Shown: positions 1-64,000 of the stretch, one piece after another | How positions within the stretch are numbered: the stretch's first letter is position 1 | Layout of the letters: each line of letters opens with the position of its first letter | From: Desulforamulus ruminis DSM 2154 | Lineage (GTDB): Bacteria; Bacillota; Desulfotomaculia; Desulfotomaculales; Desulfotomaculaceae | DNA: 64,000 nt | Assembly: GCF_000215085.1 (NCBI RefSeq) | Contig: NC_015589.1 | Span: 124,001 to 188,000, forward strand | Direction of reading: 5' to 3' | Translations under genes and position numbers: made by a program | The notes under the pieces: generated by a model | Seen by the model: only the letters and a program-made list of their open reading frames with translations | Databases searched by the model: none | What the model was told of the DNA's origin: nothing

Positions 1-29
1 CTCCTAGGCTGAACAGGGACCTAAAAGGA
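1..29. repeat. R1 fold-back repeat, 3' end of a copy cut by the window edge
   Basis: The first bases (aggctgaacagggacctaaaagga) match the reverse-orientation unit seen at the right ends of the R1 repeats elsewhere in this window (for example near 16,830 and 34,150). The repeat runs directly into the ribosome binding site of tatD, so the repeat end appears to supply the AAAAGGAG sequence. Confidence 0.5.
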
Positions 30-38
30 GTGCTAAAG

Positions 39-821
39 ATGCTGATTGATTCCCATGCCCACCTGGATAACGAGCGGTTTAATGAAGACCGGGAACAGGT
101 CATTGCCCGCTGCGGCCAAGAGCTAAAAGCCGTGTTGAATGTCGGTTATGATCTGGCTTCTTCCCGTCGTTCCATAGCTCTGGCCGATGCATATCCCTTT
201 ATTTATGCCGCTGTGGGCGTCCATCCCCACGATGCCAAGGACGCACCGGAAAATTATCTGGACCAATTGCGGGAAATGTCCCGGCATCCCAAAGTGGTGG
301 CCATTGGGGAGATTGGCCTGGATTACTACTATGATCTGTCTCCCAGAGAAGTTCAACAGAAAATTTTTAAGGAACAACTGGCCTTGGCCGGAGAGTTGAA
401 CCTGCCCTTTATTATCCACAACCGGGATGCCCACGGGGATGTTCTGCAAATTTTACAGGAGGGCCAGCCTTTTCCGGCGTCCGGAGTACTGCATTGCTTT
501 TCGGCCAGTTGGGAAGTGGCCCAGGCTTGTTTGAAAATGGGTTTATACATCTCCCTGGCCGGACCGGTGACTTTTGCCAATGCCGGAAAACTGAAGGATA
601 TTGCTCAACGGGTTCCCCTGGACCGGCTGCTGGTGGAGACCGATTGTCCCTATCTGACGCCGGTTCCCTTCCGGGGCAAACGCAATCAACCGACCTATGT
701 CCGTCACGTGGCGGAACAAATTGCCCAATTAAGGGGGATAGCGCCGGAAGAACTGGGCAGGATTACCGCAGCCAATACACTGGCGTTGTTCAAGCTGCCG
801 GGGGTGCTGCTAAATGAATAA
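39..821 (+). CDS. tatD: TatD family metal-dependent hydrolase (YabD)
   Basis: TIM-barrel metal-dependent deoxyribonuclease of the TatD family, about 260 residues, the usual length. The N-terminal HAH metal motif is at residues 6-8, followed by GEIGLDYYY, IIHNRD, LHCFSAS and the ETDCPYLTP motif that closes the metal site. The ATG at 39 is preferred over the GTG at 30 because AAAAGGAG (23-30) lies 8 nt before it. It starts the yab gene series that in Bacillus follows metS. The next gene overlaps its end by 8 nt, so the two are probably co-transcribed. TatD proteins are 3'-5' exonucleases in DNA repair or quality control; the role here is inferred from the family. Confidence 0.95.
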   Translation: MLIDSHAHLDNERFNEDREQVIARCGQELKAVLNVGYDLASSRRSIALADAYPFIYAAVGVHPHDAKDAPENYLDQLREMSRHPKVVAIGEIGLDYYYDLSPREVQQKIFKEQLALAGELNLPFIIHNRDAHGDVLQILQEGQPFPASGVLHCFSASWEVAQACLKMGLYISLAGPVTFANAGKLKDIAQRVPLDRLLVETDCPYLTPVPFRGKRNQPTYVRHVAEQIAQLRGIAPEELGRITAANTLALFKLPGVLLNE

Positions 822-1344
822 AGAACGGGGCTTAATCCTGGTTTTTACCGGCAACGGCAAGGGCAAAACCACCGCGGCCCTGGGGTTGGGCCTAAGGGCT
901 TGGGGCCATGAAATGAAGGTACTGATACTTCAATTTATCAAGAGCCGCACCTGCGGAGAGCATCTGGCTGCCCGTCAAATGCAGCCGGGTCTGGAAATCA
1001 GGCCCTTGGGGTTGGGCTTTATTGATTTCAAGGACCCCCAGGCAGTGGCCCGCCAGCAGCAGGCAGCCAGGGAGGCGCTGGACAAAGTGGAGAAGGCCAT
1101 GCTGTCCGGGCAGTATCAACTGCTGATCCTGGATGAAATTTTGTATGCCCTTAAATATCAACTGATCCCCTTGCAGGATGTAATCAACTTGCTGGAGAGA
1201 AAACCGGAGACCCTGCATCTTGTGCTGACAGGCCGGGATGCCCCTCCGGAAGTCATTGAGCGGGCGGATCTGGTGACGGAGATGAAAGAAATAAAACACC
1301 CCTTCCAGCAAGGCATTGACGCTCAGAAGGGGATTGAATTCTAG
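814..1344 (+). CDS. cobO: Corrinoid adenosyltransferase (CobA/CobO/BtuR family)
   Basis: ATP:cob(I)alamin adenosyltransferase, which transfers the adenosyl group of ATP to reduced corrinoids in adenosylcobalamin formation or salvage. The P-loop GNGKGKTT sits at residues 13-20 and is typical of the CobA class (not PduO or EutT); LILDEILYAL is the conserved strand with acidic residues. The length of 176 residues fits the family. The ATG overlaps the end of tatD by 8 nt, suggesting translational coupling. No other cobalamin genes are nearby, so a salvage or housekeeping role is as likely as de novo synthesis. Confidence 0.92.
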   Translation: MNKERGLILVFTGNGKGKTTAALGLGLRAWGHEMKVLILQFIKSRTCGEHLAARQMQPGLEIRPLGLGFIDFKDPQAVARQQQAAREALDKVEKAMLSGQYQLLILDEILYALKYQLIPLQDVINLLERKPETLHLVLTGRDAPPEVIERADLVTEMKEIKHPFQQGIDAQKGIEF

Positions 1345-1389
1345 CTTACGGTTCTTGCTATGGGGTCGTTGCCTTACGGGATGAATTCT

Positions 1390-1500
1390 TGGGTCCTGCT
1401 GCTGGCCTTTAAGGTATTCCTTTAGGGTCCAGTAAACAGGACCCGGGGGAATGCTTTTAAGTCCAGCAACCGGACCCCTAAGGAATACCCGTTAGGCTAA
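1390..1500. repeat. R1 fold-back repeat between cobO and the cyclase gene
   Basis: Two forward units beginning GGGTCC (near 1394 and 1426) are followed by reverse-complement units (AGGACCC near 1439, CCGGACCCCTAAGGAATACCC near 1470-1492). The stretch can therefore fold into a long imperfect hairpin. The unit length is about 34-35 nt. The same units occur in at least five other intergenic spaces of this window. No coding potential is seen. Confidence 0.7.
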
Positions 1501-1505
1501 GAGAG

Positions 1506-2156
1506 GTGTTTGGCCTGAGAATCATTGATTTGACCCATGCCGTTGCACCGGATATGCCGGTGTATCCGGGAACAGAACCGCCACGGATAGCCGAAGCCTG
1601 TACCCTGGAGAAGGATGGTTTTAAAGAAACTCTGCTGACCCTGTACTCTCACACCGGCACCCATATGGACAGCCCCGCTCATCTGTTTAGCCTGGGGAAA
1701 ACGCTGGACGTTTACGATCCCGGTTACTTTTATGGAAGGGCGCTGGCCTTGGATGTGTCCGGCTGTAAAAGGAACATTGAAAAGAAGGATTTGCTCCCCC
1801 ATGAAGCAAGAATAAAAAAAGCCGCCTTTCTTTTGTTTTATACCGGCTGGGAAAAATTATGGGGTACCCAAGGCTATTTCAGCGGGTTTCCGGTTTTATC
1901 CCAGGAGGCGGCCCGGTGGCTGGCCCAGCAAAATTTGAAGGCCGTGGGTGTGGATGCCATTTCTGTTGATCCGGTGGAAGGAGTATCGTCCTTGCCGGTT
2001 CACCGTACACTGCTGGGCAATGAAATATTGATTATTGAAAATCTGGTCAATTTACATTTGCTGATCGGCCGGGAATTTATCCTGTGCTGCCCGCCCTTAA
2101 AGATTGCAGGAGCGGACGGGGCTCCGGTCCGGGCGCTGGCGGTAGTCCATCCGTAA
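1506..2156 (+). CDS. Cyclase family protein (kynurenine formamidase-like hydrolase)
   Basis: Metal-dependent hydrolase of the cyclase/KynB family (about 216 residues). The signature HTGTHMDSPAH at residues 49-59 provides the divalent-metal ligands; IDLTH near the N-terminus and the later LLGNEILIIENL motif are also typical. The family covers arylformamidases, isatin hydrolases and polyketide cyclases, and the substrate cannot be told from sequence. The start is uncertain: the GTG at 1506 has GAGAGG immediately before it, and a start a few codons later would give better spacing. It stands alone between an R1 repeat and a convergent gene. Confidence 0.85.
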   Translation: MFGLRIIDLTHAVAPDMPVYPGTEPPRIAEACTLEKDGFKETLLTLYSHTGTHMDSPAHLFSLGKTLDVYDPGYFYGRALALDVSGCKRNIEKKDLLPHEARIKKAAFLLFYTGWEKLWGTQGYFSGFPVLSQEAARWLAQQNLKAVGVDAISVDPVEGVSSLPVHRTLLGNEILIIENLVNLHLLIGREFILCCPPLKIAGADGAPVRALAVVHP

Positions 2157-2204
2157 AGAAGGCCCGGGGATGACGGCGGTTTTAATTGAATCATTACAAA
2201 GGTG

Positions 2205-2236
2205 AGAGGAGGAACCGGAAGCGGTTCCTCCTCTTT
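2205..2236. terminator. Bidirectional terminator between convergent genes
   Basis: A perfect 12-bp stem (GAGGAGGAACCG / CGGTTCCTCCTC) with a 4-nt loop. It follows the cyclase gene on the + strand and includes the stop codon of the minus-strand gene, so it can serve both. Confidence 0.75.
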
Positions 2237-3239
2237 AGGCGTTGGTGATACCAAAGCTTACATCATCAATAAGGGCGGAGCAGGTATTCCAGGGCTGAGA
2301 AGTAAAGACAAAGGCAATGTTGGCTGAAACGGTCCCTGCCGGGGCTGTGCCCGTCAGCCGTAACTGGCGGTAGCTGGTGCTCAACTGCTCGGAGGAGATC
2401 ATCTGCTGGGCGGTATTCAGAATATTACCCAGGGTGTCCCTAAAACTAATCCTGGCTTCCAATGTATAACCGCAGGGACGATCCCTGGGAACCTCGCTGT
2501 TCCTGGCCCAGAAAGTCATCTCATAGGTGGTACCCCCGGTTAGACCCTCTACATTGCGGGAGAGGGAAGCCGAGAGGGTGGGGCAGCATCCCAGTGCCGC
2601 AGCCTGACCGGTTCTGCCGTTGGGGTTGGGACAAACGTTTTGACTTTCCCATAGGGCCGGAGTGTTGTTGATCCAATCTTCAAAGCTTTCGTCCTGAATG
2701 CCCAGGGTAGCGCCGCTAACATCGCATATCTCCACGAAAAACTGTCGCTGCTCAACGATCTTCAACAGAAAGGAGACGGTCACCACCTGCTGGAGCCTGT
2801 TTGGGCGGGGGAGATCAAAGTCGATGGAAACATCTACATTGCGAAAATCAATCTCAGTGTTGCCGGGGTCCGTTACTTCAAGGGGCGGATGCAACTGAAT
2901 GTTTTTGCTGAAAGGGAAATCTTCAGACATGTGACGGACATCATCATGCTTATTCACATAAAAGATTTGCTTGTGAATTTCGCCATGGATGGTAATGCTG
3001 CGGATAAACCGGGGGCCACATTGGGGTTCCCCGAAGTGGATGGTGGCCTTGGGACTGTTGCAGCCGGTCTCGGTGGTAAAATGGGGATCTGCCTCCAAAT
3101 CCCGGACTACCACATCGATATGGTCTATCTTTTTTGCCTGCTCTTCCGGGCAGATGACATTCTCCACCGTGATTGAGGCCATCTGCTCAGCGATTACCAC
3201 CGGGAGCTTAACTAACTGACAATTTAGGCCGTTAGGCAT
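2235..3239 (-). CDS. SPOCS (DUF3794)-like protein with C-terminal carbohydrate-binding-like domain
   Basis: About 334 residues. I chose the ATG at 3239 because AAAAAGGAGG lies just upstream and the N-terminus (MPNGLNCQLVKLP) then matches its paralogue at 28,303-29,355 (MPNGTLPLDCVLVKLP). The first ~180 residues are almost identical between the two. They include a stretch with HGEIHKQIFYVNK and DIDFRNVDV-like motifs that resembles the SPOCS fold found in SpoVID, SipL and other spore-coat morphogens. The C-terminal ~150 residues (ESFEDWINNTP, then a TYEMTFWARNS strand) look like a jelly-roll carbohydrate-binding module of the CBM4/9 type. No signal peptide. Role in spore envelope assembly is inferred. 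The C-terminal halves of the two paralogues diverge strongly. Confidence 0.8.
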   Translation of the reverse strand: MPNGLNCQLVKLPVVIAEQMASITVENVICPEEQAKKIDHIDVVVRDLEADPHFTTETGCNSPKATIHFGEPQCGPRFIRSITIHGEIHKQIFYVNKHDDVRHMSEDFPFSKNIQLHPPLEVTDPGNTEIDFRNVDVSIDFDLPRPNRLQQVVTVSFLLKIVEQRQFFVEICDVSGATLGIQDESFEDWINNTPALWESQNVCPNPNGRTGQAAALGCCPTLSASLSRNVEGLTGGTTYEMTFWARNSEVPRDRPCGYTLEARISFRDTLGNILNTAQQMISSEQLSTSYRQLRLTGTAPAGTVSANIAFVFTSQPWNTCSALIDDVSFGITNA

Positions 3240-3450
3240 GTCTATACCTCCTTTTTCCAAGGTGGTTCTTAAATCCACCAAAGATTGTGTGGTATAGTAT
3301 ATTCCTGGGTTATCCAAATGAGGCCAGTCCAGTTTATTTTGTTCTCTGGATAATCCATCCAGCGACAAAGGTTGTCATTATTTTTAGTTATATTTTCCAT
3401 CCCCCTGAATATATTTTTGGAAGGCACAGTTTACGAAAGGGGGATGAGCA

Positions 3451-4284
3451 ATGAATTTAGGCATCAAGAATATTTTGCACGACCGGACCTGTCGGCTCCT
3501 CTTAGGGTTAATTTGCCTGTGTATTGCTTTTCTGGCCGGGTCTCTGGCCTTGGGAAAACAAATCCGTATTCAGGCGGACGGCAAGGAGTATATGGTGTTT
3601 CAGTTACGGGGCACGGTGACCGATGCCCTGGCCTTGGCCAATGTAACGCTAAGCGGAACCGATAGGGTCCACCCTTCACCCTCATCCAGACTGAGGGACG
3701 GAGAAAAGATTACCGTAACCAGGGTCAAGATAAAGGAGTTTACCAATCATCAAGTAACTCAGTTTGCCTTGGAGAAAAGAGAAGACCGGAATCTTTTTCC
3801 CGGGGAACAGAAGGTGATCAAACAGGGAAAGACCGGAATGGTAAGACATTATTACAAAGTGGTTTATTGGGACAATCAGGAGAAGCAGCGGCAATTGGTA
3901 AAAAAACAAGTCCTTAAAAAACCTGAACCCATGATTGTTGCCTATGGCCCTCCCATTGTTCCATCACGGAACATGACCAGAACCGAGAACCTGGAAGAGC
4001 TTTCTTCCGGGAAATATAAACGGATTATTCAAGCCTACTCCACCGCTTATACCCATACGGGCTACCGGACCGCAACGGGAGTAAAGCCTTACCGGGGAGT
4101 GGTATCGGTGGATCCTAGGGTCATTCCCCTGGGAACCAAATTATATGTCGAAAACTATGGCCCGGCCGTGGCCATGGACACCGGCGGCGACATAAAGGGC
4201 AACCGCATCGACGTTTTTTTTGAAACCCGGCAAGAGGCGCTTTCCTGGGGAAAGCGCCAAGTCAAAGTACACATTTTAGAATAA
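3451..4284 (+). CDS. yabE: G5/3D-domain cell-wall protein (YabE type), copy 1
   Basis: A 277-residue protein with an N-terminal membrane segment (about residues 10-32). It is followed by a ubiquitin-like DUF348 unit (QIRIQADGKEYMVF...), a G5 region (EDRNLFPGEQKVIKQGKTG) and a C-terminal 3D domain. The 3D domain shows three conserved aspartates: VDPRVIPLGTKLYV, AMDTGGDIKG, RIDVFF. This architecture belongs to YabE/Rpf-like lytic transglycosylase relatives that cut peptidoglycan. GAAAGGGGG lies 8 nt before the ATG. Its position between tatD and rsmA matches B. subtilis yabE. A paralogue of the same layout follows 144 bp downstream. Confidence 0.9.
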   Translation: MNLGIKNILHDRTCRLLLGLICLCIAFLAGSLALGKQIRIQADGKEYMVFQLRGTVTDALALANVTLSGTDRVHPSPSSRLRDGEKITVTRVKIKEFTNHQVTQFALEKREDRNLFPGEQKVIKQGKTGMVRHYYKVVYWDNQEKQRQLVKKQVLKKPEPMIVAYGPPIVPSRNMTRTENLEELSSGKYKRIIQAYSTAYTHTGYRTATGVKPYRGVVSVDPRVIPLGTKLYVENYGPAVAMDTGGDIKGNRIDVFFETRQEALSWGKRQVKVHILE

Positions 4285-4302
4285 AAGCTGAAAATGAAGG
4301 TC

Positions 4303-4336
4303 AAGGGACGGCGTTTAATATGCCGCCCCTTGTTGT
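4303..4336 (+). terminator. Possible hairpin terminator after yabE copy 1
   Basis: A 10-bp stem with one mismatch (AAGGGACGGC / GCCGCCCCTT), followed by a T-rich but not pure T tract (gttgttgtg). It may be a weak or partial terminator. Confidence 0.4.
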
Positions 4337-4428
4337 TGTGCAGGGGAATTTGTATGAATTTTACAGGAGGATCACACCCTGAAGAGGAAGAATTGAGATC
4401 GTATACCCTTTAATAAGGAGGTTTTAGG

Positions 4429-5361
4429 ATGGATTGGTGTCCGGTAGAATGGCCTCCCCGTTCAAAGTCCTGCACTGTAGATCTTAAACATAAAAGGGAG
4501 TCCTGCAAAAAAGCCTTTTTGGCAGGAATGCTGGGAATATTCTTACTGTTAAGCATGACCGGGCTGGCTCTTGGATACGCGGTCTGGACTAAAGAAATTG
4601 ACGGGGGACAAACCCTTGCCCGTGTATCGGGCTATATCCAGGATCGGATTTTGGGGCAGGTGACGGTTCACCTCACGGTAGACGGCAAAAGGACCACTAT
4701 TAAAAGCACCGGAAGGACGGTTCAGGAGGTACTGGAGCAGCAGGGCATAAAAATGAACTCCCAGGATGTGGTTCATCCGGCACGGTCCGCTACTCTGGAA
4801 AGGGATATGGACATTAAAGTAACACGGGTGCTGGTAAAGAGAGAAACCCAGGAAGTATCCCTGCCTTTTGCCACAAAATATATTTCCAACCCTGAAATGC
4901 CCAAGGGCTTCAGCAAAAAAATAAGTGAAGGTCAAGCCGGGACAGAGCTTCAAATCTGGGAATTACAATATGAAGACGGCATTGAGGTATCACGGACCTG
5001 TGTCTCTAAAGAGATTCAGAAGGAACCCGTAGATTGTATTATCCAGGTGGGGGTCCAGTCTTCCGTCAGCCGTGGAGGACAGTCCCTCCGGTTTAGCCAG
5101 GCTTACGACATGCTGGCCACAGGCTACACCTATACCGGTTACAAGACTGCTTCCGGCAGAAATCCCGGCCCGGGAGTGGCAGCGGTTGATCCCCGGGTGG
5201 TTCCTCTGGGAACCAGGCTGTACATCGAAGGCTATGGCAGGGCCGTGGCCCTGGATACCGGGGGGATGATTAAAGGCAACCGCATTGATCTTTTTTTTGA
5301 GACTCAGAATCAGGCTCTGAGCTGGGGCGCCAGAAAAACCCGAGTCTATGTTTTAGAATAA
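4429..5361 (+). CDS. G5/3D-domain cell-wall protein (YabE type), copy 2
   Basis: A 310-residue paralogue of the preceding gene with the same order: short cytoplasmic N-terminus, membrane segment (about residues 32-52), DUF348-like unit (VTVHLTVDGKRTTIKS), G5 region (KKISEGQAGTE) and 3D domain (VDPRVVPLGTRLYI, ALDTGGMIKG, RIDLFF). AATAAGGAGG precedes the ATG at 4429. The C-terminal 3D domains of the two copies are very similar while the N-terminal parts diverge, as expected from an old tandem duplication. The N-terminal cytoplasmic tail has two Cys residues (MDWCPVEW, SKSC), not seen in copy 1. Confidence 0.88.
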   Translation: MDWCPVEWPPRSKSCTVDLKHKRESCKKAFLAGMLGIFLLLSMTGLALGYAVWTKEIDGGQTLARVSGYIQDRILGQVTVHLTVDGKRTTIKSTGRTVQEVLEQQGIKMNSQDVVHPARSATLERDMDIKVTRVLVKRETQEVSLPFATKYISNPEMPKGFSKKISEGQAGTELQIWELQYEDGIEVSRTCVSKEIQKEPVDCIIQVGVQSSVSRGGQSLRFSQAYDMLATGYTYTGYKTASGRNPGPGVAAVDPRVVPLGTRLYIEGYGRAVALDTGGMIKGNRIDLFFETQNQALSWGARKTRVYVLE

Positions 5362-5382
5362 GACATTTGTGGGATAACGGTA

Positions 5383-5416
5383 TTGACATTTTAAAAACAG
5401 CAGCCTATAGTATAAT
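5383..5416 (+). promoter_or_regulatory. Sigma-A type promoter for the first thiamine operon
   Basis: TTGACA at 5383-5388 and TATAGT at 5406-5411 with a 17-nt spacer. A second -10-like TATAAT overlaps at 5411-5416. The start site would fall just before the TPP riboswitch. Confidence 0.65.
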
Positions 5417-5435
5417 CAGCTAAAATAAATAGCTT

Positions 5436-5524
5436 TTACCAGGGGAGCCAATGGGGCTGAGAAAGGGCTTTACGCACCTGACCCTTAACCAGATCGGGAT
5501 AATGCCCGCGTGGGGAGTGTAGTG
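5436..5524 (+). promoter_or_regulatory. TPP riboswitch (THI element), thiN/thiXYZ operon
   Basis: Shows the conserved THI-box segments in order: GGGGAGCC, GGGGCTGAGA, CACCTGACCC, AGATCGGGATAATGCCCGCG and TGGGGAGTG. Binding of thiamine pyrophosphate normally favours the terminator that follows. The terminator hairpin at 5533-5559 begins only a few bases downstream, so control by premature termination is the likely mechanism. Confidence 0.95.
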
Positions 5525-5532
5525 CTTCTTAG

Positions 5533-5560
5533 ACACACCGTCTTCACGGTGTGTTTTTTG
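5533..5560 (+). terminator. Riboswitch-controlled terminator upstream of thiN
   Basis: A perfect 9-bp stem ACACACCGT / ACGGTGTGT around a CTTC loop, followed by TTTTT. It is the expression platform of the TPP riboswitch. Confidence 0.85.
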
Positions 5561-5621
5561 TATAAGGGATATTTTTATTAGGTAAAGTAAGCAGAAAAGG
5601 AAGCAACCGGAGAGGTGCGCC

Positions 5622-6293
5622 ATGCAGTGTATTATTTTAGCTAACGGTGAAATGGAAGATTATGAAAAATACCGCAGTTTGTTTGTCGGCAGTCCTTTAA
5701 CCATTTGTGCCGACGGCGGGACCCGGCATGCCCTGGCCTTGGGCATTGTGCCCCAGGTGGTGGTTGGGGATATGGATTCGGCCCGGCCGGAAGAGCTTGA
5801 GCAATTGGCGGCCCAGGACGTGGAATTGATTAAGTATCCCAAGGAAAAGGATGAAATGGATACCGAGCTGGCTCTGATGGAGGCTGTGAAGCGGGGAGCC
5901 ACCTCCATTGTTTTACTGGGGTGCTCCGGCGGGCGTCTGGATCACACGCTGGCTGCCATTCAGATGCTGGTGCCGGTGGTTCGGCAGGGGGTTAAGGTAC
6001 AAATGCTGGCCAAGGGGCACCGCCTTACCCTGGCGACCCCGGAAAACCCGGTCCGTCTTCCGGGCAACCCGGATACCATCCTGTCCATTCTGCCCCTGAC
6101 CACCCGGGTAACCGGAATTACCTCCAGAGGAGTGAAATGGCCCCTTACGGACGCAGTATTTGAATTGGGCAAGCCCTATGGTGTCAGCAATGAAGTAACT
6201 GGTCCGGAGGTCAGTATAACCGTTAAGGAAGGAATTTTACTGGTGATCGAAATGAATCGCAAGGAGGAAGGGGAATGCCCGTTATCAATGTGA
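5622..6293 (+). CDS. thiN: Thiamine pyrophosphokinase
   Basis: A 223-residue enzyme that transfers pyrophosphate from ATP to thiamine to form TPP. Family motifs are visible: ICADGGTRHAL near residue 31, VVGDMDSA near 47, and YPKEKDEMDTELAL near 71, the acidic signature of TPK; the GCSGGRLDHTL motif follows at about 100. It is the first gene behind the TPP riboswitch. Its end overlaps the next gene by 19 nt. ThiN acts on free thiamine, which fits the adjacent thiamine or precursor importer but leaves open how the thiamine phosphate made by ThiE reaches it. Confidence 0.95.
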   Translation: MQCIILANGEMEDYEKYRSLFVGSPLTICADGGTRHALALGIVPQVVVGDMDSARPEELEQLAAQDVELIKYPKEKDEMDTELALMEAVKRGATSIVLLGCSGGRLDHTLAAIQMLVPVVRQGVKVQMLAKGHRLTLATPENPVRLPGNPDTILSILPLTTRVTGITSRGVKWPLTDAVFELGKPYGVSNEVTGPEVSITVKEGILLVIEMNRKEEGECPLSM

Positions 6294-6562
6294 GTTTTCA
6301 GGTGATTCCCAAAGTGGCGGATGAGTGCACTTATGCCGTGGTGGATAAAGCCATTGAGGTGGTGCGGAAGTCCGGGGTGAAATATGAGGTGGGACCCATG
6401 GAAACCACCATGGAAGGGGAACTGGAACCGCTGCTGGAGATTGTCAAGGAAGCTCAGCAGGCTTGCGTAGAGGCTGGAGCCAGCCGAGTGATGACCATCA
6501 TAAAAATTGACTACTGCCCCAGCGGAGTGACCATGGAGGAGAAAATCGGCAAATACAGGTAA
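6275..6562 (+). CDS. MTH1187 family thiamine-binding protein
   Basis: A 95-residue ferredoxin-like-fold protein of the MTH1187/YkoF group (thiamine_BP, formerly DUF77). It begins MPVINVSFQVIPK and carries the YAVVDKAIEVV and YEVGPMETTMEGE segments of the family. Members bind thiamine or its precursors and often sit beside ABC importers. Here the gene overlaps thiN by 19 nt and precedes the permease, so a role in binding or delivering a thiamine-type ligand is likely. GGAAGGGGA lies before the ATG. Confidence 0.88.
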   Translation: MPVINVSFQVIPKVADECTYAVVDKAIEVVRKSGVKYEVGPMETTMEGELEPLLEIVKEAQQACVEAGASRVMTIIKIDYCPSGVTMEEKIGKYR

Positions 6563-6572
6563 ACCCTGTACC

Positions 6573-7349
6573 ATGAAGCCGAGGGTGTTTATGAAAACAT
6601 TAAAGAACCTGCTTTGGCCTCTGCTGTTTTTATTGCTGACCCTGGTTGTCTGGGAAGGAATGGTGCGCTTCTATGCCGTTGCCCGGTGGCTGCTGCCAGC
6701 ACCCAGCCAGGTTCTGCAAACGTTGTGGCAGTCCAGGGCGCTGCTGGCGGAGCATACCGGACAAACCCTGCTGGAAGCCGGAGCCGGGCTGCTGCTGGCC
6801 GTTGCGGCCGCCCTGCTGCTGGCTTGGCTGATGGATTTTTCAGCCGCCCTGCGCAGGGCGCTGTATCCGCTGCTGGTGGTGTCCCAAACCATTCCCATCA
6901 TATCCATTGCCCCGTTGTTTATTATCTGGTTTGGTTATGAAATGCTGCCCAAGGTCATTGTGGTTGCCCTGGTCTGCTTCTTTCCGGTGGTGGTCAGTGT
7001 GGTGGAGGCCATGGCCGGAGTGGACCGGGAGATGATTAATCTCATGCGGGTTATGGGGGCACGCAGGGGACAGATATTTACCAAGGTAAAGCTGCCGGCG
7101 GCCCTGCCGTCCTTTTTCTCCGGCTTAAAGATATCCGCTGCCTACAGCATTATGGGGGCGGTGATTGGGGAATGGCTGGGAGCCAGCAAAGGGCTGGGTG
7201 TTTATATGACCCGGGCAACCCGTTCCTATCAAACGGACGGGGTGCTGGCTGCGGTGGTCATTATTTCTGTCCTGAGTCTGGGGGTTTTTGTCTTAATTGA
7301 ATTACTGGCCAGGATGATCATGCCCTGGCATAAGGAAGGGAGAAAATAA
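6573..7349 (+). CDS. thiX: ABC transporter permease, ThiX-like (thiamine/HMP precursor import)
   Basis: A 258-residue inner-membrane protein of the SsuC/ThiX type with about six hydrophobic segments. The ABC-coupling EAA loop is visible as MRVMGARRGQIFTKVKLPAALPS-like residues near 150-172. It lies between the thiamine-binding protein and the substrate-binding lipoprotein behind a TPP riboswitch. In B. subtilis ThiXYZ imports formylaminopyrimidine; the exact ligand here is inferred. Two start codons are possible, ATG at 6573 and ATG at 6591; neither has an ideal ribosome binding site. Confidence 0.85.
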   Translation: MKPRVFMKTLKNLLWPLLFLLLTLVVWEGMVRFYAVARWLLPAPSQVLQTLWQSRALLAEHTGQTLLEAGAGLLLAVAAALLLAWLMDFSAALRRALYPLLVVSQTIPIISIAPLFIIWFGYEMLPKVIVVALVCFFPVVVSVVEAMAGVDREMINLMRVMGARRGQIFTKVKLPAALPSFFSGLKISAAYSIMGAVIGEWLGASKGLGVYMTRATRSYQTDGVLAAVVIISVLSLGVFVLIELLARMIMPWHKEGRK

Positions 7350-7351
7350 TT

Positions 7352-8350
7352 TTGAAGAAGATCGGGCTGCTCCTAACCACCTTTTTATTTCTGGTATCCC
7401 TGGGCTGTGCCAAAGAACCGGCCCCGGAATCCAAGGCCCAGGATGAAAAGAAACTGGAAAAGGTTACGGTGATGTTGGACTGGGTGCCTAATACCAACCA
7501 CACCGGTTTATATGTGGCCAAGGATAAAGGATATTTTAAAGAACAGGGGCTTGAGGTGGAAATCATCCAGCCTTCCGAAGGAGGAACTTCCCAACTGGTA
7601 GCCACCGGCAAGGCCCAGTTCGGTGTCAGTTACCAGGAGGATGTGACCATGGCCCGGGCCAATGGAATTCCAGTGGTATCCATCGCCGCGGTGATCCAGC
7701 ATAATACTTCCGGTTTTGCTTCCAAAAAGGAACTCCATATCCAAAGACCCAAGGATTTGGAAGGCAAGCGTTACGGCGGCTGGGGCTCTCCCACCGAGGA
7801 AGCGGTGCTGGCGGCGGTGCTGGACCAGGATAACGGGGATGCCGCTCAAATTAAAAACATCAACATCGGGACCACGGATTTCTTTACCGCTATTCAGCGG
7901 GACATTGATTTTGCCTGGATCTACTATGGTTGGGACGGTCTGGAGGCAGAGAGAAGAAATATTCCTCTCAATTTTATGCTGCTGAAAGACTTACATCCGG
8001 CCCTGGATTATTACACCCCGGTACTAATTACCAATGAAAAACTGATTGCCGAAAAACCGGAGTTAGCCCAAAAGTTTATGGCCGCTGTGGCCCAAGGCTA
8101 CGGCTATTGCATCGAACATCCCCAGGAAGCCGCTGAAGTGCTGCTGCAAAACGCCCCGGAGACCAACCGGGAGCTGGCTCTAAAGAGCCAGCAGTGGCTG
8201 GCGGATCAGTATCAGGCCGATGCACCTCGCTGGGGAGAGCAAAAGAAAGAAATCTGGCAGCGTTATGCGGACTGGATGCTGCAGCAGAAATTGCTGCCCC
8301 AGGCGGTGGATGTGGATAAGGCCTTTACCAACCAGTTTTTACCCCAATGA
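7352..8350 (+). CDS. thiY: ABC transporter substrate-binding lipoprotein, ThiY/NMT1 family
   Basis: A 332-residue lipoprotein: a positively charged hydrophobic signal and lipobox VSLGC place the modified cysteine at residue 19. The mature part starts with VTVMLDWVPNTNHTGLYVA, the hallmark of the NMT1/THI5-like periplasmic family that binds hydroxymethylpyrimidine-type compounds; PSEGGTSQLV and the W/Y-rich GWDGLEAERR region follow. The TTG start at 7352 has AAGGAAGGGA upstream. It overlaps the ATPase gene by 4 nt (ATGA). The ligand is probably a thiamine pyrimidine moiety. Confidence 0.9.
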   Translation: MKKIGLLLTTFLFLVSLGCAKEPAPESKAQDEKKLEKVTVMLDWVPNTNHTGLYVAKDKGYFKEQGLEVEIIQPSEGGTSQLVATGKAQFGVSYQEDVTMARANGIPVVSIAAVIQHNTSGFASKKELHIQRPKDLEGKRYGGWGSPTEEAVLAAVLDQDNGDAAQIKNINIGTTDFFTAIQRDIDFAWIYYGWDGLEAERRNIPLNFMLLKDLHPALDYYTPVLITNEKLIAEKPELAQKFMAAVAQGYGYCIEHPQEAAEVLLQNAPETNRELALKSQQWLADQYQADAPRWGEQKKEIWQRYADWMLQQKLLPQAVDVDKAFTNQFLPQ

Positions 8351-9108
8351 AGAACAAGCTGGAATTAAGGGGTGTTTCCTGGGGCTATGCTACGGAACAG
8401 GGCTACCTGCAGGTTTTAGACCAGCTTGATATCCGGGTTGGGGCCGGAGAATTTGTAAGCCTGCTGGGACCCAGCGGCTGTGGAAAAAGCACGGTGCTGA
8501 ATTTAATCTGCGGTTTGGAGCGCCTGGCGGAGGGGCAGATACGAATCAACGACCAGTGCCCGGACCAACCGGGCCGGTTTTTGGCCTACATGCCTCAGAA
8601 GGATTTGCTTTTTCCCTGGCGCAGTCTTATGGACAATGTAATTCTGGGTCTGGAGATCGAGGGCGTGCCCCGCAAGGAAGCGGCGGCCAGGGCCAGGGAA
8701 CTGCTGCCGTTATTTGGCCTGGAGGGTTTTGAGCGCAGCTATCCCTTTCAATTATCCGGAGGCATGAGACAGCGGGCGGCCCTGCTGCGGACCATTCTCC
8801 CTCATAAAGATATTTTGCTGCTGGACGAACCCTTTGGCGCCTTGGATGCCATTACCCGTTTTCAGATGCAAAGCTGGCTGCTGGAGATTTGGGAGAAATT
8901 TCGTTATTCGGTGCTTTTTGTAACCCACGATATTGAGGAGGCCCTTTATTTATCGGACCGTGTCTATGTACTTAGCTCCAGGCCCGGACAGGTTAAGGAA
9001 GAAATCCGGGTTCCGTTGCCCCGGCCTAGAAAACCCGCCTTTACCGCGGAAGCCTTGTTTATGGAAATGAAGCGTAAGATTCTGGGAGCATTGGAAGCCA
9101 AGGGTTAA
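8347..9108 (+). CDS. thiZ: ABC transporter ATP-binding protein, ThiZ-like
   Basis: A 253-residue ABC ATPase with Walker A GPSGCGKST (about residues 42-50), Q-loop MPQKDLLFPW, signature LSGGMRQR, Walker B ILLLDEPFGALD and switch histidine FVTHD. The SsuB/ThiZ/TauB subfamily is indicated by these motifs and by its partners. Its start overlaps the end of thiY. It completes a TPP-riboswitch-controlled importer with permease and lipoprotein. Confidence 0.93.
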   Translation: MKNKLELRGVSWGYATEQGYLQVLDQLDIRVGAGEFVSLLGPSGCGKSTVLNLICGLERLAEGQIRINDQCPDQPGRFLAYMPQKDLLFPWRSLMDNVILGLEIEGVPRKEAAARARELLPLFGLEGFERSYPFQLSGGMRQRAALLRTILPHKDILLLDEPFGALDAITRFQMQSWLLEIWEKFRYSVLFVTHDIEEALYLSDRVYVLSSRPGQVKEEIRVPLPRPRKPAFTAEALFMEMKRKILGALEAKG

Positions 9109-9143
9109 GCCCTTTACCATGCCGATACAAATGAATAATAAGA

Positions 9144-9225
9144 ACAGGGGAGCACCTTGCTGAGAGTGGTTAAGACCAGACCCTTTGACCTGACCCGGAT
9201 AATGCCGGCGTAGGGAGCAACTTTT
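9144..9225 (+). promoter_or_regulatory. TPP riboswitch (THI element), thiD-thiC-...-thiE operon
   Basis: Second THI element in the window: AGGGGAGCAC, TTGCTGAGAG, ACCCTTTGACCTGACCCGGATAATGCCGGCGTAGGGAGCAA. It lies 35 nt after thiZ, so it can regulate a new transcript or attenuate read-through from the first operon. A terminator hairpin follows at 9241. Confidence 0.95.
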
Positions 9226-9240
9226 CATCGTTGTAGGATG

Positions 9241-9276
9241 GGTGTACCTGTTTTTGGGGTACGCCTTTTCTTTTTA
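9241..9276 (+). terminator. Riboswitch-controlled terminator upstream of thiD
   Basis: An 8-bp stem (GGTGTACC / GGTACGCC, one G-U pair) followed by TTTTCTTTTTAT. It is the expression platform of the second TPP riboswitch. Confidence 0.75.
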
Positions 9277-9326
9277 TAAAAATTGTTGGTCATTTGCCTT
9301 TTTATAAAATTTTACAAGGGGGACTT

Positions 9327-10142
9327 ATGAAAAATTTGTTAACCATCGCCGGTTCCGATTCCTGCGGCGGAGCCGGTATTCAAGCAGACTTGAAGACCTT
9401 CAGCGCGCTGGGAACCTATGGCATGAGCGTGATTACCGCCGTGACCGCCCAAAATACCACCGGGGTTTTTATGGTCCGGGAACTGGACGTGGAAATGGTG
9501 GCCGCCCAGATCCGGTGTATTTACGAGGATATCCCGGTGCACGGGGTTAAAATCGGTATGGTTTCCAGCGCAGCCATTATCCATACCATTGCCGGGTGCT
9601 TAAAAGAAAAAGGAGCGGTTCATGTGGTGGTGGACCCGGTGATGGTATCCAAAAGCAAACATAAATTACTGCAACCGGCGGCCTGCGACGCCCTGGCCCA
9701 AGAACTGTTCCCCCTGGCTGAGGTGGTTACGCCCAACATCCCGGAGGCGGAAGCCATTATTAACCGCCCCATTGGAGGACTGGAGGAAATGAAAGAGGCG
9801 GCCAGGCAGATCCACAGCTTAGGGGCCGCCAATGTGATGCTTAAAGGAGGACATCTGGAAGGAGAGGAGGCGGTGGATGTACTGTACAACGGGGACGAAT
9901 TTGTTTTATTTAGAGGGCCCCGGCACTTTACCCGGAATACCCACGGCACCGGTTGCACCTTTTCCTCGGCCATTGCCGCCCTGCTGGGGCGGGGCTACCC
10001 CCTGGTGCAGGCGGTGGGCAGGGCCAAGGAATACATCCACAACGCCATTGCCCATTCCCTGGAACTGGGGCAGGGGGCCGGTCCAACTCACCATTTTTAT
10101 GAGCTGTACCAAAGAGCCGGGTTGCATTTGGATGAAGAATAA
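9327..10142 (+). CDS. thiD: Hydroxymethylpyrimidine / phosphomethylpyrimidine kinase
   Basis: A 271-residue ribokinase-fold kinase that phosphorylates HMP and HMP-P to HMP-PP. The N-terminal LTIAGSDSCGGAGIQAD motif, VDPVMVSKSKHKLL and the anion-hole/catalytic motif NTHGTGCTFSSAIAA near the C-terminus are diagnostic. The ATG at 9327 is chosen over an upstream in-frame TTG because AAGGGGGA lies right before it. It is the first gene after the second TPP riboswitch. Confidence 0.95.
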   Translation: MKNLLTIAGSDSCGGAGIQADLKTFSALGTYGMSVITAVTAQNTTGVFMVRELDVEMVAAQIRCIYEDIPVHGVKIGMVSSAAIIHTIAGCLKEKGAVHVVVDPVMVSKSKHKLLQPAACDALAQELFPLAEVVTPNIPEAEAIINRPIGGLEEMKEAARQIHSLGAANVMLKGGHLEGEEAVDVLYNGDEFVLFRGPRHFTRNTHGTGCTFSSAIAALLGRGYPLVQAVGRAKEYIHNAIAHSLELGQGAGPTHHFYELYQRAGLHLDEE

Positions 10143-10181
10143 GAAAGCATTTAAAAATTGAAAAAATTGGAGGAACAAAGA

Positions 10182-11480
10182 ATGACACAAATGCTGGCAG
10201 CCAAAGCGGGCGAGATTACGCCGGCCATGCGCCGGGTAGCTGAAAAAGAAAAAGTAACGCCGGAATTTATCCGGGAGGGGGTGGCCGCAGGAACCATTGT
10301 TATTCCCGCCAACATCAACCACAAAAGCCTGGACCCCGCCGGATTCGGCAAAGGACTGAGAACCAAGGTAAACGCCAACATTGGAACTTCCACCAGTTTT
10401 CCGGATATTGACAGGGAATTGGAGAAACTAAAGGGGGTGCTGGAGGCCAAAGCCGATGCGGTGATGGATTTAAGCACCGGAGGGGAGATTGACCGGGGCC
10501 GCCGCCGTATTCTTGAAGAGAGCACCATAGCCGTTGGCACGGTGCCCATCTACCAGGCTTTTCTGGAAAACCGGGAGAAACGGGGCAGCATGATTGAAAT
10601 GTCGGCGGATGATCTTTTTGAGGTCATTGAACGGCATTGCTCCGACGGCGTTGATTTTATTACGGTTCATTGCGGCGTTACCCTGGGGATTTTGGAGCGC
10701 ATTAAAAATCAGTCCCGCATTACGGACATTGTCAGCCGGGGAGGTTCCTTTCTGACCGGGTGGATGCTGCATCACGGCCAGGAAAATCCTCTCTATGAAC
10801 AATACGACCGGCTGCTGGATCTTTGCCTGCAGTACGATGTAACCCTCAGCCTTGGAGACGGCCTGCGTCCGGGTTGCCTGGCGGATGCCACCGACAGGGC
10901 GCAAATTCAGGAACTGATTGTTTTGGGCGAGTTGGTGGACCGGGCCAGGGAACGGGGGGTTCAGGCCATGGTGGAGGGGCCGGGGCATGTTCCTTTGGAT
11001 CAAATCGCCGCCAACGTACAGGTGCAGAAGACCCTCTGCAAAGGGGCTCCCTTTTATGTCCTGGGCCCTCTGGTTACCGATATTGCTCCGGGCTATGATC
11101 ATATTACCGCCGCTATCGGCGGGACGGTGGCGGCAGCGGCCGGGGCGGATTTCCTCTGCTATGTTACGCCTTCGGAACACCTGGGTTTACCTACCCTGGA
11201 GGATGTGCGGGAAGGAATTATGGCCTCACGCCTGGCGGCCCATGCCGCGGATCTGGTTAAAGGCATCCCCGGAGCCATGGAGTGGGACCGGGAGATGGCC
11301 CGGGCCCGGAAGGCCTTGAATTGGGAAAAACAAATTGAACTGGCCCTGGACCCGCAAAAGGCAGCCAGACTAAGGCGGGAGCGCAATCCCGGAGGTCATG
11401 AGGCCTGCACCATGTGCGGCGATTTCTGCGCCATGAAAATTGTGGCCCAGTATATGGGAAAGCAACCGGAATACTGTTAA
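10182..11480 (+). CDS. thiC: Phosphomethylpyrimidine synthase ThiC
   Basis: A radical SAM enzyme (432 residues, the short form) that converts aminoimidazole ribotide to HMP-P. It carries the [44 protein letters not shown] and [15 protein letters not shown] motifs. The C-terminal iron-sulfur motif reads [11 protein letters not shown], that is C-x2-C-x3-C, whereas the long bacterial ThiC has C-x2-C-x4-C. The ATG at 10,182 has TTGGAGGA 7 nt upstream and is preferred to an in-frame TTG at 10,158. Part of the thi operon. Confidence 0.96.
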
Positions 11481-11500
11481 AAGAAGCCGGAGGAGAACGT

Positions 11501-12151
11501 ATGGAAACCATTCTTTTTCTGGATTTTGACGGCACCATTACCGAGCAGGATACCTGCGATATGCTGATGGAGCGCTACGGCAATGCGGAATGTCTGGAAT
11601 TGAACCGGCGCTGGGAACGCAAGGAAATTTCCACCATGGAATGTGCCCGGCAGTCCTTCCGGCAAATGCAGGTAACTCCCGAGGTTCTAAAGCGGTTGGT
11701 GCAGGAGGTGAAGGTAGACCCTCATTTGAAAGAATTGCTCCGTTTCTGTGAGCAGGAGAATTACCCCGCCTATATTTTGAGCGATGGGTATGAACCCATC
11801 ATTCAGGGGGTACTGCAGCGGGAAGGAATAAAAATATCTTGTTTTTGCAACGGGTTGTCCTTTGACGGCCAGTACCGGGTCATGGCGCCTCACTATAATC
11901 CCCGGTGCGGCCGGTGCGGAACCTGTAAACAAAAGCTGGTGGAACGCCTGGGTCAGCCGGGCGCCCGGAAGATTTTTGTGGGAGACGGTTATTCGGATTT
12001 CTGTGCCGCAGAGTCCTGCAGTAAGGTCTTTGCTAAAAAAAATTTATTGAAGTATTGCCTGGAAAACCAGATTCCGGCCCACCCCTATGAAACCCTGGGA
12101 GAGGTTTTACAGTGGCTGAGAGGAGAGGCTGAACATGGACATCCGGTTTAA
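11501..12151 (+). CDS. HAD-superfamily phosphatase (MtnX-like), candidate thiamine phosphate phosphatase
   Basis: A 216-residue haloacid-dehalogenase phosphatase. Motif I is FLDFDGTIT at residues 6-14, the motif II region is YILSDGYEP, and motif III/IV is IFVGDGYSDFCAA. An inserted segment has two CxxC-like pairs (CGRCGTCK), typical of the MtnX/PSPase-like HAD-IB group. It lies inside the thi operon and overlaps thiS by 17 nt. The cluster has ThiN, which needs free thiamine, and no ThiL in the window. Dephosphorylation of thiamine phosphate is therefore a reasonable role, but this is inference from context. GGAGGAGAA precedes the ATG at 11,501. Confidence 0.85.
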   Translation: METILFLDFDGTITEQDTCDMLMERYGNAECLELNRRWERKEISTMECARQSFRQMQVTPEVLKRLVQEVKVDPHLKELLRFCEQENYPAYILSDGYEPIIQGVLQREGIKISCFCNGLSFDGQYRVMAPHYNPRCGRCGTCKQKLVERLGQPGARKIFVGDGYSDFCAAESCSKVFAKKNLLKYCLENQIPAHPYETLGEVLQWLRGEAEHGHPV

Positions 12152-12335
12152 TGGAAAAACCCTTACCGTGAAGGAAGAATTGACCCTTGGTCAATTCATT
12201 CTGGAGAAAGGACTCAATCCGGATACGGTGATCGTTGAATACAACAACGAACTAGTTAAACAGGAGAATTGGGCTCAAATTGTGTTAAAAGAAAACGATA
12301 CCCTGGAGGTGTTAAGATTTGTTGGAGGAGGTTAA
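12135..12335 (+). CDS. thiS: Sulfur carrier protein ThiS
   Basis: A 66-residue ubiquitin-like protein that ends in GGG, with the C-terminal glycine pair needed for adenylation by ThiF and thiocarboxylate formation. It starts [21 protein letters not shown] and contains VEYNNELV and [10 protein letters not shown]. Both ends overlap neighbours (17 nt with the HAD gene; its end lies at the ribosome binding site of thiG), so translation is coupled. Confidence 0.93.
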
Positions 12336-12339
12336 GCCC

Positions 12340-13113
12340 GTGAAAGATGATCTGGTGATCGGGGGACGTCCATTGACCAGCCGGCTTTTTCTTGGTTCAG
12401 GAAAGTTCCCCTCCAATCGTTTCATTCCCAAAGTGCTGGAGGCTTCCGGCGCCCAGGTGGTCACAGTGGCCATGCGCCGTGTGGATACGGATTTTGCAGA
12501 GGAAAACGTCCTGCAGCTGATTCCCAAGGAGTGCCTGCTAATGCCCAACACTTCCGGGGCCCGAACCGCCCAGGAGGCGGTTCGCATTGCCCGCCTGGGC
12601 AGGGCTGCGGGCTGCGGTGACTGGGTCAAGATTGAGGTCATTTCGGACAACAAATATCTTCTGCCGGATAATTATGAGACCATTAAGGCTACGGAAATTC
12701 TGGCTGCCGAGGGTTTTGTGGTACTGCCCTACATGAGCCCGGATTTAATGGCGGCCAGAGAACTGGCACGGGCCGGCGCGGCCGCGGTAATGCCCCTGGG
12801 AGCGCCCATCGGAAGCAACCGGGGACTTAAAACCAAAGAGTTAATCCGCATTTTAATTGAAGAAATATCCCTGCCCGTAATTGTGGATGCCGGAATCGGC
12901 CGGCCCTCCGAGGCGGCGGAAGCCATGGAAATGGGCGCAGCCGCGGTGCTGGTGAATACCGCCATTGCCTCTGCCCGGGATCCTGTGGCCATGGCCCGGG
13001 CCTTTGGTCTGGCCGTGGCTGCGGGACGCGCAGCCTATCTGGCCGGTACCGGGGCAACCCAACAATACGCCAGCGCTTCTTCACCGCTAACGGGATTTTT
13101 GCGAGAGGAATAA
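12340..13113 (+). CDS. thiG: Thiazole synthase ThiG
   Basis: A 257-residue TIM-barrel enzyme that assembles the thiazole phosphate from deoxyxylulose phosphate, dehydroglycine and ThiS thiocarboxylate. Visible motifs include [20 protein letters not shown], the WVKIEVI Schiff-base lysine region, [11 protein letters not shown] and [19 protein letters not shown]. The GTG at 12,340 is chosen because GGAGGAGGT lies 8 nt upstream. It is followed directly by thiH. Confidence 0.96.
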
Positions 13114-13114
13114 G

Positions 13115-14224
13115 GTGAATGAAATGAGCTTTTTTGAGAAGTACCGGCAGTACCAGGACTTTGCCTTTGCAGATTACTTTCGCAGTCTCGGGGATGGAGA
13201 CATTCAGAGAATCATTCAAAAAGACCGTCTATCGGAACTGGACTATCTGGCCCTCCTATCCCCGGCGGCGGAGGCCCATCTGGAAGAAATGGCCCGGAGG
13301 GCCCATGGGCTGACGGTGCGGCATTTTGGCCGATCCATTTTGTTATATACACCCATTTATCTGGCCAACCATTGCGTCAACCGTTGTGTTTACTGCGGCT
13401 TTGCAGTCCATAACGCCATTCCGAGAACCCGGTTAACCCTGGAAGAGGTGGCGGCGGAGGCGCAGCTCATTGCCGCCACCGGGCTGAAGCATGTGCTGAT
13501 TCTCACCGGGGAATCCCGTAAGCACTCTCCAGTTTCCTATATAAAGGATTGCGTAGGGGTGCTTAAAAAATATTTTTCTTCCATTGGCATAGAGATCTAT
13601 CCCCTGGAAGAAGAGGAGTACCGGGAATTGGTCGACGCCGGGGTGGACGGTTTGACCCTTTACCAGGAAGTTTACCATCCGGCGGTTTACGACCGGCTGC
13701 ATCCGGCGGGCCCCAAGAAAAATTATGCCTTCCGGCTGGATGCCCCGGAAAGAGCCTGCCGGGCCGGCGTGCGCACGGTGAACGTGGGGGCCCTGCTGGG
13801 TCTTCATGACTGGCGCAGCGAGGCCTTCTTCACAGGGCTTCACGCCAGTTATCTGCAAAATAAATACGGTCACCTGGAAGTAAGCATCTCGCCGCCGCGC
13901 ATGCGTCCCCACGGGGGAGATTTTGAACCGGTGGAGAAGGTCCGGGATAAAAATCTGGTTCAGTATATCCTGGCCTATCGTCTATTCATGCCCAGGGGAG
14001 GGATTTCCCTTTCCACCCGGGAGTCGGCCTTTTTAAGGGATCACCTGCTGCCTTTGGGAATTACCAAAATGTCCGCCGGTTCTTGCACGGCGGTGGGCGG
14101 GCGCTGCCAGCCGGAGGCTGCCAGCCAGTTTGCCATTTCCGATGAGCGGGATGTGCCGGCCATGGTTGACATGCTGTACCGGCAGGGCTACCAGCCGGTT
14201 TTCAAGGACTGGCAGACGCTGTGA
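13115..14224 (+). CDS. thiH: 2-iminoacetate synthase ThiH (tyrosine lyase)
   Basis: A radical SAM enzyme (about 369 residues) that cleaves tyrosine to dehydroglycine for ThiG, the anaerobic alternative to glycine oxidase ThiO. The cluster motif CVNRCVYC (C-x3-C-x2-C) is near residue 87 and is followed by [10 protein letters not shown]. The C-terminal LSTRE and [12 protein letters not shown] motifs are typical of ThiH/BATS-domain proteins. The start is either the GTG at 13,115 or the ATG at 13,124. Its end overlaps thiF by 4 nt. Confidence 0.95.
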
Positions 14225-14853
14225 GCAGGGAGATGAATGACTTTGAGCGGGCGCTGACCTTGACCCTGGGGCCGGAAGCGCTGACCCGGCTGCAACAGGT
14301 GAAGCTTGGAATCGCCGGAGCCGGGGGGCTGGGCTCCAATTGCGCCCAATTTTTAGTGCGCAGCGGTTTTAGAAATTTAAAGCTGGTGGATTTCGACCGG
14401 GTTGAGTACGGCAATCTGAACCGGCAGTTCTTTTTCCTGGATCAGGTGGGGAAGCTTAAAGTGGAAGCCTTAAAAGAAAACTTATTAAGAATTAATCCCC
14501 ATCTGCACATTGAAACTCATGCTGAAAAAATTACAACCAAAAATGTAAAGGATTTATTCCGGGATTGTCAGGCGGTGATTGAGGCCTTGGATCGACCGGA
14601 GTTTAAAAAAATGGTGGTGGAGGCCTATTTATCCGCCCCGAAATTGCTGGTGGCTGCTTCCGGACTGGCCGGGTGGGGCAGAAGCGACGGCATTGGGATT
14701 CAAAAAATAAAAGAACATTTTTTCCTGGTGGGGGATGGAGTATCGGAGGTCACTGCGGACTGCCCCGCCATGGCCCCCGGGGTGGTGGTGGCGGCAGCCA
14801 AGCAGGCGGATGTGGTCCTGCAGTACTTTTTAAACCATAAGAAAGGGCAGTGA
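14221..14853 (+). CDS. thiF: ThiS adenylyltransferase ThiF (family 2, short form)
   Basis: A 210-residue E1-like enzyme with the nucleotide-binding [11 protein letters not shown] at about residues 22-32, [15 protein letters not shown] with the conserved Arg, and [10 protein letters not shown] near the C-terminus. It lacks the paired CxxC zinc ligands of longer MoeB/ThiF proteins, which marks the short ThiF form found in many anaerobes. The GTG at 14,221 overlaps the thiH stop; an ATG at 14,233 is an alternative start. Confidence 0.92.
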
Positions 14854-14858
14854 AAATC

Positions 14859-15506
14859 ATGGCTGGGGAGAAAAATTTGCATCATCTGTTGACGGCGGAT
14901 CTTTACGGGATCACAGCGGAGGAATATTCCCTGGGCAGAAGCAACCTCCAGGTGGTGGAAAAAATGATTGAAGCCGGGATTCAAGTGATCCAGTACCGGG
15001 AGAAGGAAAAGAAGACCCGGGAAAAATACCTGGAATGTTTAAAAATCAGGGAGTTAACCCGCCAGGCCGGGGTGACCTTTATTGTTAATGATCATATTGA
15101 TCTGGCCCTGCTGGTGGGAGCGGACGGAGTTCATATTGGCCAGGATGATCTGCCGCCGGAAAAGGTCCGGGAACTGGTGGGAAAAGAGATGTTGATCGGC
15201 CTTTCCACCCACTCGCCGGAAGAAGCCCGGGCCGCCCTGGGTGCCGGGGTGGATTACCTTGGCGTGGGTCCTATCTTTGCCACCAAGACCAAGAAGGATG
15301 TCTGCGATCCGGTGGGGTTGGAGTATTTGGAATATGTGGCCAGGAACATCCCGCTGCCCTTTGTAGCCATCGGGGGAATCAAAGAATATAATATTCATCA
15401 GGTAACCGCCCGGGGCGCCCGCTGCGTTGCCCTGGTGGCGGAAATCGTAGGATCACCGGATATTGCGGCGAAGGTTCAAGCTTTGCGGCAGGCCATGATG
15501 GGTTGA
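14859..15506 (+). CDS. thiE: Thiamine-phosphate synthase ThiE
   Basis: A TIM-barrel enzyme (about 215 residues) that joins HMP-PP and thiazole phosphate to give thiamine phosphate. Motifs include VIQYREKEKKTRE, IVNDHIDLALLVGADGVHIGQDD, GLSTHSPEEA, LGVGPIFATKTK and VAIGGI. The ATG at 14,859 has GAAAGGG 11 nt upstream; a GTG at 14,850 overlaps thiF but sits too close to that site. Last gene of the thi operon. Confidence 0.94.
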   Translation: MAGEKNLHHLLTADLYGITAEEYSLGRSNLQVVEKMIEAGIQVIQYREKEKKTREKYLECLKIRELTRQAGVTFIVNDHIDLALLVGADGVHIGQDDLPPEKVRELVGKEMLIGLSTHSPEEARAALGAGVDYLGVGPIFATKTKKDVCDPVGLEYLEYVARNIPLPFVAIGGIKEYNIHQVTARGARCVALVAEIVGSPDIAAKVQALRQAMMG

Positions 15507-15563
15507 TATTGGGCAGAGAATCTACCATGATTTGATCTTCCTTAGATCGGTTCTGGCTTTAGG

Positions 15564-15661
15564 AATAGAACGCGGATTGAACGGATGATACGGATTTACG
15601 CGGATAAAAAGATTTTAAAATCCGCAAGAATCTGTAAAATCTATAAAATCCGGGTTCTATT
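15564..15661. repeat. R2 palindromic intergenic repeat
   Basis: Begins AATAGAACGCGGATTGAACGG, contains several CGGAT and GCGGAT units, and ends with the inverted complement (AAAATCCGGGTTCTATT). The same terminal inverted sequence recurs at 46,409 and 63,739. No coding potential. It lies between thiE and rsmA. Confidence 0.75.
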
Positions 15662-15780
15662 GTTTTGCAAATTTTGGATTTTATTGTAAATCATTATGTT
15701 AATTTAACTGGCGGTTCCCTAGACATAGTGGTTATAATAGAAGTATAAAATATGAGTAAGGAAAGGATCGAAGGATTCAT

Positions 15781-16659
15781 TTGCGGGAACTAACTTCACC
15801 GGCGGCTGTTCGGGAAATTATCAACGCCCACGGTTTTAAAGTCCGTAAAGCCCTGGGGCAGAATTTTTTAATGGACGCCAACATTATTGATAAAATTGTT
15901 CAGGCCGCCAACCTTTCCGAGCAGGATCTGGCCTTTGAGATTGGGCCCGGGTTAGGGGTATTAACCCGCAGGCTAGCCCGTTCGGCCGGAAAAGTACTGG
16001 CGGTAGAGATTGACCGGAACTTGCTTCCGATACTAAAAGAGACCCTGGCGGATTCCGCCGGGGCTGAAGTGATTCATGGGGATGCGCTGAAGCTGGATTT
16101 TGACCGGTTGGCTTCGGAAAAAACCGGAGGCATTTTTGGTTCCAGGGCCAGAGCGTATAAACTGGTGGCCAATTTGCCTTACTACATTACCACCCCTTTA
16201 TTGATCCATCTGTTAACCGGGGGCTTCAATCTGGAATGCATGGTGGTGATGATGCAAAAAGAGGTGGCTGATCGTTTAAAGGCTCCTCCGGGAGGAAAAG
16301 ACTACGGCAGTCTCAGCGTTCTGGTGCAGTATTTTACCCAGCCTGAAGTGGTGGCCAGGGTTCCCAAAACCGTCTTTTACCCTGCTCCGGAGGTAGAGTC
16401 CACGGTAATCCGGCTGACCCGGAGACCGGCGCCGCCGGTGGCCCTGGACCATGAAGAGACCTTTTTTAAAGTAGTCCGGGCTGCCTTTGGCCAGCGAAGA
16501 AAGACTTTGCTGAATGCTTTGGCCGGTTCAGGTTTAGCAGACAAACAAATCTGGACGGAGGTCTTAGGCCGAGCCGGTCTGGATCCTGCCCGCAGGGGTG
16601 AAACCCTGTCCCTGGAGGAGTTCGCCCAATTGGCCAACGCGTTTAGTCGTTGGTACTAA
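15781..16659 (+). CDS. rsmA: 16S rRNA dimethyladenosine transferase RsmA (KsgA)
   Basis: A 292-residue SAM-dependent methyltransferase that dimethylates two adjacent adenines in helix 45 of 16S rRNA. It shows KALGQNFLMD, FEIGPGLGVLTRRLA (SAM motif I), AVEIDRNLL, VANLPYYITTPLL (the NLPY motif IV) and PKTVFYPAPEVES. It starts with TTG at 15,781; AAGGAT lies only 4 nt upstream. In Bacillus it follows rnmV, but no rnmV is found between yabE and this gene here; the thiamine cluster occupies that interval. Confidence 0.95.
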   Translation: MRELTSPAAVREIINAHGFKVRKALGQNFLMDANIIDKIVQAANLSEQDLAFEIGPGLGVLTRRLARSAGKVLAVEIDRNLLPILKETLADSAGAEVIHGDALKLDFDRLASEKTGGIFGSRARAYKLVANLPYYITTPLLIHLLTGGFNLECMVVMMQKEVADRLKAPPGGKDYGSLSVLVQYFTQPEVVARVPKTVFYPAPEVESTVIRLTRRPAPPVALDHEETFFKVVRAAFGQRRKTLLNALAGSGLADKQIWTEVLGRAGLDPARRGETLSLEEFAQLANAFSRWY

Positions 16660-16683
16660 TCCTGATTTTCTTTTGCGTCCCGT

Positions 16684-16872
16684 TGTTCGCCTAACAGGCT
16701 TTCTTTAAGGGTCTAGTTGTTCGTTTTATATTGCTTTCTCTCAGGTCCTGTTCTTTTCTGGAAAGAATGCGCTGATTCCAGCAACAGGCCCACCAAGAAA
16801 CCCATTAGGCTAAAGACAGGACCAAAAGGATTTCTCATGAGGCTGGACCATAAAAGAAGGCCCTTTAGACCT
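16684..16872. repeat. R1 fold-back repeat between rsmA and the ykuK-like gene
   Basis: Forward units (CTTTAAGGGTCTAGTTGTTCG, CTCAGGTCCTGTTCTT) are followed by reverse units (CCAGCAACAGGCCCACCAAGAAACCCATTAGGCT, AGACAGGACCAAAAGGATTT, GAGGCTGGACC). It is an imperfect inverted arrangement about 190 nt long and is more degenerate than the copies at 1390 and 34,021. Confidence 0.65.
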
Positions 16873-16889
16873 AAGTGACGGAGGCTTTT

Positions 16890-17360
16890 ATGACATTTAT
16901 AAGCCCAACGAAAGGACAAATGAGTTTTGAAGAAATGATGGAAGATATCCTGGAATACATTAAAGGGCTCCCCTGTTCTTCCTATAAAATTGTCGTGGGA
17001 ACCGACTCTCAGGTCCGGCGGGAGACTTGTTTTGTTACCGCGGTCATTATTCACCGTATGGGTAAGGGGGCCCGGTTTTTTTACCGTAAAAGTACAGAGC
17101 GTAAGATCAAAAGCCTGCGTCAGAAGATATTCTACGAAACCACCATGAGCCTTGAAGAAGGGGCTAAGATTACGGAATATCTATCCCAGAGCGGCCTGGA
17201 GCACTTGAATGTAGAAATCCATATTGATGTGGGACGCCATGGTGAAACCAAAGACCTGATTCGTGAAGTGGTGGGAATGGTTACCGGCAGCGGCTTTGAG
17301 GCCAAAATAAAACCGGATTCCTTTGCTGCTTCCAGTGTAGCCGATAAATATACCAAATAA
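16890..17360 (+). CDS. ykuK: YkuK-like ribonuclease H-like protein (DUF458)
   Basis: A 156-residue protein of the YkuK/DUF458 family, which has an RNase H-like fold and no well-established function. Typical features are the FISPTKGQMSFEEM start, IVVGTDSQV with the first acidic position, and VEIHIDVGRHGETKDLI toward the C-terminus. GACGGAGG lies 5 nt before the ATG at 16,890. A pair of hairpin terminators follows. It marks the last native-looking gene before the manganese island. Confidence 0.85.
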   Translation: MTFISPTKGQMSFEEMMEDILEYIKGLPCSSYKIVVGTDSQVRRETCFVTAVIIHRMGKGARFFYRKSTERKIKSLRQKIFYETTMSLEEGAKITEYLSQSGLEHLNVEIHIDVGRHGETKDLIREVVGMVTGSGFEAKIKPDSFAASSVADKYTK

Positions 17361-17361
17361 A

Positions 17362-17392
17362 AAAACTCTTACCAACCCGGTAAGAGTTTCAG
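17362..17392 (+). terminator. Hairpin after the ykuK-like gene (first of two)
   Basis: Perfect 11-bp stem AAACTCTTACC / GGTAAGAGTTT directly behind the stop codon. Confidence 0.6.
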
Positions 17393-17402
17393 GCTGTTAA
17401 AG

Positions 17403-17436
17403 AACCCCGTTTCAAGCGAAAGAAACGGGGTTTTTG
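17403..17436 (+). terminator. Rho-independent terminator after the ykuK-like gene (second)
   Basis: Perfect stem AACCCCGTTTC / GAAACGGGGTT with an 8-nt loop, followed by TTTT. Confidence 0.85.
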
Positions 17437-17439
17437 ATA

Positions 17440-17966
17440 TACAAAGAGAAAGAAGTGAAGAGAAGAGAGAAAGAAGAAGATTTAAACTTCTGCATAGCCA
17501 GTTTTTTGGGATTCATGGCAGCAAATTTAAGCCAGACCTAATTGCTAACCTGACCCGATCGGGAGTATAGCGCTTGGCATATTTCTCTATAGCCTGCAAA
17601 GACTCGTTTAAGGATTTGACTACGCAACGCATAGGTCTTTTTATCTGGCCGCGAATGCCACACATGGCGGATTAGACGTTTCGGTTTCCTATACTCCTGT
17701 GGAGAATCCCTTCATTGTTATTATGAAATCTATTTACTGTTCCACCATAGTACAGCGCCAACTTCCTGTTCACGCTCCGGAAGCGTGTCAGAAAGTATGG
17801 CGCTTTTTGTACAGGAATTATGCAGAATGTGGACGACCTATTGCAGAGCCATGCAGCGCGCACCATGCCGACCAATTCGTGTGCATACCAGGATCTGTAG
17901 GCTGATGGCTACTGAGCCGGGAGAGCAGTAGCAGGGTTGTACATTTTTCTCGAAAATCTACGGATA
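17440..17966 (-). pseudogene. Gene-poor stretch with a degenerate minus-strand coding remnant
   Basis: No intact gene. On the minus strand one frame reads about 67 codons (17,875 to 17,672), hits a TAA, and continues in the same frame for about 50 more codons (...IKRPMRCVVKSLNESLQAIEKYAKRY...SGLNLLP) to a stop near 17,520. This looks like an eroded coding sequence, but I do not recognise the family. A large imperfect hairpin (AGCGCCA...TGGCGCT, about 17,755-17,806) followed by TTTTT lies inside. The stretch forms the left border of the manganese island, so it may be the remains of a mobile element. Confidence 0.35.
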
Positions 17967-18464
17967 TTATCGGGGGCAGAAGTGAGGATTATCGTTTTTT
18001 TTAAATAACTCGTATTCTTTGCAAATATTGGGATTTTGTGCAAAGAAATGCAGCAAATTATTGATTTGCGATACGGTGGAGGAAGTAAGCGAATGCTCAA
18101 TCAGCTCGACTTCCTCCAAGGGATTGGTATTGCCGATCAGCCTAAAAAATTGCTCCAGCGTATCATGGCGGTGCAGAAGATAAGTGCCTACGGTCCGGCC
18201 TTTTCCGGTCAAAAGAATGCTTTCATAAGGATCGTATTCCAGATATCCGAGTTCGACAAGCTTGGATATCATCTTTGAGGCGGAGGACGGGCGTACATTT
18301 AACTGCTCTGAAAGCCTTCCTACACGAGTATAGCCGTTTTCTATGCAGAGCTTGAAAGCCATCTCCAGATAATCCTCCATAGCCGGTGTGAGTTCATTTT
18401 TCCGCTGGTTAGCCATTTGATAGCCTCGTATTGTGCGATACTCAGAGTTTTGTTTCTCATCCAT
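17967..18464 (-). CDS. mntR: Manganese-responsive DtxR/MntR family transcriptional regulator
   Basis: A 165-residue DtxR-family repressor. The winged-helix part reads LTPAMEDYLEMAF, RVGRLSEQLNVRPSSASKMISKL and LEYDPYESILLTGKG. The metal-site residues of MntR are present in order: the Asp and Glu of MEDYLE, the His of LLHRHDTLEQFF, and the Glu-His of ELIEHSL. It lacks the SH3-like third domain of DtxR. It is divergent from the ABC operon starting at 18,779, which it most likely represses when manganese is plentiful. AAAAGGAT lies 9 nt before the ATG at 18,464. Confidence 0.9.
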   Translation of the reverse strand: MDEKQNSEYRTIRGYQMANQRKNELTPAMEDYLEMAFKLCIENGYTRVGRLSEQLNVRPSSASKMISKLVELGYLEYDPYESILLTGKGRTVGTYLLHRHDTLEQFFRLIGNTNPLEEVELIEHSLTSSTVSQINNLLHFFAQNPNICKEYELFKKNDNPHFCPR

Positions 18465-18599
18465 TTCATCAGATCCTTTTTAACTGTATGTTTTAGTATA
18501 TTTGTAACACTTTCACCTTATGATTCATACATTAGTCAAAGGAAACGTTATTTCCCGTCCCTAACACAAATAGATGTGAGTGATTATGTTTAGAGGTTA

Positions 18600-18743
18600 G
18601 GAATTGAAATCGGCAGCACTGTGACGGTTATTTCTATTGGAAGGGATAAGAGCCCCACGATAATTGGCTTTGACGGGAAACAGATTCAAATCAGTTATAA
18701 GGCCGCCAGTCAAATCTATGTGGATCAGGCATCCCGGCCATAA
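18600..18743 (+). pseudogene. 5'-truncated FeoA-like (SH3-type) domain fragment
   Basis: An open stretch of about 47 codons ending in TAA at 18,741-18,743 with no normal start codon (only ATT at 18,603 or GTG at 18,621). It encodes IGSTVTVISIGRDKSPTII, then a GFDGKQIQISYKAASQIYV-type tail. This matches the second half of FeoA-type domains, which occur as free FeoA proteins or at the C-terminus of DtxR-type regulators. It sits between mntR and the metal importer. It may be the leftover of an feoA gene or of a regulator's third domain. Confidence 0.5.
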
Positions 18744-18778
18744 CAAAATAATATAAAATTTTAGTTAGGAGGATTGTT

Positions 18779-19720
18779 ATGAATCAAAAAATGAAAGTCT
18801 TGTTTGGAATAATGCTAGGTTTAGTATTATTAATTACTGGTTGCTCACAACCCGCGACAAAGCCGGATTCAGAGAAAGATACTCTGAATGTAGTAGCTAC
18901 CACCACTATGCTGGCAGATTTATCTGACATTATTGGTGCGGAGCACGTCTCCGTCAGTGGCTTGATGGGGCCTGGTATTGACCCTCACCTGTATCAGGCC
19001 AGCGCAGGCGATATGACGCTGATGCAACAGTCGGATATTGTCGTGTATAATGGACTGCATCTGGAAGGAAAGATGGGTGAAGTCTTTGAATCTTTGGATG
19101 GGAAAGGGCATGCAGTCATCTGCATTGAAGATGGGCTAGACAAATCCAAGCTTTTGGAATGGGATGGCGGCGGCGGTCCATTGCATGATCCGCATATCTG
19201 GTTTGACGTGGCGCTCTGGAAGGATGCAGCCAAAATTGTCGCCGACGGATTGTCCAAGGCAGACCCCGACCATGCGTCCGATTATGAAGCGAACTTGGAA
19301 GACTATATTAAGGAATTGGATGAGGCGGATACATACATCCGCGAACGGGCTTCGGAGGTGCCGGAAGAACAGCGGGTGCTGGTCACGGCGCACGACGCGT
19401 TTAATTACTTCGGTAAGGCATATGGCTTCGAGGTACGCGGCCTTCAAGGCATCAGCACCGACGCCGAGGCAGGCACGGCTGACGTAAGTGCGCTTGCGGA
19501 CTTTATCGTGGAGCGGCAGATTAAGGCAATCTTCGTGGAATCCTCAGTTTCACCAAAGACGATCCGGGCGCTTCAGGCGGCGGTGAAAGCGAAGGACTTT
19601 GACGTGGCCATCGGCGGCGAGCTGTATTCCGACTCACTGGGCGGAGAGGGTTCCGGTGCCGAAAGCTATATCCTTACCGTTAAGGCTAACATAGACACTA
19701 TTGTGGACGCCCTAAAATGA
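18779..19720 (+). CDS. mntA: Manganese/zinc ABC transporter substrate-binding lipoprotein
   Basis: A 313-residue cluster A-1 metal-binding lipoprotein: signal peptide with lipobox LITGC (Cys22), then LNVVATTTMLADLSDIIG. Metal ligands are seen as the His of GIDPHLYQ, the His of HDPHIWFDV, the Glu in the QGISTDAEAGTAD region and a C-terminal Asp near GELYSDSLGGEG. The pattern resembles PsaA/MntA more than ZnuA, since the long His-rich loop of ZnuA is absent. TTAGGAGGA precedes the ATG. First gene of the operon controlled by the divergent mntR. Confidence 0.92.
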   Translation: MNQKMKVLFGIMLGLVLLITGCSQPATKPDSEKDTLNVVATTTMLADLSDIIGAEHVSVSGLMGPGIDPHLYQASAGDMTLMQQSDIVVYNGLHLEGKMGEVFESLDGKGHAVICIEDGLDKSKLLEWDGGGGPLHDPHIWFDVALWKDAAKIVADGLSKADPDHASDYEANLEDYIKELDEADTYIRERASEVPEEQRVLVTAHDAFNYFGKAYGFEVRGLQGISTDAEAGTADVSALADFIVERQIKAIFVESSVSPKTIRALQAAVKAKDFDVAIGGELYSDSLGGEGSGAESYILTVKANIDTIVDALK

Positions 19721-19735
19721 CGGGAGGGATGAGTT

Positions 19736-20488
19736 ATGGATTTCAAATCACAAAACTACGCAGTGGAGGTGGAAGACCTCACCGTTGCCTATAATGCGAA
19801 ACCAGTTTTATGGGATATTGACTTGAAAATTCCCAAAGGAAAGCTGATGGCGGTGATCGGACCAAACGGAGCGGGCAAGACAACGTTGATTAAGGCGATG
19901 CTGGGGCTGTTAACGCCTGTTTCTGGAGCGGTACGCTTTATAAACGGTGAAGACGTACGCTCGCTGAAAAACCACATTGGCTACGTTCCGCAAAGCGGCA
20001 GTGTGGACTGGGACTTTCCCGCAACGGTACTTGACGTGGTGCTGATGGGAACCTACGGCAAGCTCGGGTGGATCAGGCGTACCCGCAAGGCGGATATGGA
20101 GCTGGCCCGGCAGACATTGAAAAAGGTCGGCATGGAGGAATATGCCTCACGACAGATCAGTCAGCTTTCCGGAGGCCAGCAGCAGCGGGTGTTTCTCGCC
20201 CGGACTCTGGCACAGGCAGCGGAGATTTACTTCATGGATGAACCGTTTAAGGGGGTGGACGCACAGACGGAAAAAGCCATCGTTCTGCTCTTAAAAGAGC
20301 TGAAAGAGCAAGGAAAGACTGTTGTGGTAGTGCACCATGACCTTCAGACGGTGGAGGATTATTTTGACTGGGTCACACTGATTAACATAAGGGTAGTCGC
20401 CAGTGGGACGGTCAACGAAGTTTTTCACGAGGAAAATCTGAAAAAAACATATCGGAGTACCGGTACGCTTCTAAGGAGCGTGGTGTGA
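19736..20488 (+). CDS. mntB: Manganese ABC transporter ATP-binding protein
   Basis: A 250-residue ABC ATPase of the metal-import type: Walker A GPNGAGKTT near residue 42, Q-loop YVPQSGSVDWDFP (the SVDWDFP stretch is typical of Mn/Zn importers), signature LSGGQQQR, Walker B IYFMDEPFKGVD and H-loop VVVHHDL. GACGGGAGG lies upstream of the ATG. It lies 15 nt after mntA and 1 nt before the permease gene. Confidence 0.94.
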   Translation: MDFKSQNYAVEVEDLTVAYNAKPVLWDIDLKIPKGKLMAVIGPNGAGKTTLIKAMLGLLTPVSGAVRFINGEDVRSLKNHIGYVPQSGSVDWDFPATVLDVVLMGTYGKLGWIRRTRKADMELARQTLKKVGMEEYASRQISQLSGGQQQRVFLARTLAQAAEIYFMDEPFKGVDAQTEKAIVLLLKELKEQGKTVVVVHHDLQTVEDYFDWVTLINIRVVASGTVNEVFHEENLKKTYRSTGTLLRSVV

Positions 20489-20489
20489 T

Positions 20490-21413
20490 ATGAGCACGAT
20501 GATTACTCTACTTAGTGACTACACTTTTCAGACGGTAGCCCTAGGCGCCGCCCTTTTGGGGCTGATCAGCGGCGTGTTAGGTTGCTTTTCCGTCCTGCGC
20601 AAGCAAAGCCTTTTGGGAGACGGGGTCTCCCACTCCGCACTGCCAGGTGTCGTCATAGCTTTTATTCTGCTTGGCAGCAAAAATACGGAGGTTCTATTGC
20701 TGGGGGCTCTTATTTCTGGATTGCTGGCCACGTTCTTTATTGTCGGTATCATCCAGTACACGCGCATCAAGTTCGACAGTGCCCTTGCATTGGTTATGTC
20801 GGTGTTCTTCGGGCTTGGGCTGGTGCTTCTGACCTATGTGCAGAAGATCCCCAATTCCAATCAGGCGGGACTCAAACGGTTTATCTTCGGGCAGGCATCC
20901 ACACTGCTACAGCGGGACATTGTTATGATGGCTGTCTGCGGCGCAATCCTGCTGGCGTTTGTGATCCTCTTTTGGAAGGAATTCAAGCTCCTTACCTTTG
21001 ACAGTGATTTTGCCCAGAACCTCGGCTTCTCGCCCAAGAAGCTGAACCTGCTGCTGTCGTTCATGATTGTGCTGGCCATCATCATCGGGCTCCAGACGGT
21101 GGGTGTCATTCTCATGAGCGCGATGCTCATCGCACCGGCTGTGGCTGCGCGCCAGTGGACAAACAAGCTATGGACGATGACCTTACTTTCCGCCGTTTTC
21201 GGCATGGTTTCCGGCGTAGCGGGAACTGCCGCTAGTTCCATGGTTCCAAAGCTTCCCACAGGTCCGGCGATCGTGGTATGCGTTAGCGTGATTGTAGTTA
21301 TGAGTGTTCTCTTTGCTCCGGGAAGGGGTATTCTGCACAAGCTGTATCAGCGTAGGAAGAACAGGCTTCTATTAAGGATGGAAGGAGGCGTGTCAAATTT
21401 CCCCACACCTTGA
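20490..21413 (+). CDS. mntC: Manganese ABC transporter permease, first subunit
   Basis: A 307-residue ABC-3 family membrane protein with about eight hydrophobic segments. It starts near the ATPase stop and includes the family stretch KQSLLGDGVSHSALPGVV. The motif LQTVGVILMSAMLIAPAVAARQWT is typical of the membrane domain that contacts the ATPase. Its C-terminal codons overlap the ribosome binding site (AAGGAGG, 21,382-21,388) of the next permease. Confidence 0.92.
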   Translation: MSTMITLLSDYTFQTVALGAALLGLISGVLGCFSVLRKQSLLGDGVSHSALPGVVIAFILLGSKNTEVLLLGALISGLLATFFIVGIIQYTRIKFDSALALVMSVFFGLGLVLLTYVQKIPNSNQAGLKRFIFGQASTLLQRDIVMMAVCGAILLAFVILFWKEFKLLTFDSDFAQNLGFSPKKLNLLLSFMIVLAIIIGLQTVGVILMSAMLIAPAVAARQWTNKLWTMTLLSAVFGMVSGVAGTAASSMVPKLPTGPAIVVCVSVIVVMSVLFAPGRGILHKLYQRRKNRLLLRMEGGVSNFPTP

Positions 21414-22643
21414 AATACAGCTCATTGCCGTAATTGTGGCGGTGGCCTGCGCGCTTCCCGGCGTGTTCTTGGTGCTACGCAGGATGTCCATGATGGCCGA
21501 CTCTATCACCCACACCATATTGCTCGGGATCGTATTGGCGTTTTTCATAACGCATGAACTGTCCTCCCCATTACTGATACTCGGTGCGGCGCTAATGGGC
21601 GTTGTGACCGTTTGGTTGACAGAAATGCTGGTCCGCACGCGGCTTTTGGCCGAGGACGCCGCCATGGGCATCGTGTTTCCGCTGCTCTTTTCCATCGCTA
21701 TTATACTCATTACACGCTACGCAGGCTCGGTACATTTGGACACGGATTCAGTACTCCTGGGTGAGCTTGCCTTCGCGCCATTCGACCGGATGGTGGTGGC
21801 GGGCGTGGACATTGGAGCAAGGGCCATCTACACGACGGGTACACTTTTATTCATCAATCTAGCGGCCATTATCATCTTTTTCAAGGAGCTGAAAATTGTA
21901 ACCTTCGATCCCTTGCTTGCCGCCGTATTGGGTTTCATGCCGGGACTGGTGCATTACGGGTTGATGACGCTGGTTTCACTCACCGCGGTGGGAACGTTCC
22001 AAGCGGTCGGTTCCATACTGGTGGTGACGTTTATGATCGGCCCGCCGGTAACGGCTTACCTGCTCACCGACGATTTGAAATGGATGCTCATTTTAAGCGG
22101 GCTAATTGGAGCCGCCAATGGTATATTGGGTTACCACACCGCAGCGTTGTTGGATGTATCCATTGCCGGCAGCATGGCAGTGATGACGGGAATTGCTTTC
22201 TTGCTGGTATTTGTTTTTGCCCCGCACAGAGGACTTATCAGTGCCTTGCGCAGGCGAAGAAACCAGAAAATACAGTTTGCAAAAATGACAATCCTGTTCC
22301 ATCTTTACAACTATGAAGACAGTGAGGACGAAGCAACTAGAGCCGGGATTGACGACATACAGACTCATTGCGCTGGGATACCGCCTTTACGAAGAATGTC
22401 ATAGTCCTCTTGCAAAAAGAAAATTGTATAGAGTTTGAGGATGGCGTGGTCAAACTGACCGATCAAGGCCGTCTAACAAAGGTCTGCAACGATAGTGATT
22501 ATTCTCGGGGTGAATCGGCGTTTACATTTGCACGGCAGGCTGAAAGCGATTTGATGGAAAAAAACATAGTTAATATGAAAAAGCGGCTGGCCGTATTTCC
22601 GGTCAGCCTTTTTTATGCGCGCCGGCATGGGCGTTATCTATAG
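21397..22643 (+). pseudogene. mntD: Manganese ABC permease, second subunit with C-terminal winged-helix tail, frameshifted
   Basis: Membrane part of the ABC-3 family (LPGVFLVLRRMSMMADSITHTILLG at about 21,460 onwards; TFQAVGSILVVTFMIGPPVTAYLLT). The frame runs to 22,404, but after about 22,366 its sequence (AGIPPLRRMS) is unlike the family. The +1-shifted frame instead continues with LRWDTAFTKNVIVLLQKENC and LTDQGRL, a winged-helix tail known from YtgC/MntC-type permeases. Loss of one T near 22,366 explains this. At the 5' end no ATG, GTG or TTG gives the expected N-terminus. An ATT at 21,397 gives SPHLEIQLIAVIV and lies 8 nt after AAGGAGG, whereas the first GTG (21,436) would cut the first helix. 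The transport core may still work. Confidence 0.7.
22579..22614 (+). terminator. Terminator at the end of the manganese operon
   Basis: Stem GGCTGGCC / GGTCAGCC (one G-U pair) followed by TTTTTTAT. It lies inside the shifted reading frame of mntD, which suggests that the original mntD stop lay a little upstream of it. Confidence 0.75.
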
Positions 22644-23012
22644 GGTGAAAATTCCGAACGGCGAAGATAGCGATAACCGTAGCCTAAGGTAAGGGTGTCC
22701 GTCGCGAGATGAATCTAAAGGAAGTCAGCGGCTTTCCTGCGCCCAGGGACCGAAGAAATGCCGAGTTTTTCACCAATGCAAGCCAGCGAAACGACCCGCG
22801 AAGAAAGTTGTACAAAACTAATGGAACGGGTGATAGCAAAGGACAATATGTACTATGCATTACACCGAGTCCAGTCTAATAAAGGTGCGACTGATATAGA
22901 TGGAATGACCATAGAATCCCTTTGGCCATTGCTGAAAGATCACTGGCCTGAAATTTAGAGAACAACTCCTGAACGGAACCTATCAACCTAAACCTGTACG
23001 TCTAGTGGAAAA
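22615..23012 (+). pseudogene. Group II intron fragment with truncated reverse transcriptase/maturase
   Basis: The DNA from about 22,630 to 22,750 (GATAACCGTAGCCTAAGGTAAGGGTGTCC, GAATCTAAAGGAAG) matches the 5' RNA part of bacterial group II introns. From the ATG at 22,758 the frame encodes the start of an LtrA-type protein: LMERVIAKDNMYYALHRVQ, NKGATDIDGMT, LLKDHWPEI. After an apparent one-base insertion near 22,955 it continues as REQLLNGTYQPKPVRLVE, then breaks off at about 23,005. The catalytic YADD part, maturase domain and RNA domains V-VI are missing. It sits directly behind the manganese operon. Confidence 0.85.
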
Positions 23013-23163
23013 CATTTTATAAATTAATAAAGCCCTGGACCCCGCCTACTCTTATTGCCAATTTACCGACGGCATTCTAAAAAATTCCAGGTCCTTAAAG
23101 GATTACTCACAACCCTGTAGCCCCCGACATAAGATGAAGCAAACCTAAAAAGGGGGGGGTACG

Positions 23164-24081
23164 GTGTCAAAGATACAGGAGGGTGATATTGTTGCCCGAA
23201 AATCCTATGAAAATGATTTGTTTTTTAAAGTTACCGATATATACCGTGGCGATGACGGGCGGGATTATGCTGTTATAAAAGGTTTGGATATAAGATTATT
23301 CGCCAGTTCTCCTGTGGATGACTTACAAAAGATTGACGCCAAGGATGTCGCTACTTATTGGACCCAAACACTTCGCAAAAACGCCGAAATTATGGACCGG
23401 GTCATGAAGCGCCGGGTAGAGGAAAGGGGCCACCGGATTAAACGGTGTACCGATGGCCACTGTTTTTTGTCGCGCACCGGCAGAGTCGAGGGGCAGCAGG
23501 AGACAGATGAGATTGAGGGTTTTGATGTGCCCGGTAGTGTACTGCATTTAGACGGAGATAAAGATTACCTGGATTTGTGTATGACCACATACCGAAATCT
23601 TTCTATTCCTGCCTATGGTTACGCAGTAAAAGAAGAAGAACAGCCCAAAAGGGTCAAAGAGCTGCTGCAAAAACACTACCCGGATATCCTGGTACTTACC
23701 GGGCATGACGGTTTAAAAAAAGGGGCCAAAGATTTAACGGATATTAACAATTATCATAATACCAAGTATTTTATTGAGGCGGTAAAAATTGCCCGCACCT
23801 TTGAAAAAAGCAAAGACGATCTGGTGATCTTTGCCGGGGCCTGCCAATCTTGCTATGAGGCCATTCTCAGCTCCGGATCAAACTTTGCCAGCTCCCCCAA
23901 AAGAGTATTGATTCATGCCTTTGATCCGGTCTTTGTGGTGGAGAAAATTGCTTATACCTCCATCCATGATCCTATTGCCATTCGGGAGATTATCTCCAGT
24001 ACCATTACCGGATTTGATGGAATTGGGGGGCTGGAAACCCGGGGTAAACACCGCCTGGGTGTTCCTAAAACAAACTATTAA
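23164..24081 (+). CDS. yabG: Sporulation peptidase YabG
   Basis: A 305-residue cysteine protease of the YabG family that processes spore-coat proteins during sporulation. It starts with GTG at 23,164 behind a purine-rich AAAAAGGGGGGG tract. Family features: an N-terminal SH3-like part (GDIVARKSYENDLFFKV), the VLHLDGDKDYL stretch, LVLTGHDGLKKGAKD with the putative catalytic His, and FAGACQSCYEAIL with the putative catalytic Cys. In B. subtilis it follows ksgA directly; here the ykuK-like gene and the manganese island separate the two. Confidence 0.95.
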   Translation: MSKIQEGDIVARKSYENDLFFKVTDIYRGDDGRDYAVIKGLDIRLFASSPVDDLQKIDAKDVATYWTQTLRKNAEIMDRVMKRRVEERGHRIKRCTDGHCFLSRTGRVEGQQETDEIEGFDVPGSVLHLDGDKDYLDLCMTTYRNLSIPAYGYAVKEEEQPKRVKELLQKHYPDILVLTGHDGLKKGAKDLTDINNYHNTKYFIEAVKIARTFEKSKDDLVIFAGACQSCYEAILSSGSNFASSPKRVLIHAFDPVFVVEKIAYTSIHDPIAIREIISSTITGFDGIGGLETRGKHRLGVPKTNY

Positions 24082-24146
24082 ATGAGTAGCCCTTTGAATT
24101 CCTCCGCATATGATGATTTAGGAGTTTATAGGGAGGGATTTCCTTT

Positions 24147-25151
24147 ATGGATAAGCATTTAAAGACCGTTGAACGTGCCCGGTGGAGGCTGCTGGGCATG
24201 AATAATGTTGTAGGCGTGGGTGTTGGTTACAAGCATGTGGGCTTGGAACGGACGGAAAGGCCCGCCATTATTGTATTTGTTAAAAAGAAAGAGACTTCTG
24301 AGAATCTCAGCAGGGAAAATCTTGTACCTTATAAAATTAACGGCCTGGAAACAGACGTCATCGAAATTGGCGAAGTCCGCTTGTTGAGTGAACGCACCCA
24401 GGTCATTCGACCGGCCCAACCCGGGGTCAGTATCGGCCATTACCGCATTACCGCCGGTACCTTTGGGGCCGTGGTGCGGGACCGGGATACCGGGGAAAAA
24501 TTAATTCTTTCCAATAATCATATTTTAGCCAATGCCTCCAATGGCAATGACGGCCGGGCCGCTGTGGGAGATCCCATTTTACAGCCCGGGGAATATGATG
24601 GCGGCACCAAAGATAACCGGATTGCCACTTTGCTCCGGTACATTCCCCTGCAAAAGGGAGAATCTCTAGCCACCTGTCCGGTAGCCAACGTTGCGGCCCG
24701 GTTGGCCAATATTTTGGTGCATACCCTTCGACCCAATTATGATTTAAGATTTTTTAAGCGCGGCAGGGCGGAAAATTTGGTTGACTGTGCCGTGGCCCGG
24801 CCGGTTCGCGAGAATGTTATCTTTGAAGAAGTTCTGGGGATTGGGCGAATTGAAGGGTTGGCTGAAGCCAGACCCGGCATGCCGGTTGTAAAAAGCGGCA
24901 GAACCACCGGTATCACCAAGGGGACCGTTACTGCCGTAGGTGCTACGCTGGAGGTAAAACTGGACGATGAAAGCACCGCTCATTTTAGCGGCCAGGTGGT
25001 GACCAATATGAAGTCCCAGGGCGGAGACAGCGGGTCCCTGGTGCTGACGGAAGGCAACCGGGCCGTTGGTCTGCTGTTTGCAGGTTCTGATAAAGTGACG
25101 GTATTTAACCCTATTCAACGGGTACTGGAAAAATTAAATGTGGAGTTATAA
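24147..25151 (+). CDS. Trypsin-like serine protease without signal peptide
   Basis: A 334-residue protein with a chymotrypsin-fold catalytic triad: His in LILSNNHILAN (about residue 117), Asp in NLVDCAVARPV (about 214) and Ser in SQGGDSGSLVLT (about 293). A conserved N-terminal extension (GMNNVVGVGVGYK, PAIIVFVKKKE) is found in this class of bacterial nuclease/protease-like proteins. No signal peptide or membrane segment is visible. It follows yabG by 66 bp and ends at a good terminator, so the two may be co-expressed in sporulation; that is inference. Substrate unknown. Confidence 0.82.
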   Translation: MDKHLKTVERARWRLLGMNNVVGVGVGYKHVGLERTERPAIIVFVKKKETSENLSRENLVPYKINGLETDVIEIGEVRLLSERTQVIRPAQPGVSIGHYRITAGTFGAVVRDRDTGEKLILSNNHILANASNGNDGRAAVGDPILQPGEYDGGTKDNRIATLLRYIPLQKGESLATCPVANVAARLANILVHTLRPNYDLRFFKRGRAENLVDCAVARPVRENVIFEEVLGIGRIEGLAEARPGMPVVKSGRTTGITKGTVTAVGATLEVKLDDESTAHFSGQVVTNMKSQGGDSGSLVLTEGNRAVGLLFAGSDKVTVFNPIQRVLEKLNVEL

Positions 25152-25159
25152 GCTAGACC

Positions 25160-25190
25160 AACCCCGGGGACGAAAATCCCGGGGTTTTGT
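25160..25190 (+). terminator. Rho-independent terminator after the trypsin-like protease gene
   Basis: Perfect stem AACCCCGGG / CCCGGGGTT with a 9-nt loop, followed by TTGTT. Confidence 0.85.
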
Positions 25191-25332
25191 TCCATAGTAA
25201 ATAATGGTATAGATGATCAATCATGAGAATTTATCCAGAAACTTTGATCATTGCCTATAGAATCTAATTGATTCAATGATTGGCATGTCATACGGTTTTT
25301 GTAAGAAAATCCATTTTTTTGTATATTTAGGA

Positions 25333-25478
25333 CAGGCCTTCCGGTTCTGCCGGAAGGGTAAAATTCATGCCGAATCCCGGGAGGTCCCGGGTACGGAGGA
25401 ACCAGCCATTTGGGGGTGAATCCTTTTATTTTTTAGGTAGGGTTATCCTTGCCCGAACCCGTCAGCTAACTCCGGAGG
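25333..25478 (+). promoter_or_regulatory. c-di-AMP riboswitch (ydaO-yuaA type)
   Basis: The conserved core is visible in order: GCCGAATCCCGGGAGGTCCCGGGTACGG, GGAACCAGCC, GGGGTGAATCC, TAGGTAGGGTTATCCTTGCCCGAACCCGTCAGCTAACTCCGGAGGC. A hairpin (CCTTCCGG / CCGGAAGG) lies at its 5' side. This RNA class senses cyclic di-AMP and usually controls cell-wall hydrolases and osmolyte genes. Here it sits directly before a secreted CAP-domain protein. The riboswitch itself is open in the gene's frame, which creates a spurious 44-codon extension. Confidence 0.92.
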
Positions 25479-25498
25479 CAAAAAGGAGGAGAAAGAAA

Positions 25499-26446
25499 GT
25501 GCAGTTTCGTTTAAAAAGAGTTTCCATGTTTCTTGCGACCTTGTTCACGCTCGCCTTTCTGGTATCCATGGCTAGCCCCCAAGCGGCTTTGGCTGTAGAC
25601 AAGGATGGCCAGCAAATGGTTGCCCTGGTGAATGCGAATCGGTCTAAAGCGGGACTTCCGGCCCTGCAGTACGATTCCCAGCTATGTGCTCAGGCAGCCC
25701 AACTCTTAAGCGCCTACCAGAAGACCGGCCAGATTCCCAGCACCGCAAACCTGTATCAGGTAGCTAAAAACGGAGGTTACAAATCCCTTGGACAAACCGT
25801 TGTCCGCGGTAGCGATGTAAAGGCCATGGTTGATAAGCAACTAACTTGCTATGGCAACAGCTCGGTTTTAAACGCCAAGTACGACTGCGTGGGTGTGGCC
25901 ATGGTCAACACCACCAGTGGCAAGCTTTGTGTTCAACTACTGGCCACCAAGGGAAGCAGTAAGCCCGCAACGCCGAAGCCTACGCCCACGCCGACCCCCA
26001 CTCCTACACCTGGGGATGGGGAACCAAATGAAGGCTCCGGTTCCTCGGATGCCAGCATGAACCAGTTGCAGCAGCAGGTAGTGGATCTGGTCAACGCGGA
26101 ACGGGCCAAACAGGGACTTAAACCGGTGGTGGCCAAGCAGGACTTAACCGCTGTAGCTCAGTTAAAGGCTCAGGATATGTACAATAAAAAATATTTTTCT
26201 CACACTTCTCCCACTTACGGTTCCCCCTTTGACATGATGCGCCAGCAGGGAATTAGTTACACGGCCGCCGGCGAAAATATTGCCATGGGACAGAAGACCG
26301 CCCAGCAGGTCATGACCGACTGGATGAACAGCTCCGGTCACCGGGCGAACATTTTAAATGCCAATTATAATGAAATTGGTGTGGGAGTTTACCAGAGTTA
26401 TAATGGTTATGGTTATATCTGGGTGCAGGAATTTGCCCGCAGATAA
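25499..26446 (+). CDS. Secreted CAP (SCP/YkwD) domain protein, two CAP units
   Basis: A 315-residue exported protein. The GTG at 25,499 is the start (AAAAGGAGGA 8 nt upstream). The signal peptide (residues 1-31) ends in AALA. A degenerate CAP-like unit (MVALVNANRSKAGLPAL, about 35-150) is followed by a Pro/Thr linker (TPKPTPTPTPTPTPG) and a canonical C-terminal CAP domain (VVDLVNAERAKQGLKPV, MYNKKYFSHTSP, GENIAMG, WMNSSGHRANIL, about 195-313). Bacterial CAP proteins are extracellular and some are spore or wall associated; their activity is mostly unknown. Expression should be shut off or on by c-di-AMP. Confidence 0.9.
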   Translation: MQFRLKRVSMFLATLFTLAFLVSMASPQAALAVDKDGQQMVALVNANRSKAGLPALQYDSQLCAQAAQLLSAYQKTGQIPSTANLYQVAKNGGYKSLGQTVVRGSDVKAMVDKQLTCYGNSSVLNAKYDCVGVAMVNTTSGKLCVQLLATKGSSKPATPKPTPTPTPTPTPGDGEPNEGSGSSDASMNQLQQQVVDLVNAERAKQGLKPVVAKQDLTAVAQLKAQDMYNKKYFSHTSPTYGSPFDMMRQQGISYTAAGENIAMGQKTAQQVMTDWMNSSGHRANILNANYNEIGVGVYQSYNGYGYIWVQEFARR

Positions 26447-26513
26447 CGTTTCGGGACAAACCGTGTCCTTGGAATAAAGCCTGGATAATGAACAAAATAC
26501 CAGAATAAGGCAG

Positions 26514-26543
26514 CAGGAGGATATATTTCCTCCTGTTTTTTTT
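26514..26543 (+). terminator. Rho-independent terminator after the CAP gene
   Basis: Perfect stem CAGGAGGA / TCCTCCTG with a 6-nt loop followed by eight T. Confidence 0.88.
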
Positions 26544-26636
26544 CATTTTCTTGAGGATTGACCACATTTTCAGCACATTTCTCCAGCCAAACCAATATAT
26601 ATATTAAGGAGATATTCTGAAAGGAGGCTATGATAA

Positions 26637-28274
26637 ATGGCCATGAAGAGGCAGCCTAAGACGCGGTACCGTAAAACACGCGCCTACGAGAGAGCCGGAA
26701 CCACGACCGAACCGTTAAGAACAGAAAGGCTGACCGTGGAAGAGGTAATCGCTGAAAATACCGAGCAAACCATAGTTCGTGGAACCCTCTCCGTACCAGA
26801 GGAAAAACCCGAAATTGAAGAGATCCTTGCCATTGACACCAAGGTTAAGCTGAGGAAGGTTGAGGTTATTCCCGATAAGGTTATTGTTGAAGGAACCCTT
26901 AAACTGAGAGTGATGTATTCTGCCTTTAAAGATGACCAGTCTGTACACACCTTTCATGACGAAATCGATTTTGTGGATTTTGTGGATGTTGAAGGCGCCC
27001 GTCCCGGCATGAACAAGGAAGTTGACATTGTGGTAGAGGATGTGAGCCTGACCAGAAATCCCAAGTGCGCCGCGGATTGGGATGTAGCGGCAGTAATTAT
27101 GGTTACGGCCAGGATCACCGAAACCCGTGAAGTGGATGCCCTGGTTGAATGCCCGGAGGGGTTTGAATGCGAGTCCGAACAAATGAATCTGGAGCAATTG
27201 GTAGGCAGTGGCTCCAAACAAGTATTGATTGATGACGAATTTGAAATTCCGGAACGCAAGCCCGATGTTGAAAAGGTCCTGCGCTGCATGTGCGATGTTG
27301 AAATCACCAATGTTAAAATTATCCGCAATAAAGTAATCATTGACGGTGAAGTGGAACTGGAGTGCCTTTACACCGCCATGAAAGACGACCAGAAAGTCCA
27401 TACCTTTGAGAATACCTTTAATTTTACTGATTTTATTGAAATTGAAGGCGCCGAGCAGGGCATGATCGCCAAAGTAGACGTCATGGTGGAGAGTTGCTTT
27501 GTTGAAGAGGATGAAGACAATGCATGCCTGCTGTCTCCCACCATTGTCTTAAATGTCACCGCCCGGGTGGTTGAAAACCGGGAAGTGAGTGTAATTACCG
27601 AAGTGAAAGGCGCTGAATCCCTAAAAACCGCTACCCTGGCCATGGAGAGCCTGGTGGGCGAAGAATGCAAACAGGTGGTTATCCGGGATTTCAAAGAACC
27701 GCCGCATCATAAGCCGGATGTTGACAAAGTCCGGGATATTAAGATTGGCGACATCGTTATCAAGGACAGTGACGTTATCCAGGATAAAGTGCTGGTCCGG
27801 GGCACCATCGAGTTCCAGGTGATTTATACCTCGGTGAAGAAGGATCAGGCCGTCCACATGATTCACCGGAAGGTTACTTTCAAGACCTTCATTGACGTTC
27901 CCGGCGCCCGCCCTGATGACAATGTAGACTTTGATATAAACGTGGAATGGACCAATGCTAAGATGGACGGTTGCGACCTGCTGATCGAAGCGGTTCTGGA
28001 AATTTGCGCCAGGGTTACCGAAACGGTGCGGCGGGAAATTGTGACCGGTGTAAGCCTGCCGGAACCTACTCCTGCTCCTACGGAGGAGCCTGAAGCGTGC
28101 GTGCCCGGAACGGTCTTTAATTACACCATCCAGCAGGGAGATACCCTGAGCAAACTGGCCCAGCGTTATGGCACCACCGTCAGTGCCATTAGAAGAGCCA
28201 ATCCCGAGATTACCAATGTTAACCAATTAACCGTGGGGCAGGTAATCAAAATTCCTTGCGCTGCCAAGGGTTAA
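26637..28274 (+). CDS. SPOCS (DUF3794) x3 and LysM protein, SpoVID/SipL-like
   Basis: A 545-residue protein with three repeats of the SPOCS module (about residues 50-150, 200-320 and 345-460). Each repeat carries VIVEGTLKLRVMYSA/FKDDQSVHTFH-type strands and an (I/V)D(F/V)xxxxEGAxPGM segment. A Pro-rich linker and a C-terminal LysM peptidoglycan-binding module (FNYTIQQGDTLSKLAQRYGT, about 494-543) complete it. The same parts occur in the spore morphogens SpoVID and SipL, which anchor the coat to the cortex or outer forespore membrane. No signal peptide, as expected for mother-cell coat proteins. AAAGGAGG lies 8 nt before the ATG. The next gene is 28 bp downstream. Confidence 0.88.
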   Translation: MAMKRQPKTRYRKTRAYERAGTTTEPLRTERLTVEEVIAENTEQTIVRGTLSVPEEKPEIEEILAIDTKVKLRKVEVIPDKVIVEGTLKLRVMYSAFKDDQSVHTFHDEIDFVDFVDVEGARPGMNKEVDIVVEDVSLTRNPKCAADWDVAAVIMVTARITETREVDALVECPEGFECESEQMNLEQLVGSGSKQVLIDDEFEIPERKPDVEKVLRCMCDVEITNVKIIRNKVIIDGEVELECLYTAMKDDQKVHTFENTFNFTDFIEIEGAEQGMIAKVDVMVESCFVEEDEDNACLLSPTIVLNVTARVVENREVSVITEVKGAESLKTATLAMESLVGEECKQVVIRDFKEPPHHKPDVDKVRDIKIGDIVIKDSDVIQDKVLVRGTIEFQVIYTSVKKDQAVHMIHRKVTFKTFIDVPGARPDDNVDFDINVEWTNAKMDGCDLLIEAVLEICARVTETVRREIVTGVSLPEPTPAPTEEPEACVPGTVFNYTIQQGDTLSKLAQRYGTTVSAIRRANPEITNVNQLTVGQVIKIPCAAKG

Positions 28275-28302
28275 TTATATAAACCTATAAGGAGGTATAA
28301 AA

Positions 28303-29355
28303 ATGCCTAACGGTACTCTTCCACTCGATTGCGTTCTTGTGAAGCTGCCCATTGTTTTAGCCGACGTCCCAGGATCCATTTCTGTGGATAACGTAACATG
28401 CCTGGAAGAAGTGGCTAGAAAAGTGGATCATATTGATGTGGTGGTGCGGGATTTGGAAGCAGATCCCCACTTCACCACCGAGGTGGGTTGCAACAGCCCT
28501 AAGGCCACCATCCATTTTGGAGAGCCCCAGTGCGGACCCAGCTTCATTCGCAGTATCACCATTCATGGTGAAATCCATAAACAGATTTATTATGTCAACA
28601 AAGATGATGATGTCCGTCATATGGCCGAAGATATTCCCTTTACCAAAAATATTGTTTTAAATCCGCCACTGCCGGTTAGCAATCCCGGCAACGTGGACAT
28701 TGACTTCCGCAATGTGGATGTAAACGTTGATTTTGAGCTGCCGAGGGCTTCCCGTATTCAGCAGGTGGCCACCATTTCCTTTGTTTTAAAGATTACCGAA
28801 GACCAACAGGTATTTATCCGCGTTTGCCCGTCTCCGGATCAGATTTGCGGCACCGAGCTGGTAGCGGATCCCAGTCTGGAAAACTGGTTGGGAGATAACA
28901 CGCCGGTGGCCTGGAGCGCCAGCAATGTAGTCCGGTCCGACACAGCCCACACCGGTACTTACTCGGCCCAACTGGGCGATAACCGCCAGGAAAGTGCAAA
29001 CTTGAGCCAGACCATTAATGCTACTTTTGCCCGGGCCGGTTTGAATTACCGGATGTGCTTCTGGGCCAGATCGGTTGCTCCCGAGGCTCAAATTGGAACC
29101 CAAGCCAATCAGTTTACACTGACGGCTGAACTGGTCTTTTTTGATGCCAATGGAAACCGCCTGGCCGGGTCTACGGTGACCCGTACCGGCACCGAATTAA
29201 GCAATGGCTGGCAGCAGATTTGCGCGCAGAATGTTACTGCGCCGGAGGGCACTGCTCTTGCCCTGGTATCCTTCCTGTTCGAGCCCAATAATGTGCAGCC
29301 CCCCAACGGGTCCGCCGTACTCATTGATGATGTTTCCGTCATGTGCATGAGCTAA
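28303..29355 (+). CDS. SPOCS-like protein with C-terminal carbohydrate-binding-like domain (paralogue)
   Basis: A 350-residue paralogue of the minus-strand gene at 2235-3239. The first ~180 residues are nearly identical (DHIDVVVRDLEADPHFTTE, SPKATIHFGEPQCGP, HGEIHKQIYYVNKDDDVRH). The C-terminal part (DPSLENWLGDNTPVAWSASNV, then SAQLGDNRQESANLSQTI and RMCFWARS) looks like a CBM4/9 jelly roll that could bind polysaccharide. ATAAGGAGG precedes the ATG. It is only 28 bp after the SPOCS-LysM gene, so the two probably form a coat-assembly operon. Function is inferred from domains and context. Confidence 0.82.
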   Translation: MPNGTLPLDCVLVKLPIVLADVPGSISVDNVTCLEEVARKVDHIDVVVRDLEADPHFTTEVGCNSPKATIHFGEPQCGPSFIRSITIHGEIHKQIYYVNKDDDVRHMAEDIPFTKNIVLNPPLPVSNPGNVDIDFRNVDVNVDFELPRASRIQQVATISFVLKITEDQQVFIRVCPSPDQICGTELVADPSLENWLGDNTPVAWSASNVVRSDTAHTGTYSAQLGDNRQESANLSQTINATFARAGLNYRMCFWARSVAPEAQIGTQANQFTLTAELVFFDANGNRLAGSTVTRTGTELSNGWQQICAQNVTAPEGTALALVSFLFEPNNVQPPNGSAVLIDDVSVMCMS

Positions 29356-29378
29356 GAGAAGCATTCGCTAGACCTATT

Positions 29379-29411
29379 AGCTGTCCGAAGCCCGGGCAGC
29401 TTGCTTTTTTT
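29379..29411 (+). terminator. Rho-independent terminator after the SPOCS pair
   Basis: 8-bp stem AGCTGTCC / GGGCAGCT (one G-U pair), then TGCTTTTTTTATT. Confidence 0.75.
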
Positions 29412-29506
29412 ATTCTCTGGGAAGGATCAAAAATCCTAAGTAACTAATTTGATCGGTCCTTCATACTATGATATTGTTAGTTTTTTGACTTTAAGGGGGG
29501 AACCAG

Positions 29507-30214
29507 GTGGAAAAGGCGAAGAAGGAAGAAGCCATGATTCCGGCCGTACCTACGGGTCAGGGGATGTCCGGGGGACTGGAGGATGCTTTGTTTAAGCTGC
29601 TGGATCACCAAACCCGATATGGGACAGATCAGAACCACACCATGATTACGCTGGCCTTGATGAATTTGCTGGGTATTGTGAACTGCATGAACCGCCTGCT
29701 GCCGGAAGGAGAGGTAACGCAGGGAACCGGCGATTTGGCTGCTCAAATCGGCAAGATGCTGGGCGTACCGGATGCCCCGGGAGCAGGAGTGGCCTCCGGA
29801 CAGCGGGGGGGCATGGGTGGCCTTGATCCGGCCCTGCTGGCAGCCCTGGCCGGCATGATGGGCGGCCTTCCCAGAGGAGCAGGTACAGGGGAAGCGGGAG
29901 GAAAGCCCGGTTTAGACCCGGCCTTGCTGGGGGCACTGGCCGGGATGATGGGAGGCGGCGGGCCGGGAGGCGGCAATCCGGCGGCTCTGATGGGCATGCT
30001 GGCGAATTTAATGGGCAGTTTCCCTGGACCAGGACGTCCGTCGGAGGTTCCGCGGCACCGAGAAGAAGCTGCCGGCCACAGGGGAGAAGAGAGACCAGGA
30101 CGGACCGAAGAAAAGTCGGGTCCGGTAAAAGAAACCGGTAGAAAAGAACCTCAGACCGGGCCCCGGGGTACCATCAAATGGGACCCCAGATTAGGCGTGC
30201 CGACATCAAATTAA
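29507..30214 (+). CDS. Gly/Met/Pro-rich hypothetical protein with internal repeats
   Basis: A 235-residue protein of unknown function. The N-terminal third (LEDALFKLLDHQTRYGTDQ, TMITLALMNLLGIVNCMNRLL) is helical. The middle is Gly/Met rich and carries a repeated GLDPALLAALAGMMGG / GLDPALLGALAGMMGG unit plus NPAALMGMLANLMG. The C-terminal 60 residues are charged and probably disordered. No signal peptide. GGGGGGAACC precedes the GTG start. It heads a run of genes with two YbaB-like proteins. CATACTATG at 29,462 resembles a sporulation-sigma -10 element, but no clear -35 is seen. Confidence 0.75.
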   Translation: MEKAKKEEAMIPAVPTGQGMSGGLEDALFKLLDHQTRYGTDQNHTMITLALMNLLGIVNCMNRLLPEGEVTQGTGDLAAQIGKMLGVPDAPGAGVASGQRGGMGGLDPALLAALAGMMGGLPRGAGTGEAGGKPGLDPALLGALAGMMGGGGPGGGNPAALMGMLANLMGSFPGPGRPSEVPRHREEAAGHRGEERPGRTEEKSGPVKETGRKEPQTGPRGTIKWDPRLGVPTSN

Positions 30215-30229
30215 GGGGGAGTGTTTCCG

Positions 30230-30535
30230 TTGTTAGGTAATTTTGGCGGGATAATTTCTCAGGTGCAGAATTTGCAAGCGTCCCTAAAGGGGATTACCGT
30301 GGAGATCAGTGTGGGTGAAGGGGCTGTTTCCGTAGCCATGGATGGCTCTCAGCATTTGCTGGGAGTTAAGATTGCTCCTGAGGTAATCAATACTGAAGAC
30401 ATCGCCAGGCTGGAAGATTTGGTCACCGAAGGCTTAAGCAAGGTTCAGACTGAGACCAGAAACCGCATTCAACAGGAGATTTCCAAATTAACCGGAATTA
30501 ATGTGGCCAATCTCCCCAACTTATTTCAAGGATAA
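30230..30535 (+). CDS. YbaB/EbfC-like protein, divergent copy 1
   Basis: A 101-residue protein. The TTG at 30,230 is chosen because AAGGGGGA lies 9 nt upstream and the resulting MLGNFGGIISQVQNLQASLK aligns with the next gene (MLGSMSKVLGQVQNLQEQLK). The family layout of YbaB nucleoid-associated proteins is kept: an N-terminal helix, a GEGAVSVAMDGSQHLLGVKI beta part, a helix with EDLVTEGLSKVQ and the ending TGINVANLPNLF. The normal ybaB lies beside recR and dnaX in Firmicutes, so this is an additional copy. DNA binding is not proven. Confidence 0.78.
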   Translation: MLGNFGGIISQVQNLQASLKGITVEISVGEGAVSVAMDGSQHLLGVKIAPEVINTEDIARLEDLVTEGLSKVQTETRNRIQQEISKLTGINVANLPNLFQG

Positions 30536-30549
30536 ACGGGGGTGTTAAG

Positions 30550-30849
30550 ATGTTAGGGAGTATGTCAAAAGTTTTGGGGCAGGTGCAAAATCTTCAGGAG
30601 CAGTTAAAAAAAATGACCGTTGAAGGAAGCGCCGGAAATGGCATGGTAAGGATTATAATGAATTGTCAGCAGCATGTGCTGGGGGTTCGTTTTAATGCCG
30701 ATCAATTGGATCAATATAACCCGGAATCCCTGGAGCAATTAATTATTGAGGCTTTTAAACAAGCCCAGGAAAAAAGTAAGGCACAAGCCAAGGAAGAGGT
30801 TCAAAAAATAACCGGATTTGACTTATCAAGCCTGCCCGGTATGTTTTAA
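30550..30849 (+). CDS. YbaB/EbfC-like protein, divergent copy 2
   Basis: A 99-residue paralogue of the preceding gene, closer to canonical YbaB: EGSAGNGMVRIIMNCQQHVLGVRF, LEQLIIEAFKQAQEKSKAQAKEEV and the typical C-terminus FDLSSLPGMF. It starts at the ATG at 30,550, 14 nt after copy 1. Two different YbaB proteins side by side suggests a heterodimer or a specialised role, possibly forespore DNA or a surface structure. This is inference. Confidence 0.82.
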   Translation: MLGSMSKVLGQVQNLQEQLKKMTVEGSAGNGMVRIIMNCQQHVLGVRFNADQLDQYNPESLEQLIIEAFKQAQEKSKAQAKEEVQKITGFDLSSLPGMF

Positions 30850-30890
30850 ATTTTAAATTTTTTATAATTTTGAAGTTGAAAAGCCTGGAT

Positions 30891-30926
30891 AGAAAAAGGA
30901 TAGCTGGAAATGCCGTCCTTTTTCTG
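30891..30926. terminator. Hairpin downstream of the YbaB pair
   Basis: Perfect 10-bp stem AGAAAAAGGA / TCCTTTTTCT with a 15-nt loop. The A- and T-rich arms could terminate transcription on either strand. Confidence 0.5.
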
Positions 30927-31041
30927 CTTCCGGGAGCAAAATTTGTCTCATACGCTGTAACACAAAGAATCCTTTTCTCATAATTTAATGTAAGAACGGT
31001 CCCGGGACATCGTTCATGGATTTCAATAAGGAGGAATTTGG

Positions 31042-31269
31042 ATGTCTAACGTACTTGAAAGCGTTAAAGAGAATTGCGGAGGTTTTAGGCAAACCGTTAC
31101 TACCACTAGCTGCATTATCGTGTTTTTGGCATTGGTAGCCCTTGGAGTAGCCCTGTTTTTACTGGGCATTATCAATGCCGCACTTCTGGCAGCCATCATC
31201 ATACTGGCCTTAATCGTCCTCTTGCTCTGCGCTGTACTGTTCGACGGCGGCATTGGGGATTGCTTCTAG
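31042..31269 (+). CDS. Small two-helix membrane protein
   Basis: 75 residues. A short polar N-terminus is followed by two hydrophobic stretches (about residues 22-45 and 47-66) separated by NAA, and a Gly/Asp-rich tail ending GGIGDCF. AATAAGGAGG precedes the ATG. I recognise no family. Its place among putative spore-envelope genes suggests a membrane component, but there is no direct evidence. Confidence 0.7.
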   Translation: MSNVLESVKENCGGFRQTVTTTSCIIVFLALVALGVALFLLGIINAALLAAIIILALIVLLLCAVLFDGGIGDCF

Positions 31270-31374
31270 TCACAAATTTTGGTTACTTTGCAAGGGAAGG
31301 GCTGCACCCTTGTGTAGCCCTTTCCGGACTAGAACACTAGAGTAAGAGCCAGCTAAACAAAGGAGTTGATGACA

Positions 31375-31905
31375 GTGGCTGAAGGATCCAGCAACCGGCT
31401 CGTCAGCAACATGGAAGAACTGGTATCCAAGGTGGAGGGGATTTACTCAAAGAAAAGCGGTGAACTGGACCAGGTTTCCGGTGCGCTGAGCAATATAGAC
31501 CGGCTGGTGGAGGTGCTTGCCAGGGTAGAACTGCAACAGAGTGCAGAGCAGCAACTGGGCGATAAAATAACAAAATTAAATACTGCCTTGGAAAGATTGA
31601 ATCAACCCCCGGATGCCGCCAGCCAAGAGGAAGATACCAATGTTCAAGAGACCCTCCGCAAGATTATTAAAGGAGCAAAAGTAACGGGAAAAGTATTGGA
31701 TATTGTTGCCGGCGGTTTGTCGGTTATGTTTGATTCCATTACGGAAACGGTTAAATCCGGCAATCGGCAGGGAGCCAAAACGGCACCAGAATCGGTTGAC
31801 CTCAGTAGCGTATTAAATCCACTGGGATCAATCCTGCGGGGTTTGGTCCACAGCGATAACAACGAGCCGGCACCCAGCAAGCAGGAGGAAAAATTAGAAA
31901 ATTAA
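31375..31905 (+). CDS. Coiled-coil hypothetical protein
   Basis: About 176 residues, unknown function. The first ~80 residues are strongly heptad-like (MEELVSKVEGIYSKKSGELD, ALSNIDRLVEVLARVELQQS) and likely form a coiled coil. A VTGKVLDIVAGGLSVMFDSI amphipathic helix and a disordered C-terminus (SNNEPAPSKQEEK-type) follow. The GTG at 31,375 lies 9 nt after AAAGGAG; an ATG at 31,369 is closer but has too short a spacing. It precedes the subtilase gene by 36 bp. Confidence 0.65.
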   Translation: MAEGSSNRLVSNMEELVSKVEGIYSKKSGELDQVSGALSNIDRLVEVLARVELQQSAEQQLGDKITKLNTALERLNQPPDAASQEEDTNVQETLRKIIKGAKVTGKVLDIVAGGLSVMFDSITETVKSGNRQGAKTAPESVDLSSVLNPLGSILRGLVHSDNNEPAPSKQEEKLEN

Positions 31906-31941
31906 AGAAGGTGGCAGGCAAGGACCCAAGGGGATGAAGCG

Positions 31942-33024
31942 ATGGTTAATCTACCCGCCAGAAAAAGAATAATCCTTTTTAAGCTGCGTTTCAACCGTGG
32001 TGAGCCGGCTCCACCGCACCGGTTTTTAATGGATTGGATGGGGGCAACGGAGATTCACCCCCTGCCTGCGGTTAACGGCATACTTTGCAGTTTACCGCCA
32101 AGTATATCCGATGAAGAGATCATGGCCACCGGCGGGGTCGCAGCGGTAGAAAAAAATTTTAAAATAAAATTAAATTCTTATGAAGTGGTTCCCTTTTACC
32201 ATTCCTGGCCTGAAGGCAATCAATATATACCCCAGGGGATTCGGATCCTTGAGGCCCCGGAATTTTGGCCCAGGACCAAGGGTCAGGGAGTCCGTGTGGC
32301 GGTGATGGATACCGGAATTGACGGACAGCACCCGGATTTATTACCGAACCTCAAGGGCGGTATGAATTTTATTTATCCCGGCAAAGCCTTCGCCGATGAT
32401 AACGGCCATGGAACCCATGTGGCAGGAATCATCGCGGCTGCCGATCGCGGCCAAGGCATTGTGGGGATGGCGCCTGAAGCCCAGCTTTATGCGGCCAAGG
32501 TGTTGGATCAAAGGGGCGAGGGAACCGTTTACCATGTAATTTCGGCAATACATTGGTGCGTTAAAAATAAGATCAATATAGTAAATATGAGCTTTGTATT
32601 GGATTCGTACAGTGGCGCACTAAAAGAAGCCCTGCGGTATGCCCGGGAACAAGGGCTTCTGGTGGTGGCTGCCGCCAATAATGAATTGGTTGGGGAAGCA
32701 AGTTACCCTGCCGTGTTTGAGGAGACGGTGGGTGTTAAATCCATCGGGGCGGACCCTCCGATGGCAGGCTTAAATCAGGATGAATCCGGAATTGATTTTG
32801 CAGGGCCCGGCAACAGCGTTGTTTCTACCTACCGGTGGGGTACTTATGCCTGCCTAACAGGCAATTCCATGGCCGGGGCCTATATTAGCGGCTTAGCCGC
32901 CTTATTAAAGGCAGATCATCCAGGGAAGGGAGTAGGAAAACTGTACCGGAGATTAAAGGAAAGGTTGGCGGTACCACATAGAGTGCCAACAAAAAAACTT
33001 CAGGTGCAGGGTCTTTCCGGTTGA
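31942..33024 (+). CDS. Subtilisin-like S8 protease without signal peptide
   Basis: A 360-residue subtilase with the complete triad: Asp in VAVMDTGIDGQHPD (about residue 122), His in DNGHGTHVAGII (about 155) and Ser in TGNSMAGAYISGL (about 312), plus the oxyanion-hole Asn in VVAAANN. The N-terminal ~90 residues (RIILFKLRFNRGEPAP...) may be an inhibitor-like propeptide. No secretion signal is present, so it resembles intracellular or spore-associated subtilases such as IspA and the CspB/CspC germination proteases. A germination or coat-processing role is inferred from the context. Confidence 0.85.
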   Translation: MVNLPARKRIILFKLRFNRGEPAPPHRFLMDWMGATEIHPLPAVNGILCSLPPSISDEEIMATGGVAAVEKNFKIKLNSYEVVPFYHSWPEGNQYIPQGIRILEAPEFWPRTKGQGVRVAVMDTGIDGQHPDLLPNLKGGMNFIYPGKAFADDNGHGTHVAGIIAAADRGQGIVGMAPEAQLYAAKVLDQRGEGTVYHVISAIHWCVKNKINIVNMSFVLDSYSGALKEALRYAREQGLLVVAAANNELVGEASYPAVFEETVGVKSIGADPPMAGLNQDESGIDFAGPGNSVVSTYRWGTYACLTGNSMAGAYISGLAALLKADHPGKGVGKLYRRLKERLAVPHRVPTKKLQVQGLSG

Positions 33025-33182
33025 TGAAGCATAAATATCTTCCCTGGGAGCAAAAGGAATTGAAAACAGAGGATTGATCACCCCGGTCGGGACAGCAAAT
33101 TAAATCCGGCGGGGGTTGATTATTCGTGTATAATGGCCCGGATTACCGTAAAAAATAGGAAAGAAATCAGGAGGTGACAGTT

Positions 33183-33425
33183 TTGACCGGGCCAAAGACG
33201 GAAAACAGCAAGAATCGCACGCAGACCTTTAAGATCGGCGGGTTGCAAGGCGGTCAGCATGATAAGCAAGAGATTGAAACCTATCTTTCCGAACTGGACG
33301 GAGTTGACAAGGTGATCGTTAACCTGGATGAAGGCATGGTGTCCATTGACTTCGATCCGCAAGCTATCCACACCGATTACCTACGGGGGATTCTGCGGTC
33401 CCTGGGGCATGAGGTACTGGCATAA
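33183..33425 (+). CDS. Heavy-metal-associated (HMA)-like domain protein lacking CxxC
   Basis: 80 residues. The C-terminal ~65 residues follow the HMA ferredoxin-like pattern (FKIGGLQGGQHDKQEIETYL, GVDKVIVNLDEGMVSIDFDP, LRGILRSLGHEV), but the metal-binding CxxC loop is replaced by GGQHD, so copper-type binding through cysteines is not possible. The TTG at 33,183 is chosen since CAGGAGGTG lies just upstream; a GTG at 33,174 is inside that site. TATAAT at 33,129 may be a -10 element. Confidence 0.72.
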   Translation: MTGPKTENSKNRTQTFKIGGLQGGQHDKQEIETYLSELDGVDKVIVNLDEGMVSIDFDPQAIHTDYLRGILRSLGHEVLA

Positions 33426-33533
33426 TTCCCAATGGGATGAATAAAGAAAACCGCTCTTCGTCAAATTGGGTTGAGGGTGAGGGACTTTATTGCACGATGC
33501 TTTCATCCTTACATTGATATATTGATAGTAGAT

Positions 33534-33560
33534 AAAAGCAGGCCGAGGCCTGCTTTTAAG
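33534..33560 (+). terminator. Rho-independent terminator / palindrome
   Basis: Perfect 11-bp stem AAAAGCAGGCC / GGCCTGCTTTT with a 2-nt GA centre. Confidence 0.7.
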
Positions 33561-33573
33561 CTGGAGGTTGCTT

Positions 33574-34020
33574 ATGCACGGTAAATTATTGGCTTTAGTT
33601 ATTGCGGCTGGATCGGGTTTAACCATGGCCCTGCAAGGAGCCCTTAATTCAGCCCTGGGCAAAATCGTGGGATTATGGGAAACCACCTTTATTGTTCACG
33701 CGGTAGGAACTGTTGTTGTGGGCATTTTGGTATTTGTCTGCCGCTTAGGGACCTGCGATTTGGCTAAATGGGCCAGCGCACCCTGGTATACCTATCTGGG
33801 AGGCGTGCTCAGTGTATTAATCATTTACATGGTGGCCCGCACCATGCCGGTGGTGGGAGTGGCGCCGGCCACCACCGCCATTATTGTCGGACAAGTATTG
33901 ACCGCTGCCGTGGTGGATCATTTGGGTCTTTTCGGCATGAACCGGATTCCCTTTAACTGGTATCACCTGGCAGGAACCTTCCTGATGGCCGGGGGAGCCT
34001 TTTTGTTGCTTAAAAAGTAG
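33574..34020 (+). CDS. DMT superfamily transporter, YdcZ (DUF606) family
   Basis: A 148-residue membrane protein with about five hydrophobic segments, the YdcZ/DUF606 branch of the drug/metabolite transporter superfamily. Family features are GLTMALQGALNSALGK, WETTFIVHAVGTV, PWYTYLGGVLSV and VGQVLTAAVVDHLGLFG. These half-size proteins work as dimers or with a partner; the substrate is unknown. CTGGAGG precedes the ATG at 33,574. An R1 repeat follows directly. Confidence 0.88.
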   Translation: MHGKLLALVIAAGSGLTMALQGALNSALGKIVGLWETTFIVHAVGTVVVGILVFVCRLGTCDLAKWASAPWYTYLGGVLSVLIIYMVARTMPVVGVAPATTAIIVGQVLTAAVVDHLGLFGMNRIPFNWYHLAGTFLMAGGAFLLLKK

Positions 34021-34174
34021 GTTAGCCTTATGGGCTTCTTAGGGTCCTGTTGCTAGTCTTAAGGGCAATGCTCGGAGGTCCTGTAAAAAACCACGGGTTT
34101 CTACCACTGGACCTCAAAGGAATACATATAAGTCTAACAACAGGACCCTAAAGAAATCCCCTTGAGGCTAGAAG
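34021..34174. repeat. R1 fold-back repeat, well-preserved copy
   Basis: Left half: TTAGCCTTATGGGCTTCTTAGGGTCCTGTTGCTAGTCTTAAGGGCAATGCTCGGAGGTCCTGT in forward units of ~35 nt. Right half: the reverse complement units (CTGGACCTCAAAGGAATAC, CTAACAACAGGACCCTAAAGAAATCCCCTTGAGGCTA). The outer arms pair over most of their length. It lies between two convergent genes, so it could also act as a terminator-like structure. Confidence 0.75.
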
Positions 34175-34177
34175 GCT

Positions 34178-34753
34178 CTAGGTTGGAATGGTAATGGCCT
34201 GCCCCACGGATAGATGATCCGGATCCAGCAGGTTATTGGCGGAGATAAGGGCGTCCACGGTGACGTTAAATTGCTGGGCCAGCTTCCAGAGGGTATCTCC
34301 GGGGCGCACGTAATAGACCGTGTGATCCAGGGGAGGACCTTCCCCGCCGCTGCCGGGGGAAACCACCGCCTTTTGATTATAGCCGGGCACGGCCAGGATG
34401 CGCACCGGTGTGCCGACGGAAATCTGGGTAAAGAGTTCCTCCACACTGGCGTTATGCATGCGAATGCAACCCAGGGAAACGAATTTGCCGATGGAGGATG
34501 GGTTGTTGTTGCCGTGAATGCCGTAATTGCCCCCGGGAATATTCAGTCCCATCCAACGGGTTCCCAGCACTCCTCCGGGATTGGTTACTTTGTTAATGAT
34601 CTTAAAATCTCCGGCCGGAGTGGGTGTGGCATATTTGCCTACGCCCACGGGGTAGTTTTTTTGCAGTTGATCATCTACATAGAAACTTAACTGACGTGTG
34701 GCGGGATCAATCGTAATTTCCGCACCTGCTCTGTAGACGGGGATTGGCTTCAA
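34178..34753 (-). CDS. L,D-transpeptidase (YkuD) with C-terminal LysM domain
   Basis: 191 residues. The YkuD catalytic domain covers about residues 10-125: FYVDDQLQKNYPVGVGK, then HGNNNPSSIG and SLGCIRMHN, with the catalytic Cys and His. A linker leads to a LysM module (YYVRPGDTLWKLAQQFNVT, about 147-190). Such enzymes make 3-3 peptidoglycan cross-links or anchor proteins. There is no clear signal peptide, similar to B. subtilis YkuD, which is made in the mother cell and found in spores. It starts with TTG at 34,753 behind AAGGAGGG. Confidence 0.9.
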   Translation of the reverse strand: MKPIPVYRAGAEITIDPATRQLSFYVDDQLQKNYPVGVGKYATPTPAGDFKIINKVTNPGGVLGTRWMGLNIPGGNYGIHGNNNPSSIGKFVSLGCIRMHNASVEELFTQISVGTPVRILAVPGYNQKAVVSPGSGGEGPPLDHTVYYVRPGDTLWKLAQQFNVTVDALISANNLLDPDHLSVGQAITIPT

Positions 34754-34852
34754 TGTTTCTCCCTCCTTGCTGGAGTATTACTTCATACTATGACAAAAGA
34801 AGGGGTTCGGGTATCTTCGGACCGTATTTTTTAAGCCGGAGGTGCCAATAAT

Positions 34853-34960
34853 ATGCTAATAGATTTTCCCCAAACAAATTATTTCCAGGAAAAAGGTTTT
34901 TTTCCGCCGGCAGGGAATTACCATTTATTACAGTTTAGGAGGAATTCAACGTGGGGTTGA
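34853..34960 (+). CDS. Possible 35-residue leader ORF overlapping ispE start
   Basis: ATG at 34,853 preceded by GGAGGTG with 8-nt spacing. The frame encodes [20 protein letters not shown] and ends with TGA at 34,958-34,960, eight bases inside ispE. The good ribosome binding site and the overlap suggest a coupled leader peptide, but I know no homologue. The alternative is a chance ORF. Confidence 0.3.
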
Positions 34961-35808
34961 GCCTTCTGGCCCATGCTAAAATAAACCTGACCCTGGATGT
35001 ATGCTCCCGTCGTCCGGATGGTTACCATGAAGTGGAAATGATTATGCAGCAAATCCAGCTTCATGATCGTCTGGATTTTTGGCCCGCAGAAAAGGACATT
35101 TCTCTTACTTCATCCGGATTGGCCATCGATGCCGGGGAAGATAACCTGATTCTGCGGGCGGCCCGCCTGTTACAGAAAGCAACCGGAGAGCGAAAAGGCG
35201 CGGTCATCCACCTACATAAAGAGATTCCGGTGGCAGCCGGACTGGCCGGTGGTTCCACCGATGCCGCTGCCACTTTGGTTGGTCTTAATCAACTATGGAG
35301 TTTACAACTCAGCCGGAAACAATTAATGGATCTGGCGGTTCAACTGGGAGCGGACGTACCCTTTTGCCTGGCCGGAGGAACCATGTTGGCCCGGGGGATT
35401 GGTGAAATTCTGGAGCCTTTGTCTCCGGCACCTTCCTTTGGAGTTATTTTGGTAAAGCCCCCCTTTGGGGTTCCTACGGCAAAGATCTATCAGGGACTGA
35501 ATTTAGACCGTCTTGGCCCCCGGCCCGATACTGCCGCCATGGTTCAGGCCCTGGCCAAAGGGCATTTGGATGAACTGGCCGGAGGGTTATGCAATGTATT
35601 GGAAAGTGTTACCCTGGAGCTTTTCCCCCAACTGCAAACAATTAAAGAGAAGCTTGTACAGACCGGTTGCCAAGGGGCTTTAATGTCCGGCAGCGGCCCG
35701 ACGGTCTTCGGGTTAACCCGGGACAAGCAACGGGCCGGAGAAATTGCTTCAAAATTGGGAGACCTGGAAGGTCAGGTTATAATTACCGAGATGAAAAGGC
35801 CGGAATAA
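34951..35808 (+). CDS. ispE: 4-diphosphocytidyl-2-C-methyl-D-erythritol kinase
   Basis: A 285-residue GHMP kinase of the MEP isoprenoid pathway. Visible motifs: [21 protein letters not shown] at the N-terminus, [21 protein letters not shown] (the ATP loop, about residue 92) and the C-terminal [12 protein letters not shown]. It starts with GTG at 34,951 behind TTAGGAGGA. In B. subtilis ispE follows veg and sspF, which are not present in front of it here. Confidence 0.96.
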
Positions 35809-35890
35809 ATTTTTATACCAAGCGTAAAAAGAAATATCAGGAAAAGATAAACCATAAACCATAAACCATTTGCAATAAGGAGGCGGAAAC

Positions 35891-36583
35891 ATGGCGGAAT
35901 CCAGACTAGTTCCCATTAAATTAGACGCTTATAAGCCCTTAAGGGAAATCGTTTTTGAAACCCTGCGGGAGGCCATTATTAACGGGAAATTAGAGCCGGG
36001 GGAAAGATTAATGGAGATTCAATTGGCCGAGGAAATGGGAGTCAGTCGTACCCCGGTGCGGGAGGCCATCCGGAAGTTGGAGCTGGAGGGTTTTGTGGTT
36101 ATGATTCCCCGTAAAGGGGCCTATGTAGCCGGAATTTCCCTGAAAGATATTACCGACGTCTTTGAGGTCAGAGCTTCTTTGGAAGCGCTGGCAGCCGGGC
36201 TGGCGGCCGAACGAAGCACCAGTGAAGAAATTGAAAACCTGGAGCGATCCCTGGTGGCCTATTCCGAGCAAACCAATCAGCAAAACATTGACGGCATTGT
36301 GGAAACCGATACGGATTTTCATGATCTCTTATATAAAGCCAGCCGCAACGAACGGCTGTTGACCATTATCACCCACTTGCGGGAAATCATCCAGCGGGTG
36401 CGTACGGTTTCCCTGTCACAGCCCGGGCGAAGTAAAGATGCCATTGAAGAGCACCGGCAAATTGTGGATGCCATTGCCGAGCGGAATGTGGAATTGGCCC
36501 AGACCTTGGCCAGAGAACATATTTATAATGCAGAAAACATTATGCTTAACTCCCTGAAGGGGGAAAAAAAGGAACATGATTGA
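35891..36583 (+). CDS. GntR family transcriptional regulator (FadR/FCD subfamily)
   Basis: A 230-residue regulator. The N-terminal winged helix reads LREAIINGKLEPGERLMEIQ, VSRTPVREAIRKLELEGFV and RKGAYVAGIS. The C-terminal all-helical FCD domain shows the metal/ligand residues (DTDFHDLLYKAS, EHRQIVDAIAERN and AREHIYNAE His). It overlaps the next gene by 8 nt. FCD members respond to small carboxylates; the ligand and targets are not evident. In many Clostridia a GntR gene follows ispE at this position. Confidence 0.9.
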   Translation: MAESRLVPIKLDAYKPLREIVFETLREAIINGKLEPGERLMEIQLAEEMGVSRTPVREAIRKLELEGFVVMIPRKGAYVAGISLKDITDVFEVRASLEALAAGLAAERSTSEEIENLERSLVAYSEQTNQQNIDGIVETDTDFHDLLYKASRNERLLTIITHLREIIQRVRTVSLSQPGRSKDAIEEHRQIVDAIAERNVELAQTLAREHIYNAENIMLNSLKGEKKEHD

Positions 36584-37358
36584 TGCGCTGGTTTTAGCCG
36601 GCAGCAAAAATAACGGGTTGCTGCAATCCTGCAGCGATGTCCAATACGAGGCTCAGATTAAAATAGGATCCTCCAGCATGGTGAACTATGTGACTCAGGC
36701 TTTGCTTCAGGCCGGAAAAGTGGGTCGGGTACTGGTGGTGGGACCACCGGATTTAGCGGCTGTTTTACCACCGGGACTGGAACTGATCCCCTCCGGCCAG
36801 ACGGTAATGGAAAATGTCCGGCTGGGCAGTGCTCGGATGGATCGCCCCTTTTTGTTGGTAACTTCCGACATCCCGCTGCTGACTCCCGGCGCTGTGGACG
36901 AATTCATCGGGCTCTGTGGTGACCGGCAAGCGGACCTTTATTTTCCACTGGTTCCCCGGGAGGCTGTGGAGGAAAAGTTTCCGGAAGTCCGCCGGACCTA
37001 TGTCCGGTTTACCGAGGGAATTTTCACCAGCGGCAATTTATTTCTGGTCAACCCGGAGGCGGTGCAGAAGTGCATGGGAGTGGGCCAGGAACTGGTAAAT
37101 TTGCGTAAGCATCCCCTGGCTCTGGCCCGGCGGGTGGGAATCGGACCTCTGTTTAAATTCCTTTTCAGGGCCCTTTCTCTTTTGGAGGCGCAGCACAGGG
37201 CTTCCACCCTGCTGGGAATTGACGGCAGGGCTGTGATTTGCCGCTGCCCGGAAATTGGGGTGGATGTGGATAAACCCAGTGATTTACTGCTGGCCAGGCG
37301 GATACTGGATGGTGAACTGCCACAGAGCGCCCCGGGGGATGTTTGTAAATCCACTTGA
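36576..37358 (+). CDS. MobA-like nucleotidyltransferase family protein
   Basis: A 260-residue protein with a GT-A nucleotidyltransferase fold: LVLAGSKNNG replaces the usual GGxGxR loop, and LLVTSDIPLLTPGAVDEF is the metal-binding D-x-P region. IFTSGNLFLVNP and VDVDKPSDLLLAR complete the family pattern. The N-terminal loop lacks the canonical Arg, so activity as a classical MobA or IspD is doubtful. It overlaps the GntR gene by 8 nt and the next frame by 4 nt. Confidence 0.8.
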   Translation: MIDALVLAGSKNNGLLQSCSDVQYEAQIKIGSSSMVNYVTQALLQAGKVGRVLVVGPPDLAAVLPPGLELIPSGQTVMENVRLGSARMDRPFLLVTSDIPLLTPGAVDEFIGLCGDRQADLYFPLVPREAVEEKFPEVRRTYVRFTEGIFTSGNLFLVNPEAVQKCMGVGQELVNLRKHPLALARRVGIGPLFKFLFRALSLLEAQHRASTLLGIDGRAVICRCPEIGVDVDKPSDLLLARRILDGELPQSAPGDVCKST

Positions 37359-37390
37359 AACTTTCTGAATCATCAAAGGAGCAGTTAGAC

Positions 37391-38605
37391 GTGGCCCAAA
37401 TCCCGGTAACCTTACAAGATATTTTGCATGCCCGCAGAAGATTGCAGGGAGTCAGCAGACATACGCCCCTGGAGCCCTCTGAAACCTTCAGCGAAGTAAG
37501 TTGCTGCAAGGTTTTTTGCAAATTGGAGAACCTGCAAAAAACCGGTTCCTTTAAACTGCGGGGGGCTTACAATAAAATTGCCACTCTGGGGAGATCCCCC
37601 GGCGGCGTGGTGGCTGCCTCGGCAGGAAATCATGCCCAGGGAGTAGCCTTTGCCTCTTCCAGGGCAGGCCTTTCCTCCACCATTGTCATGCCGGAAGGAG
37701 CGCCCATTACCAAAATCGAAGCCACCCGGGCCTACGGAGCCGAAGTTGTACTGCGGGGCCAGGTTTATGATGAAGCCTTTGCCGCAGCCCAGGAAATTCG
37801 GGAAAAAACCGGAGCAATCTTTGTTCATGCCTTTAATGACCCTCTGGTCATCGCCGGGCAGGGTACCATTGGGCTGGAGCTTTTGCAAGACCTGCCGGAT
37901 GTGGATGCGGTTGTGGTGCCCATTGGGGGCGGAGGACTGATCTCCGGTGTAGCCTGCGCCATTAAAGAGCAAAGGCCGGGAGTGCAAATCATCGGGGTCC
38001 AGGCTGCCGGTGCTCCCAGCATGCTGGAGGCCTGCCGGGCGGGGAAAATTCAGGAATTAAATTCGGCTCAGACCATTGCGGACGGGATCGCGGTACGGCG
38101 TCCCGGAGACCTTACCTTTGCCATGGTACAAAAATATGTGGACCAAATTATTGCCGTGGATGATGAGGAGATTGCCTGGTCTATCCTGATGCTGCTGGAG
38201 CGTTCTAAACTGATGGTGGAGGGTGCCGGGGCGGTTGGTATGGCGGCTTTAATCCATAAAAAATGTGACTTAATGGGAAAAAAGGTTGCGGTTATTTTAA
38301 GTGGTGGGAATATTGATGTGAATGTGATATCAATCATCATTGAGCGGGGGCTGGTGAAAGCCGGTCGTTATCTGCGCCTGCGTACTATGATATCCGACCG
38401 GCCGGGGGCGTTGCAAAAACTTCTTTCAACGGTGGCTGCTTCCGGGGCCAACGTGATCTCCATTGCCCATGACCGGATCAAACCCAACGTTCCCTTAAAA
38501 CAGGCAGAAGTAGAAATTGCTTTGGAAACGAGAAATTCTCAACATATTGAACAAATTGTCGAAGAAATGCACCAGATAGGTTATGTGGCGGATATCTTGA
38601 AATAG
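37391..38605 (+). CDS. ilvA: Threonine ammonia-lyase with C-terminal ACT domain
   Basis: A 404-residue PLP enzyme that deaminates threonine (and serine) to 2-oxobutyrate, feeding isoleucine synthesis or catabolism. The PLP lysine is in KTGSFKLRGAYNK (about residue 50). SAGNHAQGVA, VPIGGGGLISGVA and LSGGNIDVN are the other cofactor motifs. A C-terminal ACT domain (LRTMISDRPGALQKLLSTVA, about 330-404) is present. The GTG at 37,391 is chosen because AAAGGAG lies 8 nt upstream; an upstream TTG lacks a site. Confidence 0.93.
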   Translation: MAQIPVTLQDILHARRRLQGVSRHTPLEPSETFSEVSCCKVFCKLENLQKTGSFKLRGAYNKIATLGRSPGGVVAASAGNHAQGVAFASSRAGLSSTIVMPEGAPITKIEATRAYGAEVVLRGQVYDEAFAAAQEIREKTGAIFVHAFNDPLVIAGQGTIGLELLQDLPDVDAVVVPIGGGGLISGVACAIKEQRPGVQIIGVQAAGAPSMLEACRAGKIQELNSAQTIADGIAVRRPGDLTFAMVQKYVDQIIAVDDEEIAWSILMLLERSKLMVEGAGAVGMAALIHKKCDLMGKKVAVILSGGNIDVNVISIIIERGLVKAGRYLRLRTMISDRPGALQKLLSTVAASGANVISIAHDRIKPNVPLKQAEVEIALETRNSQHIEQIVEEMHQIGYVADILK

Positions 38606-38651
38606 TAGTAAATTTTTTTTGAATAAATTAAAAGAAAGTTTTGAAATAAGA

Positions 38652-38678
38652 AGGAATTTGCCTTTCGCTGAAGAATAT
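38652..38678 (+). promoter_or_regulatory. Sigma-H-like promoter of spoVG
   Basis: GAAGGAATT (38,650-38,658; consensus RnAGGAWWW) and GAAGAATAT (38,670-38,678; consensus RnnGAATWW) with an 11-nt spacer. In B. subtilis spoVG is a classical sigma-H target, which supports the call. Confidence 0.75.
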
Positions 38679-38720
38679 CTAGGCTAACATAATTTGGTAA
38701 CAGCGGAAGGTGGTGAAGAT

Positions 38721-38975
38721 TTGCACGTAACTGATGTTAGGGTACGAAAAGTGCTCCAGGAAGGAAAGATGAAAGCCATTGTATCTGTCACCCTGGATGA
38801 TGCCTTTGTAATCCATGACGTAAAAGTGGTTGAAGGTCAGAACGGACTTTTTGTGGCTATGCCCAGTAGAAAAACCCCCGATGGTGAGTTCCGAGACATT
38901 GCCCATCCCATTACTTCTTCTGCCAGAGAAATTATCCAAAGCGCAGTCCTGCAAGCTTACCAAGAAGCGATTTAA
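38721..38975 (+). CDS. spoVG: Septation/sporulation regulator SpoVG
   Basis: An 84-residue nucleic-acid-binding protein of the SpoVG family. The conserved core is [37 protein letters not shown]-like residues ([20 protein letters not shown]) and [17 protein letters not shown]. The true start is the TTG at 38,721 (GAAGGTGGTG 6 nt upstream), since longer frames add residues absent from the family. It stands in the classical place before glmU and is followed by a terminator. Confidence 0.95.
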
Positions 38976-39001
38976 GTTAAGTCAATCCAATAGAGAAAAT
39001 G

Positions 39002-39024
39002 AGGGAGCGAATGCTCCCTTTTTA
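39002..39024 (+). terminator. Rho-independent terminator after spoVG
   Basis: Perfect stem AGGGAGC / GCTCCCT, GAAT loop, then TTTTTAT. Confidence 0.88.
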
Positions 39025-39247
39025 TGTCGGAATTTTCTTTGTTTTTACTAATTTTGTCGAACAAAGAGGAAATGATCTTTTTCCGTGGAAAAATTAAGCT
39101 TGGTGGAAAGACTTTTCCCCTTCGAGGATATGCTATATTTAGTAAGAAAAGGGAGCTTCCTTAAAACCCTGTGGAAGGAGGAGGTCTTCCGTTTCAGATC
39201 TTTCATCCTACAACATGGATATACTCTAGTGATAAGGAGGGGGCCGG

Positions 39248-40612
39248 ATGGAGCTTGCTGCGGTGGTCCTGGCGGCAGGTAAAGGGACACGGATGAAATC
39301 CGATTTACCCAAAGTATTGCATCCTATTTGCGGACAACCCATGCTGGGTCAGGTGTTGGGAGCGGTTGCTCAAGCCGGAGTGACTCGAACGGTGGTTGTG
39401 GCCGGTTTTGGCTTTAAACAGGTTGCAGACTTTGTAGGGAACCGGGCCAGGGTGGTGCTGCAAGAAGAACAACTGGGTACAGCCCATGCCTTACTGCAGG
39501 CGGAAGGAGAATTGGCGGATTTCTCCGGTAATCTTCTGGTGGTTTGTGGAGATACGCCCCTATTGCGGGCGGATACTCTGGCCAGACTGGCGCAAGCCCA
39601 TCAGGAAACCGGGGCTGCGGCAACACTGCTGACTGCCGAGATGGAGGACCCCACCGGATATGGCCGGGTGATCCGGACTCCCGACAGCAATGTGTGCCGG
39701 ATTGTTGAGCAAAAGGACGCAACTCCCGAGGAGCTAAAGGTAAAGGAAATTAACACCGGAGTTTATTGTTTCCAAGTCTCCGGTCTGTTTCAAGCACTAA
39801 AAGAAATATCCCCCGCCAATGCTCAGGGGGAATATTACCTGACGGATATTATTGAAATCTTTGTCCGCCAGACACTGCCGGTTAAAGCGGTGTCTTTAAA
39901 GGATAACCGTGAAATTCTGGGGATTAATGACCGCATCCAGTTGTCCAGGGCGGAAGGAATTCTCCGCCGTCGGGTGCTGGAAGGGCTGATGGCGGAAGGT
40001 GTCACCATTATCGACCCCGGCAATACCTATGTTGATGCGGGGGTTCGGGTGGGCCGGGACTGTGTACTGTTGCCCTTTACCTTCCTGCAGGGAAATACCG
40101 TGATTGGCAGCGGCTGTACCATTGGCCCGGGCAGTCACATTACCGACTGCGTCATCGGCAACGGGGTTGAGATCCAATACTCGGTGTTGGCCGGGAGCCA
40201 AATTGGCAGTTCCACGGTGGTGGGTCCCTACGCCTATATTCGCCCAGACACAAAGATTGGCGAAAGGGCTAAAGTGGGTGATTTTGTAGAAATTAAAAAA
40301 TCCACCATTGGCAATGAAAGTAAGATCCCTCATTTAAGTTATGTGGGAGATGCCGTCATTGGCGAAAAAGTCAATGTGGGAGCGGGAACCATTACCTGTA
40401 ACTATGATGGTAAAAATAAATATCAAACCATCCTTGAAGACGGGGTCTTCATTGGCAGTAATACCAATTTGGTCGCTCCCATCAAAGTAGGGAAAAACGC
40501 GGTGGTGGCAGCAGGTTCAACGCTTACCAAAGATGTGCCTGCGGATGCCTTGGGGGTAGCCCGGGAACGGCAAACCAATGTGGCGGACTGGGCAAAGAAA
40601 AGGCGTTCCTAA
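39248..40612 (+). CDS. glmU: Bifunctional N-acetylglucosamine-1-phosphate uridyltransferase / glucosamine-1-phosphate acetyltransferase
   Basis: 454 residues. N-terminal pyrophosphorylase domain: [58 protein letters not shown]-terminal left-handed beta-helix acetyltransferase from about residue 250 with hexapeptide repeats, [40 protein letters not shown] and [10 protein letters not shown]. Makes UDP-GlcNAc for peptidoglycan. AAGGAGGG precedes the ATG. Confidence 0.97.
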
Positions 40613-40727
40613 CAGGGAACCGGCAATATCTGCCATTGGACAGGCAGCGGTGAGCTTTAATTAAACGGAGAGAACAGAAGGCTGACAGCCCAAAGCTGAA
40701 AGCTAATTAAAGTTTGGGGGTAAATTG

Positions 40728-41675
40728 ATGTCTTCCGGAAGCAAGAGATTAAAAATTTTTGCAGGGAATGCCAATCCCGATTTGGCCCGGGAAATATGCC
40801 AATATCTTGGGGTGGCCATGGGTGCCTCGAAAGTGTCCAGATTCAGTGACGGTGAAATTCGGGCGGAAGTGGAGGAAAGCGTAAGGGGAGCAGACGCCTT
40901 TATTATTCAACCGACCTCCACTCCGGTGAATGAACATCTGATGGAACTTTTAATTATGGTGGACGCCCTCCGGCGCGCTTCTGCCCGGCGGATTACCGCT
41001 GTGGTGCCCTATTACGGTTACGCCCGCCAGGATCGTAAAACCAGGGCCCGGGCGCCCATTACCGCAAAGCTGGTAGCCAATATTATCATTGCCAGCGGCT
41101 GCCGCAGAATGATTACCATGGATCTTCACGCAGGACAGATTCAGGGCTTTTTTGATATTCCGGTGGACCATTTACCCGGGGTTCCCATCCTGGCGGAGTA
41201 TTTTCATCAAAATTTAAAGGACGATGTGGTGGTGGTCTCCCCGGATATCGGCGGGGTTACCCGTGCCAGGGATCTGGCGGAACGGATTGGAGCGCCCCTG
41301 GCCATTATCGATAAGCGCCGGCCGGAACCCAATGTGGCGGAGGTCACCAATGTTATCGGCAGCATAAAAGGAAAAACCGTCATTATGATTGACGATATCA
41401 TCGATACGGCGGGCACCATTACCAAAGGAGCCGCCGCGCTGATGGAACGGGGGGCCAAGGAAATTCGTGTTTGCTGTACCCATGCCGTTTTATCAGGCCC
41501 TGCCATCCAACGTTTGCAAGAATCGGTCATTAAAGAGGTTGTAGTTACCAATACCATTCCCTTGCCGCCGGAGAAAATGATTGATAAAATAAAAGTACTT
41601 TCCGTGGCGCCGCTGCTGGGAGAGGCCATTATTCGTATTCACGAGGACCTGTCGGTGAGCAAGCTGTTTTCATAA
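40728..41675 (+). CDS. prs: Ribose-phosphate pyrophosphokinase
   Basis: 315 residues. Makes PRPP for nucleotides, histidine and tryptophan. Motifs: [63 protein letters not shown] (metal and ribose-5-phosphate loop) and [14 protein letters not shown] (PRPP loop). The ATG at 40,728 has GGGGG 7 nt upstream. It sits in the conserved glmU-prs order; ctc normally follows but is displaced about 6.5 kb here. Confidence 0.97.
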
Positions 41676-41711
41676 GCAAAGCCCGGCTTTTGCTACTAAG
41701 AGCATTAAAAT

Positions 41712-41754
41712 AACCCGTAATTTCCGGGAGTTGCCGGAATTACGGGTATTTTAA
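41712..41754 (+). terminator. Rho-independent terminator after prs
   Basis: Long stem ACCCGTAATTTCCGG / CCGGAATTACGGGT with a small bulge, followed by ATTTTAA. Confidence 0.8.
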
Positions 41755-42510
41755 TGGAGATGTTGGCTTGGGACTGGTAAAACTTGTATTATTTTAATTA
41801 AACCCAAAACTGCTATAATGGAGTTAATCCATTTTGAGTGCGACAATAGTCCTGGGTTGACGGGGACTATTGTCGTGTTTCTTTGGTCCCGGTGACAAAA
41901 GGCTGTTCCAGCGGACCAGAATTGAGTAAACTTAAAGTATAAGGGGCCGGGATTACCAATGGATAGACCAATTCCGGTAGAAATCAACGTTTAATTCTCC
42001 CTCCGGTTCCTCCGGTGAATAGGAGCCGCTGTTGACTCCTGTTTCCAAGAGATCGGGGCGGGATTCATCCTGGTTGTTCGTGGCGGTCACCCCCAGTGTT
42101 TTTTTAGTTAGGGTGTGTGAATTTGATTTTGTTTATACATATCCAGAAATTTTTTCAAGGTCGAAAATGTTCCGGGTGTGCATGAACTGAGCAACAAACA
42201 TACCTAAAAAGGAAAAGACCAGGGTTCGAAGGAGTACCCTGTTATTTTTTCCTTTTTCTGAGTAGGCGACTTGAACGGCCAGACGGTCTGCTAGAGAAGG
42301 AACCGGGCTTTGGCCTAGGACGGAAGGCCACCGGAAAAGCATAGGTTTCAAGGGTAAATAATTACCGGCACAGAAGGCCTGCTTCAGCTCCCGTAAAAAT
42401 AGATAAGGAGCCACAAGGCGTGCCTGGAATCCGAGATATACTGGTGTTCAGTTATGGTAAGCCCCTTATTTTTAAACTGAATTTTTATGATCATTGCGGG
42501 AGGGAAATGG
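41755..42510. other. Anonymous 0.75 kb stretch between prs and a small gene
   Basis: No intact gene recognised. A TATAAT box (41,814-41,819) is followed about 21 nt later by a perfect 12-bp hairpin (CGACAATAGTCC / GGACTATTGTCG, 41,841-41,875) and TGTTTCTTT, resembling a short terminated transcript. On the minus strand one frame reads from GTG 42,414 to TAA at 42,133 (MAPYLFLRELKQAF..., with a hydrophobic LLRTLVFSFLGMFVAQF). It then continues in the same frame beyond that stop (NNQDESRPDLLETGV..., to about 41,960). This could be an interrupted gene or chance. Confidence 0.4.
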
Positions 42511-42723
42511 ATGAAGGATAGTCAAGATGCCAATTATTTAAAAAATAATGGCCTGGAGGTTACCGATATGCAGGAAGGGAAAGTTTTTTGGGTTAAATTT
42601 CCCACCGGTTATCGCATCATTATGGATGCGGACGAATTAAACCGCCTGGCCAAATTTTTTGAACTGCACAAGGATAAAGGGCCTGGAGTCATTGAGATGT
42701 TGTTTCGCAGCAGTACAGCCTAG
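42511..42723 (+). CDS. Small hypothetical protein
   Basis: 70 residues, no family recognised. Sequence MKDSQDANYLKNNGLEVTDM, then GKVFWVKFPTGYRIIMDADE and LAKFFELHKDKG. The ATG at 42,511 lies 6 nt after GGGAGGG; an ATG at 42,487 has no site. It looks like a small alpha/beta protein, cytoplasmic. It precedes the SAM riboswitch but reads from its own upstream region. Confidence 0.65.
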   Translation: MKDSQDANYLKNNGLEVTDMQEGKVFWVKFPTGYRIIMDADELNRLAKFFELHKDKGPGVIEMLFRSSTA

Positions 42724-42766
42724 CATTTTACTTTTTAAGTTTAGCGGATGAATTTTTTTAATATGG

Positions 42767-42795
42767 TTGACAGTTAACGGGTAGATTGGTAAACT
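42767..42795 (+). promoter_or_regulatory. Promoter for the SAM-riboswitch operon
   Basis: TTGACA (42,767-42,772) and TAAACT (42,790-42,795) with a 17-nt spacer, just upstream of the riboswitch. Confidence 0.55.
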
Positions 42796-42819
42796 AATGT
42801 CATCAATTTTATATCTGTG

Positions 42820-42931
42820 CTCTTATCCTGAGAGGTGGAGGGACTGGCCCTATGAAACCCGGCAACCATCCGGAAATATCCCGGACAGGTGCTAATTCCT
42901 GCAGGAGATGATCATCTTCTGGCAGATAAGA
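42820..42931 (+). promoter_or_regulatory. SAM-I riboswitch (S-box)
   Basis: All S-box blocks are present: closing helix CTCTTATC / GATAAGAG, CTGAGAGGTGGAGGGACTGGCCCTATGAAACCCGGCAACC and GGTGCTAATTCCTGC. A following hairpin AAGCCTCT / AGAGGCTT (about 42,955-42,980) is the likely expression platform. It controls the homocysteine module downstream, giving repression when SAM is plentiful. Confidence 0.95.
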
Positions 42932-43020
42932 GGTGTGCAACGCGATGATTAGCGAAGCCTCTTCTGTTAAGGAGAGGCTTTCATGATTGGTGGGGCAAGG
43001 AGCACGAAAGGAGGACAAAA

Positions 43021-44220
43021 ATGAGTGTTGAACGTACCTATGCGGAAATTAATGCCCGCATCAGGGCAGGTAAAGCGGTGGTTTTAACCGCGGAGGAAGT
43101 CATTGGCAAAGTCCGGGAACAGGGTCTGGCGAAAACAGCGGCTGAAGTGGATGTGGTCACCACAGGAACCTTTGGGCCCATGTGTTCTTCCGGTGCTTTT
43201 TTAAACTTTGGTCACTCTTCTCCCCGTATGAGAATGCAAAAAGTATCCCTCAATAATGTTCCGGCCTATACCGGCATTGCCGCTGTGGATGCCTATATTG
43301 GCGTTACCGAGATACCCGAAGATGATCCGGCCAATAATAACTTTCCCGGAGAGTTCCGCTATGGCGGCGGCCATGTCATTGAAGATCTGGTAAGCCATAA
43401 GCCGGTAAAGCTGAAGGCGCTGTCCTATGGTACCGATTGCTATCCGCGCAAGGAAATTGAAACAACCATTACCTTGGATGACATGAATGAAGCCATTTTA
43501 TTTAACCCGCGCAACGCCTATCAGAATTATAACTGCGCGGTAAACTTAAGCGAAAAGACTATTTATACTTATATGGGTACGTTAAAACCCCGGCTAGGCA
43601 ATGCAACCTATTCCACTTCCGGACAATTAAGCCCCTTGATGAAAGATCCTAACTTTGCCACCATTGGCATTGGCACCCGCATCTTCCTGGGGGGCGGTAT
43701 TGGCTATGTGGTCTGGAACGGCACCCAGCACTTCCCGGGATGGTTAAAGGATGCTGAAGGGAATATTGTGGGCTCTGCCGGCGGCACTCTCTCTGTACTG
43801 GGAGATTTAAAACAAATGAAACCCCAGTGGCTTAGAGGTACCAGCTACCAGGGATACGGAGCCACCCTCACCGTTGGTTTAGGGATTCCCATCCCCATTT
43901 TAAATGAAGAGATTCTTCGTTTTGCTGCCTTATCCGATGAAGAACTGCATGCCCCGGTGGTGGATTACAGCGATAACTACCCCAACCGGGTTGGCGGCAA
44001 CCTTGGGCTGGTGAGCTATGCTCAACTGAAATCCGGTAAAATTACCGTACAAGGTCAAGAGATTCCCACGGTGCCCCTTTCCAGTTACCCGAAAGCCAGG
44101 GAGATTGCCCGCACCTTGAAGGAATGGATACAAAAGGGAGACTTTTTACTGGGAGAACCGGTTCAATTGCTTCCCGGACCCGATGCCGGGATTATGGCAA
44201 AAACCCTGGAGATTAAGTAA
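43021..44220 (+). CDS. Homocysteine biosynthesis protein (DUF39/HcyBio family)
   Basis: A 399-residue protein of the DUF39 family, the archaeal MA1821 type. In Methanosarcina acetivorans this family is required with a NIL/ferredoxin protein for a route that makes homocysteine from aspartate semialdehyde and sulfide without O-acyl-homoserine. Landmarks are TTGTFGPMCSSGAFLNFGHSSP (with a conserved Cys), FGYGGGHVIEDL-like FRYGGGHVIEDLV, SYGTDCYPRKEIET and FLGGGIGYVVWNGTQHFPG. GAAAGGAGG precedes the ATG. The SAM riboswitch upstream independently supports a methionine-pathway role. Confidence 0.92.
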   Translation: MSVERTYAEINARIRAGKAVVLTAEEVIGKVREQGLAKTAAEVDVVTTGTFGPMCSSGAFLNFGHSSPRMRMQKVSLNNVPAYTGIAAVDAYIGVTEIPEDDPANNNFPGEFRYGGGHVIEDLVSHKPVKLKALSYGTDCYPRKEIETTITLDDMNEAILFNPRNAYQNYNCAVNLSEKTIYTYMGTLKPRLGNATYSTSGQLSPLMKDPNFATIGIGTRIFLGGGIGYVVWNGTQHFPGWLKDAEGNIVGSAGGTLSVLGDLKQMKPQWLRGTSYQGYGATLTVGLGIPIPILNEEILRFAALSDEELHAPVVDYSDNYPNRVGGNLGLVSYAQLKSGKITVQGQEIPTVPLSSYPKAREIARTLKEWIQKGDFLLGEPVQLLPGPDAGIMAKTLEIK

Positions 44221-44240
44221 AGGGAAGGAGCAAACGGCTT

Positions 44241-44642
44241 ATGGCGCCTCATAAAATTGTTCTCCGGTTTGGTTCCAGTACTTCGGACCAACCTATTATT
44301 TACCATTTGGTTAAAGATTATGACTTGGTGGTTAACATTATAAAGGCGAAGATTAATCCGCATCTGGAAGGAACCATGGTTTTGGATCTGGTAGGAGAGC
44401 GGTATGAAGACGGCATTGAATACCTGCGCAGTCAGGGAATTACTGTGCACCCTTTAACCCAGGAAGTGGTGCGCAATAACGAGCGTTGCACTATGTGCGG
44501 CGCCTGTACCAGTCACTGTCCGGCCGGCGCCCTGTATATGGAACGTCCGTCCATGGAAGTGCAATTTGATGGCGATAAATGTGTGGTTTGTTTGCAATGC
44601 TTAAAGGTTTGCCCGGTCAGGGCCATGGAGGTTAGGATTTAA
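44241..44642 (+). CDS. NIL domain and 4Fe-4S ferredoxin protein of the homocysteine module
   Basis: 133 residues. An N-terminal NIL domain (about residues 1-75, VVNIIKAKINPHLEGTMVLDL) is followed by two [4Fe-4S] motifs: CTMCGACTSHCPAGAL and CVVCLQCLKVCPVRAM. This is the MA1822-type partner of DUF39 proteins and probably supplies electrons for sulfur insertion. It lies 20 bp after the DUF39 gene. Confidence 0.92.
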   Translation: MAPHKIVLRFGSSTSDQPIIYHLVKDYDLVVNIIKAKINPHLEGTMVLDLVGERYEDGIEYLRSQGITVHPLTQEVVRNNERCTMCGACTSHCPAGALYMERPSMEVQFDGDKCVVCLQCLKVCPVRAMEVRI

Positions 44643-44643
44643 C

Positions 44644-45384
44644 TTGGATTATACCGAACGGACATACCGTGACCTGCACCGGCAGGTGGATTTAATCCAT
44701 TTTCAGGTGATGATTAAAGAGACCGACCTGGATATCGGTGTGAGACGGGAGCGTTTTTCACCGGAACTGGTTCAATGGGTGGAACGTCTGGTAAAAGAAC
44801 AGCGCTTATTATTAGAGGAATATATTCAAAGGGACCCCGAATTCAAAACCACCCTGGTGCCTCACCGGTTACTGCCGGGGGCGCCGGAGCTGGCGGTGGA
44901 GATGGCCAAAGCGGCTCAGTTGGCGGGGGTCGGTCCCATGGCGGCGGTGGCCGGGGCCTTTTCTCAAAAAGTGGGGAGGGAATTAGCCAGGCATTCCCGG
45001 GACGTCATTGTAGAGAATGGAGGAGATATCTTCCTGAAATCCTCCGGTACCCGCCGGGTGGGGATCTTTGCCGGACCCTCTCCTTTTACCCACAAGATTG
45101 CACTGGAGGTCCAAGGCCGGCAGACTCCCCTGGGAATCTGTACGTCTTCCGGTACAGTGGGACACTCTTTGAGTTTTGGCCAGTCCGATGCGGTTATTAT
45201 TTTAGCTTCCTGTACCTCCTTGGCGGATGCCGTGGCCACCGCCGCAGGTAACCGGGTGCAGAGCGAAGAGGATGTGCAGGGGGCGGTGGATTTTGCCGCA
45301 AGCATCCCCGGGATTGCCGGAGCCATTGCCATCAAAGGAGAAAAACTGGCAGCCTGGGGGCAAATAAAATTGGTTCCCATGTAA
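44644..45384 (+). CDS. UPF0280 family protein of the homocysteine module
   Basis: A 246-residue protein of the UPF0280 family (ApbE-like fold). It has YTERTYRDLHRQVDLIHFQV at the start and PMAAVAGAFSQKVG, VIVENGGDIFLKSS, GICTSSGTVGHSLSFGQSDAV and AGNRVQSEEDV. It starts at the TTG at 44,644, one base after the stop of the ferredoxin gene. It corresponds to the third gene (MA1820 type) of the archaeal cluster; its exact part in the pathway is unclear. Confidence 0.9.
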   Translation: MDYTERTYRDLHRQVDLIHFQVMIKETDLDIGVRRERFSPELVQWVERLVKEQRLLLEEYIQRDPEFKTTLVPHRLLPGAPELAVEMAKAAQLAGVGPMAAVAGAFSQKVGRELARHSRDVIVENGGDIFLKSSGTRRVGIFAGPSPFTHKIALEVQGRQTPLGICTSSGTVGHSLSFGQSDAVIILASCTSLADAVATAAGNRVQSEEDVQGAVDFAASIPGIAGAIAIKGEKLAAWGQIKLVPM

Positions 45385-45387
45385 AGA

Positions 45388-45428
45388 AATAATAAGACCG
45401 GACTTTCCGGTCTTATTATTTTGTTTTT
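45388..45428 (+). terminator. Rho-independent terminator after the homocysteine operon
   Basis: Perfect 15-bp stem AATAATAAGACCGGA / TCCGGTCTTATTATT with a 3-nt loop, then TTGTTTTT. Confidence 0.92.
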
Positions 45429-45560
45429 AGAATATATAAAAAAAGAAATGATAGATTAAACAGGATTTTTCGCCTATGCTAGGAATTGGCAGAAACCACG
45501 TTTCCTTTATACCATTTTTAGTGTAAAATGAGAAAAATAAGTATAGGTAGGTGTTAGAAA

Positions 45561-45806
45561 TTGAAAAAGCCTGTTTGCCCCCTTTGTGAAGAAGAAATGG
45601 TCATGATTATGAACGACGAAAGCCAAAACACAGAACCCCAGATTTTTGCCCTTAATGAACTGGTGCGCAAGCCCGACGGCACCTATGGCATCAACCAGGA
45701 AAGGGGGCTTCCGGTGGTGGTATCTTTATGCAATGCCTGTGGCTACCTGATGCAGTTTTCCGCCCATAAGTTTAACCGGGGGCAAAAGAAGGGCTGTACA
45801 AAATAA
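45561..45806 (+). CDS. Small zinc-ribbon-like protein
   Basis: 81 residues. Two cysteine pairs, CPLC near residue 6 and CNAC near 57, are arranged like a zinc ribbon, with a loop FALNELVRKPDGTYGINQER between them. No enzyme domain. TTG start at 45,561 with AGGTAGGTG upstream. Function unknown. Confidence 0.7.
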   Translation: MKKPVCPLCEEEMVMIMNDESQNTEPQIFALNELVRKPDGTYGINQERGLPVVVSLCNACGYLMQFSAHKFNRGQKKGCTK

Positions 45807-45894
45807 AAGTAAGGAATTTGACAGGAACTTGTTATGGCGGCACTTTATCCCGTGCTCTAAAATAAAGTTAAGGGAAATCAGAGGAGGAGATCGT

Positions 45895-46314
45895 ATGGAA
45901 CTTACAGTTAACGATATTTTGGATGTGGCCATTAAATCGGAGGAAAGCAGCTTCAAGTTTTATAAAGAAATGGCAGAAAAGGCTAAAAATTCAGAAACTA
46001 GTCAAGTTTTACTGAAGCTGTCCCAGGACGAAAAAGATCATTTAGATTATCTGCTGTGGCTAAAATCCGGCGAGCCCATTAATGAACAAGTCTATTTTGA
46101 CGGATTTGAGGAAGCCGGTGAACTCAACCCTGAGATGACGCCCAAGGAAGTTTTGACCATCGCGGTGCAGCGGGAAGGAGCGGCTGCTAAAATGTACCGT
46201 CAAATGGCGGATATTTTTAAGGCCAGCCCGGATAAACAGTTTATTTTTGAGCGTATGGCCAGGGAGGAAGATCATCATGGTGCTGCGGTGGCGGCCATGA
46301 TGGATGATTTTTAA
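45895..46314 (+). CDS. Ferritin-like / rubrerythrin-type di-iron protein
   Basis: 139 residues, four-helix bundle with two ligand pairs: ESSFKFYKEMAEKA and KDEKDHLDYL-type (QDEKDHLDYLLW), then AVQREGAAAKMYRQMAD and MAREEDHHGAA. This is the ferritin-like branch related to rubrerythrin but without the rubredoxin domain. Probably peroxide or oxygen defence or iron storage. The ATG at 45,895 has AGAGGAGGA upstream; a longer frame to 45,829 lacks a site. Confidence 0.85.
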   Translation: MELTVNDILDVAIKSEESSFKFYKEMAEKAKNSETSQVLLKLSQDEKDHLDYLLWLKSGEPINEQVYFDGFEEAGELNPEMTPKEVLTIAVQREGAAAKMYRQMADIFKASPDKQFIFERMAREEDHHGAAVAAMMDDF

Positions 46315-46408
46315 GAGACTTCAGCATAAAGAATAAGCAAGGGAGTGCCGCAAAATCATCGAGGGGCCAAAGAACAGGCGGATAAACAACGAACAACCGA
46401 TTTTTAAG

Positions 46409-46462
46409 AATAGAACACGGATTGAACGGATCATACGGATTCCGTAAAATCCGTGTTCTATT
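46409..46462. repeat. R2 palindromic intergenic repeat, short form
   Basis: A 54-nt element with inverted ends AATAGAACACGGATT / AATCCGTGTTCTATT-type and internal CGGAT units. It is a compact version of the elements at 15,564 and 63,739. The rest of 46,315-46,700 holds no gene that I can support. Confidence 0.75.
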
Positions 46463-46710
46463 ATGTTTTAAACAAAGGACTGTGCATGCTGTTTCTTTTG
46501 CACATCTTTTTATTTTTATAACCCTTTCTATAGGATTGAGTTGGATATCAGGAGAAGCGTTCCAATAAAAGTTCGTTAGCCTGTCGGTTTATAAACAACT
46601 CAATTTATCAGTATTTATTTCCTATTTTGACATTGATGAATAGATGGTGCATTATTTCACAAATTAAATTATAATACCCGTAAAAGAATAACTATAAAAA
46701 GGAGGGGTTC

Positions 46711-46890
46711 ATGATGATGTTTACCCAGCATACCAAAAGCAGCCATCCCATGACCAAAGGGGTTATGGAAAGGGTGATGGAAAATCCTAACTATTTCATG
46801 GAAAGCATTGAGGCAATGAAAGGGACACCGCGGCAAAAACCGGTTTTGGATCAAATTCTGGAAAAGAATTACCCGGGAAAGGCTCGTTAG
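46711..46890 (+). CDS. Small hypothetical protein (59 residues)
   Basis: ATG at 46,711 (or 46,714) behind AAAAAGGAGGGG, stop TAG at 46,888-46,890. The product reads MMMFTQHTKSSHPMTKGVME, then RVMENPNYFMESIEAMKGTP and ILEKNYPGKAR. The strong ribosome binding site and a following terminator argue for a real gene. No family recognised; Met-rich, soluble. Confidence 0.7.
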   Translation: MMMFTQHTKSSHPMTKGVMERVMENPNYFMESIEAMKGTPRQKPVLDQILEKNYPGKAR

Positions 46891-46922
46891 AGAAAATGCA
46901 GGCATCCTTACAAGCTAAACCG

Positions 46923-46967
46923 AAAAAGGCGCCGACGGCCTTGATATCAGGCATGCGGCGCTTTTTT
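46923..46967. terminator. Bidirectional terminator between the small gene and the PRC-barrel gene
   Basis: AAAAAGGCGCCG / CGGCGCTTTTTT arms (one mismatch) around a 20-nt loop. A-rich left arm and T-rich right arm suit both convergent genes. Confidence 0.8.
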
Positions 46968-46981
46968 CATGGGGTTTGGCC

Positions 46982-47929
46982 TTATATTTCTTTTTTATCC
47001 GCCTGAGGTTCTTCGTTTGCTTGCTCCGGATTAACCATTTCTTCCTTATCCTCCACTGGCTCTAAAGGAAGAAGATATTCCTCCCGGGTTAAGGCAACCT
47101 CCTGGGGCAGATCCTTTACTTCCACCCGGTCTTCCGTAAGCGCAGCGCGGGTGGCAGGGATTTCCGGATCCGGTGAGCCTTCCGGGGGCAGCTCTTCTAT
47201 TTGGCTGTTCCCTTCAAGGATTTCCGGTTCTTTGTTGCCCCGAACTTTGTCCAATTGTTCCTTTATGTTACCGCCCAAATCCTTGGTTCGTTCACCCAAT
47301 TCCTTGGTCTTACTTTCAAGTTCTTCTTTGGTTTTACTGCTGATTTCTTTGGTTTTTTGAACAGCGCTTTCCAAGAATTGACTGGTGTTTTGTCTCAGAT
47401 TCTTTACTGTTTCCTGAAGTCCCCCATCAATTTTAACCGTACTTACAATGGCTTCGTTGGAGGCTACCACCAGCTCTTTGCCCAGGGTGCGCACAAAACC
47501 AATATCCAGGAACACTCTTCCCGAAATTAAACTGTTCAGCAAGCTTCCCGACAGTTCCAATCCGGCGATGGCGCCGGTTCTTTCTTCCACAAAATACTCA
47601 TCCACCATGCCCAATTGAGTACCGTTTTCCGCCAAAACTTTGCAGCCGATAAGATTAATCTTGTCCTTATACAGGGTTAAAATTTCCGGTAAACTGTTGC
47701 CTTTTTCCACATGACCCGTTTGATCGATGGTAATGGCGTCATTTCCGATACTGTGCACTTTTCCGTAAGGAGCAAATTTTTGCTCTTTAAACCAACCTTT
47801 TTGCTCTATAATCAGGGCCGCGATTCTCTGGCGGACGGGGTCTACCACCAGGCCCCTGACGGTGCCTATTTGTTGGCCTTCGGCAAGACTGATCACGGGC
47901 ATACCAATAAACTTTTTACTCTTGCGCAC
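46982..47929 (-). CDS. PRC-barrel domain protein with acidic coiled-coil tail
   Basis: 315 residues with two PRC-barrel units (about residues 4-75, FIGMPVISLAEGQQIGTVRG; and 90-165, IGCKVLAENGTQLGMVDEYF). A helical Lys/Glu-rich segment follows (KTKEISSKTKEELESKTKEL, about 195-235) and an acidic Pro-rich tail. PRC barrels occur in RimM and in surface or photosynthetic proteins; the role here is unknown. No signal peptide. GTG start at 47,929 with AAAGGGGG about 9 nt upstream. The only minus-strand gene in this part of the window. Confidence 0.82.
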   Translation of the reverse strand: MRKSKKFIGMPVISLAEGQQIGTVRGLVVDPVRQRIAALIIEQKGWFKEQKFAPYGKVHSIGNDAITIDQTGHVEKGNSLPEILTLYKDKINLIGCKVLAENGTQLGMVDEYFVEERTGAIAGLELSGSLLNSLISGRVFLDIGFVRTLGKELVVASNEAIVSTVKIDGGLQETVKNLRQNTSQFLESAVQKTKEISSKTKEELESKTKELGERTKDLGGNIKEQLDKVRGNKEPEILEGNSQIEELPPEGSPDPEIPATRAALTEDRVEVKDLPQEVALTREEYLLPLEPVEDKEEMVNPEQANEEPQADKKEI

Positions 47930-48143
47930 CTTAAAAGGCCCCCTTTATTTGCATACTCTTTGTAATCATTTTTATGCCGGCGCCTTGTTTGATATGACCA
48001 ATTTTAGGCAATAATACTAAAGAAAACCCGGCTGCCGAGGGACCGTTTTGCTTAAATAAACCGGGGCATCCCGGCAGCGCTAGGGAAAACGCAAGATTGA
48101 TCCAGTTAAAGATTTTGATGACTGAATTTGGGAGGAAAAACTC

Positions 48144-48782
48144 ATGGCAGATGCAATATTAGACGCGAATCTCAGAAAAGGACACAGCCGCTCCAGCCTG
48201 AGGGAAATCAGGGAAGCGGGGGAAATTCCCGCTGTGGTTTACGGGAAACATGTGGATTCTCTGTCTATCAGTGTAGACGGCAAGGAATTAAAAAAGATTC
48301 TAAATTCAACTACCGGCCGGAATACCTTGATCAGCATGAAGGTGAACGGCGGTAAGCAGACGGTGATGGTTAAAAATCTGCAGGTAGACCCCCTTCGTCA
48401 TGACATTCAACATGTGGATTTTCAACAGATATCCGAGGATTCAAAAATTCGTACCGTGGTGCCCATTCAACTGGTGGGGACTTCCAAGGGTGTGGCTCTG
48501 GGAGGCGTCATTCAGCAGGAATTGCGCAGTGCGGAAGTGGAATGTCTGCCGTCACAAATTCCCGATGCCATCAAAGTGGACATAAGTGATTTAGAAATCG
48601 GAGATGCCTTGACGGTATGTGATCTTAACGTGGCTTCCGAGATCAAAATATTGGATCATCCCCGCAGTACCGTTGTGAGTGTGGCTGCGGCCAGAGCTTC
48701 CGAGCCTGAAGGTCAGCCGGAGGTTGCGCCTGAACCGGAGGAAGAGGCTGAATCCAAGACCTTGGAAAAAGAACAATCTTAA
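48144..48782 (+). CDS. rplY: 50S ribosomal protein bL25 / general stress protein Ctc
   Basis: A 212-residue CTC-type bL25: RKGHSRSSLREIREAGEIPA and VVYGKHVDSLSISVDGKELK form the 5S-rRNA-binding L25 part, and the C-terminal TL5-like beta domain (VPIQLVGTSKGVALGGVIQQ) follows. The last ~25 residues are acidic. GGGAGGAAA precedes the ATG. In B. subtilis ctc directly follows prs. Confidence 0.95.
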   Translation: MADAILDANLRKGHSRSSLREIREAGEIPAVVYGKHVDSLSISVDGKELKKILNSTTGRNTLISMKVNGGKQTVMVKNLQVDPLRHDIQHVDFQQISEDSKIRTVVPIQLVGTSKGVALGGVIQQELRSAEVECLPSQIPDAIKVDISDLEIGDALTVCDLNVASEIKILDHPRSTVVSVAAARASEPEGQPEVAPEPEEEAESKTLEKEQS

Positions 48783-48843
48783 AGAAACTATTGCCTCCTT
48801 GCGGACACTGGGGTACAATACCTTCGTTAAGGAGGTAATACCG

Positions 48844-49407
48844 ATGAAATTAATCGTGGGGCTTGGCAATCCCGGAGGACAGTACGCCCAGACCCGGCAT
48901 AATATTGGTTTTATGGTGATCGACGCCTTGGCCAGGGAATTGGGTGCAACCGTTGAGAAGAACCAGCATAAGGCATTGGTTGGCCAGGTGAATATTGGCA
49001 GTGAAAAGGTTATTTTAGCCAAACCCCAGACCTATATGAACTTGAGCGGTCAGGCCGTAGTGGCCTTGATGAACTGGTATAAATTATTGCCTGAGGACCT
49101 TCTGGTCATTTCCGACGATATGGATTTACCCCCGGGAAGGCTGCGCATCCGCATGAACGGTGGTGCCGGAGGACAGAAGGGGCTAAAATCCATCATGGAT
49201 TTAACAGGTACCCAGGATTTTTCCCGCATGAGGGTAGGCATCGGCCGACCGGAACACGGTGCTGTAGATCACGTTCTAGGAAAATTTGACGATCAGGAGC
49301 TGCAACAGATCCAACCAGCCATTGAGGCGGCAGTAAAAGCGGCCAAAATCTGGGTTCTGGAAGGCCCCGTGGAGGCCATGAATCAGTATAATCGGGTATT
49401 GGGCTGA
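48844..49407 (+). CDS. pth: Peptidyl-tRNA hydrolase
   Basis: 187 residues. MKLIVGLGNPGGQYAQTRHN with the catalytic His, FLAKPQTYMNLSGQAV-type (ILAKPQTYMNLSG), VISDDMDLPPGRLRIR and GGAGGQKGLKSI are all present. AAGGAGG precedes the ATG at 48,844; a longer open frame upstream overlaps ctc and is not real. Canonical position between ctc and mfd. Confidence 0.96.
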   Translation: MKLIVGLGNPGGQYAQTRHNIGFMVIDALARELGATVEKNQHKALVGQVNIGSEKVILAKPQTYMNLSGQAVVALMNWYKLLPEDLLVISDDMDLPPGRLRIRMNGGAGGQKGLKSIMDLTGTQDFSRMRVGIGRPEHGAVDHVLGKFDDQELQQIQPAIEAAVKAAKIWVLEGPVEAMNQYNRVLG

Positions 49408-49630
49408 CGGGTTCCTTAGACTTATGGGTATTGCTTAAGGGTCCGGTTGCTAGCCTTATTCTGTATTCCTGTTAGGTCCTGTTGTTAGCCTGGTAAGTAT
49501 TTCTTTGTGGGTCTGCAGAGGGCTGTGTTATCTGTGTTTATTCTTCTACAGGACCTATGAGGTTACCCTTAAGTCTGGCAACTGGACCCTTGAGGAATTC
49601 TTCTGAATCTAGTAACGAGACCCCCAAGAA
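49408..49630. repeat. R1 fold-back repeat, long copy
   Basis: Forward units GGGTCCGGTTGCTAGCCTTATTCTGTATTCCTGTTA, GGTCCTGTTGTTAGCCTGGTAAGTATTTCTTTGT, GGGTCT in the left half. Reverse units (ACAGGACCTATGAGGTTACCCTTAAG, TGGCAACTGGACCCTTGAGGAATTCTTC, GAGACCCCCAAGAAAATC) fill the right half. This copy shows the ~35-nt tandem unit most clearly. Confidence 0.72.
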
Positions 49631-49658
49631 AATCAGAATCAGTACAACGAGGTACTTC

Positions 49659-50066
49659 ATGCCCGAAATTATTTTTTCCTTGGCTGCGGCCTTGCTGGCG
49701 GCCGGTTTGGCTTGGCTGGCCAACGGGCTCATCCTGCCGGCTGCGGGAAACCGGGGAATCGCTTTGCTCACCCCTCTGGTGGAGGAAACCGTTAAAACTT
49801 TAACCGCAGTCATACTGGAAACCTCCATTTTATGGACCCATGTTTTTTTTGGTTTATTGGAGGCCTTAGTGGAAATCATCAGACGCGGCGTCGCGGGATT
49901 GGCACCGGGATGTGCCGCTCTGGCTGCCCATAGCTTGTTTGGTTTACTCACGGTTTGGATTTACGGCCAATTTGGCCTTGTACCGTCTCTAGCCCTGGCT
50001 TATCTTGCCCATGCTGCCTGGAATGGGGTGGTTGTGGCGGTCAATAGAAATAAGCCCGGGTCTTGA
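49659..50066 (+). CDS. PrsW-like intramembrane protease family protein
   Basis: 135 residues with about four hydrophobic segments. Family landmarks in order: LTPLVEETVKT (EExxK type), FFGLLEALVEII (FGxxE), AALAAHSLFGL (His) and YLAHAAWN (H-x3-N). These four motifs define the PrsW/CPBP-like glutamic/metal intramembrane proteases. It lies between pth and mfd where Bacillus has fin (yabK). The ATG at 49,659 is chosen; the open frame upstream runs into the R1 repeat. Confidence 0.7.
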   Translation: MPEIIFSLAAALLAAGLAWLANGLILPAAGNRGIALLTPLVEETVKTLTAVILETSILWTHVFFGLLEALVEIIRRGVAGLAPGCAALAAHSLFGLLTVWIYGQFGLVPSLALAYLAHAAWNGVVVAVNRNKPGS

Positions 50067-50231
50067 CTGGAAGTAAAAAACTGGGATATGATGTAAATTA
50101 AAAACAAGGTACAGCTATTTTTTATTAAATAAATTTAAATTGCCTGGTGGAACGAAGGGGTTACACCACCCCCATTTCCTACCGGGCTGAATTCATTTGC
50201 ATAATGTATACGCGATTTTTAGTTTACATAA

Positions 50232-50273
50232 CACAACAAACCTTGACCGTCTTTCCGGTTAAGGTTTGTTGTA
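50232..50273. terminator. Long hairpin upstream of mfd
   Basis: A 17-bp stem ACAACAAACCTTGACCG / CGGTTAAGGTTTGTTGT with one G-U pair. There is no T-run after it, so it may be a terminator of the PrsW-like gene or an mRNA leader structure. Confidence 0.5.
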
Positions 50274-50296
50274 ATGCGACTTAGAAAGGTGGACTC

Positions 50297-53200
50297 ATGA
50301 AGGGATTATTACGGCCCCTGGAACTTACAACTGAATACCAGAACCTGCTGCAAGGCCTTGACCGCGGATGCGCCCAACAGCTTGTCTTTGGTCTGGCGGG
50401 ATCTCAACGAAGCTATTTGTTCGCCGGTCTGGCTAAAACCGGCCGGTCCCTTTTAATTGTAACCCCGGGAGAAGCTGAGGTGGGAACCCTGGTAGAGGAT
50501 CTCACAACGCTGCTGCCGGGCATTTGTGTGCAGCCTTTTCCGGCCTGGCAGATGTTGCCTTACCGGGTTTTAGCTCACAGTAACGAGGTATTGTCCCAGC
50601 GCTTAAAGGTCCTGGAACAACTGGTAAAGGGAGAATCCCTGGTGATTGTCGCTTCCCTGGAGGCTCTTTTTCGCAGGTTGGTGCCTCCGGAAATTTTTAG
50701 CCGGGCCAGGGTTGAACTGGCCTTGGGGCAGCGGGTGGATCTGGAAAAGCTCCGGCTAAATCTGGTAGAAATGGGTTATCAACGGGTTGACTTGGTGGAA
50801 GGAAGGGGCCAGTTCTCCAGCCGAGGGGGAATTATCGACTTGTATTCCATGACGGCAGTCCACCCGGTTCGCATTGAGTTCTTTGATGATGAAGTGGACT
50901 CCATCCGTCACTTTGAAGTGGCCAACCAACGTTCACTGGATAAACTTACCGCTTTGAGCATTCCTCCCTGCCGGGAACTGGTGGTAACCCCGGAAGCATG
51001 GCAACGGGGCGAGCAGAATTACGAGAATGAAAGTAAAAATCAATTAAAAAAATTGCAGCGATCCGGTTCGGTGGATGCGGTTCACCAGTTGTCTTCTCAG
51101 GGCGCCGTTGTGCTGGAACAAATTCGCAATCGGATCCCCTTTGACGGCATGGAATCCCTGCAGGCTTTTTTCTACCCGGAGCCGGTTACCTTACTGGATT
51201 ATTTTGCCCGGAAGCCCCTGGTCCTGGTAGATGATCCCATCCGTCTTAAAGAAGTGGCGGACACCCTGCTCAAGGAGAGAAACGAAACCTATACGGACCT
51301 GATGGGAAAAGGCAAAGTTTTGCCGGGGCATTTTAACAGCTACCTGGATTGGCACACCTTACGGTCCTCCCTGGAAGACTGCCAGGGTATTTACTGTTCC
51401 TTTCTGCCTAGAAACCCGCAGTATGTTAAAGCTTCTAATGTAGTCAATTTCCCGGCCAAGGCCATGCATAGCTTTCTGGGTCATTTGGAAGTGCTGGCCG
51501 ATGAAATTCGGCACTGGCGCCGCCGCTCCTATGCCGTGGTCTTGCTGGTTTCTTCCGAAGATAGAGCCTTCAATTTATTGCATCTTTTAAAGGACGCCAA
51601 AATTGATGCCTTTTACGTAAAGCAATTAGACAATGAGGTCCGGGACGGCAATGTGGTGATTACCGTGGGACAACTGGCCAGCGGCTTTGAACTGGTCTCG
51701 GCCCGTTTAGCGGTGGTAACCGATGCGGAAATCTTCGGGCAAAGGAAAAAGGTCCGTAAACACCGTATCAAGCCCGACGCCAAGATGGAGCCCCTGGCGG
51801 ATCTAAAAACCGGGGATTATGTGGTGCACGTTAACCACGGCATCGGCCGCTACCTGGGGCTTATGACCCTGGACATCGGAGGAATACAGAAGGATTACCT
51901 GCAGTTGCAGTATGCCGGGGAAGATAAGCTTTACGTACCCACGGATCAGGTGGGGTTTTTACAAAAATATTTAGGAGCGGAAGCAGATCATCCCAAGCTT
52001 TCCCGGCTGGGCGGCACCGAGTGGTCCAAGGCCAAAGCCAAAGTGCGGGAAGCGGTCCGGGATATGGCCCAGGAATTGCTGGAGCTTTATGCTTCACGCC
52101 AAACGGTAAAAGGCTACCGGTTTTTGCCGGATACTCCCTGGCAGGCTGAATTTGAATCATTATTCCCTTACGAGGAAACGCCGGACCAAGTCCGGGCCAT
52201 CAGTGAAGTAAAACGGGATATGGAAAAGGATCGTCCCATGGACCGGCTTCTTTGCGGGGATGTGGGTTATGGCAAGACAGAGGTGGCCCTGCGGGCGGCT
52301 TTTAAAGCGGTTATGGATAATAAACAGGTGGCGGTGCTGGTTCCCACCACCATTTTGGCCCAGCAGCATTATAATACCTTTCGGGAGAGATTCGCCAACT
52401 ATCCCGTGCGCATCGAGATGCTCTCCCGTTTTCGTACGCTCAAAGAACAACGGCTGATACTGGCAGGGCTGGCAACCCGGGAGGTGGATATCGTCATCGG
52501 CACCCACCGGCTGGTGCAGGAGGATATTTTGTTTAAGGATCTGGGGCTGCTGGTGGTGGATGAGGAGCAGCGTTTCGGCGTAGGTCATAAGGAAAGACTG
52601 AAACGGCTGCGCAAGAATGTGGATGTCTTGACCCTGACCGCCACACCCATTCCCCGGACCCTGCACATGTCTCTGGTGGGGGTGCGGGATACCAGCCTGC
52701 TGGAAACCCCGCCCGAAGAACGTTTCCCGGTGCAAACCTATGTATTGGAGGAAGACCCGGCCCTCATTCGAGAGGCCATCCGGCGGGAGCTGAATCGGGG
52801 CGGGCAGGTTTATTTTGTACATAACCGGGTTGTGGATTTGGACCGGGTGGCAGGCTGGCTGCAGGATTTGGTGCCCGAAGCCCGGATTGCCGTGGCCCAT
52901 GGGCAGATGAAAGAGGACGAACTGGAGCAGGTGATGCTGGAATTCATGGACAACACTTATGATGTTCTGGTATGTACCACCATTGTGGAAACCGGTCTGG
53001 ATATTTCCAATGTAAACACGCTTATTGTGAAAGATGCCGACCACTTTGGCCTGGCTCAATTATACCAGCTCCGGGGCCGGGTAGGCCGGACCAACCGGCT
53101 GGCCTACGCCTATTTTTTGTTTCGGCGGGATAAGGTGCTTACGGAGATCAGTGAAAGAAGACTTTCCGCCATCCGGGAATTTACCGAATTTGGTTCGGGC

Positions 53201-53806
53201 TTTAAGATCGCCATGCGCGACCTGGAAATCAGAGGAGCCGGGAACATTTTGGGGGCGGAACAGCACGGGCATATTGCCGAGGTGGGCTTTGATCTTTATT
53301 GCCGGCTGCTGGAAGAAGCGGTACAGGAAGCCCGGGGTGAGAAAACGGAACCGGTCATTGACACCGTCATTGAACTGCCGGTGGAAGCCTACATTCCGGA
53401 CGCTTATGTTCCGGATACCAATCAGAAGGTGGAATTATACCGGCGGCTGGCCGCCTTGGCGGAAGCTTCTGAAGTGGAAGACCTGCATGAGGAATTGGTG
53501 GATCGTTATGGCGATTTGCCGGAAAGCGTTCAGTGCTTGTTAAAGATTACCTGCTTGAAAATAATCGGTAAAAAGTTACGCATCAAAAGCATTGGCCGGG
53601 GCCAGGGTTTTTACAGAATAGTTTTTGACCCGGTGGCGCCCTTGGATGGGGAAAAACTGGTGTCTGTCAGCGAAAAATACAAAAACAATGTGAAATATCA
53701 TCATTCTGCGGATGGTTTTGAAATTAAACTGTCCAGTAAGGACAAGGGGCTTGTGGATTTAAGAAAACTGGATCAGCTTCATAAGTTTCTGGACCGACTG
53801 AAATAG
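50297..53806 (+). CDS. mfd: Transcription-repair coupling factor
   Basis: 1169 residues, full length. Order: UvrB-like N-terminal module ([20 protein letters not shown]), CarD-like RNA polymerase-interacting domain ([20 protein letters not shown], about 500), RecG-like motor with Walker [20 protein letters not shown] (about 655) and DEEQ box [14 protein letters not shown], motif [18 protein letters not shown], motif [19 protein letters not shown], and the C-terminal TRCF regulatory domain (about 1010-1110). GAAAGGTGG precedes the ATG. Removes stalled RNA polymerase and recruits nucleotide excision repair. Confidence 0.98.
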
Positions 53807-53869
53807 CTTGCCGGTCTATCTGGATAAGTTGTATAATGGCCATATCATGTATAAGGGGGATTTTTTGCA

Positions 53870-54895
53870 GTGTATAAAAATTTTCGTTCCGGTTTCTTCG
53901 TCTTGTTAAGCCTTGTGATCCTTTTAACGGGTTGTGCAAATAACAAAGCCAATGTTGTTGCCGTAGTTAACGGCGAGGAGATCACCCGGCCGCAGTTGGA
54001 CAAACAGGTAAATTTACAAATCGAGAACTATAAACAACAGGGTTTGGATTTAACCACCAATGAAAATAAAGAGATGAAGTCCCAACTGGAGCAAAGCGTA
54101 CTGGAGGATATGATTACCCGGGCCTTGTTGCTGCAGGAAGCGGAGAAAGAGAAACTGGTCCTTTCTAAAGAAGAAGTAGATAAAAAAATGGCGGAAATCA
54201 AAAAGGGCTTTACCAAAGAAGAGGACTTTAAAAAGGTTCTGGAACAATATAAATTAACCGAAGACGATTTAAGAGAGCAGTTAATTCTTGAGGATGCTTC
54301 CCAGAAACTTTATGATAAGGTGACCGCCGACGTCAAGAAACCTACCGATGAAGAGATTACCCAATATTACAATGAGCATAAAGAAGTATTCGGTACACCG
54401 GAAAAGTTGGATGTAAAGCATATCCTATTTGCCATTGACAGCAAGGATGCCAACACGCCCAAACGGACCGATGCAGAAGCTTTGCAGGCAGCCAAGCTGG
54501 CACTGGCCGAGGTGACCCAGCAGGGGCGTGATTTTGCCGCAGTGGCCCGGGAAAAATCCGATGATTTGGGCAGCCGTGACAGTGGCGGCAGCTATACCAT
54601 TGATAAGGGTGCAGGAACCACCGACCCGGCCTTTGAGCAGGCTGCGGCGGCATTGAAACCCGGTGAGATTACAAAAGAACCGGTAAAAAGCCAATATGGT
54701 TACCACATTATTAAGCTGGAAAAAATAGAGCCTGCCACTCAAAAAACCTTGGAAGAGGTTAAAGGGGATATTGCCACTCAATTAGAAAGCCAAACAAAAC
54801 AAACCAAATTTTCCCAATTCATGGACGAGCTGAAGAAAAAGGCTAAGATAGAGAACAAAATAGCCCCAAAAACAGGCGATTCGTCAAAAAAATAG
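53870..54895 (+). CDS. prsA: Foldase PrsA-like peptidyl-prolyl isomerase lipoprotein
   Basis: 341 residues. Signal peptide with lipobox LLTGC (Cys22), a SurA-type N-terminal helical domain (VAVVNGEEITRPQLDKQV) and a parvulin (rotamase) domain at about 170-270 (KLDVKHILFAIDSKD, FAAVAREKSDD, GGSYTIDKGAGTTDP, EPVKSQYGYHIIKLE). A charged C-terminal helix follows. GTG start at 53,870 with AAGGGGGA upstream. Anchored outside the membrane, helps fold exported proteins. Confidence 0.92.
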   Translation: MYKNFRSGFFVLLSLVILLTGCANNKANVVAVVNGEEITRPQLDKQVNLQIENYKQQGLDLTTNENKEMKSQLEQSVLEDMITRALLLQEAEKEKLVLSKEEVDKKMAEIKKGFTKEEDFKKVLEQYKLTEDDLREQLILEDASQKLYDKVTADVKKPTDEEITQYYNEHKEVFGTPEKLDVKHILFAIDSKDANTPKRTDAEALQAAKLALAEVTQQGRDFAAVAREKSDDLGSRDSGGSYTIDKGAGTTDPAFEQAAAALKPGEITKEPVKSQYGYHIIKLEKIEPATQKTLEEVKGDIATQLESQTKQTKFSQFMDELKKKAKIENKIAPKTGDSSKK

Positions 54896-54941
54896 TGGAA
54901 AAACCAAAAGCCGAAAATTAATTGCTCAGGTTGGAAAATAA

Positions 54942-54972
54942 TGAATAACACCTTCCCTGCTGTTATATACTA
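54942..54972 (+). promoter_or_regulatory. Sigma-G-like promoter of spoVT
   Basis: TGAATA (54,942-54,947) and TATACTA (54,966-54,972; consensus CATACTA) with an 18-nt spacer, 56 nt before the spoVT start. In B. subtilis spoVT is transcribed by sigma-G in the forespore. Confidence 0.6.
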
Positions 54973-55027
54973 TCAGTGAAAGTTAATCCGCGTAGATTAT
55001 GCAGAAAAAGGAGGGAAGGAAACTCTT

Positions 55028-55588
55028 ATGAAGGCAACGGGAATCGTTCGTCGTATTGACGATTTAGGTCGAGTGGTTATCCCTAAAGAAATAAGAAGGA
55101 CCTTACGGATTCGTGAAGGAGACCCCCTTGAAATTTTTGTTGACCGGGAAGGCGAGGTAATACTTAAAAAATACTCACCCATCGGGGAGTTGGGAGATTT
55201 TGCCAAAGAGTATGCCGATTCATTATATGAGGCTTTGGGGCATATTGCCTGCATCGCCGACCGGGATACAATTATTGCTGTAGCTGGGGCTCCGAAAAAA
55301 GAATTTATTAATAAACCGATCGGACCTAACGTAGAAAAAGTTATGGAAGACCGGAAAGCGGTTATCATTAATAATCCGGGTAACGATCCTCATTGTAAGG
55401 AATGTGGCATTACCGAAGACGGTGAATGCAAATATTCCTCAGAGGTGATTGCTCCGATTATTTCCGAAGGAGACCCTATCGGCGCAGTAATCCTAGCCTC
55501 CAAAGATCCAGACATGAAGATGGGAGAGATGGAACTTAAACTGGCCGAAACCGCTGCAGGCTTTCTGGCTAAACAGATGGAGCAGTAG
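55028..55588 (+). CDS. spoVT: Stage V sporulation protein T (AbrB-like regulator)
   Basis: 186 residues. The N-terminal AbrB-type swapped-hairpin DNA-binding domain (MKATGIVRRIDDLGRVVIPK, EGDPLEIFVDREGEV) is followed by a GAF-like ligand domain. Conserved features there are IACIADRDTIIAVAGAPKKE, CKECGITEDGECKYSSEVIA and the hydrophobic C-terminus. Forespore regulator of late sporulation and germination genes. AAGGAGGGAAGG precedes the ATG. Terminator right behind. Confidence 0.97.
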   Translation: MKATGIVRRIDDLGRVVIPKEIRRTLRIREGDPLEIFVDREGEVILKKYSPIGELGDFAKEYADSLYEALGHIACIADRDTIIAVAGAPKKEFINKPIGPNVEKVMEDRKAVIINNPGNDPHCKECGITEDGECKYSSEVIAPIISEGDPIGAVILASKDPDMKMGEMELKLAETAAGFLAKQMEQ

Positions 55589-55598
55589 ACAAAAGAGT

Positions 55599-55621
55599 GG
55601 GCCTATCAGGCCCCTTTTTTA
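55599..55621 (+). terminator. Rho-independent terminator after spoVT
   Basis: Stem GGGCCT / AGGCCC with an ATC loop, then CTTTTTT. Confidence 0.85.
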
Positions 55622-55623
55622 TG

Positions 55624-55880
55624 CGCTAACAAGTTTTTCTTTGGGGTCCCGTCCTTCGCCTCAAGGGTATTTCTGTGGGTCCTGTGGTTCGTATCCACGC
55701 CTTTCTCTCAGTATTGTTTTGGACCCAAAAAGAAATCCATGCACACGAACAACAGGACCTCGGAGGAATACTTTTAAGGCGGAGAACGGAACCTGAAAGG
55801 AATGCCCTTGAGTGTAATAACGGGACCTTAAAGAAATCCTTCTTCGGACCGAACAAGATAAGGAATACCCTTAAGCAGAA
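55624..55880. repeat. R1 fold-back repeat, longest copy
   Basis: Forward units GGGGTCCCGTCCTTCGCCTCAAGGGTATTTCTGTGGGTCCTGTGG are followed by several reverse units (GGACCCAAAAAGAAATCC, CAGGACCTCGGAGGAATACTTTTAAGG, CGGAACCTGAAAGGAATGCCCTTGAG, GGGACCTTAAAGAAATCC, AAGGAATACCCTTAAG). It ends at the ribosome binding site of yabN. The element is fully open in the yabN frame, which creates a false 74-codon N-terminal extension. Confidence 0.72.
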
Positions 55881-55896
55881 TCGGAGGGAGATTGAG

Positions 55897-57423
55897 ATGG
55901 ACAAGCTGATTATCATTGCGGGGTTGGGTCCGGGGGATCCGGGAATGCTCCCGTTGCAGGTCTGGGAACACCTGAAATCGGGTGTTCCGGTTTATTTCCG
56001 GACGGCCATTCATCCTACGGTGGAATGGTTGCGGCAAGCAGGAATAAAATACGCCACCATGGATCATTATTATCATCAGGCGGATACTTTTGAAAAGGTT
56101 TATGAAAGAATTGCCGAGGAAATTCTGGAGGCCGCCCAGGGAGGTCCGCTGGTTTATGCTGTGCCGGGACATCCCATGGTGGCCGAGGAGTCCGTTCGCT
56201 TAATCCTGGAAAGAGCCGGGCAAGGGAATGTAAAGGTAAACGTTCTGCCGGCCATGAGCTTTCTGGATGCCCTTTCGTCTACCCTGCGCTTAGACCTTTG
56301 CCGGGGCTTGCATGTGATTGATGCCCTGCGGCTGGATGAACAACACCCGGATCCAAGGATGGGAACCGTTCTCACACAGGTTTATGACCGGATTACGGCA
56401 GGTGAAGCCAAGCTCACCCTTTTAGAGCATTATCCTGATGAGCATGAGATCACCGTTGTAAGGGCAGCCGGTGTTCCGGGAGAGGAAAGGGTTGAAAGAA
56501 TTCCCTTATACCAATTGGATCGCCTGGAGTGGATTGATCATCTTACCAGCATCTATATAGAGCCTTTGAAAGAAATTCCCGCCAGAGATCAGGGGGCTTT
56601 GGATGATGAAATTGAGGGAGCGGGTGTGGATGCGGTATACGACTGTTCTTTTCCCCTGGATCCTTTGGTGGAAGTGATGGGCGTTTTACGGTCGGAAAGG
56701 GGCTGCCCCTGGGACCGAGAGCAAACCCATGAAACCTTAAAGCAATATCTCATTGAAGAGACGTATGAAGTGATTGATGCCTTAGATGAAGGGCAAATGT
56801 ATAAAATATGTGAAGAATTGGGAGACTTATTATTACAGATCGTCTTTCATGCGCAGATCGCTAGGGAAAATAAGCAGTTTGACATGAATGAGGTGATACA
56901 ATCCATAACCGAGAAGATGTTGAGAAGACATCCCCATGTATTTGGCACCACCCAGGTAAACAATAGTCAGGAAGTTTTGATTAACTGGGATAAGATTAAA
57001 GCCCAGGAAAAGGGTGCCGCCGTTGGGGAGAAGTCCTATCTGGCCAATATACCCCGGGAGTTGCCCGCTTTAATGCGGGCGGAAAAGATTCAGGTTAAAG
57101 CCGCCCGGGTGGGTTTTGATTGGCCGGACTATCACGGTGCTGTGGATAAGATAAAAGAAGAATTAAATGAGGTTCTGGAGGCATTAGCCAAGGAACAAGC
57201 TCCAGAAGTAGCGGAGGAACTGGGAGACCTGCTCTTTGCGGTGGTAAATCTGGCAAGGCTGCTGGGAGTAGAGTCAGAGGGGGCATTAACGAAAACCACC
57301 AATAAATTTATCAAAAGGTTTCATTACATTGAGCAGCAGGCTGCCAAAGCCGGGCAAGAATTGTCCCAATTGACCCTGGAACAAATGGACCAGTGGTGGG
57401 AAGAAGCGAAGATATTTCCATAA
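55897..57423 (+). CDS. yabN: MazG nucleotide pyrophosphohydrolase with N-terminal methylase-like domain (YabN)
   Basis: About 508 residues. The N-terminal ~225 residues are a tetrapyrrole-methylase-like domain (IIIAGLGPGDPGMLPLQVWEHL, YAVPGHPMVAEESVRLI). The rest holds two MazG modules (LRSERGCPWDREQTHETLKQ, EETYEVIDALDEG, EELGDLLLQIVFHAQIA; then KIKEELNEVLEALA and AEELGDLLFAVVNLAR) with EExxE metal motifs. Hydrolyses noncanonical (d)NTPs. TCGGAGGGAG precedes the ATG at 55,897. Same gene order as B. subtilis yabN, without yabM/spoVB in front. Confidence 0.93.
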   Translation: MDKLIIIAGLGPGDPGMLPLQVWEHLKSGVPVYFRTAIHPTVEWLRQAGIKYATMDHYYHQADTFEKVYERIAEEILEAAQGGPLVYAVPGHPMVAEESVRLILERAGQGNVKVNVLPAMSFLDALSSTLRLDLCRGLHVIDALRLDEQHPDPRMGTVLTQVYDRITAGEAKLTLLEHYPDEHEITVVRAAGVPGEERVERIPLYQLDRLEWIDHLTSIYIEPLKEIPARDQGALDDEIEGAGVDAVYDCSFPLDPLVEVMGVLRSERGCPWDREQTHETLKQYLIEETYEVIDALDEGQMYKICEELGDLLLQIVFHAQIARENKQFDMNEVIQSITEKMLRRHPHVFGTTQVNNSQEVLINWDKIKAQEKGAAVGEKSYLANIPRELPALMRAEKIQVKAARVGFDWPDYHGAVDKIKEELNEVLEALAKEQAPEVAEELGDLLFAVVNLARLLGVESEGALTKTTNKFIKRFHYIEQQAAKAGQELSQLTLEQMDQWWEEAKIFP

Positions 57424-57552
57424 AAAGTCTTTACTCTGAAGAAAATACCTATTTTTACAAAATTTTTTAGATAAAATTTCCTTTTTAGGAGGAAAACTAA
57501 AGAATATAGCGAAATAGCAAATAGTTACTCTGAAACCAAGGAGGGTCCTTAT

Positions 57553-57840
57553 TTGAACAAGGCTGAACTAATTTCTGCCGTAGCAGAAAAAACCGAATTG
57601 ACCAAGAAAGATGCTGAAAAAGCAGTATCTGCGGTATTAAGCAGTGTTGAGGAAGCACTGGCCAAAGGCGACAAGATCCAGTTGGTGGGTTTTGGTACTT
57701 TTGAATCCAAACCCCGTAAAGCTCGTGAAGGTCGTAACCCCCAGACCGGGGAGACCATCCAAATTCCTGCTACCAGAGTTCCTGTGTTTAAGCCCGGCAA
57801 AGTATTAAAAGATGCAGTGGCTAACCTGTCCGTTGAGTAG
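57553..57840 (+). CDS. hup: DNA-binding protein HU
   Basis: A 95-residue HU protein: [40 protein letters not shown] and [20 protein letters not shown] with the conserved arm proline, then [14 protein letters not shown] start at 57,553 with AAGGAGGG 8 nt upstream. Nucleoid protein located in the yabN-yabO interval, as in many Clostridia. Confidence 0.97.
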
Positions 57841-57869
57841 TCTTTAAGGCAGAACCGGAGAAATTCCCG

Positions 57870-58112
57870 TTGAGACTGGACAAGTTTCTCAAAGTTGCCC
57901 GGGTGATAAAACGTCGAACCCTGGCCAAGGAAGTCTGCGATAGCGGTCATGCCACGGTGAACGGTAGGGTGGCCAAGGCGGGGTTGGAGGTAAAGCCAGG
58001 AGACAGGGTTGAGCTGAATTTCGGTTCAAGAAAAGTTATTTTTGAAATTTTGGAGATTAAAGAGACCATACCTGCAAAGGAAGCGGATCGTCTTTATAAA
58101 ATTCTTGAATAA
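57870..58112 (+). CDS. rqcP: S4 domain RNA-binding protein RqcP (YabO)
   Basis: An 80-residue S4-domain protein: MRLDKFLKVARVIKRRTLAK and EVCDSGHATVNGRVAKAGLE, GDRVELNFGSRKVIFEIL. It is the Hsp15-like factor that works with RqcH in alanine tailing of stalled nascent chains. TTG start at 57,870. A strong terminator follows. Confidence 0.93.
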   Translation: MRLDKFLKVARVIKRRTLAKEVCDSGHATVNGRVAKAGLEVKPGDRVELNFGSRKVIFEILEIKETIPAKEADRLYKILE

Positions 58113-58126
58113 CAACAGGATGGTTG

Positions 58127-58168
58127 AGGGTACTTTCTAATTTTAGAAAGTACCCTGTTATTTTTTTA
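58127..58168 (+). terminator. Rho-independent terminator after yabO
   Basis: Perfect 14-bp stem AGGGTACTTTCTAA / TTAGAAAGTACCCT, then GTTATTTTTTT. Confidence 0.92.
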
Positions 58169-58227
58169 AGGACTTATATTTTTAGATTAAGGTGAAAAAA
58201 TAACAAAAAGAAAATGGAGGAATGGAC

Positions 58228-59175
58228 ATGAAAACCCTAGGCCGTCTTTTTTTCATCTTAATCTTAGTGGCAGCCATCACGGTGGTTGGTTGCGCCAGAG
58301 AACCCGAAAGAAAACCCGCGCCAAAGTCTTTAAAAGAGGAGCCGACCATTTCCCTGTATGATAATGAAACCGGACAGAAGAAAAATATACTGATGGAAGA
58401 GTATGTTACGGCGGTGGTTGCCGCTGAAATGGAACCCACCTGGCCTGTGGATGCCCTGGCGGCACAAGCGATCCTGGCCCGGACTTTTACCATGGAAAAC
58501 ATAGAATCCGGACGAGTGAAAGAACTTCACGGCACCGATGTTTCCACCAGTGTGGAAGAATCACAAGCCTATGACCCTTCCCGCATTAATGAAAATGTAA
58601 AAAAAGCGGTACAGAAGACCAGAGGACAGGTCATCACCTACAACGGCGACTATGTCAAGGCCTGGTTTTCCGCCAGCAACGGGGGCAAGACAGCCAGTGC
58701 CCTGGAGGGATTAGCTTACCAGAAGACTCAGACTCCTTACATCCGAGCCAATATCGACGACCCCATGTCCCTGGAAAACACGTTACCGGAGATCAAACAA
58801 TGGACCGCCACTATCCCCGGCGAAAAAGTCCGGGAAGCGGTTAAAAGCATATCCGGGCAGGATTCCGGCCCCCTCAATTCCGCCGCCATTGCCCAGAAAG
58901 GGCCTTCGGGACGCACCATGAAACTCAGCATCAATAATACTCAGGTAGGAGGTCCTGCCTTCCGGTTGGCAGCCGGCAGCACGGAAATTCGCTCCATGTT
59001 TTTGACCAACGTGGCAGTGGAAGGGGGCAATCTGGTGCTAACCGGTAAGGGATACGGCCATGGGGTGGGAATGTCCCAGTGGGGCGCCAGAAATATGGCT
59101 CTGCAAGGCAAATCACCCCAGGAAATTATTAAATTTTACTTTAAGGACATCGAAATACAAAAGCTTTATAAATAA
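58228..59175 (+). CDS. SpoIID/LytB domain lipoprotein
   Basis: A 315-residue lipoprotein (lipobox VVGC, Cys22). Its SpoIID domain reads MEEYVTAVVAAEMEPTWPVDALAAQAILARTF, VEESQAYDPS, VKAWFSASNGGKTASALE and the C-terminal GKGYGHGVGMSQWGARNMA. SpoIID-type enzymes are lytic transglycosylases for denuded glycan strands in engulfment; spoIID itself usually sits elsewhere, so this is probably a paralogue (SpoIID/LytB family). The ATG at 58,228 has TGGAGG 7 nt upstream, preferred to 58,222. Confidence 0.88.
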   Translation: MKTLGRLFFILILVAAITVVGCAREPERKPAPKSLKEEPTISLYDNETGQKKNILMEEYVTAVVAAEMEPTWPVDALAAQAILARTFTMENIESGRVKELHGTDVSTSVEESQAYDPSRINENVKKAVQKTRGQVITYNGDYVKAWFSASNGGKTASALEGLAYQKTQTPYIRANIDDPMSLENTLPEIKQWTATIPGEKVREAVKSISGQDSGPLNSAAIAQKGPSGRTMKLSINNTQVGGPAFRLAAGSTEIRSMFLTNVAVEGGNLVLTGKGYGHGVGMSQWGARNMALQGKSPQEIIKFYFKDIEIQKLYK

Positions 59176-59176
59176 A

Positions 59177-59198
59177 GCGGCCTTCGGGCCGTTTTTTT
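59177..59198 (+). terminator. Rho-independent terminator after the SpoIID-domain gene
   Basis: Stem CGGCC / GGCCG with a TTCG tetraloop, then seven T. Confidence 0.9.
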
Positions 59199-59521
59199 GT
59201 CTAAAGGATATTCCTTTGGGTTCCGTTATTTGTCTCTCAAAAGTATTTGCTTTACCATTCTGTCTTCATTGGGTGGATTTCAAAAAATGCGTATTGGTAG
59301 TGGAAATATCAGCAAACGCAATATGATTTAGGATGAATCCTAATGTCGAGAACATAAAGAAGAGATGCCTCTTTTTAACAAAAAGTTATCTGGTAATGGG
59401 GAGTTTTTAATCATATATGGCTTACGCAGCATAAAAATAATAGATGAGAAAAACAGGATAATAAAATAATTCATAGAATATTGAAATAATTTACCGGTTT
59501 CCAATAAAATGGGGGTTTCTT
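59199..59521. other. AT-rich intergenic stretch with an R1 remnant
   Basis: The first ~50 bases (AAAGGATATTCCTTTGGGTTCCGTTATTTGTCTCTCAAAAG) resemble a single decayed R1 unit. The remainder is AT-rich and without a recognisable gene. It marks the left edge of the low-GC HD/YwgA-like pair and probably holds its promoter. Confidence 0.45.
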
Positions 59522-60781
59522 ATGCCTGAGATTAGAGATCCTATCCATGGATTTATTAGTGTTAGCTGTGATGAAAGAAAAATAATTGATACAAGGTATT
59601 TCCAAAGGCTTCGCAGGATTAGACAGTTAGGGACTACTTATTTATTATATCCTGCTGCGGAACATACCCGCTTTCCCCATTCTCTAGGAGTTATGCACAT
59701 ATCTTCTTTGATTTTTGATAAGTTAGTGGAAAAGCGTGGAACCGTTTTGAGATGGAGTTCTGCTGAAAAAGAAAAATACAAACAAATGCTAAGATTGGCA
59801 TCATTGCTACATGATCTAGGTCATGCTCCGTTTTCTCATGTTTCAGATGATCTCTTCGATGCCGCCCTAAAGGGGCACGAAGGCATGGCGGCAAAAATGA
59901 TTACAGAAACGGAAATTGGCCAAATCATTGACAAAATAGGTAGAGAGCACGGTTTTGGGTCCAAAGATATTGCGGCCATGATTATGGGGCAAGTTTTTAC
60001 AAAAGAAGAACAGTTAATAACAAATATTTTTAGTTCTGAATTAGATTCTGACAAGATGGATTATCTTCTAAGAGACTCGTTATTTACAGGGGTAAAATAT
60101 GGATATTATGATCTAGATAGAGTTTTGAATGTACTTAACCTCTTTCCAAAAGACGGGGGATGGATAGTCGGGGTAGATCATGATGGGGTACAAGCGGTTG
60201 AAGGTCTTATCTTAGCCCGGTATTTTATGTTTGCTCAAGTTTATCTGCATAGGACGAGAAGAATATATGATAAAATTATGGTGAATTTATTAAAAGATTT
60301 ATTGTTAGAAAAAAATGGCAAAAAGAGGTTGCCTACTAACCCAGAAAAATTTATACTATGGGATGATGATGCCGTTTTACAAGAAGCCAAGAATTCTTCA
60401 AGTCTTTGGGCAGAGAGGTTTTTGAATAGAAAGCATCTAAAATGTGTTTGGGAAACAGATCCAAGGCCATTAAAAGAAGAAAGGGCTTACCAAACCCGGA
60501 TAAAGGACGAACTAGAGTCACGATATAAATCAAGTCAAGTAATTGTAGACCAATATCAAAAGGCACCGATTAAATTTGATATTGACGGGACACCAACCAT
60601 CCATGTGTTAAGTAATCAAAGTGCCACAGAAGCTTTTTCCTTTAGGGATAAAGCACCTATAGTTGCAAAATTAGAAGAACCGATTTATATCTTTCGAGTT
60701 TATACTGACGAGGAAAATGCCAAAGAGGTAAAAGATTATGCTGATATGAGATATGTAATTTTAAAAGGAGGTGGAAACTAA
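59522..60781 (+). CDS. HD-domain phosphohydrolase (YwfO / dNTPase-like)
   Basis: A 419-residue HD-superfamily protein. EIRDPIHGFISVS starts it as in YwfO-type dNTP triphosphohydrolases. HTRFPHSLGVMHI and LLHDLGHAPFSH give the H...HD metal ligands, and SSELDSDKMDYLLRDSLFTG gives the final Asp. The C-terminal half is long and charged. Codon use is AT-rich compared with the surrounding genes, suggesting recent arrival. GGGGG precedes the ATG. It overlaps the next gene by one base (TAATG). Confidence 0.88.
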   Translation: MPEIRDPIHGFISVSCDERKIIDTRYFQRLRRIRQLGTTYLLYPAAEHTRFPHSLGVMHISSLIFDKLVEKRGTVLRWSSAEKEKYKQMLRLASLLHDLGHAPFSHVSDDLFDAALKGHEGMAAKMITETEIGQIIDKIGREHGFGSKDIAAMIMGQVFTKEEQLITNIFSSELDSDKMDYLLRDSLFTGVKYGYYDLDRVLNVLNLFPKDGGWIVGVDHDGVQAVEGLILARYFMFAQVYLHRTRRIYDKIMVNLLKDLLLEKNGKKRLPTNPEKFILWDDDAVLQEAKNSSSLWAERFLNRKHLKCVWETDPRPLKEERAYQTRIKDELESRYKSSQVIVDQYQKAPIKFDIDGTPTIHVLSNQSATEAFSFRDKAPIVAKLEEPIYIFRVYTDEENAKEVKDYADMRYVILKGGGN

Positions 60782-61296
60782 TGAGTTTACCGTCACTAGT
60801 TGCTTATCTTGTTAAAAAAAAGGGTACTGTTCATGGAAAAAAAGCATTTCAGAAATACATGTACTTCTTAGATGCCAAGGGAGTTCCCACAACTTTAAAT
60901 TTCAGAATACATCATTATGGACCTTATTCCTCTGAACTGGATTACCAGTCAGATAATTTAGAACTTCTGGGCGCTATAAACATGCAAGAGAAAGGAATAG
61001 GATTTAGCATTACCTCAGGCAATAGAGCGGATGAAATTATAAAAAAAAATCAAGAGTATATTAATCTTTATGCATACATCATTGATGAAGTTATTAATAA
61101 TCTGCCCGAAGATCCAAAAACATTAGAATTGTGGTCGACAACTCACTTTATTGCCAATTCATTAAAACAGTTTTCTGATGATTATTCTAAAGATAAGGTT
61201 GTTGACGAAGTTATAAAAATTAAACACGATAAATTTACTAAAGCAGAAATTGAAAAAGCTTTTGAAACACTCAAAAAAATGAAATATATAAACTAA
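60781..61296 (+). CDS. YwgA-like protein (SocA/DUF4065-type fold)
   Basis: 171 residues. The N-terminal part (MSLPSLVAYLVKKKGTVHGK, KAFQKYMYFLDAKG) and FRIHHYGPYSSELDYQ match the YwgA/Panacea-type pattern with the typical YGP motif. A charged helical C-terminus follows. In B. subtilis, as I recall, ywgA sits beside the HD gene ywfO, so this pair may be a conserved two-gene unit. Function unknown; relatives include antitoxin or protease-adaptor proteins. AGGAGGTGG precedes the ATG. Confidence 0.7.
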   Translation: MSLPSLVAYLVKKKGTVHGKKAFQKYMYFLDAKGVPTTLNFRIHHYGPYSSELDYQSDNLELLGAINMQEKGIGFSITSGNRADEIIKKNQEYINLYAYIIDEVINNLPEDPKTLELWSTTHFIANSLKQFSDDYSKDKVVDEVIKIKHDKFTKAEIEKAFETLKKMKYIN

Positions 61297-61324
61297 TGAA
61301 GTTTTAATAATCCACTGGAATGAA

Positions 61325-61362
61325 GTTAGGCTTCTCCAACCGAGAAGCCTAACTATTTTTTT
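61325..61362 (+). terminator. Rho-independent terminator after the HD/YwgA-like pair
   Basis: Perfect 12-bp stem GTTAGGCTTCTC / GAGAAGCCTAAC then TATTTTTTT. Confidence 0.92.
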
Positions 61363-61466
61363 ACTCCTTGAATCCCTGTAAAGTGCAGAGGATAAAAGGA
61401 ATACCCCTAATCCTACAGGCATATATATTACTGAATTTGCAAGTTGGCTGGGAACGGAGGGGTATT

Positions 61467-61751
61467 GTGGAAGGCAAGGGAAAACATTTTTTGACCATTG
61501 ATGAAAGAAAAAAATTAACCTTGGATGGGGTCCAGCATGTAGGGAGTTTTGATGAAAGTGAAATTACCCTGGATACGAATATGGGTTTTTTACAGTTAAA
61601 GGGCGAAGGAATGCACATTACTCATCTTAATCTTGACGAGGGAAATCTGGTGGTGGAAGGATATATTCACGGGATTGCCTATATCGAAGGCCGCAATGCC
61701 AAGGGAGGCAAGTCCAGAGGCAAAGGAATAATGAACCGTTTGCTGAAATAA
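61467..61751 (+). CDS. yabP: Sporulation protein YabP
   Basis: A 94-residue protein of the YabP/YqfC family: HFLTIDERKKLTLDGVQHVG, SFDESEITLDTNMGFLQLKG, MHITHLNLDEGNLVVEGYIHGIAYIE. Required in B. subtilis for late sporulation. The GTG at 61,467 follows CGGAGGGG; the longer open frame upstream includes the preceding terminator region and is not coding. It continues the conserved yabP-yabQ-divIC series. Confidence 0.93.
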   Translation: MEGKGKHFLTIDERKKLTLDGVQHVGSFDESEITLDTNMGFLQLKGEGMHITHLNLDEGNLVVEGYIHGIAYIEGRNAKGGKSRGKGIMNRLLK

Positions 61752-61790
61752 CCGGGTTTGCCTGAACTGGCGTGGAGGGTGGTGCATGGT

Positions 61791-62330
61791 TTGGTTCCCT
61801 TGCTGGATCAGTTTTACTATTTTGCGTTGACCATTTTAATCGGTATGGTAGCAGGATTTTGTTACGATCTTTATAAAGTGACCAGGGGAACATTAAGGCT
61901 CCGGCGGTTTGGAACCGCCCTTGGAGACATCTTTTTCTGGCTTATTTTAACCGGGGTTGTTTTCATTTTATTGCTTCTGGGCAACTGGGGAGAGGTTCGA
62001 TTATATGTATTCCTGGGATTAGCCCTGGGCGTGATCCTATATCTGAACTTCTTCAGCCGCAGCACAACTTCTCTGTTGAATTTGTTTTTTCGGGCCATTC
62101 GCCAGTTAGGATTATGGCTTTTAATGTTATTGGCATTGATTTGGAAGGCCCTATGCCTGCCTTTTCGAATCCTATACCTGATGGTGGCCGTACCTCTGGG
62201 CTGGACCGCCAAAGTGTTGAATAAAGTGACCGGCAGACTGATCGGGAAACCGGTAAGACGGTTAAAACAAAAGCTAAGAAATCGAATTGCCTCTATTTTC
62301 CCCATTTTTGAATATAAAGACCGGGAATAA
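61791..62330 (+). CDS. yabQ: Spore cortex protein YabQ
   Basis: About 180 residues with five hydrophobic segments. The YabQ pattern is DQFYYFALTILIGMVAGFCY, DLYKVTRGTLRLRR, DIFFWLILTGVVFILLLLGN and GEVRLYVFLGLALGVILYLN. Membrane protein needed for cortex formation. The start is uncertain: TTG at 61,791 (8 nt after TGGAGGGTGG) is favoured, with the TTG at 61,758 or 61,800 also possible. Confidence 0.9.
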   Translation: MVPLLDQFYYFALTILIGMVAGFCYDLYKVTRGTLRLRRFGTALGDIFFWLILTGVVFILLLLGNWGEVRLYVFLGLALGVILYLNFFSRSTTSLLNLFFRAIRQLGLWLLMLLALIWKALCLPFRILYLMVAVPLGWTAKVLNKVTGRLIGKPVRRLKQKLRNRIASIFPIFEYKDRE

Positions 62331-62493
62331 CAGGACCAAGGTCCTGTTTTGTCTTTTTTTGCAGAAAAGTTTGTACCTCTTTAGCAGGAAATCTACTGGC
62401 GTTGTAGTAAATTTGTGGGTATAATGTAATTGCTTTGTAATTGCTTTGTCCATAATAGGAATAAGTGCTGAACGAACCAGGGGTTGAAGTCCG

Positions 62494-62730
62494 TTGCAGG
62501 TAGAAATTCGAGGTGCCGAAAAACTTAGTTTTCGAGAACGGCAAGTGGTTACCTTGAAAGAAATGGGTTATTCCACCGAGCGGATAGCCAAACAATTAAA
62601 ATTAAGTCCGAGTTCCGTGGCGACGCTTTTTAACCGGGCAAGGGCCAAAGGATACCAGGTTGTAATTGTGATACCGGGTAATAGCCTCGGATTATTTGAA
62701 CCCGAGGACGAGGAGGAACTGGGTAAATGA
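62494..62730 (+). CDS. Small helix-turn-helix (sigma region 4-like) protein
   Basis: 78 residues. AEKLSFRERQVVTLKEMGYS and TERIAKQLKLSPSSVATLFN, RARAKG form a LuxR/sigma-region-4 type helix-turn-helix; the rest is acidic (EPEDEEELGK). TTG start at 62,494 behind GGGG. It overlaps divIC by 4 nt, so a regulator is translationally coupled to a division gene, which has no counterpart in the Bacillus series. Targets unknown. Confidence 0.8.
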   Translation: MQVEIRGAEKLSFRERQVVTLKEMGYSTERIAKQLKLSPSSVATLFNRARAKGYQVVIVIPGNSLGLFEPEDEEELGK

Positions 62731-63173
62731 TTTCCGCGGATAAAGGGAAGGTGGCAGAATTAAAGCTGCACCAGAAAAATAAGGAACCAGCTCCCAAGCA
62801 TCGGAGGAACCGTGGAGGTACCCGGCTGATTTTATTTGTCTGCCTAGCAGTGGTAGGATATATGATTTTTTCCCTGGGAAGCCAGATCAGTTACCTGCAT
62901 GCCATGCAGACCAATGTAGAAACCATTCAAGGCCAGATGGAAGAGCTAAAGCAGAAGAATACCGCGTTACGGGAAGAAATCAAAAAAATAAAGTCGGATG
63001 CCTATGTGGAGCAGGTAGCAAGAGAACAACTTGGCCTAGTTAAGCCGGGAGAGACCCTGGTGGTGCCCACCCAAAGCCCTGAAGCTGCCGGATCCCAGGA
63101 GATGCCAAAGACACCGGAGACAAATAAACAGGAAAATCCCTTCAATGTAAGAGATAAGAACATATATGACTAG
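62727..63173 (+). CDS. divIC: Septum formation initiator family protein DivIC (FtsB-like)
   Basis: 148 residues: basic cytoplasmic N-terminus, one membrane segment (about residues 33-53), a coiled coil (QTNVETIQGQMEELKQKNTA, LREEIKKIKSDAYVEQVARE) and the conserved QLGLVKPGE. A disordered Pro/Glu-rich tail follows. Part of the FtsL-DivIB-DivIC divisome complex. Overlaps the HTH gene by 4 nt. Confidence 0.9.
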   Translation: MISADKGKVAELKLHQKNKEPAPKHRRNRGGTRLILFVCLAVVGYMIFSLGSQISYLHAMQTNVETIQGQMEELKQKNTALREEIKKIKSDAYVEQVAREQLGLVKPGETLVVPTQSPEAAGSQEMPKTPETNKQENPFNVRDKNIYD

Positions 63174-63183
63174 TGCTATGTTA

Positions 63184-63213
63184 TTGACACCTCTTGGGTG
63201 ATTACCATATAAT
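63184..63213 (+). promoter_or_regulatory. Sigma-A type promoter of yabR
   Basis: TTGACA (63,184-63,189) and TATAAT (63,208-63,213) with an 18-nt spacer; the start of yabR is about 48 nt downstream. Confidence 0.8.
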
Positions 63214-63260
63214 TTTAAATAAGTAATGTTGTTTGCCATTAAGGAGGCACTTGTATTTTT

Positions 63261-63659
63261 ATGGCTTTGGAGCAAGGTAGCATCGTAGAAGGGGTTATTA
63301 CAGGGATTACGAATTTTGGTGCGTTTGTGGAATTGCCCGGCGGTCAAACAGGACTTGTTCATATTTCAGAAGTAGCTGCGGTTTATGTTAAGGATATTAA
63401 CGAGTTCCTTAAGGTAAACGACAAAGTGAAAGTAAAGATTATTTCTGTAGATCCTAAGGGAAAGATTGGTTTATCCTTAAAGCAGGCCAACCCCTCTGCA
63501 AATCCCGGCGGGTCTTTCCGGGGGCCCCGTAAACCCAAATTTGAACCATCCTTTGAAGACAAACTGGCCCGTTTTATCAAAGACAGTGATGAACGTTTGT
63601 CAGAATTAAAGCGGCACACGGATTCCAAAAGGGGAGGCCGTGGCAATTCAAGGTTTTAA
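63261..63659 (+). CDS. yabR: S1 domain RNA-binding protein YabR
   Basis: 132 residues. A single S1 domain fills residues 1-75 (GSIVEGVITGITNFGAFVEL, GQTGLVHISEVAAVYVKDIN, VNDKVKVKIISVDPKGKIGL). A basic tail of low complexity follows (NPGGSFRGPRKPK, KRGGRGNSRF). AAGGAGGCAC precedes the ATG. Follows divIC as in B. subtilis. Confidence 0.95.
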   Translation: MALEQGSIVEGVITGITNFGAFVELPGGQTGLVHISEVAAVYVKDINEFLKVNDKVKVKIISVDPKGKIGLSLKQANPSANPGGSFRGPRKPKFEPSFEDKLARFIKDSDERLSELKRHTDSKRGGRGNSRF

Positions 63660-63673
63660 TAATTGAACTTTGT

Positions 63674-63702
63674 AAGCATTCCTTTAAGGGGAATGCTTAT
63701 TT
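63674..63702 (+). terminator. Hairpin after yabR
   Basis: Perfect 9-bp stem AAGCATTCC / GGAATGCTT, then ATTTG. The sequence also resembles an R1 half-unit (ATTCCTTTAAGGGGAAT). Confidence 0.55.
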
Positions 63703-63738
63703 GTATTCCTTTGGGAATAGCTTGGGGCTTATTTAGAT

Positions 63739-63929
63739 AATAGAACGCGGATTTAACGGATTACGCGGATTAGCGCGGATTTCAATATAATTGAAAATGA
63801 AATGGACAAAGTTAAGAGCAAATATTTTTCCATTTTCAATTCGTTCTTTACAGATTTCCTTGAGATTGTTGTATAAGAGAAGCATAAAATCCGTGTCAAT
63901 CCGTCTGATCCGTTAAATCCGCGTTCCTT
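63739..63929. repeat. R2 palindromic intergenic repeat, long form
   Basis: Starts AATAGAACGCGGATTTAACGGATTACGCGGATTAGCGCGGATTT and ends with the inverted counterpart (AAAATCCGTGTCAATCCGTCTGATCCGTTAAATCCGCGTTCC). A further inner inverted pair (ATTGAAAATG / CATTTTCAAT) lies in the centre. No gene seen in it. Confidence 0.78.
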
Positions 63930-63993
63930 TAGACCCATAAGCATTACCTACACTACGATACGAATTTTACCTGGGGGCCGAAAGGAGATATCC

Positions 63994-64000
63994 ATGCGTC
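63994..64000 (+). CDS. Start of the next gene, cut by the window end
   Basis: AAAGGAGATATCC followed by ATGCGTC at the last bases. The strong ribosome binding site suggests a gene start. In the Bacillus order spoIIE would lie near here, but seven bases do not allow identification. Confidence 0.4.

Follow-up and report, generated by a model that had tools for sequence, protein, structure and literature searches.

The yabG region of Desulforamulus ruminis DSM 2154 is probably (about 70%) a clade-specific spore-envelope neighbourhood around yabG and the adjoining protease gene S1, and in relatives these two protease genes would be landing sites of mobile elements whose excision would restore the genes. 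The window is the whole analysed stretch of 64,000 nucleotides (contig NC_015589.1, positions 124,001 to 188,000), and all coordinates given here are positions in it.

S1 (24147..25151, + strand) is, by domain and structure models, a predicted NAL1-type trypsin-fold serine protease. The NAL1_N model scored 27.8 (cut-off 27), while Nal1_C was slightly below its cut-off (25.7 versus 26.1). The predicted structure had a pLDDT of 86, and the best 34 Foldseek matches in the PDB were all NAL1, with TM of 0.59-0.67 of the query. The triad H125, D213 and S295, assigned by motif and not by structure superposition, was invariant in 57 of 57 proteins (44 intact and 13 rejoined). No title or abstract of the literature found named the S1 protease. 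The first-pass annotation of this DNA had overlooked its NAL1 type, as well as the interruption of yabG and S1 in relatives.

The phylum sample has S1, a widespread, sporulation-linked protease, in 137 of its 348 genomes (123 of the 312 of good quality); in much of one class the gene adjoins yabG. Outside this class, 82 genomes listed both genes, which were on one contig in 31 and no more than 15 kb apart in 24. The proposed link of the locus with sporulation is supported by the spore-type TIGR02909 and SPOCS families encoded in it, and by the absence of S1 from all 43 phylum-sample genomes of good quality that lack SpoIVA. Orthologues in non-sporulating relatives, which had been named as evidence that would speak against this link, were searched for S1 alone, with this favourable outcome. 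In SpoIVA-lacking genomes S1 was seen only where the genome was incomplete.

The upstream regions of S1 and yabG showed similar control signals. The SigK consensus had z of 13.8 for S1 (52 sequences), 13.2 for yabG (56 sequences) and -0.1 for ispE, and a SigK-type -10 motif, whose pattern was picked after the yabG and S1 profiles had been seen, was present in 34/52 S1, 42/56 yabG, 0/26 ispE and 0/23 GntR regions. Other values of the controls were not all near zero (ispE, SigE z 3.0; GntR, SigA z 4.1), and yabG also had a SigA z of 3.4. In the window, the SigK-type -10 of yabG is CATAAGATG (23128..23136, +) and that of S1 is CATATGATG (24107..24115, +), with a -35 that matches 3/4 by eye. The S1 site had a consensus score of just 8/10, and a plain scan of the window for the consensus chose another S1 site of equal score (8/10) with its -10 at 24069. 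SigE was rejected as the chief S1 factor (z of 3.4 within the genus and 1.4 overall), and SigK fits better. These signals support S1 as a candidate SigK-dependent mother-cell gene.

Between yabG (23164..24081, +), which encodes the coat protease of family U57 by domain models and is intact in this genome, and ispE (34951-35808), the roughly 13 genes of the first-pass annotation were all present at their places with the domain types given there; in B. subtilis this interval presumably holds veg and sspF. The synteny comparison that had been suggested showed conservation of the neighbourhood within the genus, where 6/6 complete stretches had the full set of 16 genes that starts with yabG and ends with the GntR gene past ispE. 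The class-wide core consists of yabG, S1 and the genes for the SPOCSx3-LysM, CAP and YdcZ proteins. Outside the genus, the SPOCSx3-LysM gene was found in 20/20 complete stretches and the YkuD/LysM transpeptidase gene (LDT) in 13/20, counted on the strand opposite yabG; a first LDT count of 19/20 had included LysM cross-hits, and 13/20 is the recount by strand. The coiled-coil and S8 genes were confined to the own genus and one further family (f3) among 56 loci. A contig scan for named orthologues gave one locus, in D. aquiferis.

Behind S1, a c-di-AMP riboswitch (RF00379, 25358..25495, +, 97.9 bits) is ahead of the gene of a CAP/YkwD-family protein (25367..26446, +, with the listed start), which has a signal peptide by eye and matched TIGR02909 (spore_YkwD) above cut-off. 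Because the listed start at 25367 falls within the riboswitch, the true start is probably further downstream, near 25523. The riboswitch was found in this window and in 4/7 other loci tested. The next gene (26637..28274, +) encodes a protein with three SipL/SPOCS stretches and LysM, and is followed by a gene (28303..29355, +) whose product has by domain models one weak SPOCS stretch (20.8 bits against a cut-off of 23.6) and an NTTRR-F1/CBM-like region, also below cut-off. A Gly/Met-rich repeat protein (29507..30214, +; SigK-type -10 at 29462) and two YbaB-like proteins that pass the Pfam cut-off (30221..30535 and 30550..30849, both +) come next; a third YbaB-like copy elsewhere in the genome scored better than this pair. 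After them are genes for a small membrane protein of 75 aa (31042..31269, +), a coiled-coil protein of 179 aa (31366..31905, +) and an S8 subtilase identified by its domain model (31942..33024, +), in which D123 and H159 were conserved in 12/12 aligned sequences and S309 in 11/12. As had been claimed, neither of the two proteases, S1 and S8, has a signal peptide visible by eye. The block ends with an HMA-like protein (33174..33425, +) slightly under the domain cut-off (24.3 versus 24.8), a YdcZ family membrane protein by domain model (33568..34020, +) and LDT, a YkuD L,D-transpeptidase with LysM on the minus strand (34178..34753).

Promoter signals were uneven across the block. LDT had a SigK-type motif in 7/7 genus rows (in the window with its -10 at 34792, minus strand), and the mother-cell promoter signals of the LDT, Gly/Met-rich and SPOCSx3-LysM genes were weaker than that of S1, the last with the -10 motif in 0/8 genus rows. 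The coiled-coil gene gave only a weak signal (SigK z 3.0, -10 motif 0/11), and upstream sigma-consensus scans found no own mother-cell promoter for the S8, SPOCS-CBM and YdcZ genes. The site ahead of the HMA gene is SigF-like instead of SigE/K (-35 at 33128, -10 at 33148). A reading of the block as one SigE/SigK regulon was rejected: the c-di-AMP riboswitch of CAP and the SigF-like site of HMA speak against it, and S8, YdcZ and SPOCS-CBM also misfit. The earlier proposal of mother-cell expressed factors is supported for S1, which has the SigK-type promoter in common with yabG, and is not supported for the whole block as one module; the sigma-promoter search that had been suggested gave SigK-type sites for yabG, S1, LDT and the Gly/Met-rich gene. 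Expression or proteome data for the locus genes were not found in the literature. The main text of the D. reducens surfaceome study (PMC4137172) has no Dred_00 term, and what it covers gives no expression evidence for the locus genes, while an orthology table of the Moorella spore proteome (PMC8745062) includes YabG as moth_0056.

Of 113 genomes of the class, 13 have S1 split, always at the same codon; in this genome it is uninterrupted, and CCCGG at 24585..24589 (+) marks the attB core position. The elements are 2-90 kb long, and all 13 contain a large serine recombinase of one family; a recombinase model (A1) made from these 13 gave no match at E<=1e-120 in the remaining 100 class genomes. 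The CCCGG core was found at both ends in 12/13 pairs, and the remaining one (G099) has one mismatch. As inferred, attP forms an inverted repeat, centred identically in 13/13 (p<=0.0052 each). Rejoined in silico, the S1 halves are in frame and give an ORF of 333-336 aa in 12/13, the 13th being cut by a contig end. An unsystematic look at the elements identified no recombination directionality factor. A phage origin of the S1 recombinase was rejected, since each of 126 phage-collection records stayed below 60% identity at its best-matching place (27-32% in the ten listed), and a pattern-limited scan of viral contigs gave one match of 29%.

A second recombinase family, unrelated to that of the S1 elements, splits yabG. 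In 8/8 loci read from two families (f3 and f5), yabG was cut near its 3' end, between the codons aligning with 24030 and 24031, and a large serine recombinase was present with the yabG tail of 16 codons directly behind it; Pfam domains of the recombinase were checked in three element loci. These elements are small (2.4-7.0 kb) and occur in two families. Their att inverted repeat had a best centre common to 7/8 (p 0.002-0.057), the yabG halves rejoin in frame in silico, and upstream of the recombinases SigE had a z of 2.2. The genome studied here has neither an S1 element nor a yabG element.

It could be argued that these are ordinary integrative elements, for which a conserved gene is a safe attachment site, and that the split gene is inactive and never restored in sporulation. 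We consider this unlikely, though it has the most weight among the alternatives. It would agree with the widely differing cargo of the S1 elements (by eye, alcohol dehydrogenase-like, ABC transporter-like and conjugation-type genes) and with S1-element recombinases that have no sporulation promoter upstream (SigE z 0.3, SigK z -0.7). A next relative of these recombinases splits a murA in another family, in a genome with two further full-length murA frames, and so the recombinase type is not restricted to sporulation genes. However, both halves of split S1 are open and the triad is kept in 13/13, and a SigK-type motif is retained ahead of split S1 in 9/12 with usable upstream region, leaving out G068 at a contig end. 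The C-half had a dN/dS of 0.076 (dS 0.59) in a pair of congeneric species that both have split S1 (G030-G104), the other pairs having dS >1 or infinite and G097-G098 (0.51) being dropped as a 14-aa stub from a wrong start. Moreover, in the smallest S1 element (2 kb) the recombinase is the sole listed ORF apart from the gene halves, and therefore this element is unlikely to be retained for cargo.

Purifying selection on the C-half would also be expected if the two S1 halves were translated separately and assembled into one protease, and several C-halves have an available start codon within or beside the element. This is very improbable, as the break is an att site with a recombinase and an inverted-repeat attP in all 13, exact in-frame rejoining would be coincidental, and the short yabG tail, in the same arrangement, would hardly be workable as a separate protein. 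That the block is a loose set of cell-envelope genes near ispE, brought together by chance or genome architecture and no spore module, would match its mixed control and the absence of several of its genes outside the genus. We regard it as improbable, because the core gene order is maintained through many families, SigK-type motifs precede at least yabG, S1, LDT and the Gly/Met-rich gene, and S1 is confined to SpoIVA-bearing genomes, incomplete ones aside.

In the spore-envelope reading, the mother cell would most likely make the yabG and S1 products late in sporulation, together with the LDT, Gly/Met-rich and SPOCSx3-LysM proteins. S1 may trim envelope proteins, its presumed substrates, from the mother-cell side in a YabG-like manner, and CAP and HMA would be under different control. 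Two unrelated families of large-serine-recombinase elements would each insert at one codon of yabG or S1, and precise excision would make the gene intact again, as with skin; we infer both sporulation-timed expression and excision of the elements. With somewhat less confidence, we favour yabG-S1 as a recurrent site of developmental rearrangement, for which two recombinase families may have specialised independently. Excision in the terminal mother cell would make the split costless, and the smallest S1 element, pared down to little more than its recombinase, may be an interrupter in minimal form that removes itself and that the host retains. To the few gene-intervening elements described for sporulation, these would add a target gene and a host class not listed before, together with further cases in yabG, and the att sites are precise enough for PCR or public-read testing. 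That mother-cell genes are hit repeatedly at a single codon hints, independently and from sequence only, at a function restricted to the mother cell.

Compared with known systems, S1 has the same fold as NAL1 (NARROW LEAF 1) of rice, and PF25608 is above cut-off in S1, but identity is about 20% with rmsd of 5-10 A over long alignments; the NAL1 structures matched are plant proteins, whereas S1 is bacterial, adjoins yabG and has a SigK-type promoter. The domain types of LDT, CAP, LysM and SPOCS proteins match, by domain models only, those of B. subtilis YkuD, YkwD, SafA and SipL-type proteins. YabG of C. difficile and B. subtilis is described as a mother-cell protease required for coat and exosporium assembly, and yabG alone, besides four co-opted vegetative genes, as the contribution of the SigK regulon to the sporulation signature (PMC10681294). 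S1 and yabG are neighbours with a like promoter type, but YabG is a cysteine protease of different fold. In C. botulinum V73, yabG contains the yin element, which has a large serine recombinase and is excised upon sporulation, and the authors of that study state that public genomes have no other yabG element (PMC10747680); yin is a prophage of one strain, whereas the yabG elements here are small and share one insertion codon close to the 3' end. Serine-recombinase elements with precise excision are also described in other mother-cell genes: skin (sigK), SPbeta (spsM), vfbin (spoVFB), vrin (spoVR) and gin (gerE), and among the targets that these accounts name there is no S1/NAL1-type protease (PMC4191935, PMC5595907). 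In their DNA, the S1 and yabG elements match the skin/yin-type gene-intervening elements in recombinase, att sites and in-frame rejoining.

All 13 genes that the first-pass annotation had placed between yabG and ispE were present in the window, and their families were confirmed by domain searches: S1, a NAL1-type (trypsin-fold) serine protease gene adjoining yabG (24147-25151, forward strand), CAP, SPOCS-LysM, SPOCS-CBM, a Gly/Met-rich (GM-rich) gene, two YbaB-like genes, a small membrane protein, coiled-coil, S8, HMA, YdcZ and an L,D-transpeptidase (LDT). The c-di-AMP riboswitch of the block was confirmed with Rfam, which also detected three further riboswitches in the window (5431-5534, 9136-9233 and 42820-42932), two of the TPP class and one of the SAM class. 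Short ORFs upstream of yabG (22709-22958) look, by eye, like a decayed reverse transcriptase of a group II intron.

The yabG neighbourhoods of 56 other genomes were mapped with the window's proteins, and 26 of them held yabG and ispE on one stretch. All 16 tested genes were present in the six same-genus stretches. Among the 20 stretches from other families, SPOCS-LysM was found in 20, S1 and YdcZ each in 18, CAP in 16, LDT (on the strand opposite yabG) in 13, any YbaB in 11, GM-rich in 10, HMA in nine, SPOCS-CBM in eight, coiled-coil and S8 each in four, and the small membrane protein in none. Coiled-coil and S8 occurred, among the 56 loci, only in seven loci of the own genus and four of family f3. 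This uneven retention means that the block consists of an old core and a coiled-coil/S8 part restricted to the own genus and f3. A third YbaB copy elsewhere, scoring above both YbaB-like genes of the block, was present in 8/9 genus genomes. Several families had a family of small proteins encoded between S1 and CAP (ORFs of some 100-150 aa, e.g. L035:4946-5344), which was not seen in the window's genus; the one member scanned had no Pfam match. Small helical proteins were encoded beside the GM-rich genes on the opposite strand, also in several families (L035:9527-9880, L047:4814-5104), and a scan of one of them gave no convincing match to Pfam.

The closest solved structures to S1 by sequence were streptogrisin-type proteases and NAL1 of rice, and NAL1 took ranks 1-34 in a structure search with its AlphaFold model (pLDDT 86). 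H125, D213 and S295 did not vary among 57 proteins, 44 of them intact and 13 rejoined. Judging by match coordinates alone, the S1 homologues of five genomes (G206, G316, G340, G361, G386) look circularly permuted, with the C-terminal part placed ahead of the N-terminal part within a single ORF. S1 was present in 106 of 113 genomes of the class. Its co-occurrence with the sporulation marker SpoIVA, profiled for S1 alone among the block genes, is given as counts without a p-value because related genomes are not independent. Among 80 good-quality class genomes, 76 had S1 and 78 SpoIVA; the two without SpoIVA (G054, G078) also lacked S1, and G055 and G082 had SpoIVA without S1. Six class genomes with completeness of 57-84% (G023, G061, G062, G075, G092, G103) had S1 sequence and no SpoIVA match. 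In the phylum sample (n = 348), S1 was found in 137 genomes and SpoIVA in 293, and only G185 (72% complete) and G230 (80%) had S1 without SpoIVA. Of the 312 with good quality, 123 had S1 and 269 SpoIVA, and S1 occurred in 0/43 of those without SpoIVA, so the expected absence of orthologues from non-sporulating relatives holds for S1 in this set.

Promoters were searched with consensus motifs in the 130 bases upstream of starts and scored against dinucleotide shuffles, with yabG, regulated by SigK as stated in PMC10747680, as positive control; all z scores are inflated by relatedness of the sequences. SigK z was 13.2 for yabG (56 sequences), 13.8 for S1 (52), 7.4 for SPOCS-LysM (41; SigE 7.8), 5.7 for GM-rich (8), 5.3 for LDT (20; SigE 5.3), 3.0 for coiled-coil (11), 1.6 for YdcZ (30), 1.4 for CAP (43), 0.2 for S8 (12) and -2.5 for SPOCS-CBM (25), and HMA showed SigF z 6.2 (9). 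The controls ispE (26) and GntR (23) gave SigK z of -0.1 and 1.7, with raised values for SigE (3.0) and SigA (4.1), respectively. A simple SigK-type -10 pattern, picked after the yabG and S1 profiles were known, was found in 42/56 sequences for yabG, 34/52 for S1, 11/20 for LDT (genus rows 7/7), 5/18 for GM-rich (4/8), 10/42 for SPOCS-LysM (0/8) and 6/43 for CAP, and in none for ispE (0/26), GntR (0/23), S8 (0/12), coiled-coil (0/11) and SPOCS-CBM (0/25). Mother-cell expression, proposed earlier for the block, is matched by SigK-type signals at yabG and S1 and by weaker signals at LDT, GM-rich and SPOCS-LysM, but not at CAP, YdcZ, S8 and SPOCS-CBM with their low SigK z, nor at HMA with its SigF signal. 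The c-di-AMP riboswitch precedes CAP in the window and in 4/7 other loci tested, which fits wall control of CAP better than a role confined to sporulation.

SafA carries a LysM domain, and the SafA model was matched weakly (1.4e-08, below the cut-off) by the LysM region of SPOCS-LysM. In B. subtilis, SafA is reported to be cleaved in a YabG-dependent manner (PMC10681294). We therefore infer that YabG and S1 may act at a late stage of coat assembly, trimming SPOCS/LysM scaffold proteins from the side of the mother cell.

In 13 of the 113 class genomes, S1 was split by mobile DNA into an N-half and a C-half at one common codon, between H125 and D213; G096 and G103, in which a C-half alone was seen, on a short contig, were left out of this count. 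The halves were 2.0-9.5 kb apart on one contig in nine genomes and on separate contigs in three. In G032 (single contig, 4.5 Mb) they were about 90 kb apart; near both of its ends, this largest insert (G032:C1:122041-212477) has genes of chromosomal type, by eye those of transporters and redox enzymes. When rejoined in silico, S1 was an ORF of 333-336 aa in 12/13 and of 319 aa in G068, where the start is missing at a contig end. All 13 genomes carried a large serine recombinase (longest ORF 537-572 aa); the two that were scanned both had all three Pfam domains expected of such a protein. A model built from these 13, with a self-set cut-off of E<=1e-120 and limited candidates scored per genome, found a single copy in each of the 13 and none in the remaining 100 class genomes; outside the class, four genomes of the phylum sample (n = 348) reached 1e-90 (best 3.6e-151). 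The common core was CCCGG in 12/13, with one mismatch in G099. The inferred attP was an inverted repeat with the same GG centre in 13/13 (12-19 of 22 positions, p<=0.0052 each), and attB was not (6-10 of 22). A tree was built from 68 S1 proteins of part of the class members, 55 of them intact and 13 rejoined. On it the split state needed eight changes, seven of them forced by well-supported branches; insertion or loss of these elements is therefore recurrent. The C-halves are under purifying selection, with dN/dS of 0.076 for G030-G104 (dS 0.59) and 0.086-0.165 for four other pairs with dS >1; in a further pair dS was saturated, and one row was dropped.

A shortened yabG match was absent from all 13 S1-split genomes, and yabG was itself split near its 3' end in families f3 and f5, with an early stop after the GIGG codons. 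The conserved yabG tail (ETRGK.RLG.PK..Y) lay directly behind another large serine recombinase and immediately before an S1 that was intact, in 8/8 loci read. The two recombinase families shared 18-25% identity. The model from the eight loci reached E<=1e-120 in 18/113 class genomes, ten at E<1e-220 and the next only at 1e-150. Besides the eight loci, the ten include G076 and G077, which by coordinates also have the recombinase between yabG and S1; the yabG match of G076, however, extends to the model's end, so that yabG may be intact there. G009 has a truncated yabG on a short contig and no match to the recombinase model. The att inverted repeat had a common best centre in 7/8 loci (p 0.002-0.057). 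In G013 (L079) the yabG-element unit occurs in two tandem copies; it spans about 3.5 kb and runs from a gene judged LysR-like by eye up to the recombinase.

In the window's genome both protease genes are intact, and neither recombinase family was matched at the cut-offs used. Among the open-licence titles and abstract openings listed, no paper dealt with a protease of S1/NAL1 type encoded next to yabG or with an element inserted in a gene of this kind, and none with any element in yabG except yin.

Several points count against developmental excision. No sporulation promoter was found before the S1-element recombinases, no directionality factor was identified for the elements, and a murA gene in G207 (family f29) is split by a next relative of these recombinases. 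This murA insert (G207:C2; L135, L136) is about 27 kb long, with neighbours that resemble murB and ftsQ/ftsZ by eye; in G317:C29 (L134) only the C-half and recombinase were seen, and both genomes have two other full-length murA frames. The known elements skin, SPbeta, vfbin, vrin, gin and yin are described as interrupting mother-cell sporulation genes and leaving when the gene is needed (PMC4191935, PMC5595907, PMC10747680). For the S1 and yabG elements, their position, att structure and preserved halves make it likely that they, too, leave when the gene is needed.
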